A DNA stretch of 64,000 nucleotides from Sphingomonadaceae bacterium 3R27C6 (lineage in GTDB: Bacteria > Pseudomonadota > Alphaproteobacteria > Sphingomonadales > Sphingomonadaceae), in contig SCNS01000003.1 of the NCBI GenBank assembly GCA_005503215.1, positions 155,001-219,000 on the forward strand, in the 5' to 3' direction. Below the pieces are notes generated by a model. The model did no database searches, had not been told where the DNA came from, and saw only the letters and a program-made list of their open reading frames with translations. This document shows, one piece after another, positions 1 through 64,000 of the stretch; position 1 is the first letter of the stretch, and every line of letters begins with the position of its first letter. The position numbers and the translations under genes were made by a program.

Positions 1-189
1 TGGCTGCGCTTTACGATGGGCGAGGCGCTCACCATTCATATGATCATCGCGACCGCGGCCGGCGTCGGCCTGTCGGTCATGCTCGGCGCGGCGCTGATGG
101 GACTCGTCTTCCTGTCGAGCGGCAGCGGCCACGACGAATCGATCGAAGACCCTTTTGAAAACGACCCGGATATGAACAATGACCGATAA
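1..189 (+). CDS. C-terminal part of a small membrane protein (5' end outside window)
   Basis: Frame 1 is open from the window edge to TAA at 187-189. The visible 62 residues contain one strongly hydrophobic segment (about residues 10-42, rich in Ala, Gly, Leu and Val) followed by an acidic, hydrophilic tail ending in DPDMNNDR. This looks like a membrane-anchored protein with a short cytoplasmic or periplasmic tail. The stop overlaps the start of the next gene (ATG at 179) by 11 bases in another frame, so the two are probably co-transcribed and translationally coupled. No family is recognised. The N-terminus and any catalytic domain would be outside the window. Confidence 0.6.
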   Translation, partial: WLRFTMGEALTIHMIIATAAGVGLSVMLGAALMGLVFLSSGSGHDESIEDPFENDPDMNNDR

Positions 190-583
190 CAAGCCTGCCC
201 CCGCTTCGCCCGACTGCCCGCGCGACCCGATCCTGCGCATCGTCCCCCGCCCCGCCGACATCAACGCCAACGGCCATATCTTCGGCGGCTGGGTATTGAG
301 CCAGATGGACATCGCCGGCGGCATCGTCGCCGGACGCGAAGCGCAGGGCGCGGTCGCAACCGTCGCGATCGAGACGATGGAATTTATCGCCCCGATCCTG
401 CTGCGCGACATCATCTCTGTTTACGCGCATCTCGAACGGCGCGGCCGCACCTCGATGGGCATACGAATCGAGGTGATCGCGACGCGCGACGGCGGCCGGA
501 CCGAGGAGCGCGTGACCGAGGGGCTGTTCACCTTCGTCGCGCTCGACGAGAATCACCGGCCGCGCGCGCTGCCGCCGGTTTGA
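179..583 (+). CDS. yciA: YciA-type acyl-CoA thioesterase (hotdog fold)
   Basis: 134 residues, about the length of E. coli YciA (132). The N-terminal motif NANGHIFGGW (residues 29-38) followed by SQMD with Asp44 is the YciA/BFIT signature, Asp44 being the expected catalytic residue. The C-terminus ends in PRALPPV, closely similar to the YciA ending. Family members hydrolyse a broad range of acyl-CoAs to free acid and CoA in the cytoplasm and are thought to recycle CoA. Translation probably depends on the upstream membrane-protein gene, whose stop lies inside this reading frame. A short GC hairpin follows directly after the stop. Function is assigned from family; substrate range is not visible in the sequence. 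Confidence 0.9.
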   Translation: MTDNKPAPASPDCPRDPILRIVPRPADINANGHIFGGWVLSQMDIAGGIVAGREAQGAVATVAIETMEFIAPILLRDIISVYAHLERRGRTSMGIRIEVIATRDGGRTEERVTEGLFTFVALDENHRPRALPPV

Positions 584-585
584 CG

Positions 586-604
586 GGCGGCTCAGCCGCC
601 TTTC
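586..604. terminator. Short hairpin between convergent genes
   Basis: GGCGGC (586-591), loop TCA, GCCGCC (595-600), then TTTC on the plus strand. It lies between the convergent ends of the thioesterase gene and the DUF4139 gene, whose stop codon forms the loop. The T-tract is poor, so termination efficiency is uncertain. Confidence 0.45.
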
Positions 605-2175
605 ATCTTTTGCCGGAAAGTCTGAACGAGGCTGTCGTTCGCGGGGACGCGCACGCGCCACACCCAGCTGCTGCCCCGCCGTTCCCACCCTTCGGGCGCG
701 GGATCGAGCGCGAAGGGAATCAGCATCTCGATCTCCGCATCGAAGGGCCGGGCGTTGGTTATCTTGATCTGCCAGAGCTTATAGTCCGGATCGGAGTCAT
801 TCTTCACAACGGTCAGATATTGCACCGCCGGACTTAGGCCGAGGTCATAATCGACGCGTTCGTCCTTTGCCTTGTCGCCGATCTTTGCCTCACCGACGAG
901 CAGGCGTCGCCCGCCGATCGTCTCAAAAACCGTCACCGCACCGGCGGGCAGCGCGAGGCCCAACCCATCGGACTCGCGGTTCTGGACACGCAATTGCATG
1001 GAGAGGGGCTGAAGCCGGTTCGCCATGAAATCATAAAGCGTCGCCGCATAAAGCTGCTCGACCGCAACCTTGTCCTTCGCGAGCAGCGCGACCTGCTTCT
1101 GCCCCTTCGCCGACACATCGACGCGAAAGGGGATGCGATAGAATTTGAGATCGCCCAGATCCTCGGCCGGCGGCGGAGGTGGTGGAGGCGGCGCAGGGGC
1201 GGCCACCATCATCGGCGGTGGAGGTCCGCGCCGATCGCGGCGCTGCGCCGTCACGATCACCTCGGCGGCGGCACTCTCATCATAGCTCTGCTCATACTCG
1301 ATGATCGGCGGCAGCTCCCACAGCGGATGCGTGCTCGTAATGTCCATCGGCCAGCATTTGAGGATCAGCGGCCCCGGCGTGCTGCGCGGCAGCGGCGGGC
1401 TGTACATCTTGTTGAGCCGGCCCGCGATCACGTTGAGCTGCGCGCCCGGAAAACTCGTCACCCCGCCGTTCGCGACGGTGATCCAGCCGGTCAGCCCCAG
1501 CGTCTTTCCCTCGGTGCCGCGATCGGCGACATAATTGGCGGCCCAGTCGAACCCTTCGGCGAGATAGAGAAGCTGGACCTTCACCGTCCGCGCCGTCTTG
1601 CTCTCGACGAGCACCGACAGCGTCGGCTTGGCCGAAAGATCTTTCGGCACGCGCGGATAAAGCATCCGCTCGGGAAGCCCCGAACAGGCCAGCGCCTCTA
1701 CCCCGGCCGCGGTCTGGACGATCACCCCGCCATTCGGCCCCGACTGGATCACCGCATCCTGCTCGACAACCTTCCCAGTCGCGAGGCTGGTGCGCCGCAA
1801 GGTGACGCTGCGCTTGAGATAGGCATCGACCAGCCCCGCGGGCGACAGCAGCCGCGCATCGCGATTCTTTTCGATCACCCCACCGGGCAGGCCGCTGAGC
1901 ACCGCGGTTTCGGGCAGCAACCCCTCGGCCACGCCTTCGAATCGCAGCACCGACGTCCCGGCGGGCAGCGTGACGGTGCGCGTTTCGGTGATGAAGGCGA
2001 AGCCCTGCGGCCAGTTGGGGTCGATCGGCCCGCCGCCGCGCGACGGCGCGCGATAGACGGTGACCGCGGCATCGTCGATTTTGGCCGACACGGTCACCGG
2101 CGCCGAAGCCTGCGCAAGCGCGGGTGCCGGCGCGAGCAGCACCGCGACCCACAGCAGCAGCGGCCAGGCCCGCAT
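592..2175 (-). CDS. DUF4139-family exported protein (527 aa)
   Basis: A signal peptide is clear (MRAWPLLLWVAVLLAPAPALAQA, cleavage near residue 22). The mature part shows the DUF4139 pattern: an N-terminal module with a predicted beta strand (VTVYRA) and the phrase AGTSVLRFEGVAEGLLPETAVLSG, then a segment around residues 190-220 with RTVKVQLLYLAEGFDWAANYV, typical of the family core. A low-complexity proline-rich insert (PPPPPP, around residues 315-340) separates two halves and is absent from the neighbouring paralogue. The C-terminus reads as beta-rich. DUF4139 proteins are periplasmic or secreted and of unknown biochemical role. It follows a shorter paralogue (2186-3571) with a 10-base gap, so the two are probably one operon. 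Confidence 0.85.
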   Translation of the reverse strand: MRAWPLLLWVAVLLAPAPALAQASAPVTVSAKIDDAAVTVYRAPSRGGGPIDPNWPQGFAFITETRTVTLPAGTSVLRFEGVAEGLLPETAVLSGLPGGVIEKNRDARLLSPAGLVDAYLKRSVTLRRTSLATGKVVEQDAVIQSGPNGGVIVQTAAGVEALACSGLPERMLYPRVPKDLSAKPTLSVLVESKTARTVKVQLLYLAEGFDWAANYVADRGTEGKTLGLTGWITVANGGVTSFPGAQLNVIAGRLNKMYSPPLPRSTPGPLILKCWPMDITSTHPLWELPPIIEYEQSYDESAAAEVIVTAQRRDRRGPPPPMMVAAPAPPPPPPPPAEDLGDLKFYRIPFRVDVSAKGQKQVALLAKDKVAVEQLYAATLYDFMANRLQPLSMQLRVQNRESDGLGLALPAGAVTVFETIGGRRLLVGEAKIGDKAKDERVDYDLGLSPAVQYLTVVKNDSDPDYKLWQIKITNARPFDAEIEMLIPFALDPAPEGWERRGSSWVWRVRVPANDSLVQTFRQKMKGG

Positions 2176-2185
2176 CGCGTGGATC

Positions 2186-3571
2186 TCAGTAACGCGAATC
2201 GAATGTGACGGTCAGGTCGACCTTGCCGTTCGCGGGCACCGGCACCTGCCATTCGACGCGGTCGGCCGAAATGCGCTCGCCCTTCAGGCTTTCGTCGCTG
2301 ATTCGGACGTCGCCATAGAGCCCGTCCTGCGCGAGCAGCACCGTGACCGGCGCCGGGCGCGCGTTGCTGACTATATATTTCATCTTCGTCACCCAGCGCG
2401 AATCGCCCTTGCGCGTGCGCGCCACGACGGTGGGCTGGACCTTCACGTCAAAGGCATCGCCGGTGCGTAGCGACATCGCCGAGCCCATCGGGGTATGACC
2501 GATCTGGTTTTCGCCGATGAATTGCGGGTCGCCGCGCGCGTCGCGCATATAGACGCGAATCGTGCCCGCGGGCAGCTGGTCACCGAGCCCGCCCTGCCGC
2601 GAGGTCGAGAAGCGCAGCACGCTCGCGGTGCTGACGGGCTCGTTGTTGCTGCCGAGCCAGCGATTGACATATTCATAGGTCGAGCGCGCGGGCGCGCCCT
2701 TCACATCGAGGAAACTCACCTGCTTTTGCTGCGCGTTGGCGATCGTCGTGCGCTGCGCGAGCGGATAGAGGTAATAGTCGCCGAGCCGTTCGCGATCGTT
2801 CGATTCGGTGCCCGCCGAATCCATCGCGCCCGACATCTGGCGGAAACCGCCGCCCCCGCCCGGGCTGCCCGCGACGAGCAAGGTGCGTGCATTGTTGAAG
2901 GTCGTGCCCGTGCTGTTGGTCAGCGTCACCCAGCCCTGAATATCCATCGCGCCCTTCGCGGCGTCGAACAGTGCGACATAGTCGGCGGTCCAACCGAGGT
3001 TGGGGGTGAGATAGGACAGCCGCGCCGGGACGGTGCCCGCATTGGCCGCGTCGACCGTCACCGACAGCGTCGGGCGCGCGCGCAAATTCGGCGGCAACCG
3101 GTCGAACACCGCGCGCACCGGCAGGCCGTCGTCGCGCAGAACCTCGATCCGCTCGCCGATCTGGAGCACGATGCCGCCATTCGCCGCGAGCACCTTTGCG
3201 CGTTCGGTGCGTTCGGCGCCGGTCGCGGGATTGGTGCGGACAAGGGTGATCGACTGGCCGACCGCCTTGTCCATCAGCTTGTCGGGGGTGAGCAGGTCGA
3301 AATCGAAATTCTGTTCGACGATGCCGATGCCGGGGCCCGACAACGTCACCGTTTCGGGACGGATGCGCGCCGACACGTCGGGGAATTCGATGCGGTTGCG
3401 CCCGGCGGTGACGCTGAGCTGTCGGTCGTCCTGCACAAGCGACTGGCCATTATTATAGATGGTGACCGCGACGTCGCCCTGCGCGTTGCCGGTCGCGGCG
3501 TCCTGCGCGAAAAGGGCGGTCGGCGTCCCGCCGACGAGCAGCGGCAAACAGGCCAAGGCCAACACGCGCAT
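2186..3571 (-). CDS. DUF4139-family exported protein (461 aa)
   Basis: Signal peptide MRVLALACLPLLVGGTPTALFAQ, cleavage near residue 23. The mature protein begins with the family strand VAVTIYNNGQSLVQDDR and contains LSYLTPNLGWTADYVALFD, matching the same core element in the downstream paralogue, then a beta-rich C-terminus ending KVDLTVTFDSRY. Function unknown. The start is set by ATG at 3571-3569. Its only Shine-Dalgarno-like sequence (GGGGAGG) lies six bases upstream, inside the 3' arm of a stable hairpin (3578-3607), so translation may be conditional. It probably heads a two-gene operon with the 527-residue paralogue. Confidence 0.85.
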   Translation of the reverse strand: MRVLALACLPLLVGGTPTALFAQDAATGNAQGDVAVTIYNNGQSLVQDDRQLSVTAGRNRIEFPDVSARIRPETVTLSGPGIGIVEQNFDFDLLTPDKLMDKAVGQSITLVRTNPATGAERTERAKVLAANGGIVLQIGERIEVLRDDGLPVRAVFDRLPPNLRARPTLSVTVDAANAGTVPARLSYLTPNLGWTADYVALFDAAKGAMDIQGWVTLTNSTGTTFNNARTLLVAGSPGGGGGFRQMSGAMDSAGTESNDRERLGDYYLYPLAQRTTIANAQQKQVSFLDVKGAPARSTYEYVNRWLGSNNEPVSTASVLRFSTSRQGGLGDQLPAGTIRVYMRDARGDPQFIGENQIGHTPMGSAMSLRTGDAFDVKVQPTVVARTRKGDSRWVTKMKYIVSNARPAPVTVLLAQDGLYGDVRISDESLKGERISADRVEWQVPVPANGKVDLTVTFDSRY

Positions 3572-3607
3572 AAAAAACCTCCCCGCAGGATATGTCCCGC
3601 GGGGAGG
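3572..3607 (-). promoter_or_regulatory. Hairpin plus T6 that contains the RBS of the DUF4139 gene
   Basis: Read on the minus strand, CCTCCCCGC (3607-3599) pairs with GCGGGGAGG (3586-3578) around a 12-base loop. Six Ts (3577-3572) follow and then the ATG at 3571. The shape is that of an intrinsic terminator, but the 3' arm also carries the gene's Shine-Dalgarno sequence GGGGAGG at a normal spacing. It could act as terminator, attenuator or translational lock. That it regulates is inference; the pairing itself is visible. Confidence 0.6.
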
Positions 3608-3623
3608 CTATGTCATGCGAATC

Positions 3624-3648
3624 GGAAAAACCAGCGTGAAATCGCTGG
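3624..3648 (-). terminator. Intrinsic terminator after the DUF4167 gene
   Basis: On the minus strand CCAGCG, loop ATTTCA, CGCTGG (3648-3631) is followed by five Ts (3630-3626). It starts two bases after the DUF4167 stop codon, so it probably ends the hisS-prfA-prmC-DUF4167 transcription unit. Confidence 0.7.
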
Positions 3649-3649
3649 C

Positions 3650-4570
3650 TTATTCGGCCGCTTCGACGTCGGTGTTGCGCGTCGCCAGCGTACGGCGCGT
3701 GCGGCGCGGCTTGGCGGGCGGCGCTTCGTCCGCGGCATCGCTTTCGGCGCTGCGTTCGGGGCGGCCGATCGCGGGCGGCAGAACGGCGGTGTCGATCCCG
3801 GCATCCCCATTGTCGGCGCTGTCTTCCTGACGCGGGCGGCGGGCCGGGCGGCGCGCGGGACGCGGCGCGGGTTCCTGCTCGGCGGCTTCTTCGCGCACGG
3901 CGGGAGCTTCGCTGCGATCGTTGCGATCGTCGCGGGCTTCGTCCTCATCGCGGTTGCGGACGGCGCGCGCGCGGGCCGGCTGGCGGTTGCCGCGATTGTC
4001 ATCGTCGCGATTGCCGCGCGGTTCGCGGTTGCCACGATTGTCATCGTCACGGTCGCCACGCGGTTCGCGGTTGCCGCGCTGGCCCCGGTCACCCCGATCA
4101 TTGCGGTCGCCCCGATCGTTGCCACGATCGTTCCGCTCGCCGCGGTCGTCGCCATTGTCGCCGTCGTCGCGGCCGGTGTCGGCTTCGAAATCGCTGTCGG
4201 TATCGTCGTGGCCGTCGAAATCCTCGACGCCGCGAATCTCGCGGCTGCGGTCGTGGCTGCGTTCCTGTCCGTTCGCCGCGGCCTTTTCTTCCTGCCGAGC
4301 GCGGAAGTCGCTCACGACGCGGAAATAATGGTCGGCGAACTGCAGATAATATTCGGTCTGGACCCGGTCGCCGGCAAGCTGCGCGTCGCGCGCGAGGTTG
4401 CGGTACTTCTCGATCATCTGGGCGCCGTTGCCGCGCGCGCGGCTGTCGATGCGGTTGGCCTGGTCGACACCGCCGCGCCCACCCGACTGCGGCCGATTAT
4501 TGTTGTTGCTGTTGTTGTTACGGCCGCGACGGCGACCGTTCTGTCGGTTGTTCATGTTCAACTGAGACAT
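3650..4570 (-). CDS. DUF4167 domain protein with long Arg/Asp/Asn-rich tail
   Basis: 306 residues. The N-terminus (NNRQNGRRRGRNN, then YRNLARDAQLAGDRVQTEYYLQFADHYFRVV at about 55-88) is the DUF4167 domain. From about residue 90 to 250 the protein is low-complexity, with repeated GNREPRG and RDDDNR units, and it ends in an Arg/Ala/Pro-rich segment. Such composition suggests an intrinsically disordered, possibly RNA-binding protein; that is inference. In many alphaproteobacteria DUF4167 genes lie beside prfA and prmC, as here. The start is uncertain: ATG at 4570 has no good ribosome site, and ATG at 4555 (MNNRQN) is an alternative that matches the usual family N-terminus. Confidence 0.85.
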   Translation of the reverse strand: MSQLNMNNRQNGRRRGRNNNSNNNNRPQSGGRGGVDQANRIDSRARGNGAQMIEKYRNLARDAQLAGDRVQTEYYLQFADHYFRVVSDFRARQEEKAAANGQERSHDRSREIRGVEDFDGHDDTDSDFEADTGRDDGDNGDDRGERNDRGNDRGDRNDRGDRGQRGNREPRGDRDDDNRGNREPRGNRDDDNRGNRQPARARAVRNRDEDEARDDRNDRSEAPAVREEAAEQEPAPRPARRPARRPRQEDSADNGDAGIDTAVLPPAIGRPERSAESDAADEAPPAKPRRTRRTLATRNTDVEAAE

Positions 4571-4831
4571 CCTGTCGATAAGCTAATAAGCTATGCCAAC
4601 CCCTTTTGGCCGACCGCGCCACCCGCGCGTCGTGCCCGCGCTCCTTGCGCGGTTCTTGCCCTTTACCGCTTGCACCGGACCCCACGGTCCCGCACCAGCA
4701 TCGTAAGTGGGAAGCAGACCAGCCGGACCAGTATCGATGCTGTTCGCATCGCCAAAGGGACCCCGATCAGGTCTGTGAGCCCGCCCCTACCGCGCTTTGC
4801 GGCGGAAACCAAGCAAATTCTTGTAGGGCCG

Positions 4832-5656
4832 TCAGGCGCGGGTCAGCAAAAGCGCCCTGTCGCGGCCGCCCAAATCCTGTCTGCAGGCGACCTTGAATCC
4901 CGCGGTTTCGGCGAGCTCACGAACCGAGATATGTTGCGTGTGCCCGATTTCAAGGGCCGCGAGACCCCCGGGTGCCAGAATTCGCGGCAGATCGGGGATG
5001 ATGCGGCGATAGTCGTCGAGGCCGTCGGCGCCGGCAAAAAGCGCGCCCGCGGGCTCGTGACCGGCGACATCGGGCATCAAGGCTTCGGACGCGGCAATAT
5101 AGGGCGGGTTGCAGAGGATGAGGTCGAACTGGCCATCGATGCCCGCAGTCCAATCGCCGACCCGAAATTCGCTGCGATCCGCCGAACCCAGCGCGTCGGC
5201 GTTGGCGCGCGCATAGGCCAGCGCCGCGTCGCTCGCGTCGATCCCCAGCCCCGTCGCGCGCGGCCATTCGGCCAGCGCCGCGAGGAGCAGGGTTCCGGGG
5301 CCGGTGCCCAGATCGAGCACATGACCCGGCGCGCGATCGCCGAAATGCCGGGCCGCCGCTTCGATCAATGTCTCGCTATCGGGCCGCGGGATCAGCGCGC
5401 CGGCGCCGACCGCCAGCCGGATCGTCCAGAAATCGCGGTAGCCAACGATATAGGCGATGGGTTCATGCTTCATTCGCCGCTCGACCAGCGAGACGAAACC
5501 CGTCGGCGCCTCGAATCGTGACGGATCGAGCAGCAACGCCTGCCGCTCGACGTCCAGCGCGTGCGCCATCAGCAATTCGGCGTCGAGGCGCGGCGTATCG
5601 GATACCCCCGCCAGCCGCTGCGCCGCGTCGCGCAGCGCGGCCGCGACGTCAGTCAC
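4832..5656 (-). CDS. prmC: Release factor glutamine N5-methyltransferase PrmC
   Basis: 274 residues, typical length. An N-terminal helical domain precedes a class I SAM-dependent methyltransferase fold with glycine motif DLGTGPG (115-121) and the substrate-glutamine motif NPPY (183-186) followed by I. The RPDSE segment (91-95) before the fold is also typical. PrmC methylates the glutamine of the GGQ motif of RF1 and RF2 in the cytoplasm. The start overlaps the 3' end of prfA by 8 bases, so the enzyme and its substrate are co-translated. The 261 bases downstream, up to DUF4167, hold no gene or obvious terminator that I can see. Confidence 0.95.
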
Positions 5657-6716
5657 CCAGTCCCGCCAGCCGCTGCGCCTGATCCTCGGCGATCAGCGCG
5701 TCGATCAGCTCGTCCATCGCGCCTTCGATGATTTCGGGCAGACGGTGGAGCGTCAGGTTGATGCGGTGGTCGGTCACGCGCCCCTGCGGGAAATTATAGG
5801 TGCGGATGCGTTCGGAGCGGTCGCCCGACCCGACCATCGACTTGCGCGCCGATGCCTCGGCGCTGTGGATTTTCTCGCGCTCGAGGTCATAGAGCCGCGC
5901 GCGCAGCACCTGCATCGCCTTGGCGCGATTCTTGTGCTGGCTGCGCTGGTCCTGCTGGATGACGACGAGCCCCGACGGGATATGCGTGATGCGGATCGCC
6001 GAGTCGGTCGTGTTGACGTGCTGGCCGCCTGCGCCCGATGCGCGATAGATGTCGATCTTGAGGTCGCTGTCGTTGATCGCGACATCGACTTCCTCGGCCT
6101 CGGGCAGCACCGCGACGGTCGCGGCGCTGGTATGGATGCGGCCCTGGCTTTCGGTCGCGGGGACGCGCTGGACGCGGTGGACGCCGCTCTCGAACTTGAG
6201 CTTCGCGAACACGCCCTGCCCGGTCACCGATGCGACGACTTCCTTGTAGCCGCCCATTTCGGCCTCGTTCGCCGAGATGATTTCGACCTTCCAGCCCTGC
6301 CCGTCGGCATAGCGGCTGTACATACGCAGCAAATCGCCCGCGAACAGGGCAGCCTCGTCGCCGCCGGTGCCGGCGCGGATTTCGAGCATCGCGGCGCGTT
6401 CGTCGGCGACATCCTTGGGGAGCAGCCTGATCGCGAGATCATGCTCGGCGGCGGGCAAAGCCTCTTCTATCGCGGCGAGCTCTTCGCCCGCCATCGCCTT
6501 CATCTCGGGGTCGGCAAGCATTTCGTTCAGCGAGACGATTTCACTGCGCAGCCGCACAACCTCGCGCGCGGCGGTGGCGACGGGTTCGAGCTCGGCAAAC
6601 TCCTTCGACGCCGCGACGAAATCGGCGGGCGCCATATCGCCCGTCGCCATGCGCGCCTGCAGCGCGGCGTGACGCTCGATGATGGCGTCGATCTGTCTTT
6701 CGGAAACGTTGGCCAT
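5649..6716 (-). CDS. prfA: Peptide chain release factor 1
   Basis: 355 residues. The catalytic loop GAGGQHVN places GGQ at 230-232, and the stop-codon recognition tripeptide is Pro-Ala-Thr at 186-188 (RVPATESQ), the PxT type that marks RF1 rather than RF2. The preceding [19 protein letters not shown] is conserved family sequence. It recognises UAA and UAG in the ribosomal A site and triggers peptide release. Its ATG shares one base with the hisS stop (TGATG), and it overlaps prmC by 8 bases: a tight hisS-prfA-prmC operon. Confidence 0.97.
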
Positions 6717-7963
6717 CAGATTGCGCGGACGACCGCCTCGGCCTGCTTCGCCCGGTCGCTATCGCCGCGGACATTGATGTGGAGCGCACCGTCGCGCGTG
6801 CCGACCGAGATCAGCGCATATGCCGGGATCTTCGCCGCCTTGTCGAAACGTTTGCGCGGCGAGCCGCTCGCCACGATTTCGGTCGCGAAGCCGCCATTAC
6901 GCAGCGCCGCGAGTGCCTTCATCGCGACCGCGAGCTGGCCGTCGTCCTCGACCGCGATCACGGCATCGAGCCGGGTGTCGATGACATTGTCGGCGAGCAG
7001 CATCGCCAGCCGCTCGATCCCCGCGGCCCAACCGACCGCCGGGGTCGGCAGACCGCCGAGATTCTCGATCAACCCGTCATAGCGCCCGCCGCCGAGCACC
7101 GTCCCCTGCGCACCCAGCCGGTCGGTGACGAATTCGAACGCCGTGTGGCGATAATAGTCGAGCCCGCGCACGAGCCGCGCGTTGCGTTCCCATGCGACGC
7201 CTGCGGCATCGAGGCCGGCGGTGACGGCTCCGAAGAAATCCTGTGCTTCGCTCGTCAGATAGGCGTCGATGTCGGGCGCGCTGTCGGCGATCGGGCGGTC
7301 CTTCGCATCCTTGCTGTCGAGGATGCGCAGCGGATTCTTGTCGAGCCGCGCGAGGCTGTCTTCGGACAAATCGCCGCGGTGCGCTTCGAAATGCTCGACC
7401 AGCGCCGCGCGCCATCCATCGCGACTCGCGGAATCGCCGAGCGTGTTGAGCGTCAGCGTCACGCCTTCACTGATGCCGAGCTCTTTCAGCAGTTGGTCGG
7501 CGAAAACGAGCAGCTCGGCATCGGCGAGCGGGCTGTCGCTGCCAAGCACTTCGGCGTCGAGCTGGTGGAACTGGCGATACCGCCCCTTTTGCGGACGCTC
7601 ATAACGGAACAGCGGGCCGTGCGTCGCGACCTTCAGCGGCGCGAACTGCTGCCAGCCGTTGGTGATATAGGCGCGCGCGATCCCCGCGGTGAATTCGGGG
7701 CGCAGCGTGATCGATTCGCCGCCGCGATCCTCGAACGAATACATTTCCTTCGACACCACGTCGGTCGTCTCGCCCAGCGAGCGCGCGAACACCGCGGTCG
7801 GCTCGATCACCGGCACCTCGACGCGCTTGTAGCCATAGAGGCGGCGCACGCGTTCGAACGTCTCGACGACGTGCGCGAAACGGTCGGCGAAATCGCCAAG
7901 CATGTCCTGGGTGCCGCGCACAGCCTGCGGCGTCGGGATTTTCGCGCTTTTGTCCTTGCTCAT
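6716..7963 (-). CDS. hisS: Histidyl-tRNA synthetase
   Basis: Class II aminoacyl-tRNA synthetase that attaches histidine to tRNA-His. With the ATG at 7963 ([20 protein letters not shown]) the protein is 415 residues, the normal size. The frame is open further upstream, but that part has no family resemblance. Visible landmarks are the RGTQD N-terminus, motif 2 ([14 protein letters not shown]), the histidine-binding [14 protein letters not shown] and the late GGGRYDGL, followed by an anticodon-binding C-terminal domain. It is first in the hisS-prfA-prmC order and diverges from the M61 peptidase gene; the 95-base gap presumably holds both promoters, but I see no clear consensus there. Confidence 0.96.
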
Positions 7964-8058
7964 GCGCGGCGCATCTAATGGTTTTTCGTCGAAAGGCAAA
8001 GTGCGCTTGCAGAGCCGCCGCTGGACCTCGCCCAGGTTTCGCGGCAGAGGTGCTGCCC

Positions 8059-9993
8059 ATGAAAAAAGCACTGTTCGTCGCAGCGGCGGTCATCGCCGCC
8101 CCCATCGCCATCGTCCCCGCCATCGCCCAGGACGGCAACAGCCGGCCCCAGCCGGTGGTCCAGCCGCTGACGATCCCGCTGCCCGCCGACAAACCCTATC
8201 CGGGCCTAATGCAGCTCAAGGTCGACGCGACCGACTTTGCGCGCGGCATCTTTCATGTGCGCCAGACGATCCCCGTCGCGAAGGCGGGCAAGCTCACCCT
8301 GCTCTACCCCGAATGGCTGCCCGGCAAGCATGCCCCGCGCGGCGCGATCGCCGAAATGGCGGGGTTCAAGGCCAGCGCGGGCGGCAAGCCGTTGGCCTGG
8401 ACGCGCCAGCCGACCGACGTCTACGCCTTCGACGTCGACGTGCCCGCAGGCACGAAGAGCATCGACGTCACCTTCGACTTCCTCTCGCCGACGCGCACGA
8501 GCGAAGGCCGCGTCGTCGTCACCCCGGCGATGATGAACCTGCAATGGGAGCAGGTCAGCCTTTACCCCGCGGGCTATTTCACCCGCGCGATCCCGGTGCA
8601 GCTCGAAGTCACGCTGCCCGACGGCTGGACCGGCGCGTCGGCGCTCGACGGGCTCAAGGTGTCGGGCAACCGCTACAGCTTTGCGCCGACCAATTATGAG
8701 GTGCTGATCGACAGCCCGATGTTCGCGGGGAAATTTTTCCGCAAATGGGACCTCGGTAACAAGGTGACGCTCAACGTCGTCGCCGACGAGCCCAAATATC
8801 TCGAGGCGAGCCCTGACCATATCGCGCGCCACGCCGCGCTGGTGTCCGAAGCGGTCGCATTGTTCGGCGTGCGGCATTTCGACCGCTACGAATTCCTGCT
8901 CGCGCTCACCGAGGAGCTCGGCGGCATCGGGCTCGAACATCATCGCAGCAGCGAAAACAGTCGCGCTACCGACTATTTCACCAAATGGAACGACAATGAC
9001 AGCGAACGCGGGCTGCTGCCGCACGAGCTGACGCACAGCTGGAACGGAAAATACCGCCGCCCCGACAAGATGTGGACCCCCGACTATCGCACCCCGATGC
9101 AGGACAATCTGCTCTGGGTTTATGAAGGCCAGACGAGCTTCTGGGACCTTGTTATCGCCGGGCGGTCGGGGATGCAGTCGAAGGAGATGGTCCTCGCCGA
9201 ATGGGCGACCAACGCCGGCTATTACAGCGTCCAGCCGGGGCGCGCATGGCGCCCCGTCGAGGACACGACGCTCGACCCGGTGATCGCGGCGCGCAAACCC
9301 AAGCCTTTCTCCAGCTGGTCACGCAGCGAGGATTATTACAACGAAGGGTCGCTGATGTGGCTCGAGGCGGACATGCTGATCCGCCAGGCGACGAACAACG
9401 CGAAGAGCCTCGACGATTTCGCGCGCGCCTTTTTCGGCGGGCGCGAGGGAGATTTTGGACAGGACACCTATGATTTCGACGATGTCGTCGCGGCGCTGAA
9501 CGCGGTCCATCCCCATGACTGGGCGAGCTTCCTGCGCGAACGCATGCAGACGAGCGGGCGCCCGGCACCCACCGGTGGGATCGAGCGCGCGGGATACCGC
9601 CTCGTCTGGCGCGACGCGCCCAATGTCTATGACCGCGACCGCATGGCGCAGGCGAAAAATGCCGACCTCACTCATTCGCTGGGGATGATGATCGACAAGG
9701 ACGGCGTCGCGACGGGCATCCTGTGGGACGGCCCGGCGTTCAAGGCCGACATCGTCAACGGCACCAAGATCGTCGCGGTCGAGGGGCTGAGCTATAGCCG
9801 CGAGCGGATCGAGGCGGCGATTCGCGCCGCAACCGACGCGAAGACCCCGGTGCGGCTGCTCGTCGAACGCGGCGGGCGCTATCGCAATATCGAGATCGAC
9901 TATCATGGCGGACTGCGCTGGCCGCATCTCGAAAAGACCGCCGCTGGCCCCGACTGGTTCGACCGGCTGCTGGCGGCGAAGCGCCAACTCTAA
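8059..9993 (+). CDS. Exported M61-family metallopeptidase (glycyl aminopeptidase type)
   Basis: 644 residues from the ATG at 8059, chosen because it begins a clean signal peptide ([23 protein letters not shown]). The zinc site HELTH is at 322-326, with Glu356 in WVYEGQ as the likely third ligand; the upstream [14 protein letters not shown] is the M61 substrate-recognition segment. An N-terminal beta domain precedes the catalytic domain, and the last 100 residues fit a PDZ domain ([20 protein letters not shown]). Periplasmic M61 enzymes remove N-terminal glycine or similar residues from peptides. It stands alone between divergent hisS and the downstream ppa gene, followed by a repeat cluster. 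Confidence 0.92.
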
Positions 9994-9996
9994 AAT

Positions 9997-10135
9997 CCTC
10001 CCTGCCGCGCAGCGGTGGGGAGGGGACCATGCGCAGCATGGTGGAGGGGCCGCAACGTTGCGCCACAGCCCCTCCGTCAGCGCTTCGCGCTGCCACCTCC
10101 CCATGCCTGCGGCACAGAGAGGAGCTTGCGCACCC
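9997..10135. repeat. Cluster of GC-rich palindromes (REP-like)
   Basis: Four nested or adjacent inverted repeats fill the gap between the M61 gene and ppa: CCTCCC..GGGAGG (9997-10023), CCATGC/GCATGG (10028-10041), GGAGGGGC/GCCCCTCC (10043-10050 and 10068-10075) enclosing CGCAACGTTGCG, and CAGCGC/GCGCTG (10078-10092). A similarly built cluster lies at 52851-52994, so this is likely a dispersed element. It may act as terminator or mRNA stabiliser. Confidence 0.6.
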
Positions 10136-10206
10136 TCCCCCCTCGACTTTTGGCTCTTTCCGGCGCTAAAGGCGCGCGCGATTCAAAAAAGACAAAAGGA
10201 TCTCCC

Positions 10207-10743
10207 ATGCGCATCGACCTGATTCCCGCCGGCGACAGCCCGCCCGACAGCCTCAACGTCCTGATCGAAGTTCCGATCGGCGGCGAGCCGGTGAAATATG
10301 AATTCGACAAGGCGAGCGGCGCGCTGTTCGTCGACCGTTTCCTGCACACCCCGATGCGCTATCCCGCCAACTACGGTTTCGTCCCGCACACGCTGGGCGA
10401 GGATGGCGATCCGCTCGACGCGCTCGTCGTCGCGCGTTCGCCGATCGTCGCGGGCGCGGTGGTGAAATGCCGCCCGATCGGCGTGCTGATGATGGAAGAC
10501 GATGCCGGCGGCGACGAAAAGCTGCTGTGCGTCCCGGTCAACAAGACCTTTCCCTATTATGCCGATGTCGCGAGCTACACCGACATGCCGCCGATCGTGC
10601 TGCAGCAGATCGAGCATTTCTTCACCCACTACAAGGATCTCGAACCCGGCAAATGGGCGAAGCTCAACGGCTGGGGCGATGAGAATGAGGCGAAGCGCAT
10701 CATCGTCGAATGCATCGAGCGCGCGAAGAAAATCGGTTTCTAA
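10207..10743 (+). CDS. ppa: Inorganic pyrophosphatase
   Basis: 178 residues, the usual size of the soluble family I enzyme. The signature DGDPLDAL carries the metal-binding aspartates, and the N-terminal part (IEVPIGGEPVKYEFDK..RYPANYGFVPHT) is diagnostic. It hydrolyses pyrophosphate to two phosphates in the cytoplasm and drives biosynthetic reactions. The ATG at 10207 follows an AAGGA Shine-Dalgarno sequence; frames further upstream run through the repeat cluster and are not coding. The gene converges on the MscS gene with a 4-base overlap of the two 3' ends. Confidence 0.97.
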   Translation: MRIDLIPAGDSPPDSLNVLIEVPIGGEPVKYEFDKASGALFVDRFLHTPMRYPANYGFVPHTLGEDGDPLDALVVARSPIVAGAVVKCRPIGVLMMEDDAGGDEKLLCVPVNKTFPYYADVASYTDMPPIVLQQIEHFFTHYKDLEPGKWAKLNGWGDENEAKRIIVECIERAKKIGF

Positions 10744-11672
10744 TTCTTGTCCGTGGGCGCCGGGTCCATATCCGGCGCCCCGATAATCCGCACGTCCTGC
10801 CGCGGATAGGGGATGCGAATTCCCACTTCCTTGAACCGATCCCAGATCCCCAGGAACACCTCGCCCTGGATATTGCCGAGTCCCGCCTCGGGGTCCGAAA
10901 TCCAGTAACGCAGCTCGTGCTCGACCGCGCGTTCGCCGAATGCGGTGATCCACACCGCCGGTTCGGGCTCGTTCAGGATGCGGGGGTTCGTCATGGCGGT
11001 TTCGACGATCAGCCGCTGCGCGCGCCGCAAGTCGCAGTCATAGGGAACCGGCACGCGCATCCGCACGCGCACCTCGGGGCTCGCATAGCTCCAATTTTCG
11101 ACCGGCTGCGTCATCAACAATTCGTTCGGGATCAGATGTTTCTTGCCGTCGCGGGTGACGACATTGACCGCGCGCACGCCGATCTTCGCAACGCGGCCGA
11201 CATTGGGCACCCCGCCGGGCAGCGCCGATCCGCCCATCGAGCTGCCGTCGCCGACGACGATGATGTCGCCCGGCTTGATCGACCGGTCCATCAACAGGAT
11301 GATCCCCGCGATCAGATTGCCGACGGTCTTTTGCAGCCCGAAACCGATTGCGAGGCCCGCCGCGCCCGAGAAGACCGCGAGCGCGGTGAGGTCGATGCCG
11401 AGCAGGTCGATACCGAAGAGTAGCGCAAAGACGAACAGCGCGATCGCGATCAGCTTTTCGGCGAGCAGCCGCTGCGTCGCATCGATCTGGGTATTGCGGC
11501 GGAGCAGCCATTTGATCGAGCGCAGGATGATTCGCACCGCAAGATACAGCAGCACCGCGACGACGATCGTCGAGAACAGCCCATAGAGCGACAGCCGGTA
11601 CGAGCCGACATCGATGCCGATCGCCTTCAGCGCCTCGATCGTGCGGAGAACGCCCCCGGACAGCCCGTCCAT
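10740..11672 (-). CDS. MscS-family mechanosensitive channel
   Basis: 310 residues from ATG 11672, chosen because it lies four bases after the stop of the upstream lyase gene with a GGCGGG-type ribosome site. Three membrane segments are apparent: about 22-45, 68-90 and 92-125. The pore-lining third helix is GLAIGFGLQKTVGNLIAG and is followed by the conserved MDRSIKPGD, then the beta domain and C-terminal alpha/beta domain of the cytoplasmic cage. The likely role is release of osmolytes on hypo-osmotic shock at the inner membrane. An upstream ATG at 11696 inside the lyase gene is a less likely start. Ion selectivity cannot be read from sequence. Confidence 0.92.
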   Translation of the reverse strand: MDGLSGGVLRTIEALKAIGIDVGSYRLSLYGLFSTIVVAVLLYLAVRIILRSIKWLLRRNTQIDATQRLLAEKLIAIALFVFALLFGIDLLGIDLTALAVFSGAAGLAIGFGLQKTVGNLIAGIILLMDRSIKPGDIIVVGDGSSMGGSALPGGVPNVGRVAKIGVRAVNVVTRDGKKHLIPNELLMTQPVENWSYASPEVRVRMRVPVPYDCDLRRAQRLIVETAMTNPRILNEPEPAVWITAFGERAVEHELRYWISDPEAGLGNIQGEVFLGIWDRFKEVGIRIPYPRQDVRIIGAPDMDPAPTDKN

Positions 11673-11676
11673 CGGC

Positions 11677-12882
11677 TTATCCCGCCATCGCGGCAAAGCC
11701 GCGTTCGAGATCGGCGATCAGGTCGGCCGGATCCTCGAGTCCGATCGACAGGCGGACGAGCGGATCGGGATCGGTCCACTCGGTCGCGGTGCGGATCGTC
11801 TCGGGGTTGCTCGGCACAACCAGGCTTTCATAGCCGCCCCAGCTGAAGCCGATGCCGAAATGGCCGAGCGAATCGATGAAACGCGTCCGCGCGGCTTCGT
11901 CGACGCCCTTCAGCGTAAAGCCGAACAGCCCGCTGGTGCCGGCGAAATCGCGCGACCAGATCGCATGGCCGGGATCGCCGGGCCGCGCTGGGTGCAGCAC
12001 GCGTCCGACCTCGCTCCTCGCCGCGAGCCAGTTCGCGACCGTCAGGCCATTCGCGCCGTGGCGCTGCATCCGCACGTCGAGCGTGCGCAGCCCGCGCAGC
12101 ATCAGCGCGCAATCGTCGGGCGAAACCGCATGGCCAAGCTGATACGCCGCCTGCCGCAGCCGCGGCCACACCGCCTTCGTCGCGGTCAGCGAGCCCATCA
12201 TCGCGTCGCTGTGCCCGCCGACATATTTGGTGAGGCTCATCATCGTCACGTCGACGCCGTGCGACAACGCCGGGAACAGCAAGGGCGTCGCCCAGGTGTT
12301 GTCGAGCATCGTCAGCACGCCGCGAGCGCGCGCAATGCGGGTGATCGCGGGAATATCCTGCACCTCGAAGGTCAGGCTGCCCGGCGATTCGAGGAAGATC
12401 AGCTTCGTCTCGGGCCGAATCAGCTCGGCGATTCCCGCGCCGACGAGCGGGTCATAATAGGTCGTCTCGATCCCGAGGCGCGCGAGCATGCCGTCGCAGA
12501 AGGCGCGCGTCGGTTCGTACGCGCTGTCGACCATCAGCAGGTGATCGCCCGGCGACAAGAGCGCGAGCAGTCCCGCCGAATTGGCCGCGACCCCCGACGG
12601 ATAGAGCAGGGTGCCCTCGGCCCCAGGCTCCATCTGCGTCAACGCATCGGCGAGCGCCCACACCGTCGGCGTCCCGCGCCGGCCGTAATAGAGCTTGTCG
12701 TGCGTCGCATGACCACGCGCCTTCAGGTCGGCGATAGTGTCGTAGAGGATCGTCGAGGCGCGCCACACCGGCGGATTGACGACGCCGCCGCCCAGCCGCG
12801 GGTCGCCGGTCCATTCGGGGCGCCGTCCGCCCTGCACGAGTTTCGTCGCAGGGCGGAGGCTGTCATCGTCGCTGTTGCTCAT
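11677..12882 (-). CDS. metC: PLP-dependent cystathionine beta-lyase type enzyme
   Basis: 401 residues from ATG 12882 (MSNSDDDSLR). Cys/Met metabolism PLP family: KLYYGRRGTPT near residue 63, the phosphate-binding region around YPSGVAANSAG (94-104), Asp194 in LDNTWATP that binds the pyridine nitrogen, and Lys219 in SLTKYVGGHSD as the Schiff-base lysine. The arrangement and length fit MetC, which splits cystathionine to homocysteine, pyruvate and ammonia; related lyases of the same fold cannot be fully excluded. Its neighbour sseA also handles sulfur. Translation is probably linked to the MscS gene that begins four bases after its stop. Confidence 0.88.
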   Translation of the reverse strand: MSNSDDDSLRPATKLVQGGRRPEWTGDPRLGGGVVNPPVWRASTILYDTIADLKARGHATHDKLYYGRRGTPTVWALADALTQMEPGAEGTLLYPSGVAANSAGLLALLSPGDHLLMVDSAYEPTRAFCDGMLARLGIETTYYDPLVGAGIAELIRPETKLIFLESPGSLTFEVQDIPAITRIARARGVLTMLDNTWATPLLFPALSHGVDVTMMSLTKYVGGHSDAMMGSLTATKAVWPRLRQAAYQLGHAVSPDDCALMLRGLRTLDVRMQRHGANGLTVANWLAARSEVGRVLHPARPGDPGHAIWSRDFAGTSGLFGFTLKGVDEAARTRFIDSLGHFGIGFSWGGYESLVVPSNPETIRTATEWTDPDPLVRLSIGLEDPADLIADLERGFAAMAG

Positions 12883-12962
12883 CCCCGCCTTGTTAGCGGA
12901 GCACCGGCCAAAATCCACCCTTCGACATGAAGGATATTCGGCGGATATTCGAGCCGGTCTGG

Positions 12963-13805
12963 TCAGGCCGCGCCGGTCGCCTTGGGCGTCGCGGGGTCGG
13001 CGCCCCATTCGACCCAGCTGCCGTCGTAAACCGCGACATCGTCCTTGCCGAGCAGGTGCGCGCCGAATGCGACGACGGTCGCGGTCATGCCGCTGCCGCA
13101 GGTGGTGATGAGCGGCTTGTCGAGATCGACCCCGGCGGCGTCGAACGCGGCCTTCAACTCGTCGCCACGCTTCCACGTGCCGTCGGCGTTGAACAGCTGG
13201 CCGTGCGGCAGGCTGCGCGAGTTCGGGATATGGCCCGGCGCGACGCCCGGACGCGGATCGCGTTCCTCGCCGGTGAAGCGCGCCGCGGGGCGCGCATCGA
13301 CGACCTGTTCGGCGCCGCTGCCCACGTTCGCGAGCATCTGGTCCTTGGTGCGCACCGCCTTCGCATCGCGCCACACGGTGAAGTGGCGGTGGCGCAGCGT
13401 CTGCTTGCCCATTTCGAGCGCGCGGCCTTCGGCCTTCCACTTGGCGAGGCCGCCGTCGAGCAGCGCGACGTCATGCGCACCGAACAGCTTGAGCAGCCAC
13501 CACCCGCGCGCCGCGCTCTTGAGCGGGCTGTCGTCGTAAAGCACGATGCGGCTGCCATCGCCGAGGCCGAGCGACTGCATGCGGCTCGCGAATTTCTCGG
13601 CCTGCGGCGCCATATTGTCGACGTCGCTCGACGGATCGGTCAGTTCGGCGAGGTCCATGAACACCGCGCCGGGGATGTGGCCCGCCTCATATTCGGCGCG
13701 CGCGTCGCGTCCCTCGTCGGCAAGGAATTTCGTCGCATCGACGACCCGCAAGTCCGATGCCCCCAGTTCGCGTTCCAGCCAGTCGGTTGAGACCAAGGCG
13801 TCCAT
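12963..13805 (-). CDS. sseA: 3-mercaptopyruvate sulfurtransferase
   Basis: 280 residues with two rhodanese domains (about 5-135 and 160-278). The active loop CGSGMT (236-241, Cys236) is the mercaptopyruvate-type loop; rhodaneses proper have CRKGVT-like loops. Arg and Gly positions around VVDARPAARFTGEE and the N-terminal VVDATKFL repeat fit the family. It moves sulfur from 3-mercaptopyruvate to thiols or cyanide. ATG 13805 follows AGGAG (seven bases upstream). It precedes the lyase gene on the same strand with an 80-base gap, so a sulfur-metabolism operon is plausible. Its 188-base leader contains a perfect GAAA-loop hairpin. Confidence 0.93.
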   Translation of the reverse strand: MDALVSTDWLERELGASDLRVVDATKFLADEGRDARAEYEAGHIPGAVFMDLAELTDPSSDVDNMAPQAEKFASRMQSLGLGDGSRIVLYDDSPLKSAARGWWLLKLFGAHDVALLDGGLAKWKAEGRALEMGKQTLRHRHFTVWRDAKAVRTKDQMLANVGSGAEQVVDARPAARFTGEERDPRPGVAPGHIPNSRSLPHGQLFNADGTWKRGDELKAAFDAAGVDLDKPLITTCGSGMTATVVAFGAHLLGKDDVAVYDGSWVEWGADPATPKATGAA

Positions 13806-13913
13806 GTCATGCTCCTGTTGCGACCGGTCGGGAACCTGCTTTTTCCTGTCCCTCGCCGGCCATCCTGCTGTGGCTCTGTTCTTTTCTGGGGAATAGTCAG
13901 CCTATGCCCCCAC

Positions 13914-13933
13914 CTGCGCTTTTTCAAGCGCAG
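13914..13933 (-). promoter_or_regulatory. 8-bp hairpin with GAAA tetraloop in the sseA leader
   Basis: On the minus strand CTGCGCTT, GAAA, AAGCGCAG pair perfectly. It lies 109 bases before the sseA start and about 60 bases after the stop of the preceding gene. No T-tract follows, so it is not a simple intrinsic terminator. A structured leader or small RNA is possible; no known riboswitch class was recognised. Confidence 0.4.
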
Positions 13934-13993
13934 TCGATCCTGCCCCAGCCGATGCTGCACCGCAACAAAAAACCAGTGCCGTTTTGAGCCAAA

Positions 13994-15334
13994 CTATTGA
14001 GCGCGCTTGACGGCGGTCGAGCGCGCCGCGGGCCGATCGACGGTATAGGATGCGCGGTCGAGCGGCAGCGGCGCGAGCTTTTCGCTCCCGCTCGCACCCT
14101 GTTCGCGGCCGAGCACAAAGCTGCCGGCATTCTGGCCGAAGGCATCGCCCTCGCCATCCCAATGATAGGTCACGTCGAACGCGATGACGGGGACGAGCAT
14201 CGGTTTGCCGCCGATCATCAGCGGCTCGATCGCGGCGCGCGGCAGCATGACCTCGGTCGACAATTCCTCGCCCGCGCCGGGCGCGAGCATCATATCGTCG
14301 CGCAGCACGCTGCCGCCCGCGCCGTCGAAGAAGCGCGCCAGCACCGGTTCGGTCATCGCCGATCCCTGGTTGAGCGCGATGCGGACCATCAAGCCGGTCG
14401 CCGCGGTCGGCCCCTGATTCATGAGGTGAAGCGCAAAGCCGACCGCCACATGGTCGGCGGCGAAGCGGATGCTGCGGATGTCGAGCGCCATGCCGATGAT
14501 CGCGCGCTTTTCGGCCGCCGGACGCGTGACAAGCGGCGAAGGCTGAGGCCGCTCGGGCGGCGCAAACGGCGCGCGCGCAGGCTGGGGTGCGGCCGGGCGC
14601 GGCGCCACCGGCTGCATAGGCTTCGGCGCGGCGGGCTTTGGCGAAGCCGGCGACGCGGCGCGCTGAACCGGCGGTTTCGGCGCCGGGCGCGGCGCCTCGG
14701 GTGCTTCGTCGATGGCGGGACCGGCGGGCGCGGCGCGGCGGCGCCAGTACCAGAAACCGGCGCCCACAGCCGCCAGCGCGGCAAGCAACCACGCCCAGAT
14801 CGGCGTGCCCGACGGCGCGTCCGCGGGAGCCGCCGCGACGGGCGTTTCGTCGGCGGTGACGGGCGAGGCGTCGGCCGCCGTGGCAGCGGGCGGCGCGGCG
14901 GTCTCAAGCGGCGGCAACGCAGGATTGTCGGTCGCAGCGGGCGCCGCCGGGTTTGCGGTTTCGGGTGCGGCCGTACGCGGAGCCGCGACCGCGGGAGCGT
15001 CCCGCCGAGTCGGTGCCGGCGCGGGTGCCGGGGTGGCGGTCGCCGGCTGGGTCGGGGCTATGCGCGGCGGCGCCACCGGCTGCGTCGGCGTCGGCGCGGG
15101 GGTGGGCGTCGGCTGGCCGCGGCGCTCGCCCGGCGCTACCGGCGGCAGGCCATTGTCCGACGGCCCCTGCACACCCGGCGTCCGGCCGTCATCGGCGGGC
15201 GGCGGCAGGCGGAAGTCGATCGGGCGGGGCGAGGTTGTGGTGTCCTGCGCGCGCGCGGGCACCGCCGCGCTCAGCATCGCCGCCACCAGCGCGAGCGTCG
15301 CCACCTGTCCTCGCCCGAAGTTACGCACCGTCAT
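13994..15334 (-). CDS. Exported Pro/Ala-rich protein with one membrane anchor
   Basis: 446 residues. A signal peptide (VATLALVAAMLSAAVPARAQ) is followed by about 130 residues of Pro/Ala/Thr-rich low complexity. One membrane helix (SGTPIWAWLLAALAAVGAGFWYW, around 184-205) with an arginine stop-transfer comes next, then a second Pro/Ala-rich linker of about 80 residues, then a globular C-terminal domain of about 170 residues (from RAIIGMALDIRSIRFAADHVAV) that looks beta-rich. No family name recognised. The layout suggests a membrane-spanning scaffold with a soluble cytoplasmic domain, which is inference. It diverges from queF across a 119-base gap in which no preQ1 riboswitch was apparent. Confidence 0.75.
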   Translation of the reverse strand: MTVRNFGRGQVATLALVAAMLSAAVPARAQDTTTSPRPIDFRLPPPADDGRTPGVQGPSDNGLPPVAPGERRGQPTPTPAPTPTQPVAPPRIAPTQPATATPAPAPAPTRRDAPAVAAPRTAAPETANPAAPAATDNPALPPLETAAPPAATAADASPVTADETPVAAAPADAPSGTPIWAWLLAALAAVGAGFWYWRRRAAPAGPAIDEAPEAPRPAPKPPVQRAASPASPKPAAPKPMQPVAPRPAAPQPARAPFAPPERPQPSPLVTRPAAEKRAIIGMALDIRSIRFAADHVAVGFALHLMNQGPTAATGLMVRIALNQGSAMTEPVLARFFDGAGGSVLRDDMMLAPGAGEELSTEVMLPRAAIEPLMIGGKPMLVPVIAFDVTYHWDGEGDAFGQNAGSFVLGREQGASGSEKLAPLPLDRASYTVDRPAARSTAVKRAQ

Positions 15335-15453
15335 CTTGTCCGCGATCCCACACTACCCATATCTCGCACACGCCGCTGAATTGGCGCTGAACCCTGCCGC
15401 TTCCGTCCAACCAGATCGGTGACATCGGCGCCGCTGCGCACTAGAGCCTTTCC

Positions 15454-15924
15454 ATGACCGATTCCAGCCCTACCCCGCTCGCACCGAAACATCTCGGCCA
15501 GTCCAGCGAACTTCCTGCCTCGCCCGAGGCCGCGGTTCTCGACTATGTCCCCAATCCGCGCGCCGGCGAGCTCTATCTCGTCCGCTTCGCCGCACCCGAG
15601 TTCACTTCGCTCTGCCCGGTGACCGGCCAGCCCGATTTCGCGCATCTCGTGATCGATTATGCGCCCGGCGAAACGATCGTCGAATCGAAGAGCCTGAAGC
15701 TCTTCCTCGGGTCTTTCCGCAATCACGCCGGATTTCACGAGGATTGCACCGTCGGCATCGGCCGCCGCCTGTTCGACGAAATGCAGCCCCGCTGGCTGCG
15801 CATCGGCGGTTACTGGTATCCGCGCGGCGGCATTCCGATCGACGTCTTCTGGCAATCGAGCGCGCCGCCCGCCGACCTGTGGCTCCCCGATCAGGGCGTC
15901 GCGCCCTATCGCGGGCGCGGATGA
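15454..15924 (+). CDS. queF: NADPH-dependent 7-cyano-7-deazaguanine reductase
   Basis: 156 residues, the short unimodular QueF type. The catalytic cysteine is Cys54 in [12 protein letters not shown] with Asp61, and the ESKSLK motif (77-82) is the NADPH-binding QueF signature. It reduces preQ0 to preQ1 in queuosine tRNA-modification synthesis. ATG 15454 is preceded by a weak ribosome site. It is followed 45 bases later by a hotdog thioesterase on the same strand, which may be co-transcribed without being functionally related. Confidence 0.96.
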
Positions 15925-15969
15925 TAATTCATCTTTCCGTCACAAAATATTGACATTAGTGTCAGCGAT

Positions 15970-16380
15970 ATGACCACCGCTTCCCTTCCGCACGACCATG
16001 CGATCGCCGTTGGTGCCGACCAGATCGATTTCATGGGGCATGTGAACAACGCCCATTATCTGAGTTGGGTGCAGGAAGCGGTGCTGTCGCACTGGCGCCA
16101 TATCGCGCCGCCCGACGCGGTCGCGGCGCATCTGTGGGTCGCGCTGAAGCACGAGATCACCTACCGCCGTCCGGCGTTCCTCGACGATCAGGTCATCGCG
16201 ACCGTGATCCTCGAAAAAGTGCAGGGCGCGCGCGCCTTTTACGAAACGGTCATCAAGCGCGGCGAAGACGTGCTGGCCGAGGTGAAGTCGAGCTGGTGCT
16301 GCATCGATGCCGAGACGCTGCGTCCCGCGCGGCTTGCGAGCGACGTCATCGCACGCTTTTTCCCGAGCGAGAAAGTCTAG
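15970..16380 (+). CDS. 4HBT-type (YbgC/FcbC-like) acyl-CoA thioesterase
   Basis: 136 residues, hotdog fold. The active-site motif DFMGHVNNAHYLSW (20-33) with Asp20 and the HVNN box is that of the 4-hydroxybenzoyl-CoA thioesterase group. The family hydrolyses short or aromatic acyl-CoAs; the substrate here is not evident. A 45-base spacer separates it from queF, and the AT-rich stretch in front (attttgtgacgg region read on either strand) could carry its own promoter. It ends just before a hairpin shared with the convergent small gene. Confidence 0.88.
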   Translation: MTTASLPHDHAIAVGADQIDFMGHVNNAHYLSWVQEAVLSHWRHIAPPDAVAAHLWVALKHEITYRRPAFLDDQVIATVILEKVQGARAFYETVIKRGEDVLAEVKSSWCCIDAETLRPARLASDVIARFFPSEKV

Positions 16381-16392
16381 GTTTCGGGCGCG

Positions 16393-16419
16393 AAAAGCCC
16401 CCTCCTTGCGGGAGAGGGC
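16393..16419 (-). terminator. Hairpin terminator between convergent genes
   Basis: On the minus strand GCCCTCTCC, loop CGCAA, GGAGGGGGC (one mismatch) is followed by TTTT (16396-16393). It is placed 18 bases beyond the stop of the 78-residue minus-strand gene and 13 bases beyond the thioesterase gene, so it may serve both. Confidence 0.6.
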
Positions 16420-16436
16420 CATTTCCTGCCGCGAAT

Positions 16437-16673
16437 TTACGGGCTTACCGGTTCGTCGTCATCGTTGCCGTCGACCACCAGCCAGATACCGCCGGCGATG
16501 ATCGCAAGCCCGAGCACGATCGCGATCCAGCTCGCGCCTTCGAGTTCGTTCTGACCCTCGACAACGGACCCCGCACGGGCAGCATCCAGCGCGGGCGCAG
16601 CCGACGCGGCCACCGGCGCAAGGACCATCGACGTCGCCGCCAACGAGATCGCGGCTTTCTTTAAGAGATTCAT
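16437..16673 (-). CDS. Small exported/membrane protein (78 aa)
   Basis: A signal-like N-terminus (KKAAISLAATSMVLAPVAASA, cleavage after about residue 25), a short linker, one membrane helix (SWIAIVLGLAIIAGGIWLVV, 48-67) and an acidic tail DGNDDDEPVSP. The ATG at 16673 is supported by AGGAG seven bases upstream after a run of seven As. I know of no function; small proteins of this build are common and usually uncharacterised in sphingomonads (general impression, not checked). It has its own terminator and lies 77 bases downstream of the P450 gene. Confidence 0.8.
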   Translation of the reverse strand: MNLLKKAAISLAATSMVLAPVAASAAPALDAARAGSVVEGQNELEGASWIAIVLGLAIIAGGIWLVVDGNDDDEPVSP

Positions 16674-16750
16674 CGCAAACTCCTTTTTTTTGAGCGGGCT
16701 GGAAACGCCGGCCGACGGGCAATGGTTCCACGGCGCCGCGTCAGATGGAG

Positions 16751-18037
16751 CTAGGCCGCCGCGAACCGGATCGGCAGGCGCTTCAATCCGCCGACGAAAA
16801 CCGATTCGACGCGCGCCGGCTCGCCCGCCAGTTCGAGGTTTTTCAGCCGCGGCAAAAGCTCTTCCATCAATATGCGCATCTCCATGCGCGCGAGATGCTG
16901 GCCCAGGCAGACATGCGCACCGAAGCCAAAGGCGATCTGCTGGTTCTTCTCGCGGTCGGGATTGAAAGCGAAGGGGTCGCCGAACACCGCCTCGTCGCGG
17001 TTGCCCGAGACATAATTCAGCATCAGCCAGTCGCCCTCGCTTATCGTCTGACCGCCGATCTCGACATCTTCCCTGGCGCTGCGCATGAAATGCTGGACCG
17101 GGGTCGCCCAGCGAATCGCTTCCTCGATCAGCCCGGCCTTGTCGCTGTCGGCGGCGCGGAAGCGCTCGAACAGCGCCGGGCTTTTCGCCAGTTCCATGAT
17201 TGCGCCCGCGGTCGACGCGCTGGTGGTGTCGTGCCCCGCGGTTGCGATGATCATATAATAGCCGGCGAGTTCGCGATCGGGGATCTGCTCGCCGCCGATC
17301 ATCGCATTGGCGATCACCGTCGCGATATCCTCGCGCGGGTTGGCGCGGCGGTCGGCGGTGAGCGCGCCGAAATAATTTTCGAAATCGGCGATGACATAGT
17401 TGAGCATCGCGATCGCCTGCTCGGCGCTGGTGATCGCCTCGCGGCTGCGGTTCAGTTCGGGGTCGGTGGGGCCGAATAGCTGCTGCGTCAGCATCAGCAT
17501 GCGCGGCTCGTCTTCGGGCGGGACGCCCAATATGTCCATGATGACGCGCAGCGGATAATGCGCCGCGACATCGCGCGCGAAATCGCATTCTCCGCCCGCT
17601 TCGAGCATATGGTCGACCGTCTCGCGCGCCAGTTGGCGGATGCGGTCTTCGACGATCTTCAAATTCTTGGGCATGAACCAGCTCTGCGTCAGCAGCCGGT
17701 ATTTCATATGGTCGGGGGCATCCATCTGGACGAGCGAACGAATCAGGTGCCCATCATTGTTCGGCGTCGCCGCACGCGCCAGCGCCTCGCCGTCGCGATT
17801 GGTCAGCACCGTCGGGCGGATGCCGTTCGCGAATCGCTGCGGATCGCGGCTGATCGCCATGATGTCGGCGTGGCGCGTCACCAGCCAGAACGGGTCGTGA
17901 TCGCGATTCTCGGCGACGCCAAGCGGCATGTTCGCGCGCGCCCAGGCTAGCTGCTCGTGCAGCGGATCCCATTTGCCGTAAGCGACGGGGTCGACGACGG
18001 CGGCGGCTACCTCTCCAGGCAATATAGGTTTTGTCAT
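16751..18037 (-). CDS. Cytochrome P450
   Basis: 428 residues, soluble bacterial type without a membrane anchor. The I-helix oxygen-activation motif is AGHDTT (267-272), the K-helix ExxR is in EEAIRW (306-309), and the haem loop FGFGAHVCLGQ places the thiolate at Cys377. The sequence around DAPDHMKYRLLTQSWF resembles the CYP108/CYP111 side of the family, which oxidises terpenoids or aromatics, but the substrate cannot be assigned. No ferredoxin or ferredoxin reductase gene is nearby, so electrons must come from elsewhere. It is transcribed away from the M1 peptidase gene; the 126-base gap holds both upstream regions. Confidence 0.95.
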   Translation of the reverse strand: MTKPILPGEVAAAVVDPVAYGKWDPLHEQLAWARANMPLGVAENRDHDPFWLVTRHADIMAISRDPQRFANGIRPTVLTNRDGEALARAATPNNDGHLIRSLVQMDAPDHMKYRLLTQSWFMPKNLKIVEDRIRQLARETVDHMLEAGGECDFARDVAAHYPLRVIMDILGVPPEDEPRMLMLTQQLFGPTDPELNRSREAITSAEQAIAMLNYVIADFENYFGALTADRRANPREDIATVIANAMIGGEQIPDRELAGYYMIIATAGHDTTSASTAGAIMELAKSPALFERFRAADSDKAGLIEEAIRWATPVQHFMRSAREDVEIGGQTISEGDWLMLNYVSGNRDEAVFGDPFAFNPDREKNQQIAFGFGAHVCLGQHLARMEMRILMEELLPRLKNLELAGEPARVESVFVGGLKRLPIRFAAA

Positions 18038-18163
18038 GAAACCAAAGCTGCCGCATCGCGTGCCGTCTGTCGAGCCTCAACGACCGCCTGCCGAAAGGGG
18101 GCGTTGCGGGGACTGGCGCATGCGCCTAGCCCGGGGCGCAAAATCATACCGGGGATCGCAATC

Positions 18164-20863
18164 ATGAAATATTCGACTCGCCATTTGCTTGTTGCCGCCG
18201 TGTCGTCGCTCAGCCTTGCCGCCTGCGCCGCGCAGCCTGGGATCGAATCCCCAGCACCTGTCGCCGCAGCGCCAGCCCTCACCGGCGCGCCGCTCGATAC
18301 GAGCGTGCCGAGCCAGCTGCCGCGGATCGCGCGCCCGGTGCATTACGACATCAGCGTCACGCCCGACGCCAAGGCGCTGAACTTTACCGGCGAGGCGGGG
18401 ATCGACCTTGAACTCTATGCGCCTTCGGCAACGCTGACGCTGAACGCACTCGACCTCAGCTTCGCGAGCGCGAGCCTGACCGGCGCCGACGGCAAGGCGA
18501 TTCCGCTGACCGTCGCGATCGACGCCGCCACGCAAACGGCGAGCTTCAACGCCCCGGTGCCGCTCGCCCCCGGCAAATACCGTCTGACGACGAGCTACAC
18601 CGGCACGATCAACACGCAGGCGAACGGGCTTTTCGCGCTCGATTATCCCGACAAGGTCACCGGGAACGACGTGCGCGGGCTGTTCACCCAGTTCGAGGCG
18701 CCCGATGCGCGGCGCTTCGTCCCGAGCTTCGACGAGCCGAGCTACAAAGCGACCTTCACCCTCGCGGCGACCGTTCCCGCAGGAGATCTCGCGGTAAGCA
18801 ACATGCCCGTGGCGAGCGAAACACCGGTCGACGGCGGCAAGAAGAAGGTGACCTTCGAGATCTCGCCCAAAATGTCCTCCTACCTCCTCTTCTTCGCGAC
18901 CGGCAATTTCGAGCGGCTCGCGGCGAAGAGCGAAAGCGGCGCCGAGGTCGGCATCGTATCGCCCAAGGGATCGGGCCAGCAGGCGCGCTTCGCGCTCGAC
19001 AGCCTTGGCCCCTTGCTCGGCTATTTCAGCGACTATTTCGGCCAGCCCTACCCGCTGCCCAAGCTCGACAATGTCGCGGGGCCCGGCCAGTCGCAATTCT
19101 TCGGCGCGATGGAAAATTGGGGCGCGATCTTCACCTTCGAACGCATCCTGCTCGACGATCCGAAGATCACCAGCGATGCGACGCGCCAGCAAATCTATTC
19201 GACGCAGGCGCACGAGGTCGCGCACCAGTGGTTCGGCGATCTCGTCACGATGGCGTGGTGGGACGACCTCTGGCTCAACGAAGGCTTCGCGAGCTGGATC
19301 GAAACCAAGGCGAGCGACCATTTCCATCCCGACTGGCAGCCTTTGCTCGACCGCGTCGACGGCCGCGAACGCGCGATGGGGCTCGACGCCTTTGCGACGA
19401 CGCACCCGATCGTCCAGACGATCCGCACCGTCGAGGATACCAATCAGGCGTTCGACGCAATCACCTACCAGAAGGGCGAGGCGGTGATCACGATGCTCGA
19501 AGCCTATGCCAGCGAGGACGTGTGGCGCGATGGCCTCCGCAGCTACATGGCAAAGCATAAATATGCGAACACGCGCACCGACGACCTGTGGAACGCGGTC
19601 GAGGCCGCGGGCGCGAAAGGGCTGACCGCGATCGCGCATGATTTCACCAACCAGCCGGGCATCCCGCTACTCCGCGTCGGCGGCGTGACCTGCGCCGGTG
19701 GCAACACGACCGTCCAGCTGACGCAGGGCGAATTTTCGCGCGATCGCAGGCAGAGCATCGACGCCGAAGGCCGCCGCTGGCAGGTGCCCGTCCTCGCGCG
19801 CGCCGGCAATGGTGCGATGGCGCGGCAGGTGATCGCCGGCGGCGCCGGCACGCTGACGCTGCCGGGCTGCGGCGCGGTGCTGCTCAATGCCGGGCAGGCG
19901 GGCTATTACCGCACCCTCTATTCGCCCGCGGCGCTGGCCGCGCTCCGCGGTGATTTCGCGGCGCTCGCCCCGATCGAACAGCTCGGGCTGCTCGGCGACA
20001 ATTTCGCGCTTGCCTATGCCGGCTATCAGCCGATGGGCGCCGCGCTCGACCTGCTCGCGGCCGCGCCTCGGGATGCGAACCAGAAGCTGCTCGGCGACGT
20101 CGCAGGGCGCTATGCGGCGCTATATGGCTATTTTGACGACCAGCCCGCGGTGCAGAAACAGATCGCGGTACGCGGCACCACGGCGCTCGCACCCGCGATG
20201 GGGCGCCTCGGCTTCGACGCGCTCGCCGGCGAACCCGCGCTCGACAGCATCCTGCGCTCCGAACTGCTCGGCGCGCTCGGGACGTTGGGCGACGCCAAGG
20301 TGCTGGCAGAGGCCCGCCGCCGCTTCGCGCTGCTCGACAGCAATCCCGCGGCGCTCGACGGTCCGCTGAAATCGCGCTGGCTCGACATCGTCGCGGCCAA
20401 CGCGAGCGAGGCCGAATGGACCCAGCTGCGCGCCATGGCGAAGGGATCGAAATCGGCGGTCGAACGCAGCGCCTTCTACACGTTCTTGGGCAATACGAAG
20501 GACGAACCCCTTGCCAAGCGCGCACTCGACCTCGCACTCACCGACGAACCCGGCAAGACCGTCAGCGCCTCGATCATCGGCGCGGTCGCGAAAAATCACC
20601 CCGAACTGGCGGTCGATTTCGCGCAGGCCAACCAGGCCGCGGTCGACCGGCTGATCGACGCCTCGGCGCGCGCGCGCTTCCTCGCGGGCCTGGCCGCTTC
20701 GTCGAACGACCCGGCGATGATCGCGAAGCTCGAGCGGATTGCGGCGCCGCTGCCCGCCGATGTGCGCAAGCCCTATGACAAGACGCTGGCGAGCCTGAAG
20801 GAGCGCAGCGTCAGCCGCCCGCGCATCAAAAGCGAAATCGCCGGCTGGCTGAAGGCGAAGTAA
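18164..20863 (+). CDS. M1-family aminopeptidase, predicted lipoprotein
   Basis: 899 residues from ATG 18164, chosen because it opens a lipoprotein signal (LVAAVSSLSLAAC, lipid-modified Cys21) with GGGGA ten bases before. The exopeptidase motif GAMEN is at 314-318, and the zinc site HEVAH (350-354) with Glu373 in WLNEG is the classical HExxH-18-E. The C-terminal ERAP1-like helical domain fills residues 520-890. Family role: removal of N-terminal amino acids from peptides; the lipobox places it at the cell envelope, probably periplasm-facing. No operon partner. It ends before a GC-rich inverted repeat shared with the convergent gene. Confidence 0.95.
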   Translation: MKYSTRHLLVAAVSSLSLAACAAQPGIESPAPVAAAPALTGAPLDTSVPSQLPRIARPVHYDISVTPDAKALNFTGEAGIDLELYAPSATLTLNALDLSFASASLTGADGKAIPLTVAIDAATQTASFNAPVPLAPGKYRLTTSYTGTINTQANGLFALDYPDKVTGNDVRGLFTQFEAPDARRFVPSFDEPSYKATFTLAATVPAGDLAVSNMPVASETPVDGGKKKVTFEISPKMSSYLLFFATGNFERLAAKSESGAEVGIVSPKGSGQQARFALDSLGPLLGYFSDYFGQPYPLPKLDNVAGPGQSQFFGAMENWGAIFTFERILLDDPKITSDATRQQIYSTQAHEVAHQWFGDLVTMAWWDDLWLNEGFASWIETKASDHFHPDWQPLLDRVDGRERAMGLDAFATTHPIVQTIRTVEDTNQAFDAITYQKGEAVITMLEAYASEDVWRDGLRSYMAKHKYANTRTDDLWNAVEAAGAKGLTAIAHDFTNQPGIPLLRVGGVTCAGGNTTVQLTQGEFSRDRRQSIDAEGRRWQVPVLARAGNGAMARQVIAGGAGTLTLPGCGAVLLNAGQAGYYRTLYSPAALAALRGDFAALAPIEQLGLLGDNFALAYAGYQPMGAALDLLAAAPRDANQKLLGDVAGRYAALYGYFDDQPAVQKQIAVRGTTALAPAMGRLGFDALAGEPALDSILRSELLGALGTLGDAKVLAEARRRFALLDSNPAALDGPLKSRWLDIVAANASEAEWTQLRAMAKGSKSAVERSAFYTFLGNTKDEPLAKRALDLALTDEPGKTVSASIIGAVAKNHPELAVDFAQANQAAVDRLIDASARARFLAGLAASSNDPAMIAKLERIAAPLPADVRKPYDKTLASLKERSVSRPRIKSEIAGWLKAK

Positions 20864-20875
20864 ACCGCCCCTTCT

Positions 20876-20949
20876 CGTCACCCCCGCGGAGGCGGGGGTC
20901 CAGCTTTTATTTGCGTTGAAGCTGGATCCCCGCCTCCGCGAGGATGACG
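20876..20949. repeat. Long inverted repeat between convergent genes (terminator-like)
   Basis: Left arm 20876-20906 (begins CGTCACCCCCGCGGAGG) and right arm 20918-20949 (ends CCTCCGCGAGGATGACG) pair almost completely around a loop of about ten bases. It closely resembles in layout the repeat at 23873-23954 (both begin CGTCACCCC and end GATGACG), so it is a dispersed element. Its place between convergent gene ends suggests bidirectional termination. Confidence 0.75.
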
Positions 20950-20958
20950 AACGGTGTC

Positions 20959-21411
20959 TTACCCGGCCGGCTGCGGCGTTCCAACCGGCATCGCGCTTTC
21001 CCATTCGGCGCGCGCACGGCGGATCATTGCCTTGAGCGCGTCGGCCTGGCGCTGCCACGCGGTCGCCGTCTCAGTGCTCCATGACCCGCCAGCAGCCGCG
21101 CCGAGTTCGGCGACCGTCATGTCGATGAAGGCGTCATATTCGGCGATCGGCAGCGGCCCATAGGCGCGGTGGGTGAAGACAAGCTCGGCGACGAGCGGCC
21201 ACACCCAGCCTTCGCCCTTCGCCAGCCCGAACATCATCTGCAGCGTCTCGTCGGTCATCCGCCTCGACGAGGCGTCGACGACCACGAAGCTCGCGCGGCG
21301 CTCGGGGAAGGCGGCGAAGAAACGCTCGAACAGCGTATGGCGGATGCCGATGCCGGCGCCGGCGACGGCCGTCAGGCTCGCCTCCATCCGCGCGGCATCG
21401 GCTTCGCTCAC
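20959..21411 (-). CDS. Globin-like protein (150 aa)
   Basis: Starts with GTG at 21411, which overlaps the stop of the HerA-like gene (GTGA), so it is translationally coupled. The pattern fits a single-domain bacterial globin: [15 protein letters not shown] near residue 28, then [20 protein letters not shown] at 78-97, where His82 would be the proximal haem ligand, and [18 protein letters not shown] at 108-125 as the G/H-helix region. This is pattern recognition only; no distal residue is assigned and overall similarity to well-known globins is modest. If correct it would be a cytoplasmic haem-based oxygen or NO sensor or scavenger. Otherwise it is a hypothetical protein. Confidence 0.55.
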
Positions 21412-23003
21412 TTGAACAGGCTGCCCAATATCCCGCGCATCAGCTGGCCGCCGAACTTGCCCGCAACCTGCCGCCCGAGGCTGGTCGCCGCCGAGCGCGC
21501 CGCCGACTGGACCATTTTTTCGGTCATTGACGGCTTCGCGGCTTCGCGCGCCGCGGCCTTTTCGAGCCGCAGCCGCTCGCGTTCCTCGGCGGCCTTGCGC
21601 TTCGCCTCTTCCTTTGCGGCGATCGCGGCCTGTTTGTCGGCCTCGACCTGCGCCTTCGCCTCGATCGCGGCCGCCTGCGCCTGCTCGGCCTTGACGGCGA
21701 GCAGTTCCTCGGCGCTCTCGCGGTCGACGGCGGTGTCATATTTGCCCTCGACGGGCGAAATCGACTTGATGATCGCGCGCTCCTTGGCGTCAAGCGGGCC
21801 CGCGCGCGAGCAGGGCGGCTTGATCAAGGTGCGTTCGACCGGCGACGGCGCGCCGTCGGCCATCAGCAGCGACACCAGCGCCTCACCGACTTTCAGCTCG
21901 GTGATCTCGCGCGCGACGTCGACCTTGGGATTGGGGCGGAAGGTTTCGGCGGCCGCCTTCACCGCTTTCTGGTCGCGCGGGGTGAAGGCGCGCAGCGCAT
22001 GCTGGACGCGGTTGCCGAGCTGGCCCGCGACATCCTCGGGAATGTCGATCGGGTTCTGCGTCACAAAGTAGACGCCGACGCCCTTCGAGCGGATCAGGCG
22101 CACGACCTGCTCGATCTTTTCGGCGAGCGCGGGCGGCGCGTCATCGAACAGCAGATGCGCCTCGTCGAAGAAGAAGACGAGCTTCGGCTTGTCGGGGTCG
22201 CCAACCTCGGGAAGCGTCTCGAACATCTCGCTGAGCATCCAGAGGAGGAAGGTTGCGTAGAGCTTGGGGCTCGCCATCAGCTTGTCGGCGGCGAGGATGT
22301 TCACATAACCGCGCCCATTTTCATCGGTGCGGATCATGTCCTGAATGTCGAGCGCGGGTTCGCCGAAGAAATTGGCGCCGCCCTGGCTTTCGAGCGTCAG
22401 CAATTGGCGCTGGATCGTGCCGACGGTCGCCTTCGACACATTGCCATATTTGGTGGTGAGCTCATCGGCATTCTCTGCGCACCACGACAACATCGCCTGC
22501 AAATCGCCGAGGTCGAGCAGCAGCAGATTCTGTTCGTCGGCGACGCGGAACGCAATCGCGAGCACGCCCTCCTGCACCTCGTTGAGCCCCATCAGCCGCG
22601 CGAGCAGCAGCGGGCCCATTTCGGAAATCGTCGTGCGCACGGGGTGCCCCTGTTCGCCGAACAAATCCCAGAAGATCACCGGATTGTCGCGATAGACCCA
22701 TTCGCTATCACCGATCTCGGCGGCGCGCGCGGCGAAAATCTCGTGCGTCTTCGCGGTCGGGCTGCCCGCCATCGCCATGCCGGCAAGGTCGCCCTTCACA
22801 TCGGCGACAAACACCGGAACGCCGACCGCCGAAAAACCCTCGGCGAGTCCCTGCAAGGTCACCGTCTTGCCGGTGCCGGTCGCACCCGCGATCAACCCGT
22901 GACGGTTCGCACGTTTCAGCACCAGCGACTGGCGCGGGCCATCGGCCGCGCCGCCTCCGCCAAGGCCGATATAGATTTCGCTTGCCGTACTGCCGTCGCT
23001 CAC
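21408..23003 (-). CDS. HerA-like ATPase (DUF853 family)
   Basis: 531 residues from GTG 23003, preferred because GGAGG lies nine bases upstream and the sequence before it is not family-like. Walker A GATGTGKT is at 40-47, Walker B is [12 protein letters not shown] around 270, and the sensor-like FVTQNP follows. After the ATPase core comes a charged Ala/Glu/Lys-rich helix (about 430-500, probable coiled coil) and a short hydrophobic/Gly-rich end ([10 protein letters not shown]). DUF853 proteins resemble the HerA/FtsK helicase-translocase group; their cellular task is not established. Here the gene is directly coupled to a globin-like protein. Confidence 0.9.
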
Positions 23004-23282
23004 CCGCTGTCCTCCACCTTGAAATGTTGCGTCGAGGTTAGAGCGGCGGGTGAGTGCAGGCAATCGGCAAACCTGCGTGGCCGCCGAAACCGGCACACGG
23101 CCAAAAACCGCCGAACTTTACACGGAATTCGCGTTTCGCGGCGGCACAGGGGAACATCGCCGCTGGCGCTAAAGCCACAAAAGCCCCACACGCGCGAAGC
23201 GAAAATGCGGCTTTTTCGGCTTTACCGGATCGCGCCGGCCGCCACCATATCCAGTCGCCGCCAAGCACGCTATCTCTTGCGG

Positions 23283-23837
23283 ATGAGCGCAGCCGAGGCC
23301 GAGATAATTGCCATCCTGCGCGCCGACCGGCGCCGCTGGCATCTGCTCGCGGTGGTTGCGGCGCTCGATCTGCCCGACTGCTGGATCGGGGCGGGCTTTA
23401 TCCGAAACGCGGTTTGGGATCATCTGCACCAATATCCGCCATCGCCGCCCAATGGCGATATCGACGTGATCTGGTACGATTCCGATCGAACCGACCCCGC
23501 ACTCGATCGGCACCACGAGGATCGGCTGGCGGCAATCGAGCCATCGGCGCTCTGGTCGGTCAAAAATCAGGCACGGATGCACATCCGTAACGGCGATCCG
23601 CCTTATGCTTCCGCCATCGATGCGATGCGCCATTGGCCCGAGACAGCGACCGCCGTTGCGGCCCGACATCATGGTGCTGGCCGCTGCGAAGTCGCAGCCC
23701 CCTTGGGCACCGCCGATCTTTTCGGCCTGATCTTGCGCCCCACGGCAAATTTCGTCGACCTGAAGCGCGACGTTTACGACGAGCGACGGCGATCCAAAAA
23801 GTGGCTGGAATTCTGGCCATTGTTGCGGGAGGCGTAG
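23283..23837 (+). CDS. Nucleotidyltransferase-family protein (COG3575-like)
   Basis: 184 residues. The motif CWIGAGFIRNAVWD (34-47) followed by NGDIDVIWYD (57-66) is the GxGxxR plus DxD arrangement of DNA polymerase-beta-type nucleotidyltransferases, and the remainder fits the DUF925/COG3575 family. Substrate unknown. ATG 23283 was chosen as the first start with full family resemblance; frames further upstream are unrelated. It stands alone and ends before an inverted repeat shared with the convergent VOC gene. Confidence 0.8.
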   Translation: MSAAEAEIIAILRADRRRWHLLAVVAALDLPDCWIGAGFIRNAVWDHLHQYPPSPPNGDIDVIWYDSDRTDPALDRHHEDRLAAIEPSALWSVKNQARMHIRNGDPPYASAIDAMRHWPETATAVAARHHGAGRCEVAAPLGTADLFGLILRPTANFVDLKRDVYDERRRSKKWLEFWPLLREA

Positions 23838-23872
23838 GGCGGCGCGTGACCGAATGCCGTCTCCTCAATCAT

Positions 23873-23954
23873 CGTCACCCCGGACTTGATCCGGAGTCCC
23901 GCTTGCAGTCGATGCCGCAAAAAAGCGGGATCCCGGATCAAGTCCGGGATGACG
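23873..23954. repeat. Inverted repeat, second copy of the GTCACCCC..GATGACG family
   Basis: Left arm 23873-23903 and right arm 23923-23954 pair as CCCGGACTTGATCCGG/CCGGATCAAGTCCGGG and flanks. As at 20876 it lies between convergent genes (nucleotidyltransferase and VOC). The inner sequence differs, the outer CGTCACCCC and GATGACG ends are shared. Confidence 0.75.
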
Positions 23955-24014
23955 AAGGCGGGGAACTTGAACGCCCGCTCCCCACCCCCCAAGCCGAGAT
24001 CGACTCCGATCCAT

Positions 24015-24386
24015 TCACCCCATGATGAAGGCGTTGAGCTTGTTGCCGTCGGGGTCGCGGAAATAGCCAGCGTAAAATCCCTCGCCGCGCGGTCCCGGAG
24101 GACCTTCGCATGTGCCACCATGCGCGAGCGCGATTTCGTGGAGGCGGTGGACCTGGTCCTTGTCCTTCGCCTGCAGCGCGACCATCACACCGTTGCCGAC
24201 CGTCGCGACATTGCCGTCGAAGGGCCGCGTCAGCCCGATGCCCGCGCCGCCGCCCGGCTTTCCCCATGCGATGAAGCCGTCGAATTCCATCATCCGCGGC
24301 GTGTCGAGTTCGGCGGCAATCGCATCATAGAAGTCCGCCGCCTTCGCCAGATCCTTCGTTCCCAGCGTCACATAGCCAATCATCAT
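24015..24386 (-). CDS. VOC (glyoxalase/bleomycin resistance) family protein
   Basis: 123 residues, one VOC module of two beta-alpha-beta-beta-beta units: an N-terminal IGYVTLGTKDLAKAADFYD and a C-terminal GFYAGYFRDPDGNKLNAF, the latter with the family's usual FRDPDGN turn. Family members are metal-dependent lyases, dioxygenases or drug-binding proteins; no single activity can be assigned, and the first metal position is not the canonical His of glyoxalase I. ATG 24386 follows GGGAGAAAG. A direct repeat GTTC-N7-GTTC, the alphaproteobacterial LexA pattern, lies 24 bases upstream, hinting at DNA-damage control. Confidence 0.88.
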   Translation of the reverse strand: MMIGYVTLGTKDLAKAADFYDAIAAELDTPRMMEFDGFIAWGKPGGGAGIGLTRPFDGNVATVGNGVMVALQAKDKDQVHRLHEIALAHGGTCEGPPGPRGEGFYAGYFRDPDGNKLNAFIMG

Positions 24387-24410
24387 CTTTCTCCCGACTC
24401 GTTCTTATGA

Positions 24411-24425
24411 GAACATAATATGAAC
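24411..24425 (-). promoter_or_regulatory. Candidate LexA (SOS) box before the VOC gene
   Basis: On the minus strand GTTC-ATATTAT-GTTC, an exact match to the alphaproteobacterial consensus GTTC-N7-GTTC. It lies 24 bases before the VOC start codon. An overlapping inverted pair GTTCT/AGAAC (24401-24414) follows. Chance matches of an 8-base pattern are expected a few times in 64 kb, so position is the main argument. Confidence 0.4.
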
Positions 24426-24445
24426 AAGAGGCGCGGCGCGCAAAC

Positions 24446-24478
24446 AAAAAGGGCGCCGGACCCGAAGGTGCGGCGCCC
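24446..24478 (-). terminator. Intrinsic terminator after htrA
   Basis: On the minus strand GGGCGCCG (24478-24471) pairs with CGGCGCCC (24458-24451), with further pairing CACC/GGTC around a TTCG-like loop, and is followed by five Ts (24450-24446). It is 25 bases past the htrA stop. Confidence 0.85.
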
Positions 24479-24503
24479 CGTTTGATCGGTCGGAAACCGA
24501 AGC

Positions 24504-25997
24504 CTATTTCACGCGAATCGCGATAAAGGCCGACGGCTGGCCGCGGCGCTGGATTTCGAGCAGCACCGCATCGCGGCCCGCCTTCTTCGCGTCGGCGATG
24601 GTCTTGGCGAGCGCTTCGCTCGTCGTGACCGGGGTGCGGTTCGCGCTGAGGATCACGTCGCCGCGGCGCAGGCCCTTGCGGCCCGCGTCGCTGCTCGCCG
24701 AGGCGGCACCGATCACCAGACCCTTGGTTCCGGCATCGACCCCCACCGCGCGCGCGATATCGGGGGTCACCACCTGCACCGACAGGCCAAGCTCGTCCTG
24801 GATCGCCTTGTCGGCCGCGCCGGTCGGATCCTCGGGTTCGGCCTGCTCGGCCTCGGGGTCGAAATTGGCGCCTGCCAGCTCTTCCTCGGGCGGACGCGTG
24901 CCGACGAGGACATTGAGCGTCATCGCCTTGCCGTCGCGGATGATCTCCAGCGGGATGCGCGTGCCGGGCTTGGTGTTCGAGACGATGTACGACAAGGTCT
25001 GCTGCGGCGTGACGTCCTTGCCGTTGACCTTGGTCACGACGTCGCCGCGCTTCAGCCCGGCCTTTTCGCCCGCCTGTGCGGGTTCGACGCGCTGGATGAA
25101 CTCGCCGCGGTCCTTGGGCAGGCCGAGCGCCGCCGCGAGATCCTCGTCGACCGGCGCGATGCCGATGCCCAGATAGCCGCGCTGGACCTTCTCGCCCGCG
25201 CGCAGCGCGTTGATCACCGGGATCGCCGCATCGGCGGGGATCGCGAAATTGACGCCGATGTTCGCGCCAACGGGCGAGATCAGCATATTGTTGATGCCGA
25301 CGACATTGCCCTGAAGGTCGAACAGCGGACCGCCCGAGTTGCCGCGGTTGATCGCGGTATCGGTCTGGATATAGCGGTCATAGGCGCCGCCCTGCCCGAT
25401 GTTGCGCTGGACGGCCGAAATGATGCCCGCGGTCACCGTCGAGCCGAGCCCGAGCGGGTTGCCGATCGCGACGACCCAGTCGCCGACGCGCGCGGTGCCG
25501 CCGTCGGCGAATTTCACGAAGGGCAGGCCGGTCGCGTCGATCTTGAGCAGCGCGAGGTCGGATGCGGCATCGCGGCCGACGATCGTCGCGCGATATTCCT
25601 TCTGGTTGGTCAGCGTCACCGTCACCTGGTTCACCGCCTCGCCGCGCGGGCCGCCCGAGATGACGTGGTTGTTGGTGACGATGTAGCCGTCGGCCGAGAT
25701 CAGGAAGCCCGAGCCGCCGCCCTGCTGTTCCTGCGTGATCGGCTCGCGCGTCCCGGCAAAGGGGTTCAGCCGGACGCCGAGCGTGACTTCCTGCTTGGTC
25801 GAGATGTTGACCACCGCGGGCTGCAGCTGTTCGACGAGGTCGGCAAAGCTTTCGGGCGCACCCGAACGCGGGACGACCTTGGCGATTTCGCTCTTCTCAT
25901 TCTGCGCGACCTGCGCGCCGACGGGAGACTGGGTGACCAGCGCCAGCGCGGTGCCACCCGCCAGCAAGGCCGAAGTGATGCCATAAACATAACGCAC
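24504..25997 (-). CDS. degP: Periplasmic serine protease DegP/HtrA (Do family)
   Basis: 497 residues with an N-terminal signal or anchor segment (about 5-28). The trypsin-like triad is His111 (TNNHV), Asp147 (AASDLALL) and Ser221 (NRGNSGGP). Two PDZ domains follow (about 280-375 and 400-490; GYLGIGIAPV and VIGAASASSDAGRKGLRRGD). It degrades or refolds misfolded envelope proteins. It is a single-gene unit with a clear terminator. Its upstream region holds a GGAACTT/TCAAA promoter, consistent with control by an envelope or general stress sigma factor. hflC ends 128 bases upstream on the same strand. The name DegP versus MucD/DegQ cannot be settled from sequence alone. Confidence 0.94.
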   Translation of the reverse strand: MRYVYGITSALLAGGTALALVTQSPVGAQVAQNEKSEIAKVVPRSGAPESFADLVEQLQPAVVNISTKQEVTLGVRLNPFAGTREPITQEQQGGGSGFLISADGYIVTNNHVISGGPRGEAVNQVTVTLTNQKEYRATIVGRDAASDLALLKIDATGLPFVKFADGGTARVGDWVVAIGNPLGLGSTVTAGIISAVQRNIGQGGAYDRYIQTDTAINRGNSGGPLFDLQGNVVGINNMLISPVGANIGVNFAIPADAAIPVINALRAGEKVQRGYLGIGIAPVDEDLAAALGLPKDRGEFIQRVEPAQAGEKAGLKRGDVVTKVNGKDVTPQQTLSYIVSNTKPGTRIPLEIIRDGKAMTLNVLVGTRPPEEELAGANFDPEAEQAEPEDPTGAADKAIQDELGLSVQVVTPDIARAVGVDAGTKGLVIGAASASSDAGRKGLRRGDVILSANRTPVTTSEALAKTIADAKKAGRDAVLLEIQRRGQPSAFIAIRVK

Positions 25998-26073
25998 GAT
26001 CGAAATTCCTCTTCTCTTACGAAAACTCTCAGACCCCGGCCGCGGCTATCTGCGGCGCGGCGGCTGAACGCCA

Positions 26074-26102
26074 TTTGAACATGAACAAGCGCTGCAAGTT
26101 CC
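26074..26102 (-). promoter_or_regulatory. Candidate ECF-type stress promoter of htrA
   Basis: On the minus strand GGAACTT (26102-26096), a 17-base spacer and TCAAA (26078-26074). This resembles the sigma-E pattern (GGAACTT/TCAAA). Read as GGAAC-N16-TGTT it is also one base off the alphaproteobacterial EcfG pattern GGAAC-N16/17-CGTT. It would give a leader of roughly 70 bases before htrA. Confidence 0.5.
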
Positions 26103-26125
26103 GTTCAACCGGCAAACGGCCCGCA

Positions 26126-26980
26126 TCAACCGCCGCTGAACCGTTTCAGATATTCATTGTCGGGCGACATGATGATCGACGTCCCGCCCGTGTTGTTCTC
26201 ACCCAGGAAGGTCTGCCGATAGCTCTGCATCGCGCGGTAGAAATCGTAAAACTCCGGGTCCTTGCCAAAGCTGGCGGCGTAGATACGCGCCGCTTCACCA
26301 TCGGCGCTGCCGCGGATGATCTGCGCTTCCTTCTGCCCTTCGGCGCGGATCGAGATCGCTTCCTGCTGGCGCGCGGTGCGCATCCGGTTGTACGCCGCCT
26401 CAAGCGTCGCGCCTTCGGGAAGGTCGGCGCGCTTGATCCGGACGTCGATGATCTCGGCGCCATATTTATTCGCCTCGCGGTTCAGCGCGATCTGGATATT
26501 GTCCATCACCGCGCCGCGCTCGGCCGAAAGCAAGGTCGCGAAGGTGCGCTTGCCAAGCTCGTTGCGCAGCGACGAGCCGAGGATCGTCGCAAGCTGCGCC
26601 TGCAACTTATCCTCGGTGCGGATCGCCGTGTACATCCGCACCGGGTTGGTGATGCGGAAGCGCGCAAAGGCGTCGACCTGCAAGCGCTGCTGGTCGGTCG
26701 AAAGCACCTGCTGGCGTTCCATATTCACGCCGAGGATGCGCTTGTCGATATATTGGATGCCGTCGGTGAACGGCACGCGCAGGACAAGCCCGGCGCCCGA
26801 GCGTCCGAAATCCTCGTTGGGCTTATAGCGGTTCACCGTGCGCTCGATTTCGCCGAAGCGCAGGATCAGCGCCTGCTTGTCCTCGGGCACGATCGCGAGC
26901 GATTGCGACAGGATGACGAGTATGATGACGACGCCAAACAGCAGCCGCATCGGGTTCTGGAACAGCGAACTGAACATCAT
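26126..26980 (-). CDS. hflC: HflC, membrane modulator of FtsH protease
   Basis: 284 residues: one N-terminal membrane helix (about 11-30) and a SPFH/band-7 domain (VPEDKQALILRFGEIERT onward), with a helical C-terminus (RTARQQEAISIRAEGQKEAQIIRG). HflC assembles with HflK into a large periplasm-facing cage around FtsH. ATG 26980 overlaps the hflK stop (ATGA) and is preceded by AAAGGAGG, an excellent ribosome site; a second ATG follows directly. Order hflK-hflC is the usual one, and both partners are intact. Confidence 0.95.
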   Translation of the reverse strand: MMFSSLFQNPMRLLFGVVIILVILSQSLAIVPEDKQALILRFGEIERTVNRYKPNEDFGRSGAGLVLRVPFTDGIQYIDKRILGVNMERQQVLSTDQQRLQVDAFARFRITNPVRMYTAIRTEDKLQAQLATILGSSLRNELGKRTFATLLSAERGAVMDNIQIALNREANKYGAEIIDVRIKRADLPEGATLEAAYNRMRTARQQEAISIRAEGQKEAQIIRGSADGEAARIYAASFGKDPEFYDFYRAMQSYRQTFLGENNTGGTSIIMSPDNEYLKRFSGG

Positions 26981-28134
26981 TCGCCTCCTTTCGTGGTCGC
27001 TTCGGGCGCCTTGATCCGCTTCTGCACTTCGTTGAGCGGCAGATAGGGGGTCACCCCGCGCGCTTCGACAATCGTCTTGTCGACGTTCGACAACACCGTC
27101 TCCATCGTTTCATAATAGAGGCGCTGGCGGGTCACCTCCGGCGCCAGCTTATACTGCTCGTAAATCTTGTCGAACGCCGCGGTGTCGCCGCGCGCGCGTT
27201 CGAGCACCTGCTGCTGATAGGCGCGCGCCAGGTTGATCGCCGATTCGCGTTCCTGGCGCGACGCGGTAACTTCCTTGAACGCCTCGTCGACCTGGTTCGG
27301 CGGATCGGCCTGGCGGATCGCGATGCCCTGGATCATCACGCCGGCGCGATATTGGTTGAGCAATTCCTGCATGCGCTGCTGGACCTGCGCCTCGATCTCG
27401 ACGCGGCCGGGGCCGATCGCCTGGACGAGGTCGAAGTTCGCGACCGTCGCGCGCATCGCGCTTTCGGCGACTTCGCGGATCGTGCCTTCGGGATCGGCGA
27501 GCTGGAAGAAGAAGAGTTCGGGATCGCGCACCGACCAGCGGACCTCATAGGCCAGGTCGACGATGCTCTGGTCGCGCGTCAGGACGAAATTCTCGTCGGT
27601 CGCGTTCGGCGAGCCGACCGCCATCGTGCGGATCGCGCGGACGTCTTCCAGCCGAATGCGCTCGACCGGCGCCGGCCAGGTGAGTTTCACGCCGGGGCCG
27701 ACGGTGCGCGAATAGCTGCCGAGGCGCGTGACCACGCCTTCCTTTTCGGGCGGCACGATGTGGAAGGAGGAGAAAAGCACCCACGCGGCGACGAGCGCGA
27801 GCACCACCCATTTCCAGAGCTTCGCCGAATCGCCGAAATTGAACTGGCTGCCGCCGCCCGAGCCGCCACCGCCGAAACCGCCGCGTCCCTTGCGCAGCAA
27901 TTCGTCGAGCGCCGAGGGGCCGCGCGGCTTTTGCGCGCGCCGCTGGTCGGTGGGATCGGGGGTAACCCACGGATTGCGTGGGCCGGGCTTTTTGCCGTCG
28001 CCCTTTCCGTCGTCATCGCCCTTGCCGGGACCGCTGCCCCAGGGGCTGTTGGCCATCTGGCTGATCTGATGGAAAAATTGCCGCAATCCTCTCGGGCTGC
28101 GGCGTCCCATGCTGCCGTCAATCTTGTCGTTCAT
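26977..28134 (-). CDS. hflK: HflK, membrane modulator of FtsH protease
   Basis: 385 residues from ATG 28134 (MNDKIDGSMG). A Gly/Pro-rich cytoplasmic N-terminus with GGFGGGGSGGGS (86-96) is followed by one membrane helix (107-126), the band-7 domain (from VPPEKEGVVTRLGSYSRTVGPG) and the helical ERARGDTAAFDKIYEQYKLAPEVTR. It pairs with HflC. The start is uncertain: none of the candidate ATGs (28134, 28110, 28056) has a good Shine-Dalgarno sequence, while the frame further upstream is not family-like. It diverges from the Mrp-type gene across 91 bases. Confidence 0.92.
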   Translation of the reverse strand: MNDKIDGSMGRRSPRGLRQFFHQISQMANSPWGSGPGKGDDDGKGDGKKPGPRNPWVTPDPTDQRRAQKPRGPSALDELLRKGRGGFGGGGSGGGSQFNFGDSAKLWKWVVLALVAAWVLFSSFHIVPPEKEGVVTRLGSYSRTVGPGVKLTWPAPVERIRLEDVRAIRTMAVGSPNATDENFVLTRDQSIVDLAYEVRWSVRDPELFFFQLADPEGTIREVAESAMRATVANFDLVQAIGPGRVEIEAQVQQRMQELLNQYRAGVMIQGIAIRQADPPNQVDEAFKEVTASRQERESAINLARAYQQQVLERARGDTAAFDKIYEQYKLAPEVTRQRLYYETMETVLSNVDKTIVEARGVTPYLPLNEVQKRIKAPEATTKGGE

Positions 28135-28225
28135 AAGGCTTTTATAGGGTCGGCGGGCGCGATTAACAGGGGGTGCGCGCGAAAATGGCTGGCAAACCGA
28201 CCGATCATGCCTATCTGGCGCGGAC

Positions 28226-29215
28226 ATGACCGAACAAAGCGCCGATATCGCCCGCCTGACCGCCGCCGCCGCCGACCTCAGTGGAGGACGGTCGTCAGGC
28301 CTGCGAATGCTCGACGATTCAGGATTGCTCGCGGTGGTGCTCGATGTGTCGGGGCTTGCCGTCGAAGAGCGCCAGCCGCTCGAGGACAAGCTCCGCGCCG
28401 GCCTGCTCGCCGATGCGGGCGTGCGCGAGGTCCGCATCGCGATGACCGCCGAGAAGAAGGCGATGACGATCATCGCAGTCGGCAGCGGCAAGGGCGGCGT
28501 CGGCAAATCCACGCTCGCCGCGAACCTCGCGGTCGCGCTGCGCCGCCTCGGTGTGAAAGTCGGGCTGGTCGACGCCGACATCTACGGGCCTTCACAGCCC
28601 CGATTGATGGACAGCGAGGGCGTGAAGCCCGAAGCGCGCGGATCGAAGCTCGCCCCCGTCCCCAACGCCTATGGCGTCCCGATGCTCTCGACCGGCCAGA
28701 TCGCGGCGCCCGGACAGGCGATCGCGTGGCGCGGCCCGATGGCGGGCAAGGCGCTCGAACAGCTCGTCGACGCGAGCTGGGGCGACATCGACACGCTCGT
28801 CGTCGACCTGCCGCCGGGCACCGGCGACGTCCAGCTGACGATGATCCAGCGGCACAAGCCCGCGGGCGCGGTGATCGTATCGACCCCACAGGATCTCGCG
28901 CTGATGGACGCGACGCGCGCTGTCAGCCTGTTCGAACAGGCCGATGTGCCGATCATCGGGCTGGTCGAAAATATGGCGGGCTATGCCTGCCCGCATTGCG
29001 GCGAGGTCAGCGACCCGTTCGGGTGCGGCGGCGCCGAAGCGGCGGCGGGAACGATGGGGCTCGACTTCCTCGGCCGCGTGCCGCTGTCGATGGGCATCCG
29101 CCTCGCGAGCGACGGCGGGGTTCCGCCCGCGGCGGGAACCGATCCCGCGGGCGAGCCATTCCATGCGATAGCGGCGAAGGTGGCCGACTGGCTGAACACA
29201 CGAAAGGGGCGATGA
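28226..29215 (+). CDS. apbC: Mrp/NBP35-type Fe-S cluster carrier ATPase
   Basis: 329 residues. An N-terminal DUF59-like region (1-78, shortened and degenerate) is followed by a deviant Walker A GKGGVGKS (88-95), the switch VDADIYGPSQPRLM, DLPPGTGDVQLT, and the CxxC motif in YACPHCGEV that bridges the 4Fe-4S cluster. The family carries Fe-S clusters to apoproteins in the cytoplasm. It starts a plus-strand run in which each of the first three genes overlaps the next by four bases (ATGA, then GTGA), indicating an operon with the CoA-binding protein and a lipoprotein. Confidence 0.93.
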   Translation: MTEQSADIARLTAAAADLSGGRSSGLRMLDDSGLLAVVLDVSGLAVEERQPLEDKLRAGLLADAGVREVRIAMTAEKKAMTIIAVGSGKGGVGKSTLAANLAVALRRLGVKVGLVDADIYGPSQPRLMDSEGVKPEARGSKLAPVPNAYGVPMLSTGQIAAPGQAIAWRGPMAGKALEQLVDASWGDIDTLVVDLPPGTGDVQLTMIQRHKPAGAVIVSTPQDLALMDATRAVSLFEQADVPIIGLVENMAGYACPHCGEVSDPFGCGGAEAAAGTMGLDFLGRVPLSMGIRLASDGGVPPAAGTDPAGEPFHAIAAKVADWLNTRKGR

Positions 29216-29637
29216 TGGCGATCAACGACGAAGGCGAAATCCGCGAACTGCTCGGGCAAAAGCGCCGCATCGCCGTCGTTGGCGCGTCGCCCAACGCGGC
29301 ACGCCCGTCGAACGGCGTCCTCGCCTTCCTCGTGGGCCAAGGGCATGACGTGATCGCGGTGAACCCCGGCCACGCCGGCAAGACAATCCACGGCGCGCCC
29401 GTCGTCGCGACGCTCGCCGATGTCGAACCGCCCGCCGAGCTCGTCGACATTTTCCGCAACAGCGCCGACGCCGGCACCGCGGTCGACGAGGCGATCGTCC
29501 ATGGCGCGAAAGCGGTGTGGCTGCAGATCGGTGTGATCGACGAAGCCGCGGCCAAGCGCGCCGAGGCCGCGGGACTGACCGTCGTCATGGATCGCTGCCC
29601 CAAGGTCGAGATCCCGCGGCTCGGCCTGCTGAAGTGA
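29212..29637 (+). CDS. CoA-binding (YccU-like) protein
   Basis: 141 residues; a Rossmann-type CoA_binding domain with RIAVVGASPNAARPSNGV (19-36) and the later VWLQIGVIDEAAAKRAEAAGLTVVMDRC. This matches the small single-domain YccU family, which binds CoA or nucleotides but has no settled function. ATG 29212 overlaps the Mrp-type stop (ATGA) with AAAGGGGC upstream; the ATG at 29215 is a near-equivalent start. Its stop overlaps the GTG start of the lipoprotein gene. Confidence 0.9.
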   Translation: MMAINDEGEIRELLGQKRRIAVVGASPNAARPSNGVLAFLVGQGHDVIAVNPGHAGKTIHGAPVVATLADVEPPAELVDIFRNSADAGTAVDEAIVHGAKAVWLQIGVIDEAAAKRAEAAGLTVVMDRCPKVEIPRLGLLK

Positions 29638-30230
29638 AGGCCGCGCTTTCGCTGCTCACCGCGACCATGCTCGCGGGATGCGCCACGACGTCCGTCGCCA
29701 ACAGCCCGCAGGATGAGTTTTTCGAGGCGCTTTCGGCGCGCTGCGGCAAAGCCTATGCCGGCCGCCTCGCAAGCGATCAGGAAGCCGACGCCGAGATGCG
29801 CGGCAAGGCGATGGTGATGCACATTCGCCATTGTACCGCCGACCGGATCGAGATTCCCTTTCACATCGACGGGCTTGGCCCCGATGGCGGCTGGGATCGC
29901 TCGCGGACGTGGATCATCAGCCGGACGCCGGCGGGCCTCCGCCTCAAGCACGACCATCGCCACGCCGACGGCAAGCCCGACGCCGTCACCCTCTATGGCG
30001 GCGACACCGCCGATGGCGGGATGGCGACGCGCCAGTCCTTCCCCGTCGACGCCGAATCGATCGCGATGTTCACCGCGACCGGCCGCAGCGTTTCGAATAG
30101 CAACATCTGGTCGGTCGAAATGACGGACGCGGGCTTCACCTATGGCCTCGACCGGCAGGGACGGCATTTCCGCGTCGCGTTCGACTATGCGAAGCCGGTG
30201 ACGCCGCCGCCTGCGCCCTGGGGTTGGTAG
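29634..30230 (+). CDS. Hypothetical lipoprotein (198 aa)
   Basis: GTG at 29634 overlaps the preceding stop (GTGA) and opens a lipoprotein signal KAALSLLTATMLAGCATT with Cys16. The mature part shows no family I know; it contains CGKAYAGRLAS near the start, a HIRHC segment and a beta-rich middle (GWDRSRTWIISRTPAGLRLKHD, with HDHRHADGKPD). It ends YAKPVTPPPAPWGW. Probable envelope location. The coupling to the CoA-binding gene suggests co-expression only. Confidence 0.8.
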   Translation: MKAALSLLTATMLAGCATTSVANSPQDEFFEALSARCGKAYAGRLASDQEADAEMRGKAMVMHIRHCTADRIEIPFHIDGLGPDGGWDRSRTWIISRTPAGLRLKHDHRHADGKPDAVTLYGGDTADGGMATRQSFPVDAESIAMFTATGRSVSNSNIWSVEMTDAGFTYGLDRQGRHFRVAFDYAKPVTPPPAPWGW

Positions 30231-30280
30231 GGAACCGATTCACCCGCCATGCGCTAGGTCGCATCGAACGGGAGAAAAAT

Positions 30281-30994
30281 ATGCGCGCCCAGACCCTTAT
30301 GCTGATTCCTTTGCTCGCGCTCGGCGCGTGCGGCGAAAAGGCGCCCGACCCGCGCGGCGTCGGGCACGACGAAACCCTGCTCTCGGTCTCGGCGACCGGC
30401 CGATCCGAAACGCGGCCCGACGAGGCGCGCTTCACCGCGGGCGTGAGCACGATCGCGGCGTCGGCCGAAGCCGCCACGCAGCGCAACAATGAAACGATGA
30501 CCAAGGTGACCGAGGCGCTCAAAGCCTTTGGCGTCGCGGGCAAGGACCTGCAGACGCGCCAGCTGACGGTGAACCGGATCGACTGGGGCGTGAACAAGGG
30601 CAAGTTTGAAGCCGTCAATCAGGTCGAGGTCCGCATGCGCGCGGTCGACAAGGCGGGCGAGGCCGTCGCCGCGACGACAGAGGCGGGCGCCAACGTCCTG
30701 TCGGGGCCGACGCTGCGCGTCTCCGACCAGGAAGCCGCGACCAAATCGGCCTATGCCGCCGCCTATCGCGCCGCGCGCGCCCGCGCCGACGCCTATGCGG
30801 GCGCCGCGGGGCTCAAGATCGACCGCGTGCTGACGATCCGCGATGGCGGCGACAGTTCGCCGCCGATGCCTTATGCCGGCGGGGTCGCTTATGAGGCTGC
30901 GGCACAGTCGGCCAACGCTGCCCCGCCGTTCAATCCGGGCGTCAGCGAATCGCAGGTTTCGGTGCGCGTCGACTTCGCTTTGTCGGAGAAATAG
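30281..30994 (+). CDS. SIMPL (DUF541) domain lipoprotein
   Basis: 237 residues with a lipobox LLALGAC (Cys17) and a DUF541/SIMPL domain: LLSVSATGRSETRPDEARFTAGV at the start and the C-terminal VSVRVDFAL. Proteins of this family are periplasmic or outer-membrane facing (OMP26, BP26 types) and of unknown biochemical function; some form multimeric channels or rings. ATG 30281 follows GGGAGAAAA. It may continue the plus-strand run begun by the Mrp-type gene, 50 bases after the previous stop. Confidence 0.9.
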   Translation: MRAQTLMLIPLLALGACGEKAPDPRGVGHDETLLSVSATGRSETRPDEARFTAGVSTIAASAEAATQRNNETMTKVTEALKAFGVAGKDLQTRQLTVNRIDWGVNKGKFEAVNQVEVRMRAVDKAGEAVAATTEAGANVLSGPTLRVSDQEAATKSAYAAAYRAARARADAYAGAAGLKIDRVLTIRDGGDSSPPMPYAGGVAYEAAAQSANAAPPFNPGVSESQVSVRVDFALSEK

Positions 30995-31069
30995 CGCGCA
31001 ATACTGGCGGCCGCGCGAAAGGCCGATTTTCTTTGCGCCGATTCGCACCCCTGACTATCAGCAGCGGGC

Positions 31070-33358
31070 ATGGCCGGCATTCGCGACATCGTGGGGAAAG
31101 ATAAATCGCGCCTGCCGCACGTCAGCCGCCGTTCGCTGCTCGTCGGCGCGACCGCGGCGGGCGGGCTGGCCATCGCGTGGAGCCTGTGGCCGCGCGACTA
31201 TCAGCCGAACCTTACCGCCGCGCCCGACGAGCATATCTTCAACGCCTTCCTCAAGATCGGCGACGACGGCCACATCAGCGCGATCGTCCCGCAATGCGAG
31301 ATGGGTCAGGGCGTCACCACCTTGCTGCCGCAGATCATGGCCGACGAACTCGGCGCCGACTGGCGGACGATCGCGGTCGAGAGCGCGCCGATCAACCCGC
31401 TCTACACCAACACGCTGCTGGTCGACGAGGATAGCGCGGTCTTTACCCCGCGCGCGGGCGTTCCCGATTTCGTGTCCGACGTACGCGTCTGGGCGCGCCG
31501 CGAATGGGCGGTGCGCCACGCGGTGATGCTGACCGCGAACAGCTCGTCGGTGCGCATGTTCGAGGCACCCTGTCGCGCCGCAGCGGCGCAGGCGCGCGCG
31601 CTGCTGATGATGGCCGCCGCCAATCGCTGGGACGCCGACTGGGAAGAATGCGACACGCAGGACGGCTTCGTCACCCATGGCAAGAAAAGGCTGCGCTTCG
31701 GCGATGTCGCCGCCGCGGCGGCGCTGCTCGAACCACCCGCCGAGCCCGTCTATCGCGCGAGCAGTTCGGACCCGCTCTACGGCAAGGAGCTGACGCGGCT
31801 CGATCTGCCCGCCAAGATCGACGGGTCGGCCAATTATGCCGGCGACATCCGCCTGCCCGACATGGTGTTCGCGGCGATCCGCCAAGGTCCGCTCGGCACA
31901 ACGCGACTGAAAAGCATCGACCGTAAAAAGGGCCTCGCCTCGCCCGGACTGCTGCACGTCGTCACGCACGAACGTTGGGTCGCGGCGGTCGCGCGCAACT
32001 GGTGGGCCGCGAACCGCGCGCTCGACCGTTTCGCGCCCGTCTTCGAAACCGAAGGCGCGCCGATTTCGACCGACCGGATCGACAAGGCGCTGAAGGCTGC
32101 GCTGAAAGGCGACGGCTATCGTATCGCCAGCGAAGGCGACGTCGCCGAAGCGATGGAGGGGCGACAGAAAGTCGCGGCCGAATATGCCGTCGCCCCCGCG
32201 CTCCACGCCGCCATCGAAACACGCACCGCAACCGCCGCGCCCGATCGCGGCGGCCTGCGCGTCTGGGTCGCGACACAAGCCCCCACGCAATGCCGCGACG
32301 CGGTCGCGCGCGCGACCGGGCTGGCTCCCGCGAATGTCACGTTGTTCCCGATGATGGCGGGCGGATCGTTCGACGCCTGCCTCGACCACAGCGTCGCGGT
32401 GCAGGCGGCGATCATCGCGCTACAAGTCAAACGCCCGGTCCAACTCGCCTGGTCGCGCGCCGAAGAGATTATGCGCCTGCCGCCGCGCGCCCCCGCGCGC
32501 GCCAGGCTGACCGCGACGCTCAATGCGGCAGGCGGGATCGACGCGCTGGTGACGCGCATCGCGGTGCCGCCAACCAACCACGAGGTTCGGGGCCGCCTGT
32601 TCGAAAATACCCCCGCCGACATCGCGCAGCGCGCCGCGGCGGGCAGCGCCGATGCCGCGGCAGTCGAGGGTGCGGCGAGCGGCTACGCGATCCCGCACCT
32701 GGCGGTCGACCACTGCCCCGCCGACATCGGCCTGCCGACGGGCCGCTGGCGCGGCAACGCCGACAGCTACACCGCCTTTTTCACCGAATGTTTCGTCGAC
32801 GAAATGGCGGCGCGCGCCGGAACCGACGCGCTGTCCTATCGCATGGCGATGCTGGGCAATGCGCCGCTGCTCGCGCGCTGCCTGCTCACCGCGACCAGCC
32901 TCGGCGGCTGGGAGGGCGGGCTGTCGGGAACCACGCAGGGGCTTGCCTGCCACTCGATGCGCGGCAGTCATATCGCGCTGATGGCGACCGCGCGGCAAAG
33001 CGAGCGCGGGCTGCAGGTCGAACAATTGGTCGCGGTGGTCGATGCCGGGCGCCTTGTGAACCCGACGATCGCGCGGCAACAGATCGAGGGCGGGCTGATC
33101 TTCGGCCTCGCCGCCGCGGTCGGCGCGACGACCGACTATGAGGGCGGCCTCGCGACCGCGCGCAAATTGGGCCAGCTCGGCCTGCCCGACCTGTCGCAAA
33201 CGCCGCAGATATTGGTCGAATTCGTCGAAAGCGACCGCGAACCCGGCGGCCTCGGCGAAATCGGTGTGCCGGTGGTCGCCCCCGCGATCGCCAATGCGAT
33301 GTTCGCCGCGACCGGCCGCCGCATCCGCCGCCTGCCCCTCTCGGCGCACCCGCTGTGA
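31070..33358 (+). CDS. Molybdenum hydroxylase large subunit, Tat-exported (IorB-like)
   Basis: 762 residues, aldehyde oxidase/xanthine dehydrogenase family, molybdopterin-binding subunit of the isoquinoline 1-oxidoreductase beta type. A twin-arginine signal SRRSLLVGATAAGG (Arg20-Arg21) predicts export folded to the periplasm. Conserved stretches include IVPQCEMGQGVTTLLPQI (cofactor side), DLPAKIDGSANYAGDIRLPDM, and the C-terminal GEIGVPVVAPAIANA with the probable catalytic Glu. The partner 2Fe-2S subunit (IorA) and an XdhC-type chaperone are absent from the neighbourhood, which is unusual. The stop overlaps the hemH start (GTGA). Substrate unknown. Confidence 0.9.
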   Translation: MAGIRDIVGKDKSRLPHVSRRSLLVGATAAGGLAIAWSLWPRDYQPNLTAAPDEHIFNAFLKIGDDGHISAIVPQCEMGQGVTTLLPQIMADELGADWRTIAVESAPINPLYTNTLLVDEDSAVFTPRAGVPDFVSDVRVWARREWAVRHAVMLTANSSSVRMFEAPCRAAAAQARALLMMAAANRWDADWEECDTQDGFVTHGKKRLRFGDVAAAAALLEPPAEPVYRASSSDPLYGKELTRLDLPAKIDGSANYAGDIRLPDMVFAAIRQGPLGTTRLKSIDRKKGLASPGLLHVVTHERWVAAVARNWWAANRALDRFAPVFETEGAPISTDRIDKALKAALKGDGYRIASEGDVAEAMEGRQKVAAEYAVAPALHAAIETRTATAAPDRGGLRVWVATQAPTQCRDAVARATGLAPANVTLFPMMAGGSFDACLDHSVAVQAAIIALQVKRPVQLAWSRAEEIMRLPPRAPARARLTATLNAAGGIDALVTRIAVPPTNHEVRGRLFENTPADIAQRAAAGSADAAAVEGAASGYAIPHLAVDHCPADIGLPTGRWRGNADSYTAFFTECFVDEMAARAGTDALSYRMAMLGNAPLLARCLLTATSLGGWEGGLSGTTQGLACHSMRGSHIALMATARQSERGLQVEQLVAVVDAGRLVNPTIARQQIEGGLIFGLAAAVGATTDYEGGLATARKLGQLGLPDLSQTPQILVEFVESDREPGGLGEIGVPVVAPAIANAMFAATGRRIRRLPLSAHPL

Positions 33359-34326
33359 GAGCGCCGCCGCAAATCGGCGTGCTGCTGGTCAACCTTGGCA
33401 CCCCCGATGCCCCCGACGCGCCATCGGTGCGGCGCTATCTGGCCGAATTCCTGTCCGACCGCCGCGTCGTCGAAATCCCGCAGATCCTTTGGCAGCCGAT
33501 CCTGCGCGGGATCATCCTGACCACCCGCCCGAAGAAATCGGCGCATGCCTACGCGCAAGTGTGGACCAACGAAGGCTCGCCGCTCGCCGCGATCACGCGC
33601 CGTCAGGCCGAAGCCTTGCAGGCGGCGTTCGGCGAAACGGTGCGGGTTGCTTATGCGATGCGCTACGGCGAACCGGCGATCGGCCCCGCAATCGATGCGC
33701 TGAAGGCGGCGGGGTGCGAACGCATCCTCATCGCGCCGCTCTATCCGCAATATTGCGCCGCGACGACGGCGACCGTCGTCGACGCGGCGGGCCGGCATCT
33801 GCAATCGCTGCGCTGGCAGCCCGCTCTGCGCTTCCTGCCGCCCTATCATGCCGACGCCGCTTATCTGGGCGCGCTGAAGATATCGGTCGAGACGGCACTG
33901 GTCGCGCTCGACTTCACCCCCGACGTCCTGCTGGCAAGCTTCCACGGCATGCCCGAGCGCACGCGGACGCTCGGCGATCCCTATCACGACCAGTGCCAGG
34001 CGACCGCGCGCCTACTTTCGGACGCATTGGACAGGCCGGTCGAGGCCAGCTTCCAATCGCGGTTCGGGCGCGCCAAATGGCTCGAACCCGCGACCGATAT
34101 GCGCCTCGAACAGCTCGGCCGCGAAGGCCGCCGCGTTGCGATCTTCGCGCCCGGTTTTGCGGCCGATTGCCTCGAAACGCTCGAAGAACTCGCGATTCGC
34201 GGCAAGCGGCAATTCGAAGACGCGGGCGGCAAGGATTTCGCCTATCTCCCCTGCCTCAACGCCGATGCGCCCGGCATGGCCATGATCGAGACGCTGGTCC
34301 GCCGCGAACTCGCGGGCTGGTTCTGA
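33355..34326 (+). CDS. hemH: Ferrochelatase
   Basis: 323 residues. The start GTG at 33355 overlaps the preceding stop (GTGA). Family landmarks: VLLVNLGTPDAP at the N-terminus, LYPQYCAATTAT (129-140), the catalytic His197 in ASFHGMPER, and KWLEPATD (241-248) with the second-site Glu. It inserts ferrous iron into protoporphyrin IX, the last step of haem synthesis. Translational coupling to the molybdenum hydroxylase gene is an unusual arrangement; hemH itself looks complete and functional. Confidence 0.96.
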   Translation: MRAPPQIGVLLVNLGTPDAPDAPSVRRYLAEFLSDRRVVEIPQILWQPILRGIILTTRPKKSAHAYAQVWTNEGSPLAAITRRQAEALQAAFGETVRVAYAMRYGEPAIGPAIDALKAAGCERILIAPLYPQYCAATTATVVDAAGRHLQSLRWQPALRFLPPYHADAAYLGALKISVETALVALDFTPDVLLASFHGMPERTRTLGDPYHDQCQATARLLSDALDRPVEASFQSRFGRAKWLEPATDMRLEQLGREGRRVAIFAPGFAADCLETLEELAIRGKRQFEDAGGKDFAYLPCLNADAPGMAMIETLVRRELAGWF

Positions 34327-34420
34327 TCGCGGCCGCTTACCAACTGTTTAGGTCCATGCGCTAAATTGATCCGACACGGTGCGGAAAGCTTTTTGAACCG
34401 CGCCATTTTGGAGATTCGCG

Positions 34421-35965
34421 ATGAACGAGGTCGAATCGGCGGTGCTGATGCTCGCCGGAGTGACGCTGGCCCTATTGGCGATCGTCTTCGCCATCTGGTG
34501 GTCGCGGCGACCGCGCAGCGCACCCGCTGCACCGCGAGCTCCCCGCGAACTCCGCGAAATCCGCCTGCCCAAACTCGCACGCAAGGCCGCACCCGAATAT
34601 GAGGATGTCGAAATCTCTCCCTCGCGGCTCGCACGGATCAGCCGCAAGGCGCCGCTCGAAATACCGGCCGAGCCCGAATATGAAATCGCGCCCGAGCCCG
34701 CCGCCGCTATCGAACCCGTCGAGGTTGCACTCGAACCGGTGATTTCCGTGATCGAGGAAGAAGCACACCGGATCGAGAGGGCTGATATCGAAGAGGTCAC
34801 GCTCCGCCTCGTTCCCCAGATTCCGCCGCGCGACGCCATATCGACGAACAGCTGGCTCGGTGGCCGTCCGCATCTCCCCGCGGGCATGGAATGGCCAAGG
34901 ATCGACGATCAGCCAGCGGATTTTCTGGCGCAGATCAGCTGCCCCGACCTGCCGCAAGACCTGTGGGGCGGGCTGGGGCCGCGCGACGGCGCGCTCGCAT
35001 TCTTTATCCACCGCCGCAAGCATGAACTGCGCGTCCTTCACCTGCGCGATACCGGCATGCCCGTCGCACCGCCCTTTACGCTCAACGATCCCGAGGGATG
35101 GTTCGGCCCGCACGGCGGCCTCGCTTTGGGCGATCTCGCCTCCTTCGCCGTGCGCGCCTTTCCCGAATGGCCCGTCGACCTCGTCGCCGTCCGCCCCGGC
35201 GATGCCGATCCGCGCAGCGAAGGCGATCCGAACGAGCCCGGCGCCGCGCTCCACGATCGCGGCTACGACATCGCCGACCCCGCCTTCCATCCCTTCGACT
35301 GGGGCAGCATGACCGCGATGGTCGCGCTGCTCGAGCAGCGGCTCGACCGGCTGATGACCGAAGCGCCTCCCGAGGCCGACACCGACAATCCCGACGAAAT
35401 GGAACAATGCGCGGCGCTCAACCGCGAAGCGCGCGCGCGCGCCGAAGAGATTATCGCGATCGTCCGCGACGGCGCCGGGCGCGCCGATTTCTCGGCCGGC
35501 GACGCAACCGCGGTGATGGCGGGGCTGCACGCGATCCGCTGGGTCAACGTGATCCGCTCGGCCGACCCCGAAACGGGCGCCGAGCAGGTCGAGACGATCA
35601 CCCTGCCGCTGACGACGCACCGCGCCGATGCGAATCTGTGGGTTCACGACTATCAGACGATCCTGTTCGATCGCGCGAAACATGCCTGGTGCGCCAATCC
35701 CGACAATCTGTCGGCGCCGGCGCGCGCGCTTTTCGAGCCCTGGTGGCGCACCTTGGCCGAACGCGAGATGGCGGCGATGGGGCATGAGCCCTTTCGCCAC
35801 CTCCCCGATTATGACGAGGAACGCGACGCGGTCTTGCTCGAACTGCCGACCAGCGGATTGATGAGCCGGCGGTTCGGCGACCGCGACAATCTGGTGGTGA
35901 CGATCGACAAGGCCGACCTTGCGATCGGCGACTTTTCGAAACTGCGTGTACAAGTGAGCAGCTAA
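34421..35965 (+). CDS. DUF1963 (YwqG-like) protein with N-terminal membrane anchor
   Basis: 514 residues. One membrane helix (about 9-27) with a following WWSRRPR stop-transfer, an Ala/Pro/Glu-rich linker to about 140, then a DUF1963 domain (SWLGGRPHLPAGMEWPRIDDQPADFLAQISC..) that reaches the C-terminus, with an acidic insertion in the middle (EADTDNPDEMEQCAALN). DUF1963 proteins have no known biochemical role; the domain is usually found alone and soluble, so the anchored form is notable. ATG 34421 follows TTTTGGAG. It stands alone between hemH and the reductase gene. Confidence 0.85.
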   Translation: MNEVESAVLMLAGVTLALLAIVFAIWWSRRPRSAPAAPRAPRELREIRLPKLARKAAPEYEDVEISPSRLARISRKAPLEIPAEPEYEIAPEPAAAIEPVEVALEPVISVIEEEAHRIERADIEEVTLRLVPQIPPRDAISTNSWLGGRPHLPAGMEWPRIDDQPADFLAQISCPDLPQDLWGGLGPRDGALAFFIHRRKHELRVLHLRDTGMPVAPPFTLNDPEGWFGPHGGLALGDLASFAVRAFPEWPVDLVAVRPGDADPRSEGDPNEPGAALHDRGYDIADPAFHPFDWGSMTAMVALLEQRLDRLMTEAPPEADTDNPDEMEQCAALNREARARAEEIIAIVRDGAGRADFSAGDATAVMAGLHAIRWVNVIRSADPETGAEQVETITLPLTTHRADANLWVHDYQTILFDRAKHAWCANPDNLSAPARALFEPWWRTLAEREMAAMGHEPFRHLPDYDEERDAVLLELPTSGLMSRRFGDRDNLVVTIDKADLAIGDFSKLRVQVSS

Positions 35966-36071
35966 CCGCCTCTATCCCTTGAATAGCTTTGCGATTGACG
36001 TTCCGGTAAACTTGCGGCCGCCGCTTGCGCCGCCTAGTCATGGTCCATAACTCTGTGGGAGAGAATGATTT

Positions 36072-36794
36072 ATGGCACGCATCGCAATCGTTACCGGTGG
36101 CAGCCGCGGCATCGGGGAAGCGATTTCCCTGAAACTGAAGGAACAGGGCGTCACCGTCGTCGCCAACTATGGCGGCAATGACGAAAAGGCGCGCGAATTC
36201 ACCGACCGCACCGGCATCGCGGCGATCAAATGGGACGTCGGCGACCATCAGGCGTGCCTCGACAGCTGCGCGCGCATCGCCGAGGAATTCGGCCCCATCG
36301 ACATCGTCGTCAACAACGCCGGCATCACGCGCGACGGCACCCTCGCCCGCATGAGCTATGACGATTGGGACGATGTCATGCGCGTCAACCTCGGCGGCTG
36401 CTTCAACATGGCGAAGGCGACCTTTGGCGGCATGGTCGAGCGCGGCTGGGGCCGCATCGTCAACATCGGGTCGATCAACGGCCAGGCGGGGCAGTACGGC
36501 CAGGTCAACTACGCCGCCGCGAAATCGGGCATCCACGGCTTCACCAAGGCGCTCGCGCAGGAAGGCGCGAAGAAGGGCGTGACGGTCAACGCGATCGCGC
36601 CGGGCTATATCGACACCGACATGGTCGCCGCGGTCCCGCCGCAGGTGCTGGAAAAGATCGTCGCGAAGATCCCGGTCGGGCGTCTGGGCCAGGCCGACGA
36701 GATCGCGCGCGGCGTCGCCTTCCTGTGCAGCGAGGATGCGGGCTTCGTGACCGGATCGACGATGTCGATCAATGGCGGGCAGCATATGTACTGA
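36072..36794 (+). CDS. phaB: Acetoacetyl-CoA reductase (SDR family)
   Basis: 240 residues, classical short-chain dehydrogenase: TGGSRGIG (8-15), NNAG (81-84), and catalytic Ser134, Tyr147 and Lys151 in NIGSINGQAGQYGQVNYAAAK, the exact PhaB-like segment. It reduces acetoacetyl-CoA to (R)-3-hydroxybutyryl-CoA with NADPH in polyhydroxyalkanoate synthesis. The thiolase phaA and synthase phaC are not in the window. GTGGGAGAG precedes the ATG. A perfect 14-bp hairpin downstream probably terminates it. Confidence 0.93.
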   Translation: MARIAIVTGGSRGIGEAISLKLKEQGVTVVANYGGNDEKAREFTDRTGIAAIKWDVGDHQACLDSCARIAEEFGPIDIVVNNAGITRDGTLARMSYDDWDDVMRVNLGGCFNMAKATFGGMVERGWGRIVNIGSINGQAGQYGQVNYAAAKSGIHGFTKALAQEGAKKGVTVNAIAPGYIDTDMVAAVPPQVLEKIVAKIPVGRLGQADEIARGVAFLCSEDAGFVTGSTMSINGGQHMY

Positions 36795-36883
36795 CGATGG
36801 CAGGCGCGTAACCAAGACGTTCGCGAAGCGAACGGCAAGGCTAGGCGCCGGTGCCGCGAAGCGGCATCCATCGGCACGGCCAG

Positions 36884-36916
36884 CGGGTTCGGCGATCCGA
36901 TAGATCGCCGAACCCG
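36884..36916. terminator. Perfect 14-bp inverted repeat after phaB
   Basis: CGGGTTCGGCGATC (36884-36897), five-base loop, GATCGCCGAACCCG (36903-36916), about 90 bases past the phaB stop and 53 bases before the convergent regulator's stop. No strong T-tract follows on either strand, so Rho-assisted or partial termination, or mRNA end stabilisation, is possible. A second weaker GCCGCG/CGCGGC hairpin precedes it. Confidence 0.55.
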
Positions 36917-36969
36917 TCTAACGGCAGGCGGCGGCTTTGCCGTCGCCCACCAAGCCGCCCACATTCCCC

Positions 36970-37737
36970 CTACTCGATCGTACAACCCACCACACGCCAC
37001 TCGCCGCCCTCGCGAACCAGCGACAGCGTTTCAATCGCCCCGACCTTATTCGCATAGCTCGTCCGGAACTTCACGAGCTGATAACCGTAAGGCGGTGCGG
37101 GCACAAATTCCTCGCTGACAAGCTCGCGCGAGACGACCGCGCCGAGCGGCGTGCGCACCGCTTCCGACACTTCGGCCCACCGCTCGCTAGTGTTGAGCGA
37201 CTTGAACGCCTGCCCCGTCGCATCCCAGCTGCCGTTCCAGTCGCCCCGGTCGACCAGGGCAAGCCATTGGCGCGCCGCCTGCACCGCAGCGGTTTCGGTC
37301 GCGGGAGCCGAGAGGGTCGCGGTTGGCAGCGTGGCAGGCGGGGACGCTGGTGTCGACGCAGTTCCCGACAAGGACGCGAGCGCGAAGAGAGCAAGGCTGA
37401 TCGACATGAATATTCCTCCGGCTATCCAGCCGAAGCGGCGCGACATGCGCCACGTCCCGGCCGGTGCCCGATGCACTTCCATGTCGCGGGCGGCGGCCGC
37501 AGCCCCCAAACCCCTGTCCGCCAGAAATTGGGGGTCCAACCTTTCCAACTCGCGCAGCTGCCGCGCCGCCTCGCGGCTGCTCGACGCCGACATCTTGCGC
37601 CGCGCATCGCGCAGCCGTTCGTTGATCGTATGGATCGACAGCCCCAGATGCCGCGCCATCGATTTCGCATCATGGCCATCGACGAGCAGGCGCAACGTCT
37701 CTTTTTCTTTTTCGGTGAGCGCCTGAAGTCCTGTCAT
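36970..37737 (-). CDS. Membrane-tethered LuxR-type regulator with DUF4019 domain
   Basis: 255 residues from ATG 37737 (MTGLQALTEKEKETLRLL). Residues 5-60 form a LuxR-type helix-turn-helix (LTEKEKETLRLLVDGHDAKSMARHLGLSIHTINERLRDARRK). One membrane helix (103-124) follows, then a Pro/Ala/Thr-rich linker, and residues 150-253 match DUF4019 (QWLALVDRGDWNGSWDATGQAFKSL), which would lie in the periplasm. This ToxR-like build suggests a one-component sensor that reads a periplasmic signal and binds DNA while anchored; the signal and targets are unknown. It converges on phaB. The region before its start up to the next gene is 149 bases. Confidence 0.85.
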   Translation of the reverse strand: MTGLQALTEKEKETLRLLVDGHDAKSMARHLGLSIHTINERLRDARRKMSASSSREAARQLRELERLDPQFLADRGLGAAAAARDMEVHRAPAGTWRMSRRFGWIAGGIFMSISLALFALASLSGTASTPASPPATLPTATLSAPATETAAVQAARQWLALVDRGDWNGSWDATGQAFKSLNTSERWAEVSEAVRTPLGAVVSRELVSEEFVPAPPYGYQLVKFRTSYANKVGAIETLSLVREGGEWRVVGCTIE

Positions 37738-37886
37738 GAGCCTGCCTGCATTCGCGCCGGATCGGCGGGCCGGTTTACAGAGCGCCGAAATGGCGTGCCA
37801 CCCCAAATAAATCGTACCTCAGTTTTGAGCAGCGACCGCCCCGGCTACGGCCTTGCCGCCGCGAATCGAGCCGCTACACCGAATCC

Positions 37887-38429
37887 ATGACCGAAGCCCC
37901 GCTCGCCGCCGCCCAGAACGACCTCGCCCGCGCTTATGCCGGCGGCGCCCCTGGCGTACTCGTCTCGGGCCTCGTCTGGCTGATCGCGGGGACGGTGTGG
38001 CAGCTTCACGGCACCACAGCCGCCTTCGCCGCGCTGTTCTTCGGCGGCATGGCGATCCACCCGCTGGCGGTCCTGATCGAGCGCGCCGCATTCAAGGCAC
38101 CCAAGGCGACCATAGGCAAGCCGCTCGAAACGCTGGCGATCGAAGCGACGATCCCGCTGTTCGTCGGCGTGCTGATCGCGTGGGTATTGCTGGTGCGCGC
38201 GCCCGACCTCGCGATCCCCGTCTTCGCGGTGATCGTCGGCGCGCGCTATTTCCTCTTCCGGACGATGTACGGCGAGATCGCCTATTGGGCGCTCGGCGGC
38301 GCGATCCTGCTCGTTGCCGCGCTGGCGCTGTTCGGCATCGGCCTTCCGCTCAATCTCGGTTTCCTCGTCGGCATCATCGAACTGATCGCCGCCGCTCTGA
38401 TCTTGCAGCGCTGGCGCGCGCGGCGTTGA
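37887..38429 (+). CDS. Integral membrane protein (180 aa), unknown function
   Basis: About five to six hydrophobic helices fill the protein (about 21-40, 43-63, 88-105, 107-126, 135-153, 155-172), with a polar N-terminus and an Arg-rich end. No catalytic motif is visible; the FRTMYGEIAYWALG segment between helices is the most conserved-looking part. The family is not recognised with confidence (a DUF7010-like membrane protein is possible). Its stop overlaps the TTG start of the ribbon-helix-helix gene, so the two are probably co-translated. Confidence 0.75.
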   Translation: MTEAPLAAAQNDLARAYAGGAPGVLVSGLVWLIAGTVWQLHGTTAAFAALFFGGMAIHPLAVLIERAAFKAPKATIGKPLETLAIEATIPLFVGVLIAWVLLVRAPDLAIPVFAVIVGARYFLFRTMYGEIAYWALGGAILLVAALALFGIGLPLNLGFLVGIIELIAAALILQRWRARR

Positions 38430-38680
38430 GCGCACCCTTGCATCCCCCGGTCAAACGATCGGTGACGATCGCGGGTCACCCGACCTCGATCAGCCTCGAA
38501 CCGATGTTCTGGGACGCACTCGAAGCCGCAGCCGCGCGGCAGGCGCTCCCCGTCAACGCGCTCGTCGCGCGCATCGATGTCGAGCGGATGGAAGCCGACG
38601 ATCCGCCAAACCTGACCTCGGCGATCCGGCAATGGTTGTGGCGGGAGCGGAGCGCCGTTCCCCGATCAGTGAGCCCTTAG
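38426..38680 (+). CDS. Ribbon-helix-helix domain protein (84 aa)
   Basis: The probable start is TTG at 38426, which overlaps the preceding stop (TTGA); no in-frame ATG occurs before the domain. KRSVTIAGHPTSISLEPMFWDALEAAA, then NALVARID and LTSAIRQWLW, matches the RHH_4 family, small DNA-binding or partner proteins of the Arc/MetJ fold. Role unknown; coupling to a membrane protein gene suggests joint expression. The 3' end overlaps the convergent 102-residue gene by four bases. Confidence 0.8.
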   Translation: MSAPLHPPVKRSVTIAGHPTSISLEPMFWDALEAAAARQALPVNALVARIDVERMEADDPPNLTSAIRQWLWRERSAVPRSVSP

Positions 38681-38985
38681 TCGCCGGGCTTTTTCACGCC
38701 GCGATAGATGGACCGGATAGCCAGAAAGGTTCCGCCGCACATAACGACAACCGCCCACGTTCCGGTAACGAGCAGGGCGGCCCTCTCGACCAGCGAGGCA
38801 TCCGACCATTTGGACACAAAGGGGGATATGGCCAACACAGGCACCGTGGCGACGAGCATGAACTTTGCCTGATTCCGCTCGGACTGCCACAAGCCCTGAA
38901 AACGCGTGTTGATCGTCTTTCCGCGAAACTGCTTCCGGTTTGCAGTATCTTCGCTTTTGATCCACCTGTTGATGAGATCCTTCAT
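38677..38985 (-). CDS. Small two-helix membrane protein (102 aa)
   Basis: ATG 38985 (MKDLINRWIKSED). A charged N-terminal third with KQFRGKTINTRFQGLWQSER is followed by two hydrophobic helices (about 42-58 and 70-91) and a basic tail RGVKKPGD. Not recognised. Composition is less Ala/Gly-rich and the codon use less GC-biased than its neighbours, but it has a plausible start after the ATP-grasp gene eight bases upstream. The start lacks a strong ribosome site. Confidence 0.6.
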   Translation of the reverse strand: MKDLINRWIKSEDTANRKQFRGKTINTRFQGLWQSERNQAKFMLVATVPVLAISPFVSKWSDASLVERAALLVTGTWAVVVMCGGTFLAIRSIYRGVKKPGD

Positions 38986-38993
38986 CGGCGTCG

Positions 38994-39854
38994 CTAGATC
39001 AGAGCCTGCGCCACCGCCAGCCCGAACGCCGCGCCCTTGTCGGGCGCATGATGCAGAAACAGCGACGGCTCGATCAGTTCTAGTTCCATGATGTGGAGCG
39101 TGCCCGCGGCATCGCCGACCATGTCGACGCGCGCATAGACCGGCGCGGCAGGCGCGGCCGCCAGCCCCTGCGCAGCAAGCGCCTGCGCGGCGTCGCTCGC
39201 GTCGCACGCCGTCTCGCGCCCGCCGAACTGTTCCTGCACGCGAAAGTCGCCCGAAGCCGGACGCTTGACGATCGCGTGGCTGAACTTGCCGGCGAAGAAG
39301 AAAAGCGAATATTCGCCCTCGGTCAATATGCCCGGCATCAGCGGCTGGACCAGCCGGCGCGCACCCAAGGCATCGGCGGGAATCGGCGCGCCCGGCGCGA
39401 TGCGATGCGTCCCGTCGGCGCCGCCCGAGATCGCGGGCTTGATCACAACCTCGTCGGCCCTGAGCTCGGACATCGCTTCGGTCAGGCTCGCGTCGTCGAG
39501 CGCATCGACCTCGACCGTCGGCACAACCGCGACACCCTTTGCGCCGAGTTCGCCGAGATACGCCTTGTCGCTGTTCCAGCGCAGCACCGGCACCGGATTG
39601 GCCACCGGCAGGCTCGCCTCTTCCAGCCGGTCGAGCAGCGCGTACCAGCCCGCGACGTCGCGTTGATAGCCCCACGCGAAGAGCGGCAGGACAAGATCAT
39701 AGGCCGACAAATCGCCCGGTTCGGTCCACACACGCTGCTCGACGATCAGCCCGGCCGCGGTCAGCGCCGCCGCCTTGCGGGCAAAGGCGGGCTGCCACTT
39801 TTCGTAATAGTCGGGCGCCGGGACGAGGATCGCGACGCGGGGCTGGAACGGCAT
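38994..39854 (-). CDS. ATP-grasp domain protein
   Basis: 286 residues. The central part VVIKPAISGGADGTHRIAPG (136-155) and the C-terminal YARVDMVGDAAGTLHIMELELIEPSLFL (the latter with the metal-binding Glu residues) fit the RimK/ATP-grasp fold, which joins a carboxylate to an amine or thiol using ATP. The substrate is not known. ATG 39854 starts directly at the gdhB stop without a gap, so the gene is co-transcribed with glutamate dehydrogenase; a link to glutamate metabolism is possible but not shown. Confidence 0.75.
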   Translation of the reverse strand: MPFQPRVAILVPAPDYYEKWQPAFARKAAALTAAGLIVEQRVWTEPGDLSAYDLVLPLFAWGYQRDVAGWYALLDRLEEASLPVANPVPVLRWNSDKAYLGELGAKGVAVVPTVEVDALDDASLTEAMSELRADEVVIKPAISGGADGTHRIAPGAPIPADALGARRLVQPLMPGILTEGEYSLFFFAGKFSHAIVKRPASGDFRVQEQFGGRETACDASDAAQALAAQGLAAAPAAPVYARVDMVGDAAGTLHIMELELIEPSLFLHHAPDKGAAFGLAVAQALI

Positions 39855-42800
39855 TTACCGCCCCAGCAGCCCGCGCGCCTGCCCCGCGATATGCGACAGC
39901 ATCGCACCATTCGGGGCCGGAATCATCCGCGCGCGGTCGACCGTCGCGCGGAACTGCTCGACGCGCGGCGCATGATCGGCGAGCCATTTGGTCACCGCCG
40001 CGTCGAGATCGCCCTTCGGCAGCCCCGCAAGGAAGGTCAGCCGCATCTGCTGGAAATCGCGCGCGAGGCTGTTGACGAGCAGGCGTTCCCACGGATCGGC
40101 GGGGCTCATATGCGCCGCGAGCGTCTGCGCCCAGTCGAGCCCGAGTGCTTCGCCCAGATGGGTGAAGGCGCTGGTCACCGCGACCTCGTCGTCGCCGCGC
40201 CGTTCGGCAAGATCGACGATGCCGATCGCGCCGTCGGTCTTGAACAGCCGCACGACCGACGCGGTCAGCGCCTCGGGCGCGCCCGCGTCGAGCAATTGCT
40301 GCGTCAGCATGTCCCACTGATGCTTGACCGACGGGCTGAGCAGCGCGTCGACACTCGCGTTCAGGCGATCGACGCCGGGTTCGAGCCGCGCGACGACGGG
40401 GCCCGGCTGCGACAATGTCTGCGTCACGCGCAAGAGGTCGGCCATCTGCGAGGTCATCGCCGACGCGGCTTGCGCGAACAGCGACAGGCGGATGCTCTCG
40501 TCGATCTTTGCCGCGTCGAGCGCGTCCCAGATCGCCGGCATTTCGAGCAGGCGCTCGACCGCGACGAAGGCCGCGGCGATGTCGCCGAGCGCGCAGCCTT
40601 CCTCTTCGACGAGCTCGAAGGGATGGACGATGCCCATGCGGTTGATGATGCGGTTCGCGATCTTCGTCGCGATGATTTCGCGGCGCAGCTGATGATCGGC
40701 GATCGCAGCCGCGAAATCGCGCTGCATCTCGTCGGGGAAGGCCGCGGCAAGATCGCTGCCGAGCGCCGGGTCGTCGGGCAGGTCGCTATTCTCGATCGCA
40801 TCCTGCAGCGCGAGCTTGGCGGTCGACAGCAGCACCGCGAGTTCGGGGCGCGTCAGCCCGCGCCCTTCGGCGGCGCGACGGAGCAGTTCGTCGTTCGCGG
40901 CGAGCCCTTCGACCTTGCGGTCGAGCCGGCCCGATGCCTCGAACGTCTCCATCAGCCGGACGAGCGACGGCACCGCCGCCGAGCCGCCCTTTTCGGCGAT
41001 CGACAGCGCGAGCGCCTGCAACCGGTTGTCCTCGAGCACCAGTTCCGACACATTATCGGTCATGCGCACGAGCAGCGCGTCGCGGTCTTCCTGCGACAGG
41101 CGCCCTTCTGCCATCTCGCGGTTCAAGGCGATCTTGATATTGACCTCATTATCCGAGCAGTCGACGCCCGCACTATTATCGATGAAGTCGGTGTTGATCC
41201 GCCCGCCCTTTGCCGAGAAGGCGATGCGCGCCGCCTGCGTCGTGCCGAGGTTCGCGCCCTCACCCACCGCCTTGACGCGCAGATCCTCGGCATCGACGCG
41301 CAGCGCGTCGTTCGCGGGATCGCCGACCTCGGCATTATTCTGGCTCGCGGCCTTCACATAGGTGCCGATGCCGCCGAACCACAGCAGGTCGACCGGCGCC
41401 TTGAGGATCGCCGAGATCAGCGACACCGGGTCGATTTCGGAGACCGACAGGCCGAGCAGCGCCTGCACTTCAAGGGTCAGCGGAATGCTCTTCTGGCTGC
41501 GCGGAAAAATGCCGCCGCCCTTCGAGATCAGCTTGGCGTTATAATCGGCCCAACTCGAGCGCGGCAGGTTGAACATCCGCTCGCGTTCCTTCCAGCTCTT
41601 CGCCGGATCGGGATTGGGGTCGAGGAAGATGTGGCGATGGTCGAAGGCGGCGGTCAGCTGGATCGCCTTCGACAGCAACATACCGTTGCCGAACACGTCG
41701 CCCGACATGTCGCCGCAGCCGGCGACGCGGATCGTGTCACTCTGCACGTCGACGCCCATTTCGGCGAAGTGGCGCCGGACCGAAAGCCACGCGCCCTTGG
41801 CGGTGATGCCCATCGCCTTATGGTCATAACCCTTCGACCCGCCGCTCGCGAACGCATCGCCGAGCCAGAAGTCGCGCTCCATCGCGAGCTCATTGGCGAC
41901 GTCGGAGAAGGTCGCGGTGCCCTTGTCGGCGGCGACGACGAAATAGGGATCGTCGCCGTCGTGGATCACGACGCCCTTCGGATGCACGACCTTGCCCGCG
42001 ACCAGATTGTCGGTGATCGACAGCAAGGAGCGGATGAAGATGCGATAGCATTCGGTGCCCTCGGCGAACCACGCATCGCGGTCGATCGACACGTCAGGCA
42101 GCGCCTTGGGATAGAAGCCGCCCTTCGCGCCGGTCGGCACGATCACGGCATTCTTGACGCGCTGTGCTTTCATCAGCCCGAGGATTTCGGTGCGGAAGTC
42201 GTCGCGGCGATCGGACCAGCGGAGCCCGCCGCGCGCGACCGGACCGGCGCGCAGGTGAATACCCTCGACGCGCGGCGAATAGACCCACACTTCGCGCCAC
42301 GGCAGCGGTTTGGGCAGACCGGGGACCTGCGCGCTGTCGATCTTGAACGCGAGCGCTTCTTCGGCGGCGGGCGCAAAGGCGTTGGTGCGCAGCGTCGCGC
42401 CGATCACCGCGTGGAAGAGGCGGAGGATGCGATCCTCGTCGATCGACTTGATGTCGGCAAAGCCCGCCATGATGTCGGCTTCGAGCGCCTCGGCGCGCTT
42501 CGCATCGCGCGCCTTGGGATCGTGAAGAGCACGGAAACGCTCGATCAATGCCGCGGTCAGCGCGGGCGCGTGGCGCAGCGCGCTGACCACCGTGTCCATG
42601 CCGTAAGCCGAGCCGCCCTGACGCAGATAGCGGAACCACGCCCGCAGCCACACGATTGCGCGCGGGTCGGTCTGGTTGGTGAGCACCAGCTCGTTGAACG
42701 CGTCATTCTCGGCGCGCCCATCGAGCACCGCCGCGATCGCACCCTCGATCACTTCGGCATAGGGAAGCAGCGCGAGTTCGTCGACATTGGCGGGCAGGCG

Positions 42801-44555
42801 CAGCGTGAAATCGTGGATCACGATCGCCTGTTCGTCTTCGCCCTCGGCGCCGGGAACGCGATTGTGCAGCGCGGTCGGGATTTCCTCCAGCACCTCGAAG
42901 CCGAAATGTTCGAGCGCGGGGACCACCGCGGACAGCGCGAGCGGGCCGGCCGCGCTATAGACTTTGAGCCGCAGACGGTCGTCGCCGTCGAGGCTCTTGC
43001 GCGCAAGGCGCACGCTGCGCGGGTTCGCCGCGTCGAGATCACGCAGGCGCAGGATGTCACGCGCGGCTTCTTCGGGATTATAGAGGTTGCGGTAATTGGG
43101 CGGGAAGGTCGGCGCGAAACGCGCCGCAAGCGCCGCCGCGCGGCCGGGGTCGCCGCGCTTCGCCAGCGCCGCCTCAACCTCGGGCTGCCAGCCGCGCACC
43201 ATCTGTTCGAGCTGCGCGTTGAGCGCCTCGGTATCGGGAACAACGCCGCCACTGCGCAGGTCGAGCGTGTAGCGCAGCAGCGCCGCGCCGCCGTCTTCGA
43301 GCACCATCGTCCAGCCGATCACGCCGGCTTTCGCCTCGCGCACGAGCAGCGATTCGACCGCGAGGCGGCGGCCGGTCGACACTTCGTCGCGCGGCAACCA
43401 TACAAAGGCGAACAGGTGGCGGCCAAGCGCGCTCTGCACCGTCACCACCTTCGGTCGCGGCCGGTCGGTGATCGACATCGAGGTCAGCACCAGCTCTTCG
43501 AGCGAGGCGGCGTCGAACGCGATCAGCAGGTCGTGCGGCAGCGCGGTCAGCGCATGCGCGAGCGCCTTGCCCGCGTGACCCGTGGGATCGAACCCGAACT
43601 TCGCCATCAGTGCTTCGAGCTGCGCGCGCAGCATTGGCACCTTCGCGGGCGGCGCCGACAGCGCTTGGCTCGTCCACAGGCCGGCATGGATCGACAGGCG
43701 CTCGACCTTCTTGCCCTTCACTTCGGGCACGATGACGAGGTCGAGCAGCACGCGGCGGTGCACCGCCGACAGCCGGTTCGACTTGATCAGCAGCGGCGCG
43801 TGGCCGCCCTTGTCGAACCACGCGAAGGCGGCTTCGAGCGCCGCGGGCGACAGCAGCTGGCTTTCACTGCTCTCGCTGATCCCTAGCGAATCCTGAACCT
43901 TGCCATCGCGCGTGCGCCATTCGTGGCCAAGCTGGGTCATCGAGCCGCCCTCGAACCAGCGGAGCAGTTCGGCCGCTTCGCCCTCGACGCGCATCGCGGC
44001 GTCGGCGAGCATCGCGGCGCGCATCGCGCGCCAGTCGCGTACCGCGGCGCGGACATCGCGCAGCGCGGCTTCGAGCCCGTCGAGCAGGCGCCGGCGCGCG
44101 CGCGCGTCGCCGCGCTCGAGTTCGATATAGATGACCGATTCGCGGGTACCGCCCTCGCCCGCTTCCTGCAGATGCCCCTTGGCATCGCGCTTCACCGCGA
44201 CGACGGGGTGGAGGATGCGGTGGACCGCGAGCCCCTGCGCGGCGACCGCCTGCGAGGTCGAATCGACGAGGAAGGGCATGTCGTCGTTGATGATGACGAG
44301 CCGCATCCGGCGGTCGGTGCCGTCGGCAGCGATCGGCTCGAGAAGCAACGACGGAGTCGCTTCGGCGCGGTCGAGCGCGGCGCGCGCGGCGAACTGGCTC
44401 GCGTCGGCGAGCGCCGTCTTGTCCATATCGTCGCCCTCGCCCGGTAGCGCACTACCGGCGAGCGCCGCCAGATAGGCGGCGGCAATTTTCGAAGGAATTT
44501 TTACGGTGGAGGTGGTGGTGTCCGTTTCCGGCGTGTCGGACAAATTCTGAGACAT
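39855..44555 (-). CDS. gdhB: NAD-dependent glutamate dehydrogenase, 180-kDa class
   Basis: About 1,566 residues, the size of the large NAD-GDH family (Streptomyces clavuligerus/Pseudomonas GdhB type). The glutamate-dehydrogenase core is in the middle third, with GPVARGGLRWSDRRDDFRTE and KNAVIVPTGAKGGF around residues 770-810; long N- and C-terminal regulatory regions flank it (an ACT-like N-terminal part, DDMPFLVDSTSQAV). It converts glutamate to 2-oxoglutarate and ammonia with NAD, feeding carbon from amino acids into the citric-acid cycle. Start: MSQNLSDTPETD at 44555 is preferred; ATG 44567 is an alternative. It leads an apparent operon with the ATP-grasp gene. A long open frame on the opposite strand is a coding shadow. 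Confidence 0.95.
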   Translation of the reverse strand: MSQNLSDTPETDTTTSTVKIPSKIAAAYLAALAGSALPGEGDDMDKTALADASQFAARAALDRAEATPSLLLEPIAADGTDRRMRLVIINDDMPFLVDSTSQAVAAQGLAVHRILHPVVAVKRDAKGHLQEAGEGGTRESVIYIELERGDARARRRLLDGLEAALRDVRAAVRDWRAMRAAMLADAAMRVEGEAAELLRWFEGGSMTQLGHEWRTRDGKVQDSLGISESSESQLLSPAALEAAFAWFDKGGHAPLLIKSNRLSAVHRRVLLDLVIVPEVKGKKVERLSIHAGLWTSQALSAPPAKVPMLRAQLEALMAKFGFDPTGHAGKALAHALTALPHDLLIAFDAASLEELVLTSMSITDRPRPKVVTVQSALGRHLFAFVWLPRDEVSTGRRLAVESLLVREAKAGVIGWTMVLEDGGAALLRYTLDLRSGGVVPDTEALNAQLEQMVRGWQPEVEAALAKRGDPGRAAALAARFAPTFPPNYRNLYNPEEAARDILRLRDLDAANPRSVRLARKSLDGDDRLRLKVYSAAGPLALSAVVPALEHFGFEVLEEIPTALHNRVPGAEGEDEQAIVIHDFTLRLPANVDELALLPYAEVIEGAIAAVLDGRAENDAFNELVLTNQTDPRAIVWLRAWFRYLRQGGSAYGMDTVVSALRHAPALTAALIERFRALHDPKARDAKRAEALEADIMAGFADIKSIDEDRILRLFHAVIGATLRTNAFAPAAEEALAFKIDSAQVPGLPKPLPWREVWVYSPRVEGIHLRAGPVARGGLRWSDRRDDFRTEILGLMKAQRVKNAVIVPTGAKGGFYPKALPDVSIDRDAWFAEGTECYRIFIRSLLSITDNLVAGKVVHPKGVVIHDGDDPYFVVAADKGTATFSDVANELAMERDFWLGDAFASGGSKGYDHKAMGITAKGAWLSVRRHFAEMGVDVQSDTIRVAGCGDMSGDVFGNGMLLSKAIQLTAAFDHRHIFLDPNPDPAKSWKERERMFNLPRSSWADYNAKLISKGGGIFPRSQKSIPLTLEVQALLGLSVSEIDPVSLISAILKAPVDLLWFGGIGTYVKAASQNNAEVGDPANDALRVDAEDLRVKAVGEGANLGTTQAARIAFSAKGGRINTDFIDNSAGVDCSDNEVNIKIALNREMAEGRLSQEDRDALLVRMTDNVSELVLEDNRLQALALSIAEKGGSAAVPSLVRLMETFEASGRLDRKVEGLAANDELLRRAAEGRGLTRPELAVLLSTAKLALQDAIENSDLPDDPALGSDLAAAFPDEMQRDFAAAIADHQLRREIIATKIANRIINRMGIVHPFELVEEEGCALGDIAAAFVAVERLLEMPAIWDALDAAKIDESIRLSLFAQAASAMTSQMADLLRVTQTLSQPGPVVARLEPGVDRLNASVDALLSPSVKHQWDMLTQQLLDAGAPEALTASVVRLFKTDGAIGIVDLAERRGDDEVAVTSAFTHLGEALGLDWAQTLAAHMSPADPWERLLVNSLARDFQQMRLTFLAGLPKGDLDAAVTKWLADHAPRVEQFRATVDRARMIPAPNGAMLSHIAGQARGLLGR

Positions 44556-44729
44556 AAAGTGCAGCATCCCGAACCAAAGAGGGGGATCCCAGCCGACGAT
44601 CGGCGGGGGCCCGTTCGCTGCCGCCCCCTATGCGCCTCAGCGGCGCGCGGCTCAAGGCCTCGTTCGCGCGCCTGCGTAAAATAATTTCAATTTTCGGGTT
44701 TTCTGTTGCGTGAACGCTCTCAGCCGCGC

Positions 44730-46088
44730 TTAGCCGCCCTGGGTGATCGCGACCGCCTTCTTCGCCAGCTTCGCCACCAGCGCCGGATCGTCGGCCGCCT
44801 TGGCGACGATGCCGATGTGCCCGCCCGGCATCGCGCGCGCGATCAGCACGACGAATTCGGCGCCGCCGGCGTCATGCTCAAGGATGAGCGCCGGATGCGC
44901 GCGGCGCAATGCGTCGAGCGTCTCGTCGGGACGTTCGGCGGCGTCGGCCGGCTTGCGGCGCGCGCGCGCGTCCTTGACAAGCCCCTTGAGCCCGCCCGGA
45001 TAGCGGTCGAGATAGGCGCTGAGTTCGCCGCGCCCGACGCCTTCATCCTTGGCATGGCCGAGCACGCAGGCATATTCGGCAAGCCGCGTCTTGTCATAGG
45101 TCGCGCCGAAAACCAGCTTCACGACCGGGGTCATCGGCGCGCGGTCCTGCATCGCCAGCCCGGCGTCGTCGAGCAGCGCGGCAAAGGCGTCGGGCTGCTC
45201 CTCGGCGGCGAGCGCGAAATCCCACGCCTTGCCGACCGCCTGATAGAGCGCACCGCGACTCCGGCTGTCGGCGGCGATCGCGCGTTCGGCGGTTTCGCGC
45301 GCAAGCGCCAGCCAGTCGGCGAGTTCGGCATCCTGACCCGGATCGACCGGCACCTCGTCCTCGTCCCCGTCGTCGTCCGCGCCGACCTCGGCATCCAGCA
45401 GAAGCTCCTCATCCTTGCCCAGTCCGGCGAAACCGGGGACGGCATCGACCACGACATCGTCGTCGAGATGCTCCGAGTCGGGACCATCGGCCCACACGGG
45501 CACCGGCGCGGTCAGCGGCGCGGCGCTGCGCAGCGCCTGTTCGACCGACAGCTGCAGTTCCTCGGCCTGGTCGGCGGGAACGGCCTCTTTCCAGTTGATC
45601 ACGCCCATGATGAAATCGATCGTGTCGTCGTCGGACGAAAAGGGCAGCAGGATGCCGCGGTACATGATCGTCGTGCCGCGATCGTTGACGAACTCGGCTT
45701 CGAAGCCGATCGGCGCGCGGTTGGCGATAATCTGGAGATAATGGTCGGTGAGGCGCGACAGCAAGGATCGGCCCGGAATCTGGCTGATATAATGGACGTC
45801 CTCGTCGATCTGCGATTCTTCGCGCAGCGTGTCGCCGAGGAAGGCGAGACCGGGGTTTTCGACGCCCGCGGTGAAGTCGAGCAAAACCGAGTGCGAGCCG
45901 AAATCGGCGCCGTCGAGATCGAGGTCTTCGACCGACGGATAAGCGCGGTCGGCGAGCAGCGAGGCCCAGTAATTATAGGCCCGCACCTGCATCCGCCGTT
46001 CGTCGACGCCGACGGACGCGGGCGCGTCGATCGCCCCATCCTCCTGGTCGTGGCTGCCCGAAAGCAGTCCGCGCATGCTGTCCATCAT
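44730..46088 (-). CDS. PAS-like domain protein (452 aa), unknown function
   Basis: The N-terminal 180 residues contain VRAYNYWASLLADRAYPSVEDLDLDGADFGSHSVLLDF and LGDTLREESQ, the pattern of the PAS_5-type region known from alphaproteobacterial proteins: about 130 residues with a ligand-binding fold. The middle (about 200-240) is very acidic (DDGDEDEVPVDPG), and the last 180 residues are helix-rich (AELADWLALARETAERAIAAD) and end in a region that could bind nucleotide. No transmembrane segment. Function unknown, possibly sensory. Two or three ATGs (46088, 46085) are possible starts. It is followed downstream by the glutamate dehydrogenase gene after 162 bases; the gap shows no terminator. Confidence 0.65.
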   Translation of the reverse strand: MMDSMRGLLSGSHDQEDGAIDAPASVGVDERRMQVRAYNYWASLLADRAYPSVEDLDLDGADFGSHSVLLDFTAGVENPGLAFLGDTLREESQIDEDVHYISQIPGRSLLSRLTDHYLQIIANRAPIGFEAEFVNDRGTTIMYRGILLPFSSDDDTIDFIMGVINWKEAVPADQAEELQLSVEQALRSAAPLTAPVPVWADGPDSEHLDDDVVVDAVPGFAGLGKDEELLLDAEVGADDDGDEDEVPVDPGQDAELADWLALARETAERAIAADSRSRGALYQAVGKAWDFALAAEEQPDAFAALLDDAGLAMQDRAPMTPVVKLVFGATYDKTRLAEYACVLGHAKDEGVGRGELSAYLDRYPGGLKGLVKDARARRKPADAAERPDETLDALRRAHPALILEHDAGGAEFVVLIARAMPGGHIGIVAKAADDPALVAKLAKKAVAITQGG

Positions 46089-46408
46089 TTGTCCCCAGTC
46101 GCAAACATCGGTAAATCTTATGCACCGGGACTGGTAAAAGCGGCGTAAACGATGGTGGGGACGATCCGCGCTTTGCGACCCCTTGCTTCGCGGCGCGATT
46201 GTACGGCAAAAAGAGCGGCCAAATGCCTCTTTGGCCTGAAATCGCTTTATTATGCATGGATCATATTTGGATAATCACCATGCCATAAACCCGGGAAATC
46301 CATATAAACCGCCTATGTCATATGGTTACGCGTATCCTTCACTTGCCCAAATCTCCGCACCATATGCTTTTTGCATGGCATATGTGATGCTTTCTGTTGG
46401 AGTCGGAC
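46089..46408. promoter_or_regulatory. Divergent upstream region with repeated CATAT motifs
   Basis: A 320-base gap between the PAS-like gene (minus) and DUF983 (plus). CATAT cores lie at 46262 (CATATTTGG), 46301 (CATATAAACC), 46319 (CATATGG), and an inverted pair CATATGC (46361-46367) with a 10-base spacer and GCATATG (46378-46384), ending 24 bases before the DUF983 start. The stretch is clearly AT-richer than its surroundings. These may be binding sites for the MocR-type regulator encoded just downstream, which often bind direct or inverted repeats; this is inference. I assign no -35/-10 pair with confidence. Confidence 0.45.
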
Positions 46409-46849
46409 ATGACGAGCGGTGATATGGGCAACGAAAAGCTGCGCTGGATTCTCTGGTCGGGCTGGCACGGCAAATGCCCCGAATGCGGCAAGGGACAGAT
46501 GTTCCGCTCGTGGCTGAAGCTTGCCGACCGCTGCGGGAATTGCGGGCTCGATTTCAGCTTCGCCGCGCCCGACGACGGCCCCGCCTTTTTCTCGCAGTGC
46601 ATCGTGGCGTTCCCGCTGACCTTCGTGATCGTGTGGCTGCAAATCGCCTACAGCCCCCCGCTGTGGGTTCATCTGGTCTTTTCGATCCCGGTCATGGTCA
46701 TCGGCTGCGTGCTGCCGCTGCGTCCGATCAAGGGCTGGCTGGTCGCCTCGCAATATGTGAACAAGGCGCAGGAATCGGGGACCGAGCATCTGTGGGCGAA
46801 GCTGAATGCGCGCGAAAAACACGAAGCGGACGAACGGCGTGGCGGGTGA
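46409..46849 (+). CDS. DUF983 zinc-ribbon membrane protein
   Basis: 146 residues from ATG 46409 (GGAG six bases upstream). A treble or ribbon of cysteines, CPECGKG (Cys23, Cys26) and CGNCG (Cys42, Cys45), precedes two membrane helices (about 63-85 and 90-110). DUF983 proteins of this build are widespread in alphaproteobacteria and of unknown function; the cysteines presumably bind zinc. It overlaps the MocR-type gene by 44 bases in another frame (or 11 if the GTG start is used). Confidence 0.88.
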   Translation: MTSGDMGNEKLRWILWSGWHGKCPECGKGQMFRSWLKLADRCGNCGLDFSFAAPDDGPAFFSQCIVAFPLTFVIVWLQIAYSPPLWVHLVFSIPVMVIGCVLPLRPIKGWLVASQYVNKAQESGTEHLWAKLNAREKHEADERRGG

Positions 46850-48209
46850 CGCATGGCTCCCCGACATCGCGGGCGCGGCAGGACCCAAATATAAGGCGGT
46901 GACCGCCGCGATTTCGGCGGCGGTCGCGCGCGGCGAGCTGCGCCACGGCGACCGCCTGCCGCCGCAGCGCGACCTCGCGGTGAAACTCGGCATCGACCTC
47001 ACCACGGTGACCAAGGCCTATGACCTAGCGCGCCAGCGCGGCCTGATCGTCGCGCGCGGCCGCGCGGGCAGCTTTATCAGCGAGGATGTGCGGACCGGCG
47101 AGGTGGCGACCGCGGCGCAGAGCGACATCGCGATGAACAGCCCGCCGATCCCGATCGAGAGCCGCCTGACCGATGCGATGGCTTCCGCGCTGGGCACGCT
47201 AGGGCGCGCCGATGGGCTTGCGCGGCTGCATTACCAGCGGCCGGGCGGCGCCGCGGCGGACCGCGAAAGCGGCGCCGAACTGCTCGCGCGCACGGGCCTG
47301 TCGTCATCGGTCGAGCAGATCGTCGTCACTGCGGGCGGACAAAATGGGCTGCATGCCGTGGCTTCGACGATCCTGAAGCGCGGCGACCGCGTCGCGTGCG
47401 GGCGCTTCGTCTATCCGGGCTTCGCTGCGATCGCGCGGCGCATGGGGGTCGCGCTCGTCCCGCTGCCCGAAATCACCGCCGACGCACTGGAGGCCGCGCA
47501 CGCCGCGGCGCCGCTACGCGCGCTCTATGTCGTGCCGACGAACGACAATCCGACCACCGCGACGATCGAGATCGGCGAACGCCGCGCCATTGCCGCGTGG
47601 GCCGAAGGCGCGGGTGTCCAGATCATCGAGGACGATGCCTATGGCCTGCTCCCCAACGCGCCGATCCCCGCGATCGCGAGCTTCGCGCCGCGCGTCGGCT
47701 GGTACGTCACGAGCATGGCCAAAATCGTCTCGCCCGCGCTGCGTGTCGCTTTTGTCCGCGCGCCGGGCGTCGCCGAGGCCATGCAGATCGCGGCGTGCCA
47801 GCATGAAAGCGCGGTGATGGCGCCGCCGCTCAACGTCGCGATGGTGTCGCTATGGCTCGCCGACGGAACGCTCGACGCGCTGATCGACGCGGTGCGCAAG
47901 GAGGCGAGCTGGCGGCAGCGGCTGGCGCACAGCGTGCTGGGTGACGGACGCCATGCCGCGCACCCGCAAGGCTATCACTTCTGGCTGCCGCTGGCGGTCG
48001 ATATCCAGCCCGACACGCTCGCCGCCGCGCTCGCGCTCGACGGGCTCTCGGCGGTGCCATCGGACCGCTTCGCGGTTGCGGCCGACGCACCCAGCGCGAT
48101 GCGCATCTCGCTCGGCGGCACGATCGACCGCCGCGGGCTTTCGCGCGCGCTGCACCGGCTCGCGGCGCAGCTATGGACGCCGGGCGGCGCGGCGAGCCAT
48201 ATCGTCTAG
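46806..48209 (+). CDS. MocR/GntR-type regulator with aminotransferase domain
   Basis: 467 residues. A GntR-type winged helix (about 27-92: KYKAVTAAISAAVARGELRHGDRLPPQRDLAVKLGIDLTTVTKAYDLARQRGL) is joined to a fold-type I aminotransferase-like domain (about 110-465) with YVVPTNDNPT, the cofactor pocket IIEDDAYG (273-280) and the PLP lysine Lys306 in TSMAKIVSP. MocR proteins use the PLP domain as an effector-sensing module rather than for catalysis, and often activate genes of amine or B6 metabolism; the effector is unknown here. ATG 46806 lies within DUF983; GTG 46839 (VAGDAWLP) is an alternative start. The 3' end overlaps the efflux outer-membrane gene at CTAG. Confidence 0.92.
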   Translation: MRAKNTKRTNGVAGDAWLPDIAGAAGPKYKAVTAAISAAVARGELRHGDRLPPQRDLAVKLGIDLTTVTKAYDLARQRGLIVARGRAGSFISEDVRTGEVATAAQSDIAMNSPPIPIESRLTDAMASALGTLGRADGLARLHYQRPGGAAADRESGAELLARTGLSSSVEQIVVTAGGQNGLHAVASTILKRGDRVACGRFVYPGFAAIARRMGVALVPLPEITADALEAAHAAAPLRALYVVPTNDNPTTATIEIGERRAIAAWAEGAGVQIIEDDAYGLLPNAPIPAIASFAPRVGWYVTSMAKIVSPALRVAFVRAPGVAEAMQIAACQHESAVMAPPLNVAMVSLWLADGTLDALIDAVRKEASWRQRLAHSVLGDGRHAAHPQGYHFWLPLAVDIQPDTLAAALALDGLSAVPSDRFAVAADAPSAMRISLGGTIDRRGLSRALHRLAAQLWTPGGAASHIV

Positions 48210-49615
48210 GTCGACCAGCCGCCCGCGAGCGCGCGGAACAGCGCGATCTGGCGCCGCGAGATTTGCCCATCCTGCGCGGCGAGCACCGCTTCGGTCTCGG
48301 CGAACGTCCGTTCGGCATCGAGCCATTCGAGCGAATCCGACGCGCCCTCCTGCCGCTTCGCGCGCACGATCCGTGCCGCGCGTTCGGCCTGATCGCGCGC
48401 GGCGCGCAGCGCCTGCCGCTGTTCGAGCGACCGCGCGTAAGACGACAGCGCGGTTTCGGTTTCCTCGAGCGCGCGCAGCACTGTGCCGTCGAATTCGGCA
48501 AGCGACGCCTGCGTATCGGCCTCGGCCGCCGCGATCCGCGCCCGCGCGGGTTCCTGATTCGGGAACGCCCAGTTGAGCAGCGGCCCGAGCAGCCAGCGCA
48601 GCGGACCGCCGCCGAACACATCGCCGAAGCCCGTGCCCGTAGACCCGGCCGAACCGCCCAAGGTGATGCGCGGATAAAGGTCGGCGGTCGCGACGCCGAT
48701 GCGCGCGGTATTGGCGGCCAGGCGGCGCTCGGCGGCGCGAATGTCGGGACGGCGCTTCAGCAGCGCCGCCCCATCACCGACTGGGATGGGGTCGGTGATT
48801 TCGAGGCTGATGTTGCGATCCGCCGCGATCGCGGGGAGCGCAGCGGGGGCACGACCGGTCAGAGTCGCGAGGCGGAACAAAGCCGCCTGCCGCTCAGCCT
48901 CGATGGATGGAATGTCGGCCGAACGCTGGTCGCGCAGCGTCGTGATGCGCGCGAGGTCGAGCCCCGTCGCCATCCCGACCTCCTTGCGGCGTTCGGTGAG
49001 TTTCACTTGCTGGTCGAGCAGCCCGACGATGCGCCGCGCGACATCGAGCCGCGCCGCGCCCGAAGCCGCGTCGGCATAGGCCTGCGTCGTGTCGGCGGCA
49101 ACGATCACCCGCACCGCGTCGGCGTTGGCTTCGGCAGCGGCCGTGTCACCGCGCGCGGCCTCGATCGAGCGGCTGACGCGGCCGAACAGGTCGACTTCGT
49201 AAGAGACGTTGATCCCGACATCGACCGCCCAATCCTCGCGGTCGGCGCCCGGCAGGCGCTGGCCTTCGGGGCTGCGGCCGTAATTGGCGCCGGCGCCGAT
49301 CTCGCCCTGCGGCAGCCGATCCGCACGCGCGCCGCGCAAGGATGCACGGGCGCGGGCGATGTTCGCGACAGCGACGCGAACGTCGGTGTTGTTCGCCAGC
49401 GCATCGCCGACGAGCCCGTCGAGCACGGGATCGTCATAGAGGCGCCACCAGTCGCCCGCGACCGGCGCGAGCGACACTGCGGGACTGTTCGCGGAAACGA
49501 ACGGCCCGGTCGCGACGGGCGCCGACGCCGACTTGGGCTCGGCATAGTTGGGGCCGACCGCACAGGCGGCGAGCGCCAGCGCCGAAGCCGCGGTGAGGAT
49601 ATTGCGAAGGATCAT
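48206..49615 (-). CDS. Outer-membrane efflux lipoprotein (OprM/NodT family)
   Basis: 469 residues, with a lipobox LALAAC (Cys18) at the end of a signal peptide, then two copies of the outer-membrane efflux repeat (about 55-245 and 260-465), including PVAGDWWRLYDDPVLDGLV at 55 and LEETETALSSYARSLEQRQAL near 400. Trimers form the outer-membrane channel and periplasmic tunnel of tripartite RND pumps. It is last in the minus-strand efflux operon, 11 bases after the pump gene. Confidence 0.95.
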   Translation of the reverse strand: MILRNILTAASALALAACAVGPNYAEPKSASAPVATGPFVSANSPAVSLAPVAGDWWRLYDDPVLDGLVGDALANNTDVRVAVANIARARASLRGARADRLPQGEIGAGANYGRSPEGQRLPGADREDWAVDVGINVSYEVDLFGRVSRSIEAARGDTAAAEANADAVRVIVAADTTQAYADAASGAARLDVARRIVGLLDQQVKLTERRKEVGMATGLDLARITTLRDQRSADIPSIEAERQAALFRLATLTGRAPAALPAIAADRNISLEITDPIPVGDGAALLKRRPDIRAAERRLAANTARIGVATADLYPRITLGGSAGSTGTGFGDVFGGGPLRWLLGPLLNWAFPNQEPARARIAAAEADTQASLAEFDGTVLRALEETETALSSYARSLEQRQALRAARDQAERAARIVRAKRQEGASDSLEWLDAERTFAETEAVLAAQDGQISRRQIALFRALAGGWST

Positions 49616-49626
49616 ATTCCTGTTCC

Positions 49627-52600
49627 TTATTCCGCCGGAACCGGCAGTGCGGTCCCGTGGTCGTCCGACCCGCGCCGCGCGCGCCGCTCAGCCGACCATA
49701 TGCTGAGCGCGCGTGCGACGACGTAGAAGGTCGGGGTGAAGATGAGGCCGAACGCCGTCACGCCGAGCATGCCGAAGAAGACCGCGGTGCCGAGCGCCTG
49801 GCGCAATTCCGCCCCCGCCCCGCTTGCGATCAACAGCGGCACCGCGCCGAGGATGAAGGCAAAGCTGGTCATCAGGATCGGGCGCAGACGGTCGCGCGCG
49901 GCGCGCACCGCGGCTTCGATCGGCGACAGCCCATCCTCTTCCTCGGCCTGCTTGGCGAATTCGACGATCAGGATCGCATTCTTCGCGGCGAGCGCGATGA
50001 GCACGACCAGCCCGATCTGCGTCAGCACATTATTGTCCATGCCGCGCAAATTCACCCCGACCATCGCCGCGAGCAGACACATCGGCACGATGAAGATGAT
50101 CGCCAATGGCAGCATCAGGCTTTCATATTGCGCCGCGAGCACGAGGAAGACGAAGACCACCGCGAGCGCGAAGACGATACCCGCGGTGTTCGCCGCCGCC
50201 TTCTGCTGGAAGGCGATTCCCGTCCATTCGGTGCCGTAACCCGCCGGGAGCGTGTCCGACGCGAGCTTCTCCATCGTCGTCAACGACGCGCCCGACGACG
50301 AGCCCGGAGCGGTGTCGCCGTCGATCTCGACCGCGGGGAAGAGGTTATAGCGCGTGACGCGATACGGCCCCGTGCGGTCCTCGAAATTCGCGACCGACCC
50401 GATCGGCACCATCGCGCCCGAGTCCGACCGGGTGCGAAGATTCGCGATATCGGCGACGGTCTGGCGATAGGGCGCGTCGGCCTGTGCGGTCACACGATAG
50501 GTGCGCCCGAGCAGGTTGAAGTCGTTGACGAACGCCGAGCCGAGATAGACCTGCAACGCCTCGAACACGCGTTCGGGCGGGACGCCGAGCATATTCGCCT
50601 TCGCCCGGTCGATATCGGCATAGACGCGCGGGTTCGACGGGTCGAAGAAGGTGAAGACGTTCGCGAGCCCCGGGGTCTCGTTCGCCTTGCCGATCAGATT
50701 GTTCGTCTCGTTCGCGAGCGCGGCATAGCCGTTCCCGCCGCGATCCTGCACGATCATCCGGTAACCGCCCGCCGAGCCGATGCCCTGGATCAGCGGCGGC
50801 GGGATGATGACGATCTGCGCCTCGGTGATGTCGGCGGTGTTTGCACGCGCCTGATTCATGATGTCCTCGAAATTGACGCCGAGCTTCCCGCGCTCCTCGA
50901 ACGATTTGAGCGGGAAGTAAGCGGCGGCCGAGTTCGGCGCGAGCGTCTGCGACGGGCCATCGAAGCCCGCGAGCATCACCGAGCCGAGGACGCCCTCGAT
51001 CGGCAGCACGCGCGCCGCGACCTTTTTGAGCACCGCATCGGTGCGCTCGACCGAGGCGCCCGAGGGCAGTTTGGCGACGACGAGGAAATAGCCCTGATCC
51101 TGCGCGGGAATGAAGCCGGTCGGCGTCGCCCAGAACAGGCCCGCGGTCGCGGCGATCAACCCGGCATAGGTGACCATCATCTTCTTCGGCGCGCGGACCA
51201 GCCGGTCGGTCAGCCGCGCATAACCGTTGCTCAGCTTCTCGAAGCCCTCGTTGAAGCGATCGCCAGCACGGTGGATACGCGCCATCAGCCATCCGTCGGC
51301 CTGCGCGGGCGCGTGCGGCCTCAGCAGGATCGCCGCAAGCGCGGGCGACAGGGTGAGCGACAGGACGAGCGAGATGATCGTCGCGGTCGAGATGGTGACC
51401 GCGAACTGCTGGTAGAAGGCACCCGACAGGCCCGTGAGGAACAGCGTCGGCACGAACACCGCGCAGAGCACGAGCACGATCGCGACGAGCGCACCCGACA
51501 CTTCATCCATCGATGTGCGCGCGGCTTCGAGCGCGCTCATCCCTTTCTCGAGATTGCGTTCGACATTTTCGACCACGACGATCGCGTCATCGACGACGAT
51601 ACCGATCGCGAGGACGAGCCCGAACAGCGACAGATTGTTGAGGCTGTAACCGAACGCCGCGAGCACCACGAAGGTGCCGATCAGCGACACCGGGATCGCG
51701 AGCACCGGGATGATCGCCGCGCGCCATTTCTGCAAGAAAACCAGGATGACGATGACGACGAGGATGACGGCTTCGAACAACGTCTCCATCACCGCGTCGA
51801 TCGACTGGGCGATGAATTCGGTGGGGTTATAGATGACGCGATATTCGAGGCCCTTGGGGAAGCTTTTCGACGCTGCCGCCATTTCGGCCTCGACCGCCTG
51901 CGCCGCAGCGAGCGCGTTCGAACCCGGGCGCTGGAAGGTCGCGAGAATGACCGTCGGATCGCCCGACAAATAGGTGTTCGAATTATAATCCGATGCGCCG
52001 AGCTCGACGCGCGCGACGTCCGAGACGCGGACCTGCCGCCCGTCGGCATCGGTACGGATGACGATATTGGCGAAGTCCTTGGGGTCGGTCAGGCGGCCCT
52101 GCGTCTCGACGCTCAATTGGAAACTGCTGCCGTTGGCATGCGGCGGCTGGCCGAGCGAGCCCGCGGCGACCTGCACATTCTCGCGGCGCAGCGCGGTCAC
52201 GATCTCGCCCGCGGTCAGGTCGAGCGCGGCGGCGCGGCCGGGGTCGATCCACACGCGCATCGCATAGTCGCGGCTGCCGAACAGGCGCACGTCACCGACG
52301 CCGTCGATGCGGGAAAGGCGATCGCGGAGCTGGGTCAGTGCATAGTTGGAGATGTAGGCGCGATCGAGCGACTTGTCGGGCGACACCAGGTTCACGATCA
52401 ACAGGAAGTCGGGCGAGGTCTTGCGCGTCACCACGCCGAGCCGCTGCACGGTTTCAGGCAAGCGCGGGGTCGCGATCGCGACGCGGTTCTGCACCAAGAC
52501 CTGCGCGGCATCGAGGTCGGTGCCGATCTTGAACGTCACGGTGATTGTGACGACGCCGTCGCCGGTCGACTGGCTGCTCATATAGAGCATATTGTCGACG

Positions 52601-52818
52601 CCGTTGATTTCCTGCTCGATCGGCGCCGCCACCGTATCGGCGACGGTTTCAGCCGACGCGCCGGGATAGGTCGCGGTCACGGTCACCGTCGGCGGGACGA
52701 TGTCGGGATATTGCGACACGGGAAGCCCGATATAGGCGACCGCACCGATGATGGTGATGATGACAGCGAGCACGGCGGCGAAGATCGGCCGGTCGATGAA
52801 AAAGCGGGATAGGCGCAT
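49627..52818 (-). CDS. RND multidrug efflux permease (HAE1/AcrB type)
   Basis: 1,063 residues with the twelve-helix, two-large-loop architecture of AcrB/MexB. The proton-relay aspartates are Asp410-Asp411 in GIVVDDAIVVVENVER, and the start MRLSRFFIDRPIFAAVLAVIITIIGAV plus the second-half GLVVLIALAAKNAILIVEFAKQ are diagnostic. It exports drugs, detergents or other amphiphiles from the inner membrane and periplasm through the outer-membrane factor, driven by protons. ATG 52818 follows AGGGGC. It lies between adaptor and outer-membrane genes; a palindromic repeat cluster sits in the 185-base gap to the adaptor gene, which may tune relative expression. A long opposite-strand open frame is a shadow. 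Confidence 0.96.
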   Translation of the reverse strand: MRLSRFFIDRPIFAAVLAVIITIIGAVAYIGLPVSQYPDIVPPTVTVTATYPGASAETVADTVAAPIEQEINGVDNMLYMSSQSTGDGVVTITVTFKIGTDLDAAQVLVQNRVAIATPRLPETVQRLGVVTRKTSPDFLLIVNLVSPDKSLDRAYISNYALTQLRDRLSRIDGVGDVRLFGSRDYAMRVWIDPGRAAALDLTAGEIVTALRRENVQVAAGSLGQPPHANGSSFQLSVETQGRLTDPKDFANIVIRTDADGRQVRVSDVARVELGASDYNSNTYLSGDPTVILATFQRPGSNALAAAQAVEAEMAAASKSFPKGLEYRVIYNPTEFIAQSIDAVMETLFEAVILVVIVILVFLQKWRAAIIPVLAIPVSLIGTFVVLAAFGYSLNNLSLFGLVLAIGIVVDDAIVVVENVERNLEKGMSALEAARTSMDEVSGALVAIVLVLCAVFVPTLFLTGLSGAFYQQFAVTISTATIISLVLSLTLSPALAAILLRPHAPAQADGWLMARIHRAGDRFNEGFEKLSNGYARLTDRLVRAPKKMMVTYAGLIAATAGLFWATPTGFIPAQDQGYFLVVAKLPSGASVERTDAVLKKVAARVLPIEGVLGSVMLAGFDGPSQTLAPNSAAAYFPLKSFEERGKLGVNFEDIMNQARANTADITEAQIVIIPPPLIQGIGSAGGYRMIVQDRGGNGYAALANETNNLIGKANETPGLANVFTFFDPSNPRVYADIDRAKANMLGVPPERVFEALQVYLGSAFVNDFNLLGRTYRVTAQADAPYRQTVADIANLRTRSDSGAMVPIGSVANFEDRTGPYRVTRYNLFPAVEIDGDTAPGSSSGASLTTMEKLASDTLPAGYGTEWTGIAFQQKAAANTAGIVFALAVVFVFLVLAAQYESLMLPLAIIFIVPMCLLAAMVGVNLRGMDNNVLTQIGLVVLIALAAKNAILIVEFAKQAEEEDGLSPIEAAVRAARDRLRPILMTSFAFILGAVPLLIASGAGAELRQALGTAVFFGMLGVTAFGLIFTPTFYVVARALSIWSAERRARRGSDDHGTALPVPAE

Positions 52819-52850
52819 GGGAGAGCCCCTGTTCTATGTCTAAATCCAAA

Positions 52851-52994
52851 CCTCCCCCTCCCGCCTGCGGGAGGGGCAGCGAGACCGCGAGCTTTGCTCG
52901 CTAGTCGCAGCGGGGTGGGCCGTTGAGACGAAGCTGGCCCACCCGTGGTCAGAGGCACGTGACTCTGACCACCCCCTCCCGCAAGCGGGAGGGG
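52851..52994. repeat. GC-rich palindrome cluster between adaptor and pump genes
   Basis: Two nearly identical palindromes CCCCTCCCGC..GCGGGAGGGG (52855-52876 and 52973-52994) flank a perfect GTGGTCAGAG/CTCTGACCAC inverted repeat and a GGTGGGCC/GGCCCACC pair. The make-up recalls the cluster at 9997. Location inside an operon suggests an effect on differential mRNA stability or partial termination. Confidence 0.65.
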
Positions 52995-53003
52995 AGAAGA
53001 TGG

Positions 53004-54275
53004 TTACCTCGCGAATGTCGCCTGCGCCGACACCGGTTCGACTGCGGCAGCCGCACCCTTGGGGGGTGCCACGGCGGCGATCTTACCAGCCTTGGCCACG
53101 GCCTTTTCGCCGGGACGCGCGAACTGATAGCCGTTGATGACGACGCGGTCGGTCGGCGTCAGGCCCGAACGGATGACGCGCAGGCCATCGACTTCGGGGC
53201 CAAGCTCGACCGGCTTCGCCGCGACCATGCCGTCCTTGCCGACGACATAGACGATCTTGCGTGCCTGGTCGGTCTGCACCGCCGCAGCGGGGATCAGCAG
53301 CGCGCGCGCGGCCTGGCCGGTCGTCAGGCGCATGTTGCCGAACATGCCGGGGGTCAGGAACATTTCGGGGTTGCGGAAGCTGGCGCGCGCGCGGATCGTG
53401 CCCGAACGCGGGTCGAGGCCATTGTCGGTGAAGTCGAGCTGGCCCTTCCAGCGATAATCGCTTTCGTCCTGCAGGCGTACTTCGACCGCCGCACCCTTAT
53501 CGCCGCCCTCGCGCTTGGTCTTAAGGAACAAAGCTTCGGATCCCTGGAAGGTGAAGTAGACGGGATCGAGGGCGTTGATCGTCGTGAGCAAGGTGCCACC
53601 GGCATCGCCCGCCGACACGAGATTGCCCGCGTCGATCTGGCGGTCCGAGATGCGGCCGCTGAGCGGCGCGCGGACGGTGGTGAATTCGACGTCGAGCGAA
53701 CGCGCCGCGATGCGGGCGTCGGCGCCGGCGAGCGCGGCATTGGCCGCGTTGACGCGGGCACGGAGGCGATCGATCTCGCTCTGCGATACCGCCTCGACAT
53801 CGACGAGGCGGCCGGCGCGTTCGAGTTCGAGCCGCGCGAGCGCGAGGTCGCTGCGCGCGCTGGCAGCCGAGGCGCGCGCTTCGGCAAGCGCGGCGCGATA
53901 GGGGCGCGGATCGATGGTGAAGAGCGGCTGGCCCTGGCGGACGATCTGGCCGTCGGTGAAATGGATGCCGGTGATCGCGCCCGAAACGCGCGGGCGTACT
54001 TCGACCGCTTTCGACGCCTCGAAGCGTCCGATATATTCGTCCCATAAGGTCACGTCGCGCGCGATCGGTGCGGCGACAGTAAGCACGGGCGCGGGCGCTG
54101 CGGCCGCCTGCGGCGGACCGTCGCGGAGCAGCCACCAAGCGCCGATCACGAGCACGAGGAACGCACCGATCCACGCGGCGCGGCGGCCGCGGCCGGGGTG
54201 GAGCAATGTCCTGAGTTCGCGCCGGACCTTCGCGTCGGCGGGGTCGAGTTTTTCGATCGGGGTGTGGACGGTCAT
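53004..54275 (-). CDS. RND efflux periplasmic adaptor (MexA/AcrA type)
   Basis: 423 residues from ATG 54275 (MTVHTPIEKLDPADAK), which follows AGAGGGC. There is no lipobox; instead one membrane anchor (33-50). The order is lipoyl half, long helical hairpin (ARASAASARSDLALARLELERAGRLVDVEAVSQSEIDRLRARVNAAN), second lipoyl half, beta barrel and membrane-proximal domain (GTIRARASFRNPEMFLTPGMFGNMRL). It bridges pump and outer-membrane channel. It is first in the efflux operon, with a leader of about 340 bases and a promoter overlapped by an operator. Confidence 0.95.
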   Translation of the reverse strand: MTVHTPIEKLDPADAKVRRELRTLLHPGRGRRAAWIGAFLVLVIGAWWLLRDGPPQAAAAPAPVLTVAAPIARDVTLWDEYIGRFEASKAVEVRPRVSGAITGIHFTDGQIVRQGQPLFTIDPRPYRAALAEARASAASARSDLALARLELERAGRLVDVEAVSQSEIDRLRARVNAANAALAGADARIAARSLDVEFTTVRAPLSGRISDRQIDAGNLVSAGDAGGTLLTTINALDPVYFTFQGSEALFLKTKREGGDKGAAVEVRLQDESDYRWKGQLDFTDNGLDPRSGTIRARASFRNPEMFLTPGMFGNMRLTTGQAARALLIPAAAVQTDQARKIVYVVGKDGMVAAKPVELGPEVDGLRVIRSGLTPTDRVVINGYQFARPGEKAVAKAGKIAAVAPPKGAAAAVEPVSAQATFAR

Positions 54276-54609
54276 GGAAATGCCCTCTTCTTTTCGTTCG
54301 TTTTGGCCGCCTGCGCCCCCGGGGGAGGGGGAGGGAGGCGCAGGCAGCCAGCGCCGGAAGCGCATGCCTCCGGCTGGTGTCGCAAATGGTCCTGTTGCCA
54401 GAGGGCCCTCATCGAAGAGGACGGCCGCCCTGTCCCGTCACGCGCATCCCATGCGCGCGCGGGGTCCCTGTCTATATCTTGCGGGCAAGCGCCTTCGGGC
54501 GCCCGACCGGAGCAAGACCCGCTCCCGGGAAATATTCGATGGTGAAACTTCCGGCCGCCGCACGATCTTTGTCACGCAGCGGCCGGTCTCGGGGGAGAGC
54601 CTATCGTTG
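54276..54609 (-). other. Long structured leader of the efflux operon
   Basis: From the promoter at 54620-54648 to the adaptor ATG the leader is about 340 bases and holds no convincing gene. A perfect inverted repeat GCCTGCGCC (54309-54317)/GGCGCAGGC (54337-54345) encloses a run of Gs about 35-70 bases before the start codon, followed by a CCGG/CCGG-type hairpin at about 54350-54377. A regulatory role is possible but unproven. Confidence 0.4.
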
Positions 54610-54618
54610 TATACTGAG

Positions 54619-54648
54619 TGGTATATAAGTCATGTTGCGCTGCGTCAA
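54619..54648 (-). promoter_or_regulatory. Efflux operon promoter overlapped by a TetR-type operator
   Basis: On the minus strand -35 TTGACG (54648-54643), a 17-base spacer, -10 TATACC (54625-54620). The 12-mer TGGTATATAAGT (plus strand, 54619-54630) covers the -10 and part of the spacer; the same 12-mer occurs before tetR. A TATAC-N6-GTATA inverted repeat (54610-54625) overlaps it. Binding there would block transcription. Confidence 0.6.
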
Positions 54649-54736
54649 GACCATTCTGTACCGAGCAGTAAAATTTTTCTTTCCGAGCGTTTACCGAAAC
54701 AGTGGGCGCCGGTTTTTCGGCCGGCAAATGCTCAGA
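54631..54736. other. Rest of the tetR-efflux gap
   Basis: Between the operator and the tetR stop I see no gene or repeat. It contains the -35 region noted above and an AT-rich stretch. No obvious terminator after tetR, so read-through into the efflux operon is conceivable. Confidence 0.3.
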
Positions 54737-55357
54737 TCAACGCCCCGGCCACAGCTTCAGGCTGGTTTCGACAAGCCGTTCGAGTTCGGCGCGCGTCGCG
54801 CCGGCGCCGGCCTGCACCGACATGCCCTGGTTCACCGCGGTCAGGAACGCCGCGAGCCCTTCGGCGTCGGTGTCGGGCGGGAAGTCGCCCTCTTCCTTGG
54901 CGCGCGCGAAGCGTTCGAGCATCGCCCGCTTCGCCGCCGCGCCGCGTTCGAGCACGGCCTGGCGAATACATTCGGCCTCGGCGCCGCACGCGACCGACGT
55001 GATCACGCCCAGACAACCGTTCGGATTCTCGGGGCAGGTGTACATGTCGAGCGCGCCGTACATCAGCCGCTCGGCGACGCCGCGCGCGGTCGGCGCATCG
55101 AGCGCCGCATGCATATAGTCGGCCTTTTCGCGCTCATAGAGGTCGAGCGCCTTGTTGAAGAGCGCTTCCTTGTTGCCGAAGGCCGCGTACAAACTCGGCT
55201 TGGTGATTCCCATCGCCTCGGTCAAATCGGCCATCGACGCGCCCTCATAGCCCTTCGACCAGAAGACGCGCAGCGCCGCCGCGAGCGCCATGTCGACGCA
55301 AAATTCGCGCGGACGGCCCTTATGCGGTGTGGCAGCGGTGGCGGTTTCTATTTCCAT
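54737..55357 (-). CDS. TetR/AcrR-family regulator
   Basis: 206 residues from ATG 55357 (MEIETATAATPHKGRPREFC). An N-terminal three-helix DNA-binding domain with the helix-turn-helix at about 38-62 (YEGASMADLTEAMGITKPSLYAAFGNKEALF) is followed by the ligand-binding core, which includes CPENPNGCLGVITSVACGAEAECIRQAV with four cysteines. It likely represses itself and the downstream efflux operon, released by a pump substrate. The putative -10 lies only nine bases before the ATG, so the mRNA is probably leaderless. The upstream frame does not resemble the family. Confidence 0.93.
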   Translation of the reverse strand: MEIETATAATPHKGRPREFCVDMALAAALRVFWSKGYEGASMADLTEAMGITKPSLYAAFGNKEALFNKALDLYEREKADYMHAALDAPTARGVAERLMYGALDMYTCPENPNGCLGVITSVACGAEAECIRQAVLERGAAAKRAMLERFARAKEEGDFPPDTDAEGLAAFLTAVNQGMSVQAGAGATRAELERLVETSLKLWPGR

Positions 55358-55363
55358 AACGGC

Positions 55364-55395
55364 TGGTATATAAGTGGTAGATCGCAACTTGTCCA
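55364..55395 (-). promoter_or_regulatory. tetR promoter and operator (second copy of the 12-mer)
   Basis: On the minus strand -35-like TGGACA (55395-55390), 17-base spacer, -10 TATATA (55372-55367). The plus-strand 12-mer TGGTATATAAGT (55364-55375) covers the -10. The -10 ends nine bases before the tetR ATG, which implies a leaderless transcript and direct autorepression. Confidence 0.6.
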
Positions 55396-55407
55396 GTGAC
55401 GCGCCGA

Positions 55408-55788
55408 TCACGCGAGCCGCGTGTCGATCGGCAGTCCGCCCTTCAGCGTCAGCGTCACCGGCGTTCGCTCGGCAATGTCGGCGAGCCGCGCCTTCTGTTC
55501 GTCGTCGAGCCCCGCGATCGTCAGCACCCGGTCGACCCGGAGGCCGTCCTTGTTGACCAGCCGCAGGCCGACATCGACCGATTCGAGCGGCCATTCCTTG
55601 CGGTCGGCGTACATGCGCAATGTGATCGCGGTGCACGCGCCGAGGCCCGCGAGCAGGAAATCATAAGGCGCCGGTCCCAGATTCTGCCCGCCCAGCCCCG
55701 GCCCCTCGTCGCTGATCAGGTCATGGCCGCCGACGTTGATCTCGGTGCGATAATGATCCTTGCCGATGCGGGCGGTGCCATGGGCCAT
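55408..55788 (-). CDS. OsmC-family protein lacking the second cysteine
   Basis: 126 residues from ATG 55788 (AAGGAC seven bases upstream); a slightly longer start at 55803 is possible. The OsmC fold is indicated by GPAPYDFLLAGLGACTAITLRMYA with Cys52. The usual second reactive cysteine, normally in a CPVH-like motif near the C-terminus, is replaced: here the text is AERTPVTLTLKGG. Thus the two-cysteine peroxidase chemistry of classical OsmC/Ohr is unlikely, though related single-cysteine members exist. Its gene lies 50 bases upstream of tetR on the same strand, so it could be part of the same stress response. Confidence 0.85.
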   Translation of the reverse strand: MAHGTARIGKDHYRTEINVGGHDLISDEGPGLGGQNLGPAPYDFLLAGLGACTAITLRMYADRKEWPLESVDVGLRLVNKDGLRVDRVLTIAGLDDEQKARLADIAERTPVTLTLKGGLPIDTRLA

Positions 55789-55988
55789 GCTGCTGTCCTT
55801 CATCAAACGGGTCCGACGGAAACGTCTTTCCCGGCAGCGCGCGCAAACGGCAAGCGGAAATGCGGGACGATTCACAAGCCGGATATCGTCCGCCTGGCTC
55901 CGTGTGCGGGGCAAACGCAAACGTCTTGAACTAGCCGCCCGGAATCCTACATTGATTTCATCGTCAACAAGCGAAAGGAGGTGGTCGA

Positions 55989-56060
55989 ATGTCTCATTGT
56001 CACGCGCCGCATGCGGCAGATTTGAGCATGACCTTCCTCGCGGGGGTCCGACTCGGATAA
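55989..56060 (+). CDS. Candidate 23-residue small protein
   Basis: ATG at 55989 lies seven bases after an AAAGGAGG ribosome site; the product is MSHCHAPHAADLSMTFLAGV plus three residues, unlike anything I know. Because the ribosome site is unusually good in a region with no other gene, translation is plausible, but 23 codons arise easily by chance. It could also be a leader peptide or part of a regulatory RNA. Confidence 0.35.
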   Translation: MSHCHAPHAADLSMTFLAGVRLG

Positions 56061-56087
56061 TCGTCCGCGAACAGGCACGACAATGGA

Positions 56088-56115
56088 AGGGCTGCTCCGA
56101 AAGGGGCAGCCCTTT
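56088..56115 (+). terminator. Intrinsic terminator with 11-bp stem and GAAA loop
   Basis: AGGGCTGCTCC, GAAA, GGGGCAGCCCT (56088-56113) followed by TTT, with one U-G pair. It is the strongest single hairpin in the 55,800-56,700 stretch. Confidence 0.7.
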
Positions 56116-56539
56116 GTCCTTGGGGCGGCCGCACGGTCGCGCGTCGTCAGGTTACCGTCAGAAACCGGCGCTACAGATTGCGCGATAGGGGCGACGCCAT
56201 GGGACCGACGCAAGCGAACTTCGATTTCGCAACTTTGGGAAAAATTTGGAGGCCGAGCCGGAATCGAAAAGCTCAAAATTATCATTTAATAACAATTGTA
56301 TATATCGTGAACGTGGGACGGATGCCCCCAATAAGGCCCCATCGGTTCTTCGCTAGAAAATGAATCGAACCGATTCCGTTGAGCAACATTTTTGGCTTCA
56401 CTCAGAAGTTCTGAGTTCGCCCTACTGAGAGCACACCCCCCTGCATTCAATCTCTCCTGAGCCTTCGGTTTGCGGGAGCTGAATTTGGTTTGGGATGGCC
56501 CTACGCGGCACCGAATGTCATGTTTGCTAGAACATTCTT
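56116..56539. other. Low-GC region without a recognised gene
   Basis: About 420 bases with noticeably lower GC than the rest of the window, including an AT-rich patch (about 56255-56310, AATTATCATTTAATAAC). Short open frames exist on both strands but none has a ribosome site plus family resemblance. It borders the truncated Fur gene and probably is foreign or decayed DNA. Confidence 0.4.
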
Positions 56540-56746
56540 CTACTCGAGAATGCCCCGAGCGCATCGGCCGCATCGACCATGAGCTTCAATGACGAGATGG
56601 CTCACTGAGAATCCGGTCTCCCCGATCAGATCCGCGATCGCTCGCGTTGGCGCCTGTGCAGCGACCGGGATCGCCCGCTTGCATTGGTCGCAAATCGCGA
56701 TTGCGTCTGCGGGGCCACTTGTCAGAACGAATGAATTGATGCTCTC
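56540..56746 (-). pseudogene. C-terminal remnant of a Fur/Zur-family regulator
   Basis: On the minus strand, about 65 residues remain: INSFVLTSGPADAIAICDQC, then KRAIPVAAQAPTRAIADLIG, ETGFSVSHLVIEAHGRCGRC and a short tail to the stop at 56540. The two CxxC pairs (CDQC and CGRC) and the intervening helix and strand match the dimerisation domain with structural zinc site of Fur proteins, Zur type most closely. The DNA-binding N-terminus is missing: the frame continues instead into the antisense of a truncated IS91 transposase at about 56746. The gene was evidently cut by a mobile element. No N-terminal half was found on the far side of the element. Confidence 0.7.
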
Positions 56747-57199
56747 GATGCGCGCCACTTCGCCGCGCTCGACTACCTCGCGCGCTACACCCACCGCGTC
56801 GCCATATCGAGCAGCCGCCTCCTTCGCTTCGACGAGGCCGGGGTCACCTTCCGCTACAAGGACTACCGCAAGGCCGGCGCCGGACGGCAGCAGATCATGA
56901 CGCTCGCCGCCGACGAGTTTATCCGCCGCTTGCTCCTCCACGCCCTGCCGCGCGGGTTTCACCGCATCCGTCACTATGGCCTCCTCGCCAGCGCACGCCG
57001 CAAGGATCATCTCGAACGCGCGCGCCGCCTGCTGGACGTCGCGCCGCCACCGGCCGACGAACCGACCGACGAGCCCTCGCCCCAGCCGACCTGCCCGTGC
57101 TGCGGCGGCACCATGGTGATCATCGAGGTCTTCGAGCGCCGCTATCAGCCCCGCGCGCCGCCACCGCCATCACTCTCATCCGGAACACAGGCGCCGTGA
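56747..57199 (+). pseudogene. 3' remnant of an IS91-family transposase
   Basis: Frame from DARHFAALDYLARYTHRVAI (56747 onward) to the stop at 57199, about 150 residues, closely parallel to residues 250-397 of the intact transposase at 58529-59722 (RYTHRVAIS, FRYKDYRK, TLAADEFIRR, HALPRGFHRIRHYGLLA, CPCCGG). The YLARY pair corresponding to the catalytic tyrosines remains but the zinc-binding N-terminus and HUH motif are gone, so it is inactive. It abuts the truncated Fur gene. Its sequence differs clearly from the intact copy, so it belongs to a different IS91 relative. Confidence 0.85.
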
Positions 57200-57426
57200 T
57201 CCGGCACGGCCTGGCACCGACACGATCCAGCGCGCACCCGCGCCTGGAAGCGGACCCGCTCGCGCCGGTGCTGCCCAATAGCAGACGCCGGAACCGCAAA
57301 ATCGGACGGTCCGACTTTCAGCGTCCGCTTTCGCGATCTAAATTCAGACGGTCCGATCTCAGATACGTCCGATTTTGGGCAGCAACGTCCAGCACCACGA
57401 CCTGCGCAAAACAGCTTTCCCCATAG
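57200..57426 (+). repeat. 3' tail of the truncated IS91 copy with palindromes
   Basis: Non-coding tail ending in CAAAACAGCTTTCCCCATAG (57407-57426), which matches the tail end of the intact element (CAAAACACAAATCCCCATAG, 59930-59949) at 16 of 20 positions. In between lie palindrome TCGGACGGTCCGA (57302-57314), direct repeats of GACGGTCCGA (57305 and 57347) and an outer inverted pair AAAATCGGAC/GTCCGATTTT (57298-57307 and 57367-57376). These may be the origin-like end (oriIS) structures or a recombinase site. Confidence 0.55.
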
Positions 57427-57618
57427 CTCGGCTCATGATCACCGCGGTTCGGGCACCGAAGACTTTCTGACGCCTCCCGGCGTCTGAAACTCTCAACGAT
57501 GGACGAACCCGCTTCGCGGGATGGGCGCTAGGACTGAGGCGCCGGAAGATACAGGAACGTTGAGTAAGGCGGCGCGGTAGGCCGATCATGGAGCTCCTTC
57601 AACGAAGAGGAGCATGCC

Positions 57619-58524
57619 ATGACTACCGCTACGACCGATATACCCGCCACCCCGCTTCGCCAACGTATGCAGCATGATATGATGATGCGCGGCCTGGGTC
57701 GGCATACCCAGCAGGACTATATCCGCCACGTCCGACGCTTCGCCGCATTCCTTGGTCGTCCTCCCGATACGGCAACGGCGGAAGATCTCCGGCGCTTCCA
57801 GCTATCTCAGCACGAGAAGGGCGTCAGCGCGTCAACCATCAACGGCGCCGTCTCGGCCCTGCGCTTCCTGTTCGCCGGGACTCTCGGGCGGCGGGATCTG
57901 GCGCGGTCGCTCGTCATCACGCGTAATCCGCGCAAGCTGCCCGATGTGCTCAGTGTCGATGAAGCGGCGAAGCTACTCGAAGCAGCGCCGGGGATCAAGT
58001 ACAAGGCTGCGCTCGGTGTCGCCTATGGCGCGGGGCTGCGTGTGTCGGAGGTCGCGCACCTGAAGGTCGATGATATCGACAGCACCCGCATGCTGATCCG
58101 CGTCGAGCAGGGCAAGGGACGCAAGGACCGCAATGCCATGCTCTCGCCGCAGCTGCTTGAGCTGCTCCGGATGTGGTGGCGCGAGGGCAAGCGACGCAAC
58201 GTCATGCTGCCCCATGGCTGGCTGTTCCCGGGGCGCAGCTGCACCGATCCGGTCTCGACCCGGCAGTTGCATCGCGCGGTTCAGGAAGCTGCTGAGGTCG
58301 CCGGCATCCGCAAGCGCGTCAGCCCGCACACCTTGCGCCATAGCTTCGCAACGCATCTGCTCGAGCAGGACGTCGATATCCGTGTGATCCAGGTCCTGCT
58401 TGGCCACAGCAAGCTGGAGACGACCGCGCTCTATACCAAGGTGTCGACGCGAACGATCCACGCCGTCGCCGGTCCGCTCGACCGGCTGATGGCCCTGATG
58501 GCGGACGAAGCGCCGCCCGGCTGA
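57619..58524 (+). CDS. Tyrosine recombinase/integrase of the IS91 element
   Basis: 301 residues. An N-terminal SAM-like core-binding domain (about 13-92) is followed by the catalytic domain. The active residues are Arg141 (GAGLRVSEV), a Lys in the GKGRKDR strand (Lys166 or Lys169), His237 and Arg240 (HTLRHSF), His263 (LLGHS) and Tyr272 (TTALYTKV), all present. ATG 57619 follows GAAGAGGAGC. Several IS91-family elements carry such a recombinase upstream of the transposase; its role in transposition (resolution or target choice) is not settled. Confidence 0.93.
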   Translation: MTTATTDIPATPLRQRMQHDMMMRGLGRHTQQDYIRHVRRFAAFLGRPPDTATAEDLRRFQLSQHEKGVSASTINGAVSALRFLFAGTLGRRDLARSLVITRNPRKLPDVLSVDEAAKLLEAAPGIKYKAALGVAYGAGLRVSEVAHLKVDDIDSTRMLIRVEQGKGRKDRNAMLSPQLLELLRMWWREGKRRNVMLPHGWLFPGRSCTDPVSTRQLHRAVQEAAEVAGIRKRVSPHTLRHSFATHLLEQDVDIRVIQVLLGHSKLETTALYTKVSTRTIHAVAGPLDRLMALMADEAPPG

Positions 58525-58528
58525 GCCA

Positions 58529-59722
58529 GTGCAGACCTCGATCGAGGTCGCCGATATCTTCCGCAGCGCGGGGTCCGCCTATCGAGCCGCCCATGCTGGG
58601 CATCTCAGCCTCCAACAGCTCAAGGTCGTGTCGGCGATCGAGCAGTGCCGGACCGCGGCGCTCGGCGGTCACGTCGAGGCCTGTGAGGACTGCGGACATT
58701 GGCGTATCGCCTATAACAGCTGCCGTAACCGTCACTGCCCCAAGTGTCAGGGAGCCGCCGCGCGCACCTGGCTCGAGGCGCGGGAGGCCGATCTTCTCCC
58801 GGTCGGCTATTTCCATGTCGTGTTCACGCTGCCCGCCGAGGTCGCCGACATCGCGTTCCACAACAAGGCGGTGGTCTATGATCTCCTATTCCGGGCGGCT
58901 TCTGCCACGATGCTGACCATCGCTGCCGACCCCAGGCATCTTGGAGCCCGGATCGGCATCACCGCCGTGCTCCACACCTGGGGATCCGCGATGACGCACC
59001 ACCCACATGTGCATATGATCGTGCCCGGCGGCGGCATCGCGAACGATGGCACTCGCTGGATATCGTCGCGGCCCGCGTTCCTGTTACCGGTGCGCGTGCT
59101 CGGACGGCTGTTTCGGCGCCTGTTCCTGACTCAGCTGCTGGCGCTGTACGATGCCCGGCGCCTCAGCTTCTTCGGCGCAATGGCGCCGTTTGCCGAACGC
59201 CGGGTCTTCCTCCGCCACCTGTCGCCGGTCAGGAAGAAGCGCTGGGTCGTCTATGCCAAGCCTCCGTTCGCCGGGCCCGAGGCCGTACTCGCCTATCTGT
59301 CGCGCTACACCCACCGGGTCGCGATCTCGAACCGGCGCCTGCTCGCATTCGGCGATGCCGGCGTGACCATGCGCTACAAGGATTACCGTCGCGATGGCGC
59401 CGACCGCCAACGCGTCATGACGCTCAGCGCCGACGAGTTCATCCGCCGTTTCCTGCTCCATGTTTTGCCGCGCGGCTTTCACCGCATCCGCCACTATGGC
59501 CTGCTCGCCGGCTCCGCCCGGAAGGCCAGCCTCGCGCTTGCCCGCGAGCTGCTCGATGTCATACCGGATGCCGAGGAGGCGCCGCTCGACGGGCCGATCG
59601 ATCCGGCACCGCCATGCCCCTGCTGCGGCGGCAAGATGATCGTGATCGAGGTTTTCGCACGATGGCGCCAGCCTCGTGCCCCGCCGAGTGCCGCCGCTCC
59701 GATCCGGACGATCGCGTCATGA
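58529..59722 (+). CDS. tnpA: IS91-family HUH transposase
   Basis: 397 residues from GTG 58529, five bases after the recombinase stop. The N-terminal zinc-binding motif is CEDCG..CRNRHCPKC (Cys52, Cys55, Cys65, Cys70, Cys73). The HUH metal motif is HPHVH (158-162). The catalytic tyrosines are in YLSRYTHR (Tyr256, Tyr260), the spacing of Y2 transposases. A second CxxC (CPCCGG) lies near the C-terminus. It nicks single-stranded DNA at oriIS and drives rolling-circle transposition. All key residues are intact, so the copy may be active. Confidence 0.93.
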   Translation: MQTSIEVADIFRSAGSAYRAAHAGHLSLQQLKVVSAIEQCRTAALGGHVEACEDCGHWRIAYNSCRNRHCPKCQGAAARTWLEAREADLLPVGYFHVVFTLPAEVADIAFHNKAVVYDLLFRAASATMLTIAADPRHLGARIGITAVLHTWGSAMTHHPHVHMIVPGGGIANDGTRWISSRPAFLLPVRVLGRLFRRLFLTQLLALYDARRLSFFGAMAPFAERRVFLRHLSPVRKKRWVVYAKPPFAGPEAVLAYLSRYTHRVAISNRRLLAFGDAGVTMRYKDYRRDGADRQRVMTLSADEFIRRFLLHVLPRGFHRIRHYGLLAGSARKASLALARELLDVIPDAEEAPLDGPIDPAPPCPCCGGKMIVIEVFARWRQPRAPPSAAAPIRTIAS

Positions 59723-59949
59723 CCCGGCATGGCTCATCCCCAAGAAGGACCGCGCTACCCCCGCGCCGGCCCACGGGCCGCCTCGCGCCGATCGCCTCAA
59801 CGCGTTGCCGCACGTCCGCCGAAGGACCACCGATGGAGGCTCGGAGCATCGATCACGACGGTCGAGTTCGCGCCTCGCGCCGTCGCCTGGGTCGTCTTGC
59901 AACTACGTACGGCGGCCTTCCGACCAGGCCAAAACACAAATCCCCATAG

Positions 59950-60274
59950 TCCGTCCCAGAGCCCACGCGGGTTCCTCCATCAGAGGCTTTCGTACGCTGA
60001 AGCGCCCGAAACCCTTCACGGTTGGAGACGGTCCGCTCCTAGCTGGGAAACCTCAAAAGCGGACCTTGCTTCGCTGATGTGGGATGCGAACGTGATTAGT
60101 GCGTTTCACTATTAACTCGTCAGCCCCCGAGCGTAACAGCTATCCACCATGATAATACCGACTATCGAATAATATCGCTTCTCTCGATCCCCACTGTCCA
60201 ATAGCCGTCTCCGCATACAAAGGGGGCCACGATCAGCTGACATGGCTGCGGAAGGCCCGTGATGGGAGAGCCAC
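59950..60274. other. Gap between the IS91 element and the TonB receptor gene
   Basis: No gene recognised. It contains GAGACGGTCCGCTC (around 60026), echoing the GACGGTCCGA palindromes of the upstream tail, and an AT-rich stretch with the inverted pair GATA..TATC (60151-60166). The latter could be part of the promoter or a regulator site of the receptor gene. The left boundary probably is the IS91 target. Confidence 0.35.
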
Positions 60275-62650
60275 ATGTCATCCACCGTAAATCGTCGAAT
60301 CCAGATTGCCCTGCTTGTCAGTGCCAGCACCGTCGCTGCGCTCGCGGCCCTGCCCGCCGCGGCCGCAGAACCCGATCGTGAAGACACAGCCGCCTCTGAA
60401 ACCGCCGAATCGACCGACATCGTGGTGACAGCCCGCGGCAGGGAGCAGCGCCTGCTCGATGTGCCGGTTGCGGTGTCGGTCGTGTCGGGCAGCGACCTTG
60501 AACGGGCCGATCTGCGGAGCCTGCAGGACGTGACGGCACGTCTTCCCAATGTACGCATCAACAGCGGGACGAACACCGATGTTCTGGTCGTGCGCGGGGT
60601 GGGGTCGGGCGCAAATGTCGGCTTCGAGCAAGCTGTGGGCACATTCGTCGACGGTGTTTATCGCGGCCGGTCGCGGGCGACGCGCGCTGCGCTCTTCGAC
60701 CTCGACCGGATCGAGGTATTGCGCGGACCGCAAACCACCTTCTTCGGCCACAACGCGGTAGCCGGTGCGCTCAACATCGTGACACGCAAACCCGGCACCG
60801 AGTTTTCGCTCAATGGCAGCGCCCTCTATGAAGTCGAGCATGGCGAATACTCGCTCGAGGCCGGCGCGACGGTTCCGCTTGCCGACAGCCTGTCGATCCG
60901 CGTCGCGGGCCGCCTGTCCGGAATGGAGGGCTATGTGCGCAACACGACGCTCAACCGCGACGGCCCCCGCATGCGCGACCGCATCGGACGGGTTTCAGTC
61001 CGCTTCGAGCCGAGCGCTTCCTTCCGCAGCGATCTCCGCGTCGATACAGCGCGCCTCCGCTCGCGCGACGCATTTCCGGGGGAAATCAACGGCTGTCCGC
61101 CGGCGGCAGTATATGGCGCCCCGGGTCTGGCCTGCGGCCAGCTGCTTGCGAGCGCATCGCCCGAGGCAAGCCTCAATTATCGCGCAGCGGGCCGCGAAAG
61201 CTTCTTTCGCTATGATTATACCGAAGCTGCCTGGACGAACACATTCCAGCTCGGCGGCGTCACGCTGACCTCCATCTCCGCCTATTTCGACCATGATAAC
61301 GACGCGAAAATTCAGCTCATTCCGACCCCTAACATCGGCTTCGGAGGCAGCGGCATCCTTCCCACCCGCAATCTGGAATCATACGAACAGCTGAGCCAGG
61401 AGCTTCGGCTGCAGTCGGATACGGGCAACATGATCGACTGGATGGTCGGCGGCTATTACGCCCATGGCAAGCTCGAAGCCCGCAACCGGACAGGCTTCCA
61501 CTTCGTACCATTTGCCTTGATCACCCCTGGGCTGATCACTCCGCTGCGCCCGAATGACCCGATCGCGGGCCGGCCGACGTTGTCGCAGCGTGACGACGTC
61601 TATTCTGTCTTCGGGTCCATGACATTGCGCGCGACCGAGGATCTGCGCCTGAACGTCGCCGCGCGCTATTCGAAAGTCGACAAGCGCGGCAGCAGGACAA
61701 TGTCCTGGGGGCTGCTTGACGGGAACCTCGGCGAGAATTTCGTGGCCCTGCCGCTCGCCGATCAGATCCTCATCAACGCGGGGCGCGGCTCCTCGATGGC
61801 ACAATATCCAATCACCAGCCGCAGCGACGACAAGTTCATGCCGTCCGTCGGGGTCGAATATGATCTCGCGCCGGATATCATGGCCTATGCGACGTACAGC
61901 TATGGCTTCAAGGCGGGCGGTTACGACGCCAGCGCGCAGGGCGGAATCTACGGCCCCGAGACGGTGAACGCCTATGAGCTGGGGATCAAGGGATCGGTCG
62001 CAGGCGGACGCGGGAGTTTCAGTCTCGCCCTGTTCCGGTCGGATTATACGGATCTTCAGGAAACGTCGATCATCTTTACCGGAACGGGGGCGCAGCAGTC
62101 GATCACCTCGGTGGTCACCAATGCCGCTGGCGCGCGTGTTCAGGGCGTCGAGTTCAGCGGTTCCGCCCGTCTTGCCGACTGGCTCCGGATCAACGCCGAT
62201 ATCGGCTATCTCGACGCCGTCTACAGCAACTTTCCCAATGCATCCTGCACGGTTCTCGCGACGGCGGGCAACCCGCGCTGCGTGCAGGACATGTCGGGCA
62301 AGAAGCGCGCCTATGCGCCGGACTGGACCGGAACGGTTGGGGCGAACATCACGGTGCCGCTGCGCGACGACATCTCGGTCCGCATCGATCCGTCGCTCTT
62401 TTTCACCTCGAGCTACTTCACCTCGGCAACGGCGGACCCGCTTCTCCGGCAGGCCGGCTTTGCGAAGGTCGACCTTCGCGTCGGTTTGGGCCCGGACGAT
62501 CGGCGCTGGGAAATCGCGCTCATCACGCGCAACCTGACCGACAAGGCGACTTCGAGTTTTATCGCGCCGCTCCCGACATCGAACGGCAGCACGATCGCCT
62601 ATGCTGACCGGCCGCGATCAATCGCGCTTTCGGCTTCGGTCAAGTTCTGA
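60275..62650 (+). CDS. TonB-dependent outer-membrane receptor
   Basis: 791 residues from ATG 60275 (GGGAG upstream). Signal peptide to about residue 31 (LAALPAAAAEP), TonB box DIVVTAR (48-54), plug domain (about 55-170: VPVAVSVVSGSDLERADLRSLQDVTARLPNVRI, ending LNIVTRKPG), then a beta-barrel with a terminal phenylalanine (SASVKF). It takes up a large or scarce substrate across the outer membrane with TonB energy. The substrate is not evident; the following SMP-30-like gene and a sulfatase suggest a sulfated or lactone-forming organic compound rather than iron. Confidence 0.94.
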   Translation: MSSTVNRRIQIALLVSASTVAALAALPAAAAEPDREDTAASETAESTDIVVTARGREQRLLDVPVAVSVVSGSDLERADLRSLQDVTARLPNVRINSGTNTDVLVVRGVGSGANVGFEQAVGTFVDGVYRGRSRATRAALFDLDRIEVLRGPQTTFFGHNAVAGALNIVTRKPGTEFSLNGSALYEVEHGEYSLEAGATVPLADSLSIRVAGRLSGMEGYVRNTTLNRDGPRMRDRIGRVSVRFEPSASFRSDLRVDTARLRSRDAFPGEINGCPPAAVYGAPGLACGQLLASASPEASLNYRAAGRESFFRYDYTEAAWTNTFQLGGVTLTSISAYFDHDNDAKIQLIPTPNIGFGGSGILPTRNLESYEQLSQELRLQSDTGNMIDWMVGGYYAHGKLEARNRTGFHFVPFALITPGLITPLRPNDPIAGRPTLSQRDDVYSVFGSMTLRATEDLRLNVAARYSKVDKRGSRTMSWGLLDGNLGENFVALPLADQILINAGRGSSMAQYPITSRSDDKFMPSVGVEYDLAPDIMAYATYSYGFKAGGYDASAQGGIYGPETVNAYELGIKGSVAGGRGSFSLALFRSDYTDLQETSIIFTGTGAQQSITSVVTNAAGARVQGVEFSGSARLADWLRINADIGYLDAVYSNFPNASCTVLATAGNPRCVQDMSGKKRAYAPDWTGTVGANITVPLRDDISVRIDPSLFFTSSYFTSATADPLLRQAGFAKVDLRVGLGPDDRRWEIALITRNLTDKATSSFIAPLPTSNGSTIAYADRPRSIALSASVKF

Positions 62651-62652
62651 CG

Positions 62653-63540
62653 ATGACCTACGGGCTGGCCGCGGCCATCGCGCTCACCCTCGCCGCCGCA
62701 CCACCTACCCCCGCTGCGGATCGCGCGGCCCCGCCGCCGGCATCGGACAGGTGGGAGGCGGTCGCCCGCTGCGGGGGCTTTCTGGAAGCGCCCACCCGGT
62801 TGCGGTCGGGCGAGCTTTCGGTCAGCGACCCGGTGGGCGGACGCATCTTTCGTGTCGACGATCGGGGCGTCTGCCACGCGATTATCGAGGGCAAGGACCT
62901 TCCCAACGGACAGGCGCTGGCCGCAGATGGCCGGCTCATTGTCGCGAACCGCGCGGGACTGATGATCGTCGATCCGGTCACCGGCAGCACCCGGCCGCTG
63001 GTCGAGCGCTTCGCCGGCGAGCCCCTCGCCATGGCCAATGATCTGTCGATCGACGGCTATGGCGGGATATATTTCACAGTGCCGGGGGGATCGTCGCTCC
63101 TGCGGCCCGATGGGAGGGTGTTCTATCTGCCTCCCGGCAGCCGCGAACCCGAGCTCGTGGCCGAGGGACTCGCCTTCCCGAACGGAATTGCCGTGGCACC
63201 CGATGGCAATGCGATCTTCGTGGCGGAATTCGCCGCCAAACGCATCCTCTTGATTCCGACCCGGCACTCACGTCGGCAGTTCAACGTCGCGCATGTCTTT
63301 GCCCATAGCCATGGCGGCGTCGGCCCGGATGGCCTCGCATTTGGAGACGATGGCACGCTCTATGCCGCGAATATCGAGGCGGGCACGATTTCTCGCTGGT
63401 CGCCGCAAGGGCAGGCCCTGCCCGACCTGCAGCTACCCGCGGAGGCCGGCCTGCTCGTCACGAACATATTGGTCGAGAAGCAGTGGCTCTATGCCACCGA
63501 GGCCTCGCAAGGTGTCCTTTGGCGAACCCGCATCCGCTAA
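62653..63540 (+). CDS. SMP-30/gluconolactonase/LRE-family beta-propeller protein
   Basis: 295 residues. An N-terminal signal (LAAAIALTLAAAPPTPA) suggests export. The body is a six-bladed propeller: blades marked by DGRLIVANRAGLMIVD, MANDLSIDGYGGIYFTVPGG, FPNGIAVAPDGNAIFVAE and GVGPDGLAFGDDGTLYAANI; the Asn-Asp pair of MANDLSIDG and the PDGLAF site are typical metal or substrate positions. Family enzymes open sugar or other lactones. It begins two bases after the receptor stop, so it is co-translated. It converges on the sulfatase with a 7-base gap. Confidence 0.88.
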   Translation: MTYGLAAAIALTLAAAPPTPAADRAAPPPASDRWEAVARCGGFLEAPTRLRSGELSVSDPVGGRIFRVDDRGVCHAIIEGKDLPNGQALAADGRLIVANRAGLMIVDPVTGSTRPLVERFAGEPLAMANDLSIDGYGGIYFTVPGGSSLLRPDGRVFYLPPGSREPELVAEGLAFPNGIAVAPDGNAIFVAEFAAKRILLIPTRHSRRQFNVAHVFAHSHGGVGPDGLAFGDDGTLYAANIEAGTISRWSPQGQALPDLQLPAEAGLLVTNILVEKQWLYATEASQGVLWRTRIR

Positions 63541-63547
63541 GGGTCCG

Positions 63548-64000
63548 TCATTCGACACCGAACCGGTCGGCCATATTCTTTCCCGAAAAACCGTGACTGT
63601 AGCTCTTCTCGTCGAAAGGAAGCATCGTCTCGTTCCAATGCTCCCATCGGCGCTTCAAATCGTCGAACAGTCCAGGGTTTCGCGCCCTGAGATTGCCGCG
63701 CTCGAGCGGATCCTGCACGACGTCGAAGAGAAACTCGTTTCCGTTTATCTTGAGATATTTATGATCTCCGAGCCGGCAGGCGGCTTGGTCGAGATGACGA
63801 TAGCGCCAGAAAAGTGGGCGCTCCTTCAACGCGCCGCCAAGCAGCGCCGGCATGATGTCGACGCCGTCTGTCGGATACAGCGGCGAGGATGTCGTACCCG
63901 CAAGGCCGAGCACCGTCGGCAGGAAGTCCATCGACATCACCTGCTCGGCCGTTTCGGCGCCCGGCCGGATCCGGCCCGGCCAGCGAATGAGCAACGGAAC
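63548..64000 (-). CDS. Sulfatase, C-terminal part (5' end outside window)
   Basis: The last 150 residues of an arylsulfatase-family enzyme: PLLIRWPGRIRPGAETAEQV near the edge, then MDFLPTVLGLAGT (the family DFLPTV segment), PTDGVDIMPALLGG, LFWRYRHLDQAACRLGDHKYL and LFDVVQDPLERGNL, all typical of the C-terminal sulfatase half. The catalytic formylglycine motif (CxPxR) lies upstream of the window. It hydrolyses a sulfate ester; its place beside the receptor/propeller pair suggests a joint pathway. Confidence 0.88.
   Translation of the reverse strand, partial: VPLLIRWPGRIRPGAETAEQVMSMDFLPTVLGLAGTTSSPLYPTDGVDIMPALLGGALKERPLFWRYRHLDQAACRLGDHKYLKINGNEFLFDVVQDPLERGNLRARNPGLFDDLKRRWEHWNETMLPFDEKSYSHGFSGKNMADRFGVE

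Follow-up and report, generated by a model that had tools for sequence, protein, structure and literature searches.

The three genes at the end of the window (the whole stretch of 64,000 nucleotides that was analysed) mark one edge of a cluster of 21 genes that spans 23.5 kb (60275-83737 in window-relative numbering). With moderate confidence, we interpret this cluster as a system that takes up a bulky aryl sulfate, removes its sulfate in the periplasm and feeds the product into meta-cleavage catabolism, with the three genes as its entry module. A sequence-only reading of the window had proposed uptake and desulfation of an organic sulfate ester. This part is still the best reading, and further degradative genes were found on the contig beyond position 64,000; the role assigned to a neighbouring IS91 element was not supported (see below).

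All three genes lie where they had been read from the letters, and Pfam confirmed their domains with matches that exceed the curated cut-offs. TBDR1 (60275-62650, forward strand) encodes a TonB-dependent outer-membrane receptor (TonB barrel, E 9.5e-38; Plug, E 2.5e-17). It is followed after 2 bp by a gene for an SMP-30/gluconolactonase-like beta-propeller with a signal-peptide-like N-terminus (62653-63540, forward strand; SMP-30/gluconolactonase region SGL, E 2.4e-30) and then by an S1-type sulfatase gene (63548-64936, reverse strand; Sulfatase PF00884, E 1.9e-67), of which the window contains the last third (63548-64000). The same order recurs in three other genomes (G149, G367 and G148) with identities to the own genes of 72-75% for the sulfatase, 67-71% for the SMP-30-like protein and 70-82% for TBDR1, and the grouping is therefore more than chance. 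The sulfatase gene is on the strand opposite to the other two and need not share a transcript with them, a point against our interpretation. Neither Rfam families nor tRNA genes were detected in the window.

The start codon of the sulfatase, an ATG, was placed at 64936, and its CSATR motif lies at 64688-64702 (positions counted by hand); an RR signal-like stretch likewise lies beyond position 64000. Both features are present in all seven aligned sulfatases (CSATR in six, CTATR in one), five of which come from loci with a sulfatase beside the cluster core. The consensus of the formylglycine motif is C/S-x-P/A-x-R, and the own CSATR aligns with CSPTR of 9fo1. Two genes elsewhere in the genome, one on C52 and one on C49, contain an FGE-sulfatase domain and are candidates for the maturation enzyme. 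With the S1 formylglycine sulfatases (PDB 9fo1, 9hh3, 6bia and others) the protein shares the Sulfatase domain, the C-x-A-x-R motif and the conserved blocks GKWHLG and SDNGG; it differs in being embedded in an aromatic-catabolism cluster, and its sequence does not give the substrate class. It is the gene context that points to an aryl sulfate.

The SGL domain of the SMP-30-like protein scored 106.4 bits against a cut-off of 26.3. The protein aligns with Drp35, and E45, N129, N177 and D226, at places which we take to be of the metal-ligand type of the SMP-30/gluconolactonase family, are invariant in five of five aligned rows. The protein thus has the SGL domain and the Glu, Asn and Asp residues at ligand-type places in common with the SMP-30, gluconolactonase and Drp35 propellers, but it differs from them in its low similarity and its signal-peptide-like N-terminus, which was judged by eye. 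A fold model built from a thin alignment (pLDDT 70.9) matched propellers of several kinds with Z around 20, and its blades could not be counted. Judged from the lactonase-type residues kept in its sequence, the propeller may open a lactone.

The remainder of the cluster (65055-83737) encodes an HsaA-like phenol hydroxylase, an HsaB-like flavin reductase, an HsaC-like extradiol dioxygenase and an HsaD-like C-C hydrolase, and then a hydratase, an acetaldehyde dehydrogenase and an aldolase. Further members are TcuA-like flavoproteins, ETF, a LysR regulator, a second receptor, a lyase and proteins of the racemase and isochorismatase folds. From the HsaC-like gene through ETF, the genes are separated by 3-26 bp or overlap by 4 bp, and a gap of 98 bp follows before the hydratase gene. 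In L002 7700-20000, predicted promoters and terminators were no more numerous than in shuffled sequence. The acetaldehyde dehydrogenase (467.6 bits, cut-off 282) and the 4-hydroxy-2-oxovalerate aldolase (566.4 bits, cut-off 286) scored above their cut-offs, while the 2-oxopent-4-enoate hydratase matched its family below equivalog level (294.9/350 and 232.7/408.8 bits). In the dioxygenase, H149, H214 and E265, presumably the iron-ligand places of the HsaC type, are invariant in seven of seven rows, and the model of the protein was nearest to BphC and HsaC (Z 28.4-29.5; 34-36% identity in the structural alignment, ranks 1-8). Its best PDB sequence match, 23al/9x2g, did not appear in the 50 entries that a search of the fold library (to April 2026) listed, and the open-licence PMC literature yielded no relevant paper on it.

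These enzymes are of the same types, and follow the same logic, as HsaA-HsaB-HsaC-HsaD of steroid degraders with hydratase, aldolase and dehydrogenase, and as biphenyl BphC/BphD: a two-component phenol hydroxylase, a type I extradiol dioxygenase, a meta-cleavage hydrolase and the 2-oxopentenoate route. The flavoproteins, ETF, lyase, racemase-fold and isochorismatase-fold proteins and the sulfatase front end go beyond these systems. A plasmid cluster of Diaphorobacter sp. HDW4B (NZ_CP049906.1) contains a related hydrolase (36% identical), dioxygenase (48%), hydroxylase (58%) and hydratase (49%). Instead of a sulfatase, SMP-30 or TonB receptor, none of which is among the 36 features annotated over the 41 kb covered (the annotation may be incomplete), it has proteins of a tripartite tricarboxylate transporter. 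The isoflavone (ifc) cluster of Variovorax was set aside as a model; the passages of PMC11069340 consulted make no mention of hydratase, aldolase or TonB.

Gene content, gene order, conservation and catalytic-type residues are observed directly; the reactions, the export, the class of ester and the sequence of steps are inferred from them. In the proposed pathway, TBDR1 would carry a sulfate-conjugated bulky phenol over the outer membrane, and the sulfatase, predicted to be exported and to be matured by a formylglycine-generating enzyme encoded elsewhere, would remove the sulfate in the periplasm; the propeller, likewise predicted to be exported, may open a lactone of the same molecule. The HsaA-like enzyme and the flavin reductase would then hydroxylate the freed phenol, and the HsaC/BphC-like dioxygenase would cleave the resulting 3-substituted catechol. 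The HsaD/BphD-like hydrolase could release 2-hydroxypenta-2,4-dienoate for conversion to pyruvate and acetyl-CoA by the hydratase, the aldolase and the acetaldehyde dehydrogenase. For the carboxylic acid left over, oxidation by the flavoproteins together with ETF would precede cleavage by the lyase.

The cluster core was detected in six other genomes with orthologs that are 52-90% identical, and in a diverged form in a seventh (G866). The distribution is patchy across genera, and the hydroxylase occurs in 5 of 397 genomes of the family, the own included; the block is thus rare and no fixed part of the core genome. A fixed place in the core genome was half of what had been named as refuting the early interpretation. 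Three of the six genomes retain the TBDR1/SMP-30/sulfatase edge, and G866 has the sulfatase alone, directly after the SDR gene. Consequently, a sulfatase stands beside the core in five of eight core loci (own, G367, G148, G149 and the diverged G866), the first four of which share one arrangement and were counted as one event. In G325, G582 and G516 no sulfatase adjoins the core, which indicates that desulfation is accessory or needed for some substrates only and counts against our interpretation. The 40 kb fetched from G866 contain no ortholog of hydrolase, hydratase, aldolase, TBDR1 or SMP-30, which likewise weighs against it. A quick tree set the G866 sulfatase apart from the other four and raised the idea that G866 had acquired it independently; this idea was dropped, as an AU test did not reject a single clade that also included L053 and L054 (p 0.363).

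The occurrence of the core without a sulfatase would also fit sulfur scavenging, in which the enzyme supplies sulfate for sulfur nutrition and is only loosely associated with the ring-cleavage genes; we consider this rather unlikely. In its favour, a survey of 84 genes next to related sulfatases at 22 loci (25 of 77 families listed) found TonB receptors commonest (12), transporters next (MFS_1, 7), NMT1 twice and TauD and luciferase-like proteins once each, a set of neighbours that resembles sulfur-scavenging loci. Against sulfur scavenging stand the fixed order of sulfatase and core in four genomes, the sulfatase at the core edge in G866, and the LysR protein of the cluster, which best matches the BsrA and LeuO models and no sulfur regulator. 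Beyond the cluster, sulfatases of the broader clade seldom have a hydroxylase next to them (3 of 74 named loci, of which some are short), and L053 and L054 have a 70% identical sulfatase in genomes that lack an HsaA-like gene at E 1e-40; both observations weigh against aryl sulfate catabolism. In favour of our interpretation, other sulfatase lineages also adjoin HsaA-like hydroxylases, on C30 of G325 (neighbours scoring 322.8 bits with the HsaA and 140 with the HsaD model) and in G001, G008, G022 and G059 (216.5 bits for the G008 member).

It appears improbable that the cluster is a diverged form of the 9,10-seco steroid (hsa/tes) pathway to which a steryl sulfatase has been added as front end. 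The HsaA, HsaB, HsaC and HsaD models each match, and the solved relative nearest to the HsaA-like protein is the 3-HSA hydroxylase 2rfq, but all four scores are under the curated equivalog cut-offs (308/450, 62.8/230, 187.7/450 and 219/400 bits). Furthermore, the flavoproteins FAD1-3 reach 144.8, 106.8 and 202.2 bits with PRK12844 (3-ketosteroid dehydrogenase, cut-off 789), and the annotated genes of the block include neither a Rieske hydroxylase nor acyl-CoA side-chain genes.

We likewise give little credence to a sulfated sugar or polysaccharide as the target of TBDR1, SMP-30 and sulfatase. The solved structures nearest to the sulfatase are carrageenan sulfatases (S1_16 and S1_19) and not aryl sulfatases, which favours a glycan and weighs against an aryl sulfate; gluconolactonase belongs to the SMP-30 family, a relative in G131 adjoins a LacI regulator, and the neighbour families listed in the survey include the sugar transport family MFS_2 (4) and Sugar_tr (3). 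However, the annotated block genes include no glycoside hydrolase, and GH25, with one member, is the sole glycoside hydrolase family among the 25 of 77 listed.

Animals, plants and algae commonly solubilise phenols by sulfate conjugation, and to our knowledge few gene clusters couple desulfation to complete ring breakdown. In the open-licence PMC literature we found no paper that pairs a sulfatase with meta-cleavage, extradiol dioxygenase, gluconolactonase, SMP-30, or HsaA and TonB receptors. It is possible, and we propose it tentatively, that the cluster is a dedicated cross-genera pathway, perhaps passed between genera, that mineralises a sulfate-conjugated bulky phenol, natural or man-made, all the way from outer-membrane uptake into central metabolism through repurposed isochorismatase- and racemase-fold enzymes without their usual catalytic cysteines, and that this substrate class is new to gene clusters. 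These two apparently cysteine-less relatives are candidates for new reactions. The defined 21-gene set is common to several genera, some with the sulfatase edge and some lacking it, and a comparison of these natural variants offers a test of what desulfation contributes.

Mobilisation by the neighbouring IS element is very improbable, and the idea that it brought or could spread the locus was not supported. The intact IS91-type element (57619-59722, forward strand; tyrosine recombinase 57619-58524, Zn_Tnp_IS91/Y2 transposase 58529-59722) stops 552 bp before TBDR1 and was judged to lie outside the cluster. Its proximity and the patchy distribution would suit such a role, but the sequence retrieved around the other syntenic loci gave no match to an IS91 recombinase or transposase; on the TBDR1 side, this sequence covered several kb in G367 and G148 and about 0.8 kb in G149. 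The genome has one intact copy and short diverged matches, but further copies may be hidden in the draft assembly of 53 contigs. A step in GC and tetranucleotide composition near 55 kb looked like the edge of an island, but the block proved ordinary for the genome, with distances of 0.112-0.130 in windows starting at 60001-80001 compared to a mean of 0.136 (sd 0.037) for 24 ten-kb pieces out of 12 other genome stretches.

A sequence-only reading had placed a TonB-dependent receptor, an exported SMP-30-like protein and a sulfatase at 60275-64000 next to an IS91 element. All of them are present, and the sequence beyond 64,000, which that reading had proposed to inspect, holds further degradative genes that extend the block to 83737 (positions above 64,000 continue the same numbering). 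The window is part of a 313-kb contig (G000:C33:155001-219000) and its end truncates the sulfatase gene, which in full runs from 64936 down to 63548. The CSATR motif lies outside the window and could therefore not be judged from the window alone. In total, 21 genes were counted in 60275-83737, arranged in tight runs, with gene starts chosen among in-frame starts.

The genes for the first receptor (TBDR1, 60275-62650) and the SMP-30-like protein (62653-63540) lie on the plus strand, the latter converging with the sulfatase gene (63548-64936, minus strand) across a 7-bp gap. The minus strand continues with a HsaD/BphD-like hydrolase (65055-65897; BphD 225.7 bits, cut-off 462; HsaD 219 bits, cut-off 400), an SDR (65933-66685), the TcuA-like flavoprotein FAD1 (66682-68101; 367 bits, cut-off 369), a methylisocitrate-lyase-like protein (68105-68953), an isochorismatase-fold protein (68958-69551) and a second receptor (TBDR2, 69631-71937). 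A further TcuA-like flavoprotein, FAD2 (72074-73525, plus strand; 542 bits, cut-off 369), is followed by a LysR gene (73522-74424, minus strand). The remaining genes, all on the plus strand, encode a HsaC/BphC-like dioxygenase (74547-75446), a flavin reductase (75450-76007), a HsaA-like hydroxylase (76034-77236), a racemase-fold protein (77240-78040), FAD3 (78037-79386), ETF beta (79383-80132) and alpha (80129-80875), a hydratase (80974-81762), an acetaldehyde dehydrogenase (81759-82700) and an aldolase (82697-83737). The last two passed their curated cut-offs (467.6 bits against 282 and 566.4 against 286), and the Hsa-type proteins and the hydratase matched the right models with scores below the equivalog cut-offs.

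The dioxygenase retains its ligand places, and the closest matches of its model are BphC and HsaC, enzymes acting on 3-substituted bulky catechols. In combination with a hydrolase of the BphD/HsaD type and the enzymes of the 2-oxopentenoate route, these features imply that the ring substrate is probably a bulky ortho-substituted phenol, which the sulfatase would free from its sulfate; every reaction here is a predicted one. Two proteins may have a chemistry differing from their family names, judging from their residues. The isochorismatase-fold protein carries GVATHLVVE or GVATNLVVE in 8/8 orthologs at what we take to be the place of the catalytic Cys in cysteine hydrolases of this fold, and the racemase-fold protein has a conserved Cys at neither of the two places presumed to be usual for catalysis (8/8 orthologs).

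To assess conservation, the cluster proteins were compared with the fetched loci by tblastn. The core was present in six other genomes (G367, G148, G149, G325, G582 and G516) with ortholog identities of 52-90%, lowest for the ETF subunits. G367 contains the entire cluster on a single contig. In the uncultured Novosphingobium MAG G148, whose loci L108 and L147 adjoin each other on a single contig, hydratase and aldolase were absent from the 9 kb following the ETF genes. The Hyphomonadaceae MAG G149 has the cluster divided between two contigs (L148 and L052) and lacks TBDR2 between the isochorismatase and FAD2 genes. In G325, a 25% hydrolase after the dioxygenase stands in place of a close HsaD-like ortholog, and the G516 contig begins at the hydratase. 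Furthermore, G866 holds a diverged version (shared proteins 39-70%, apart from one 26% receptor), in whose 40-kb stretch tblastn detected no ortholog of the hydrolase, hydratase, acetaldehyde dehydrogenase, aldolase, TBDR1 or SMP-30-like protein. That the cluster occurs both in a sphingomonad and in a bin assigned to the Hyphomonadaceae suggests transfer between lineages, although bins can be contaminated.

The TBDR1/SMP-30/sulfatase edge was found in G367, G148 and G149 (sulfatase 74, 75 and 72%, respectively), and G866 has a 59-60% sulfatase after the SDR. Thus, the sulfatase accompanies the core in 5/8 loci. Since none adjoins the core in G325, G582 and G516, the sulfatase is an accessory to a more stable core. 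Away from the core, G325 has a 53% sulfatase (contig C30), G582 a 38% one and G516 none at E 1e-40. The four close sulfatase-bearing loci share one arrangement and were counted as a single event. The genome has sulfatase-fold genes at 10 places in its 5.06 Mb, from which we estimate the chance of one in a block-sized stretch at ~5%.

Among relatives, with our own genome included in all counts, the sulfatase was found in 12/148 (E 1e-60; top identity apart from its own 60%), TBDR1 in 10/396 order genomes (E 1e-120; above 50% in one other, G367, 78%) and the SMP-30-like protein in 10/296 order genomes (E 1e-25; above 42% in one other, G367, 71%). The HsaA-like protein was detected at E 1e-100 in 5/397 family genomes (remaining four 81-83%) and 3/385 class genomes (remaining two 62 and 43%). 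A non-exhaustive scan of named genomes, which depends on exact matches to short peptides, recovered the block in two of 76 loci (L108 and L052) from the best 80 of 248 relatives. Given this rarity, the block is accessory and not a fixed part of the core genome; such a fixed place was one of the two points that together would have spoken against the sequence-only reading.

An RR signal-like stretch is common to 7/7 aligned sulfatases (own, G148, G367, G149, G058, G866 and G087), six of which have CSATR and one (G087) CTATR; the own genome has two FGE-domain genes. Carrageenan and other sugar sulfatases rank first among the solved relatives, and the assignment of the ester class therefore draws on gene context. 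A quick tree of 92 sulfatases united the four close cluster copies in one group with those of loci L053 and L054 (SH-aLRT 100), in whose genomes no HsaA-like gene was found at E 1e-40; the G866 sulfatase may also belong to this group (p-AU 0.363).

All five aligned SMP-30-like sequences keep E45, N129, N177 and D226. One of them is a 33% identical protein encoded on a Comamonas plasmid; its gene is ~5 kb away from that of a 51% sulfatase, and an oxaloacetate-decarboxylase-type lyase and an isochorismatase are encoded close by. Locus L154 (G049, 7971-12989) has a 27-29% sulfatase-fold gene, a TBDR1-like receptor (43%) and a 29% SMP-30-like stretch consecutively on the same strand. As isolated examples, rather than a frequency set against chance, these loci suggest that the three genes can also form a unit outside this cluster.

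G325 holds, alongside its sulfatase-free core, a separate sulfatase locus with receptors on C30 (L155, 534-9219), in which TBDR1-like, HsaD-like and HsaA-like genes lie within ~6 kb of a 50-53% sulfatase. Four further genomes (G001, G008, G022 and G059) have a 50-52% sulfatase with HsaA-like and flavin reductase genes within ~7 kb. The hydroxylases of G325 C30 and G008 scored 322.8 and 216.5 bits for HsaA versus 47.7 and 52.1 for the sulfur-acquisition protein SfnB. Speaking against a sulfatase-hydroxylase link, an HsaA-like neighbour (E 1e-20) occurs in only 3/74 other named loci. On plasmid pNL2 of Novosphingobium aromaticivorans (12388-26470 of L033), a TonB receptor and a sulfatase lie near FAD monooxygenases, a hydrolase and VOC proteins, one of which weakly matches extradiol dioxygenases. 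A Diaphorobacter sp. HDW4B plasmid (L144, 18053-23149) carries related hydrolase, dioxygenase, hydroxylase, hydratase and flavin reductase genes; a sulfatase is not annotated there.

The proposal that IS91 brought or could spread the locus was not borne out. The element was not found in the stretches fetched for the other syntenic loci, the own draft genome contains a single intact copy and some short diverged matches, and the block composition is ordinary for this genome; IS91 is best treated as a neighbour. Every part of the block belongs to a known family, and the open-licence literature searched yielded no description of their combination. Adjoining the block, a second catabolic-looking set, not found beside it in the other genomes, occupies 84418-91918 and continues onward (L003, L156), with a class II aldolase, a four-carbon acid sugar kinase-like protein, an HpcH/HpaI aldolase, a cupin, LacI, SnoaL and a TonB receptor. 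Immediately before the intact IS91 copy lies a relic of a second IS91-type transposase (56762-57184, 72% identical to it), and left of the element, 49627-55920 contains genes for an RND efflux pump, a membrane-fusion protein and a TetR regulator as well as an OsmC-like gene.
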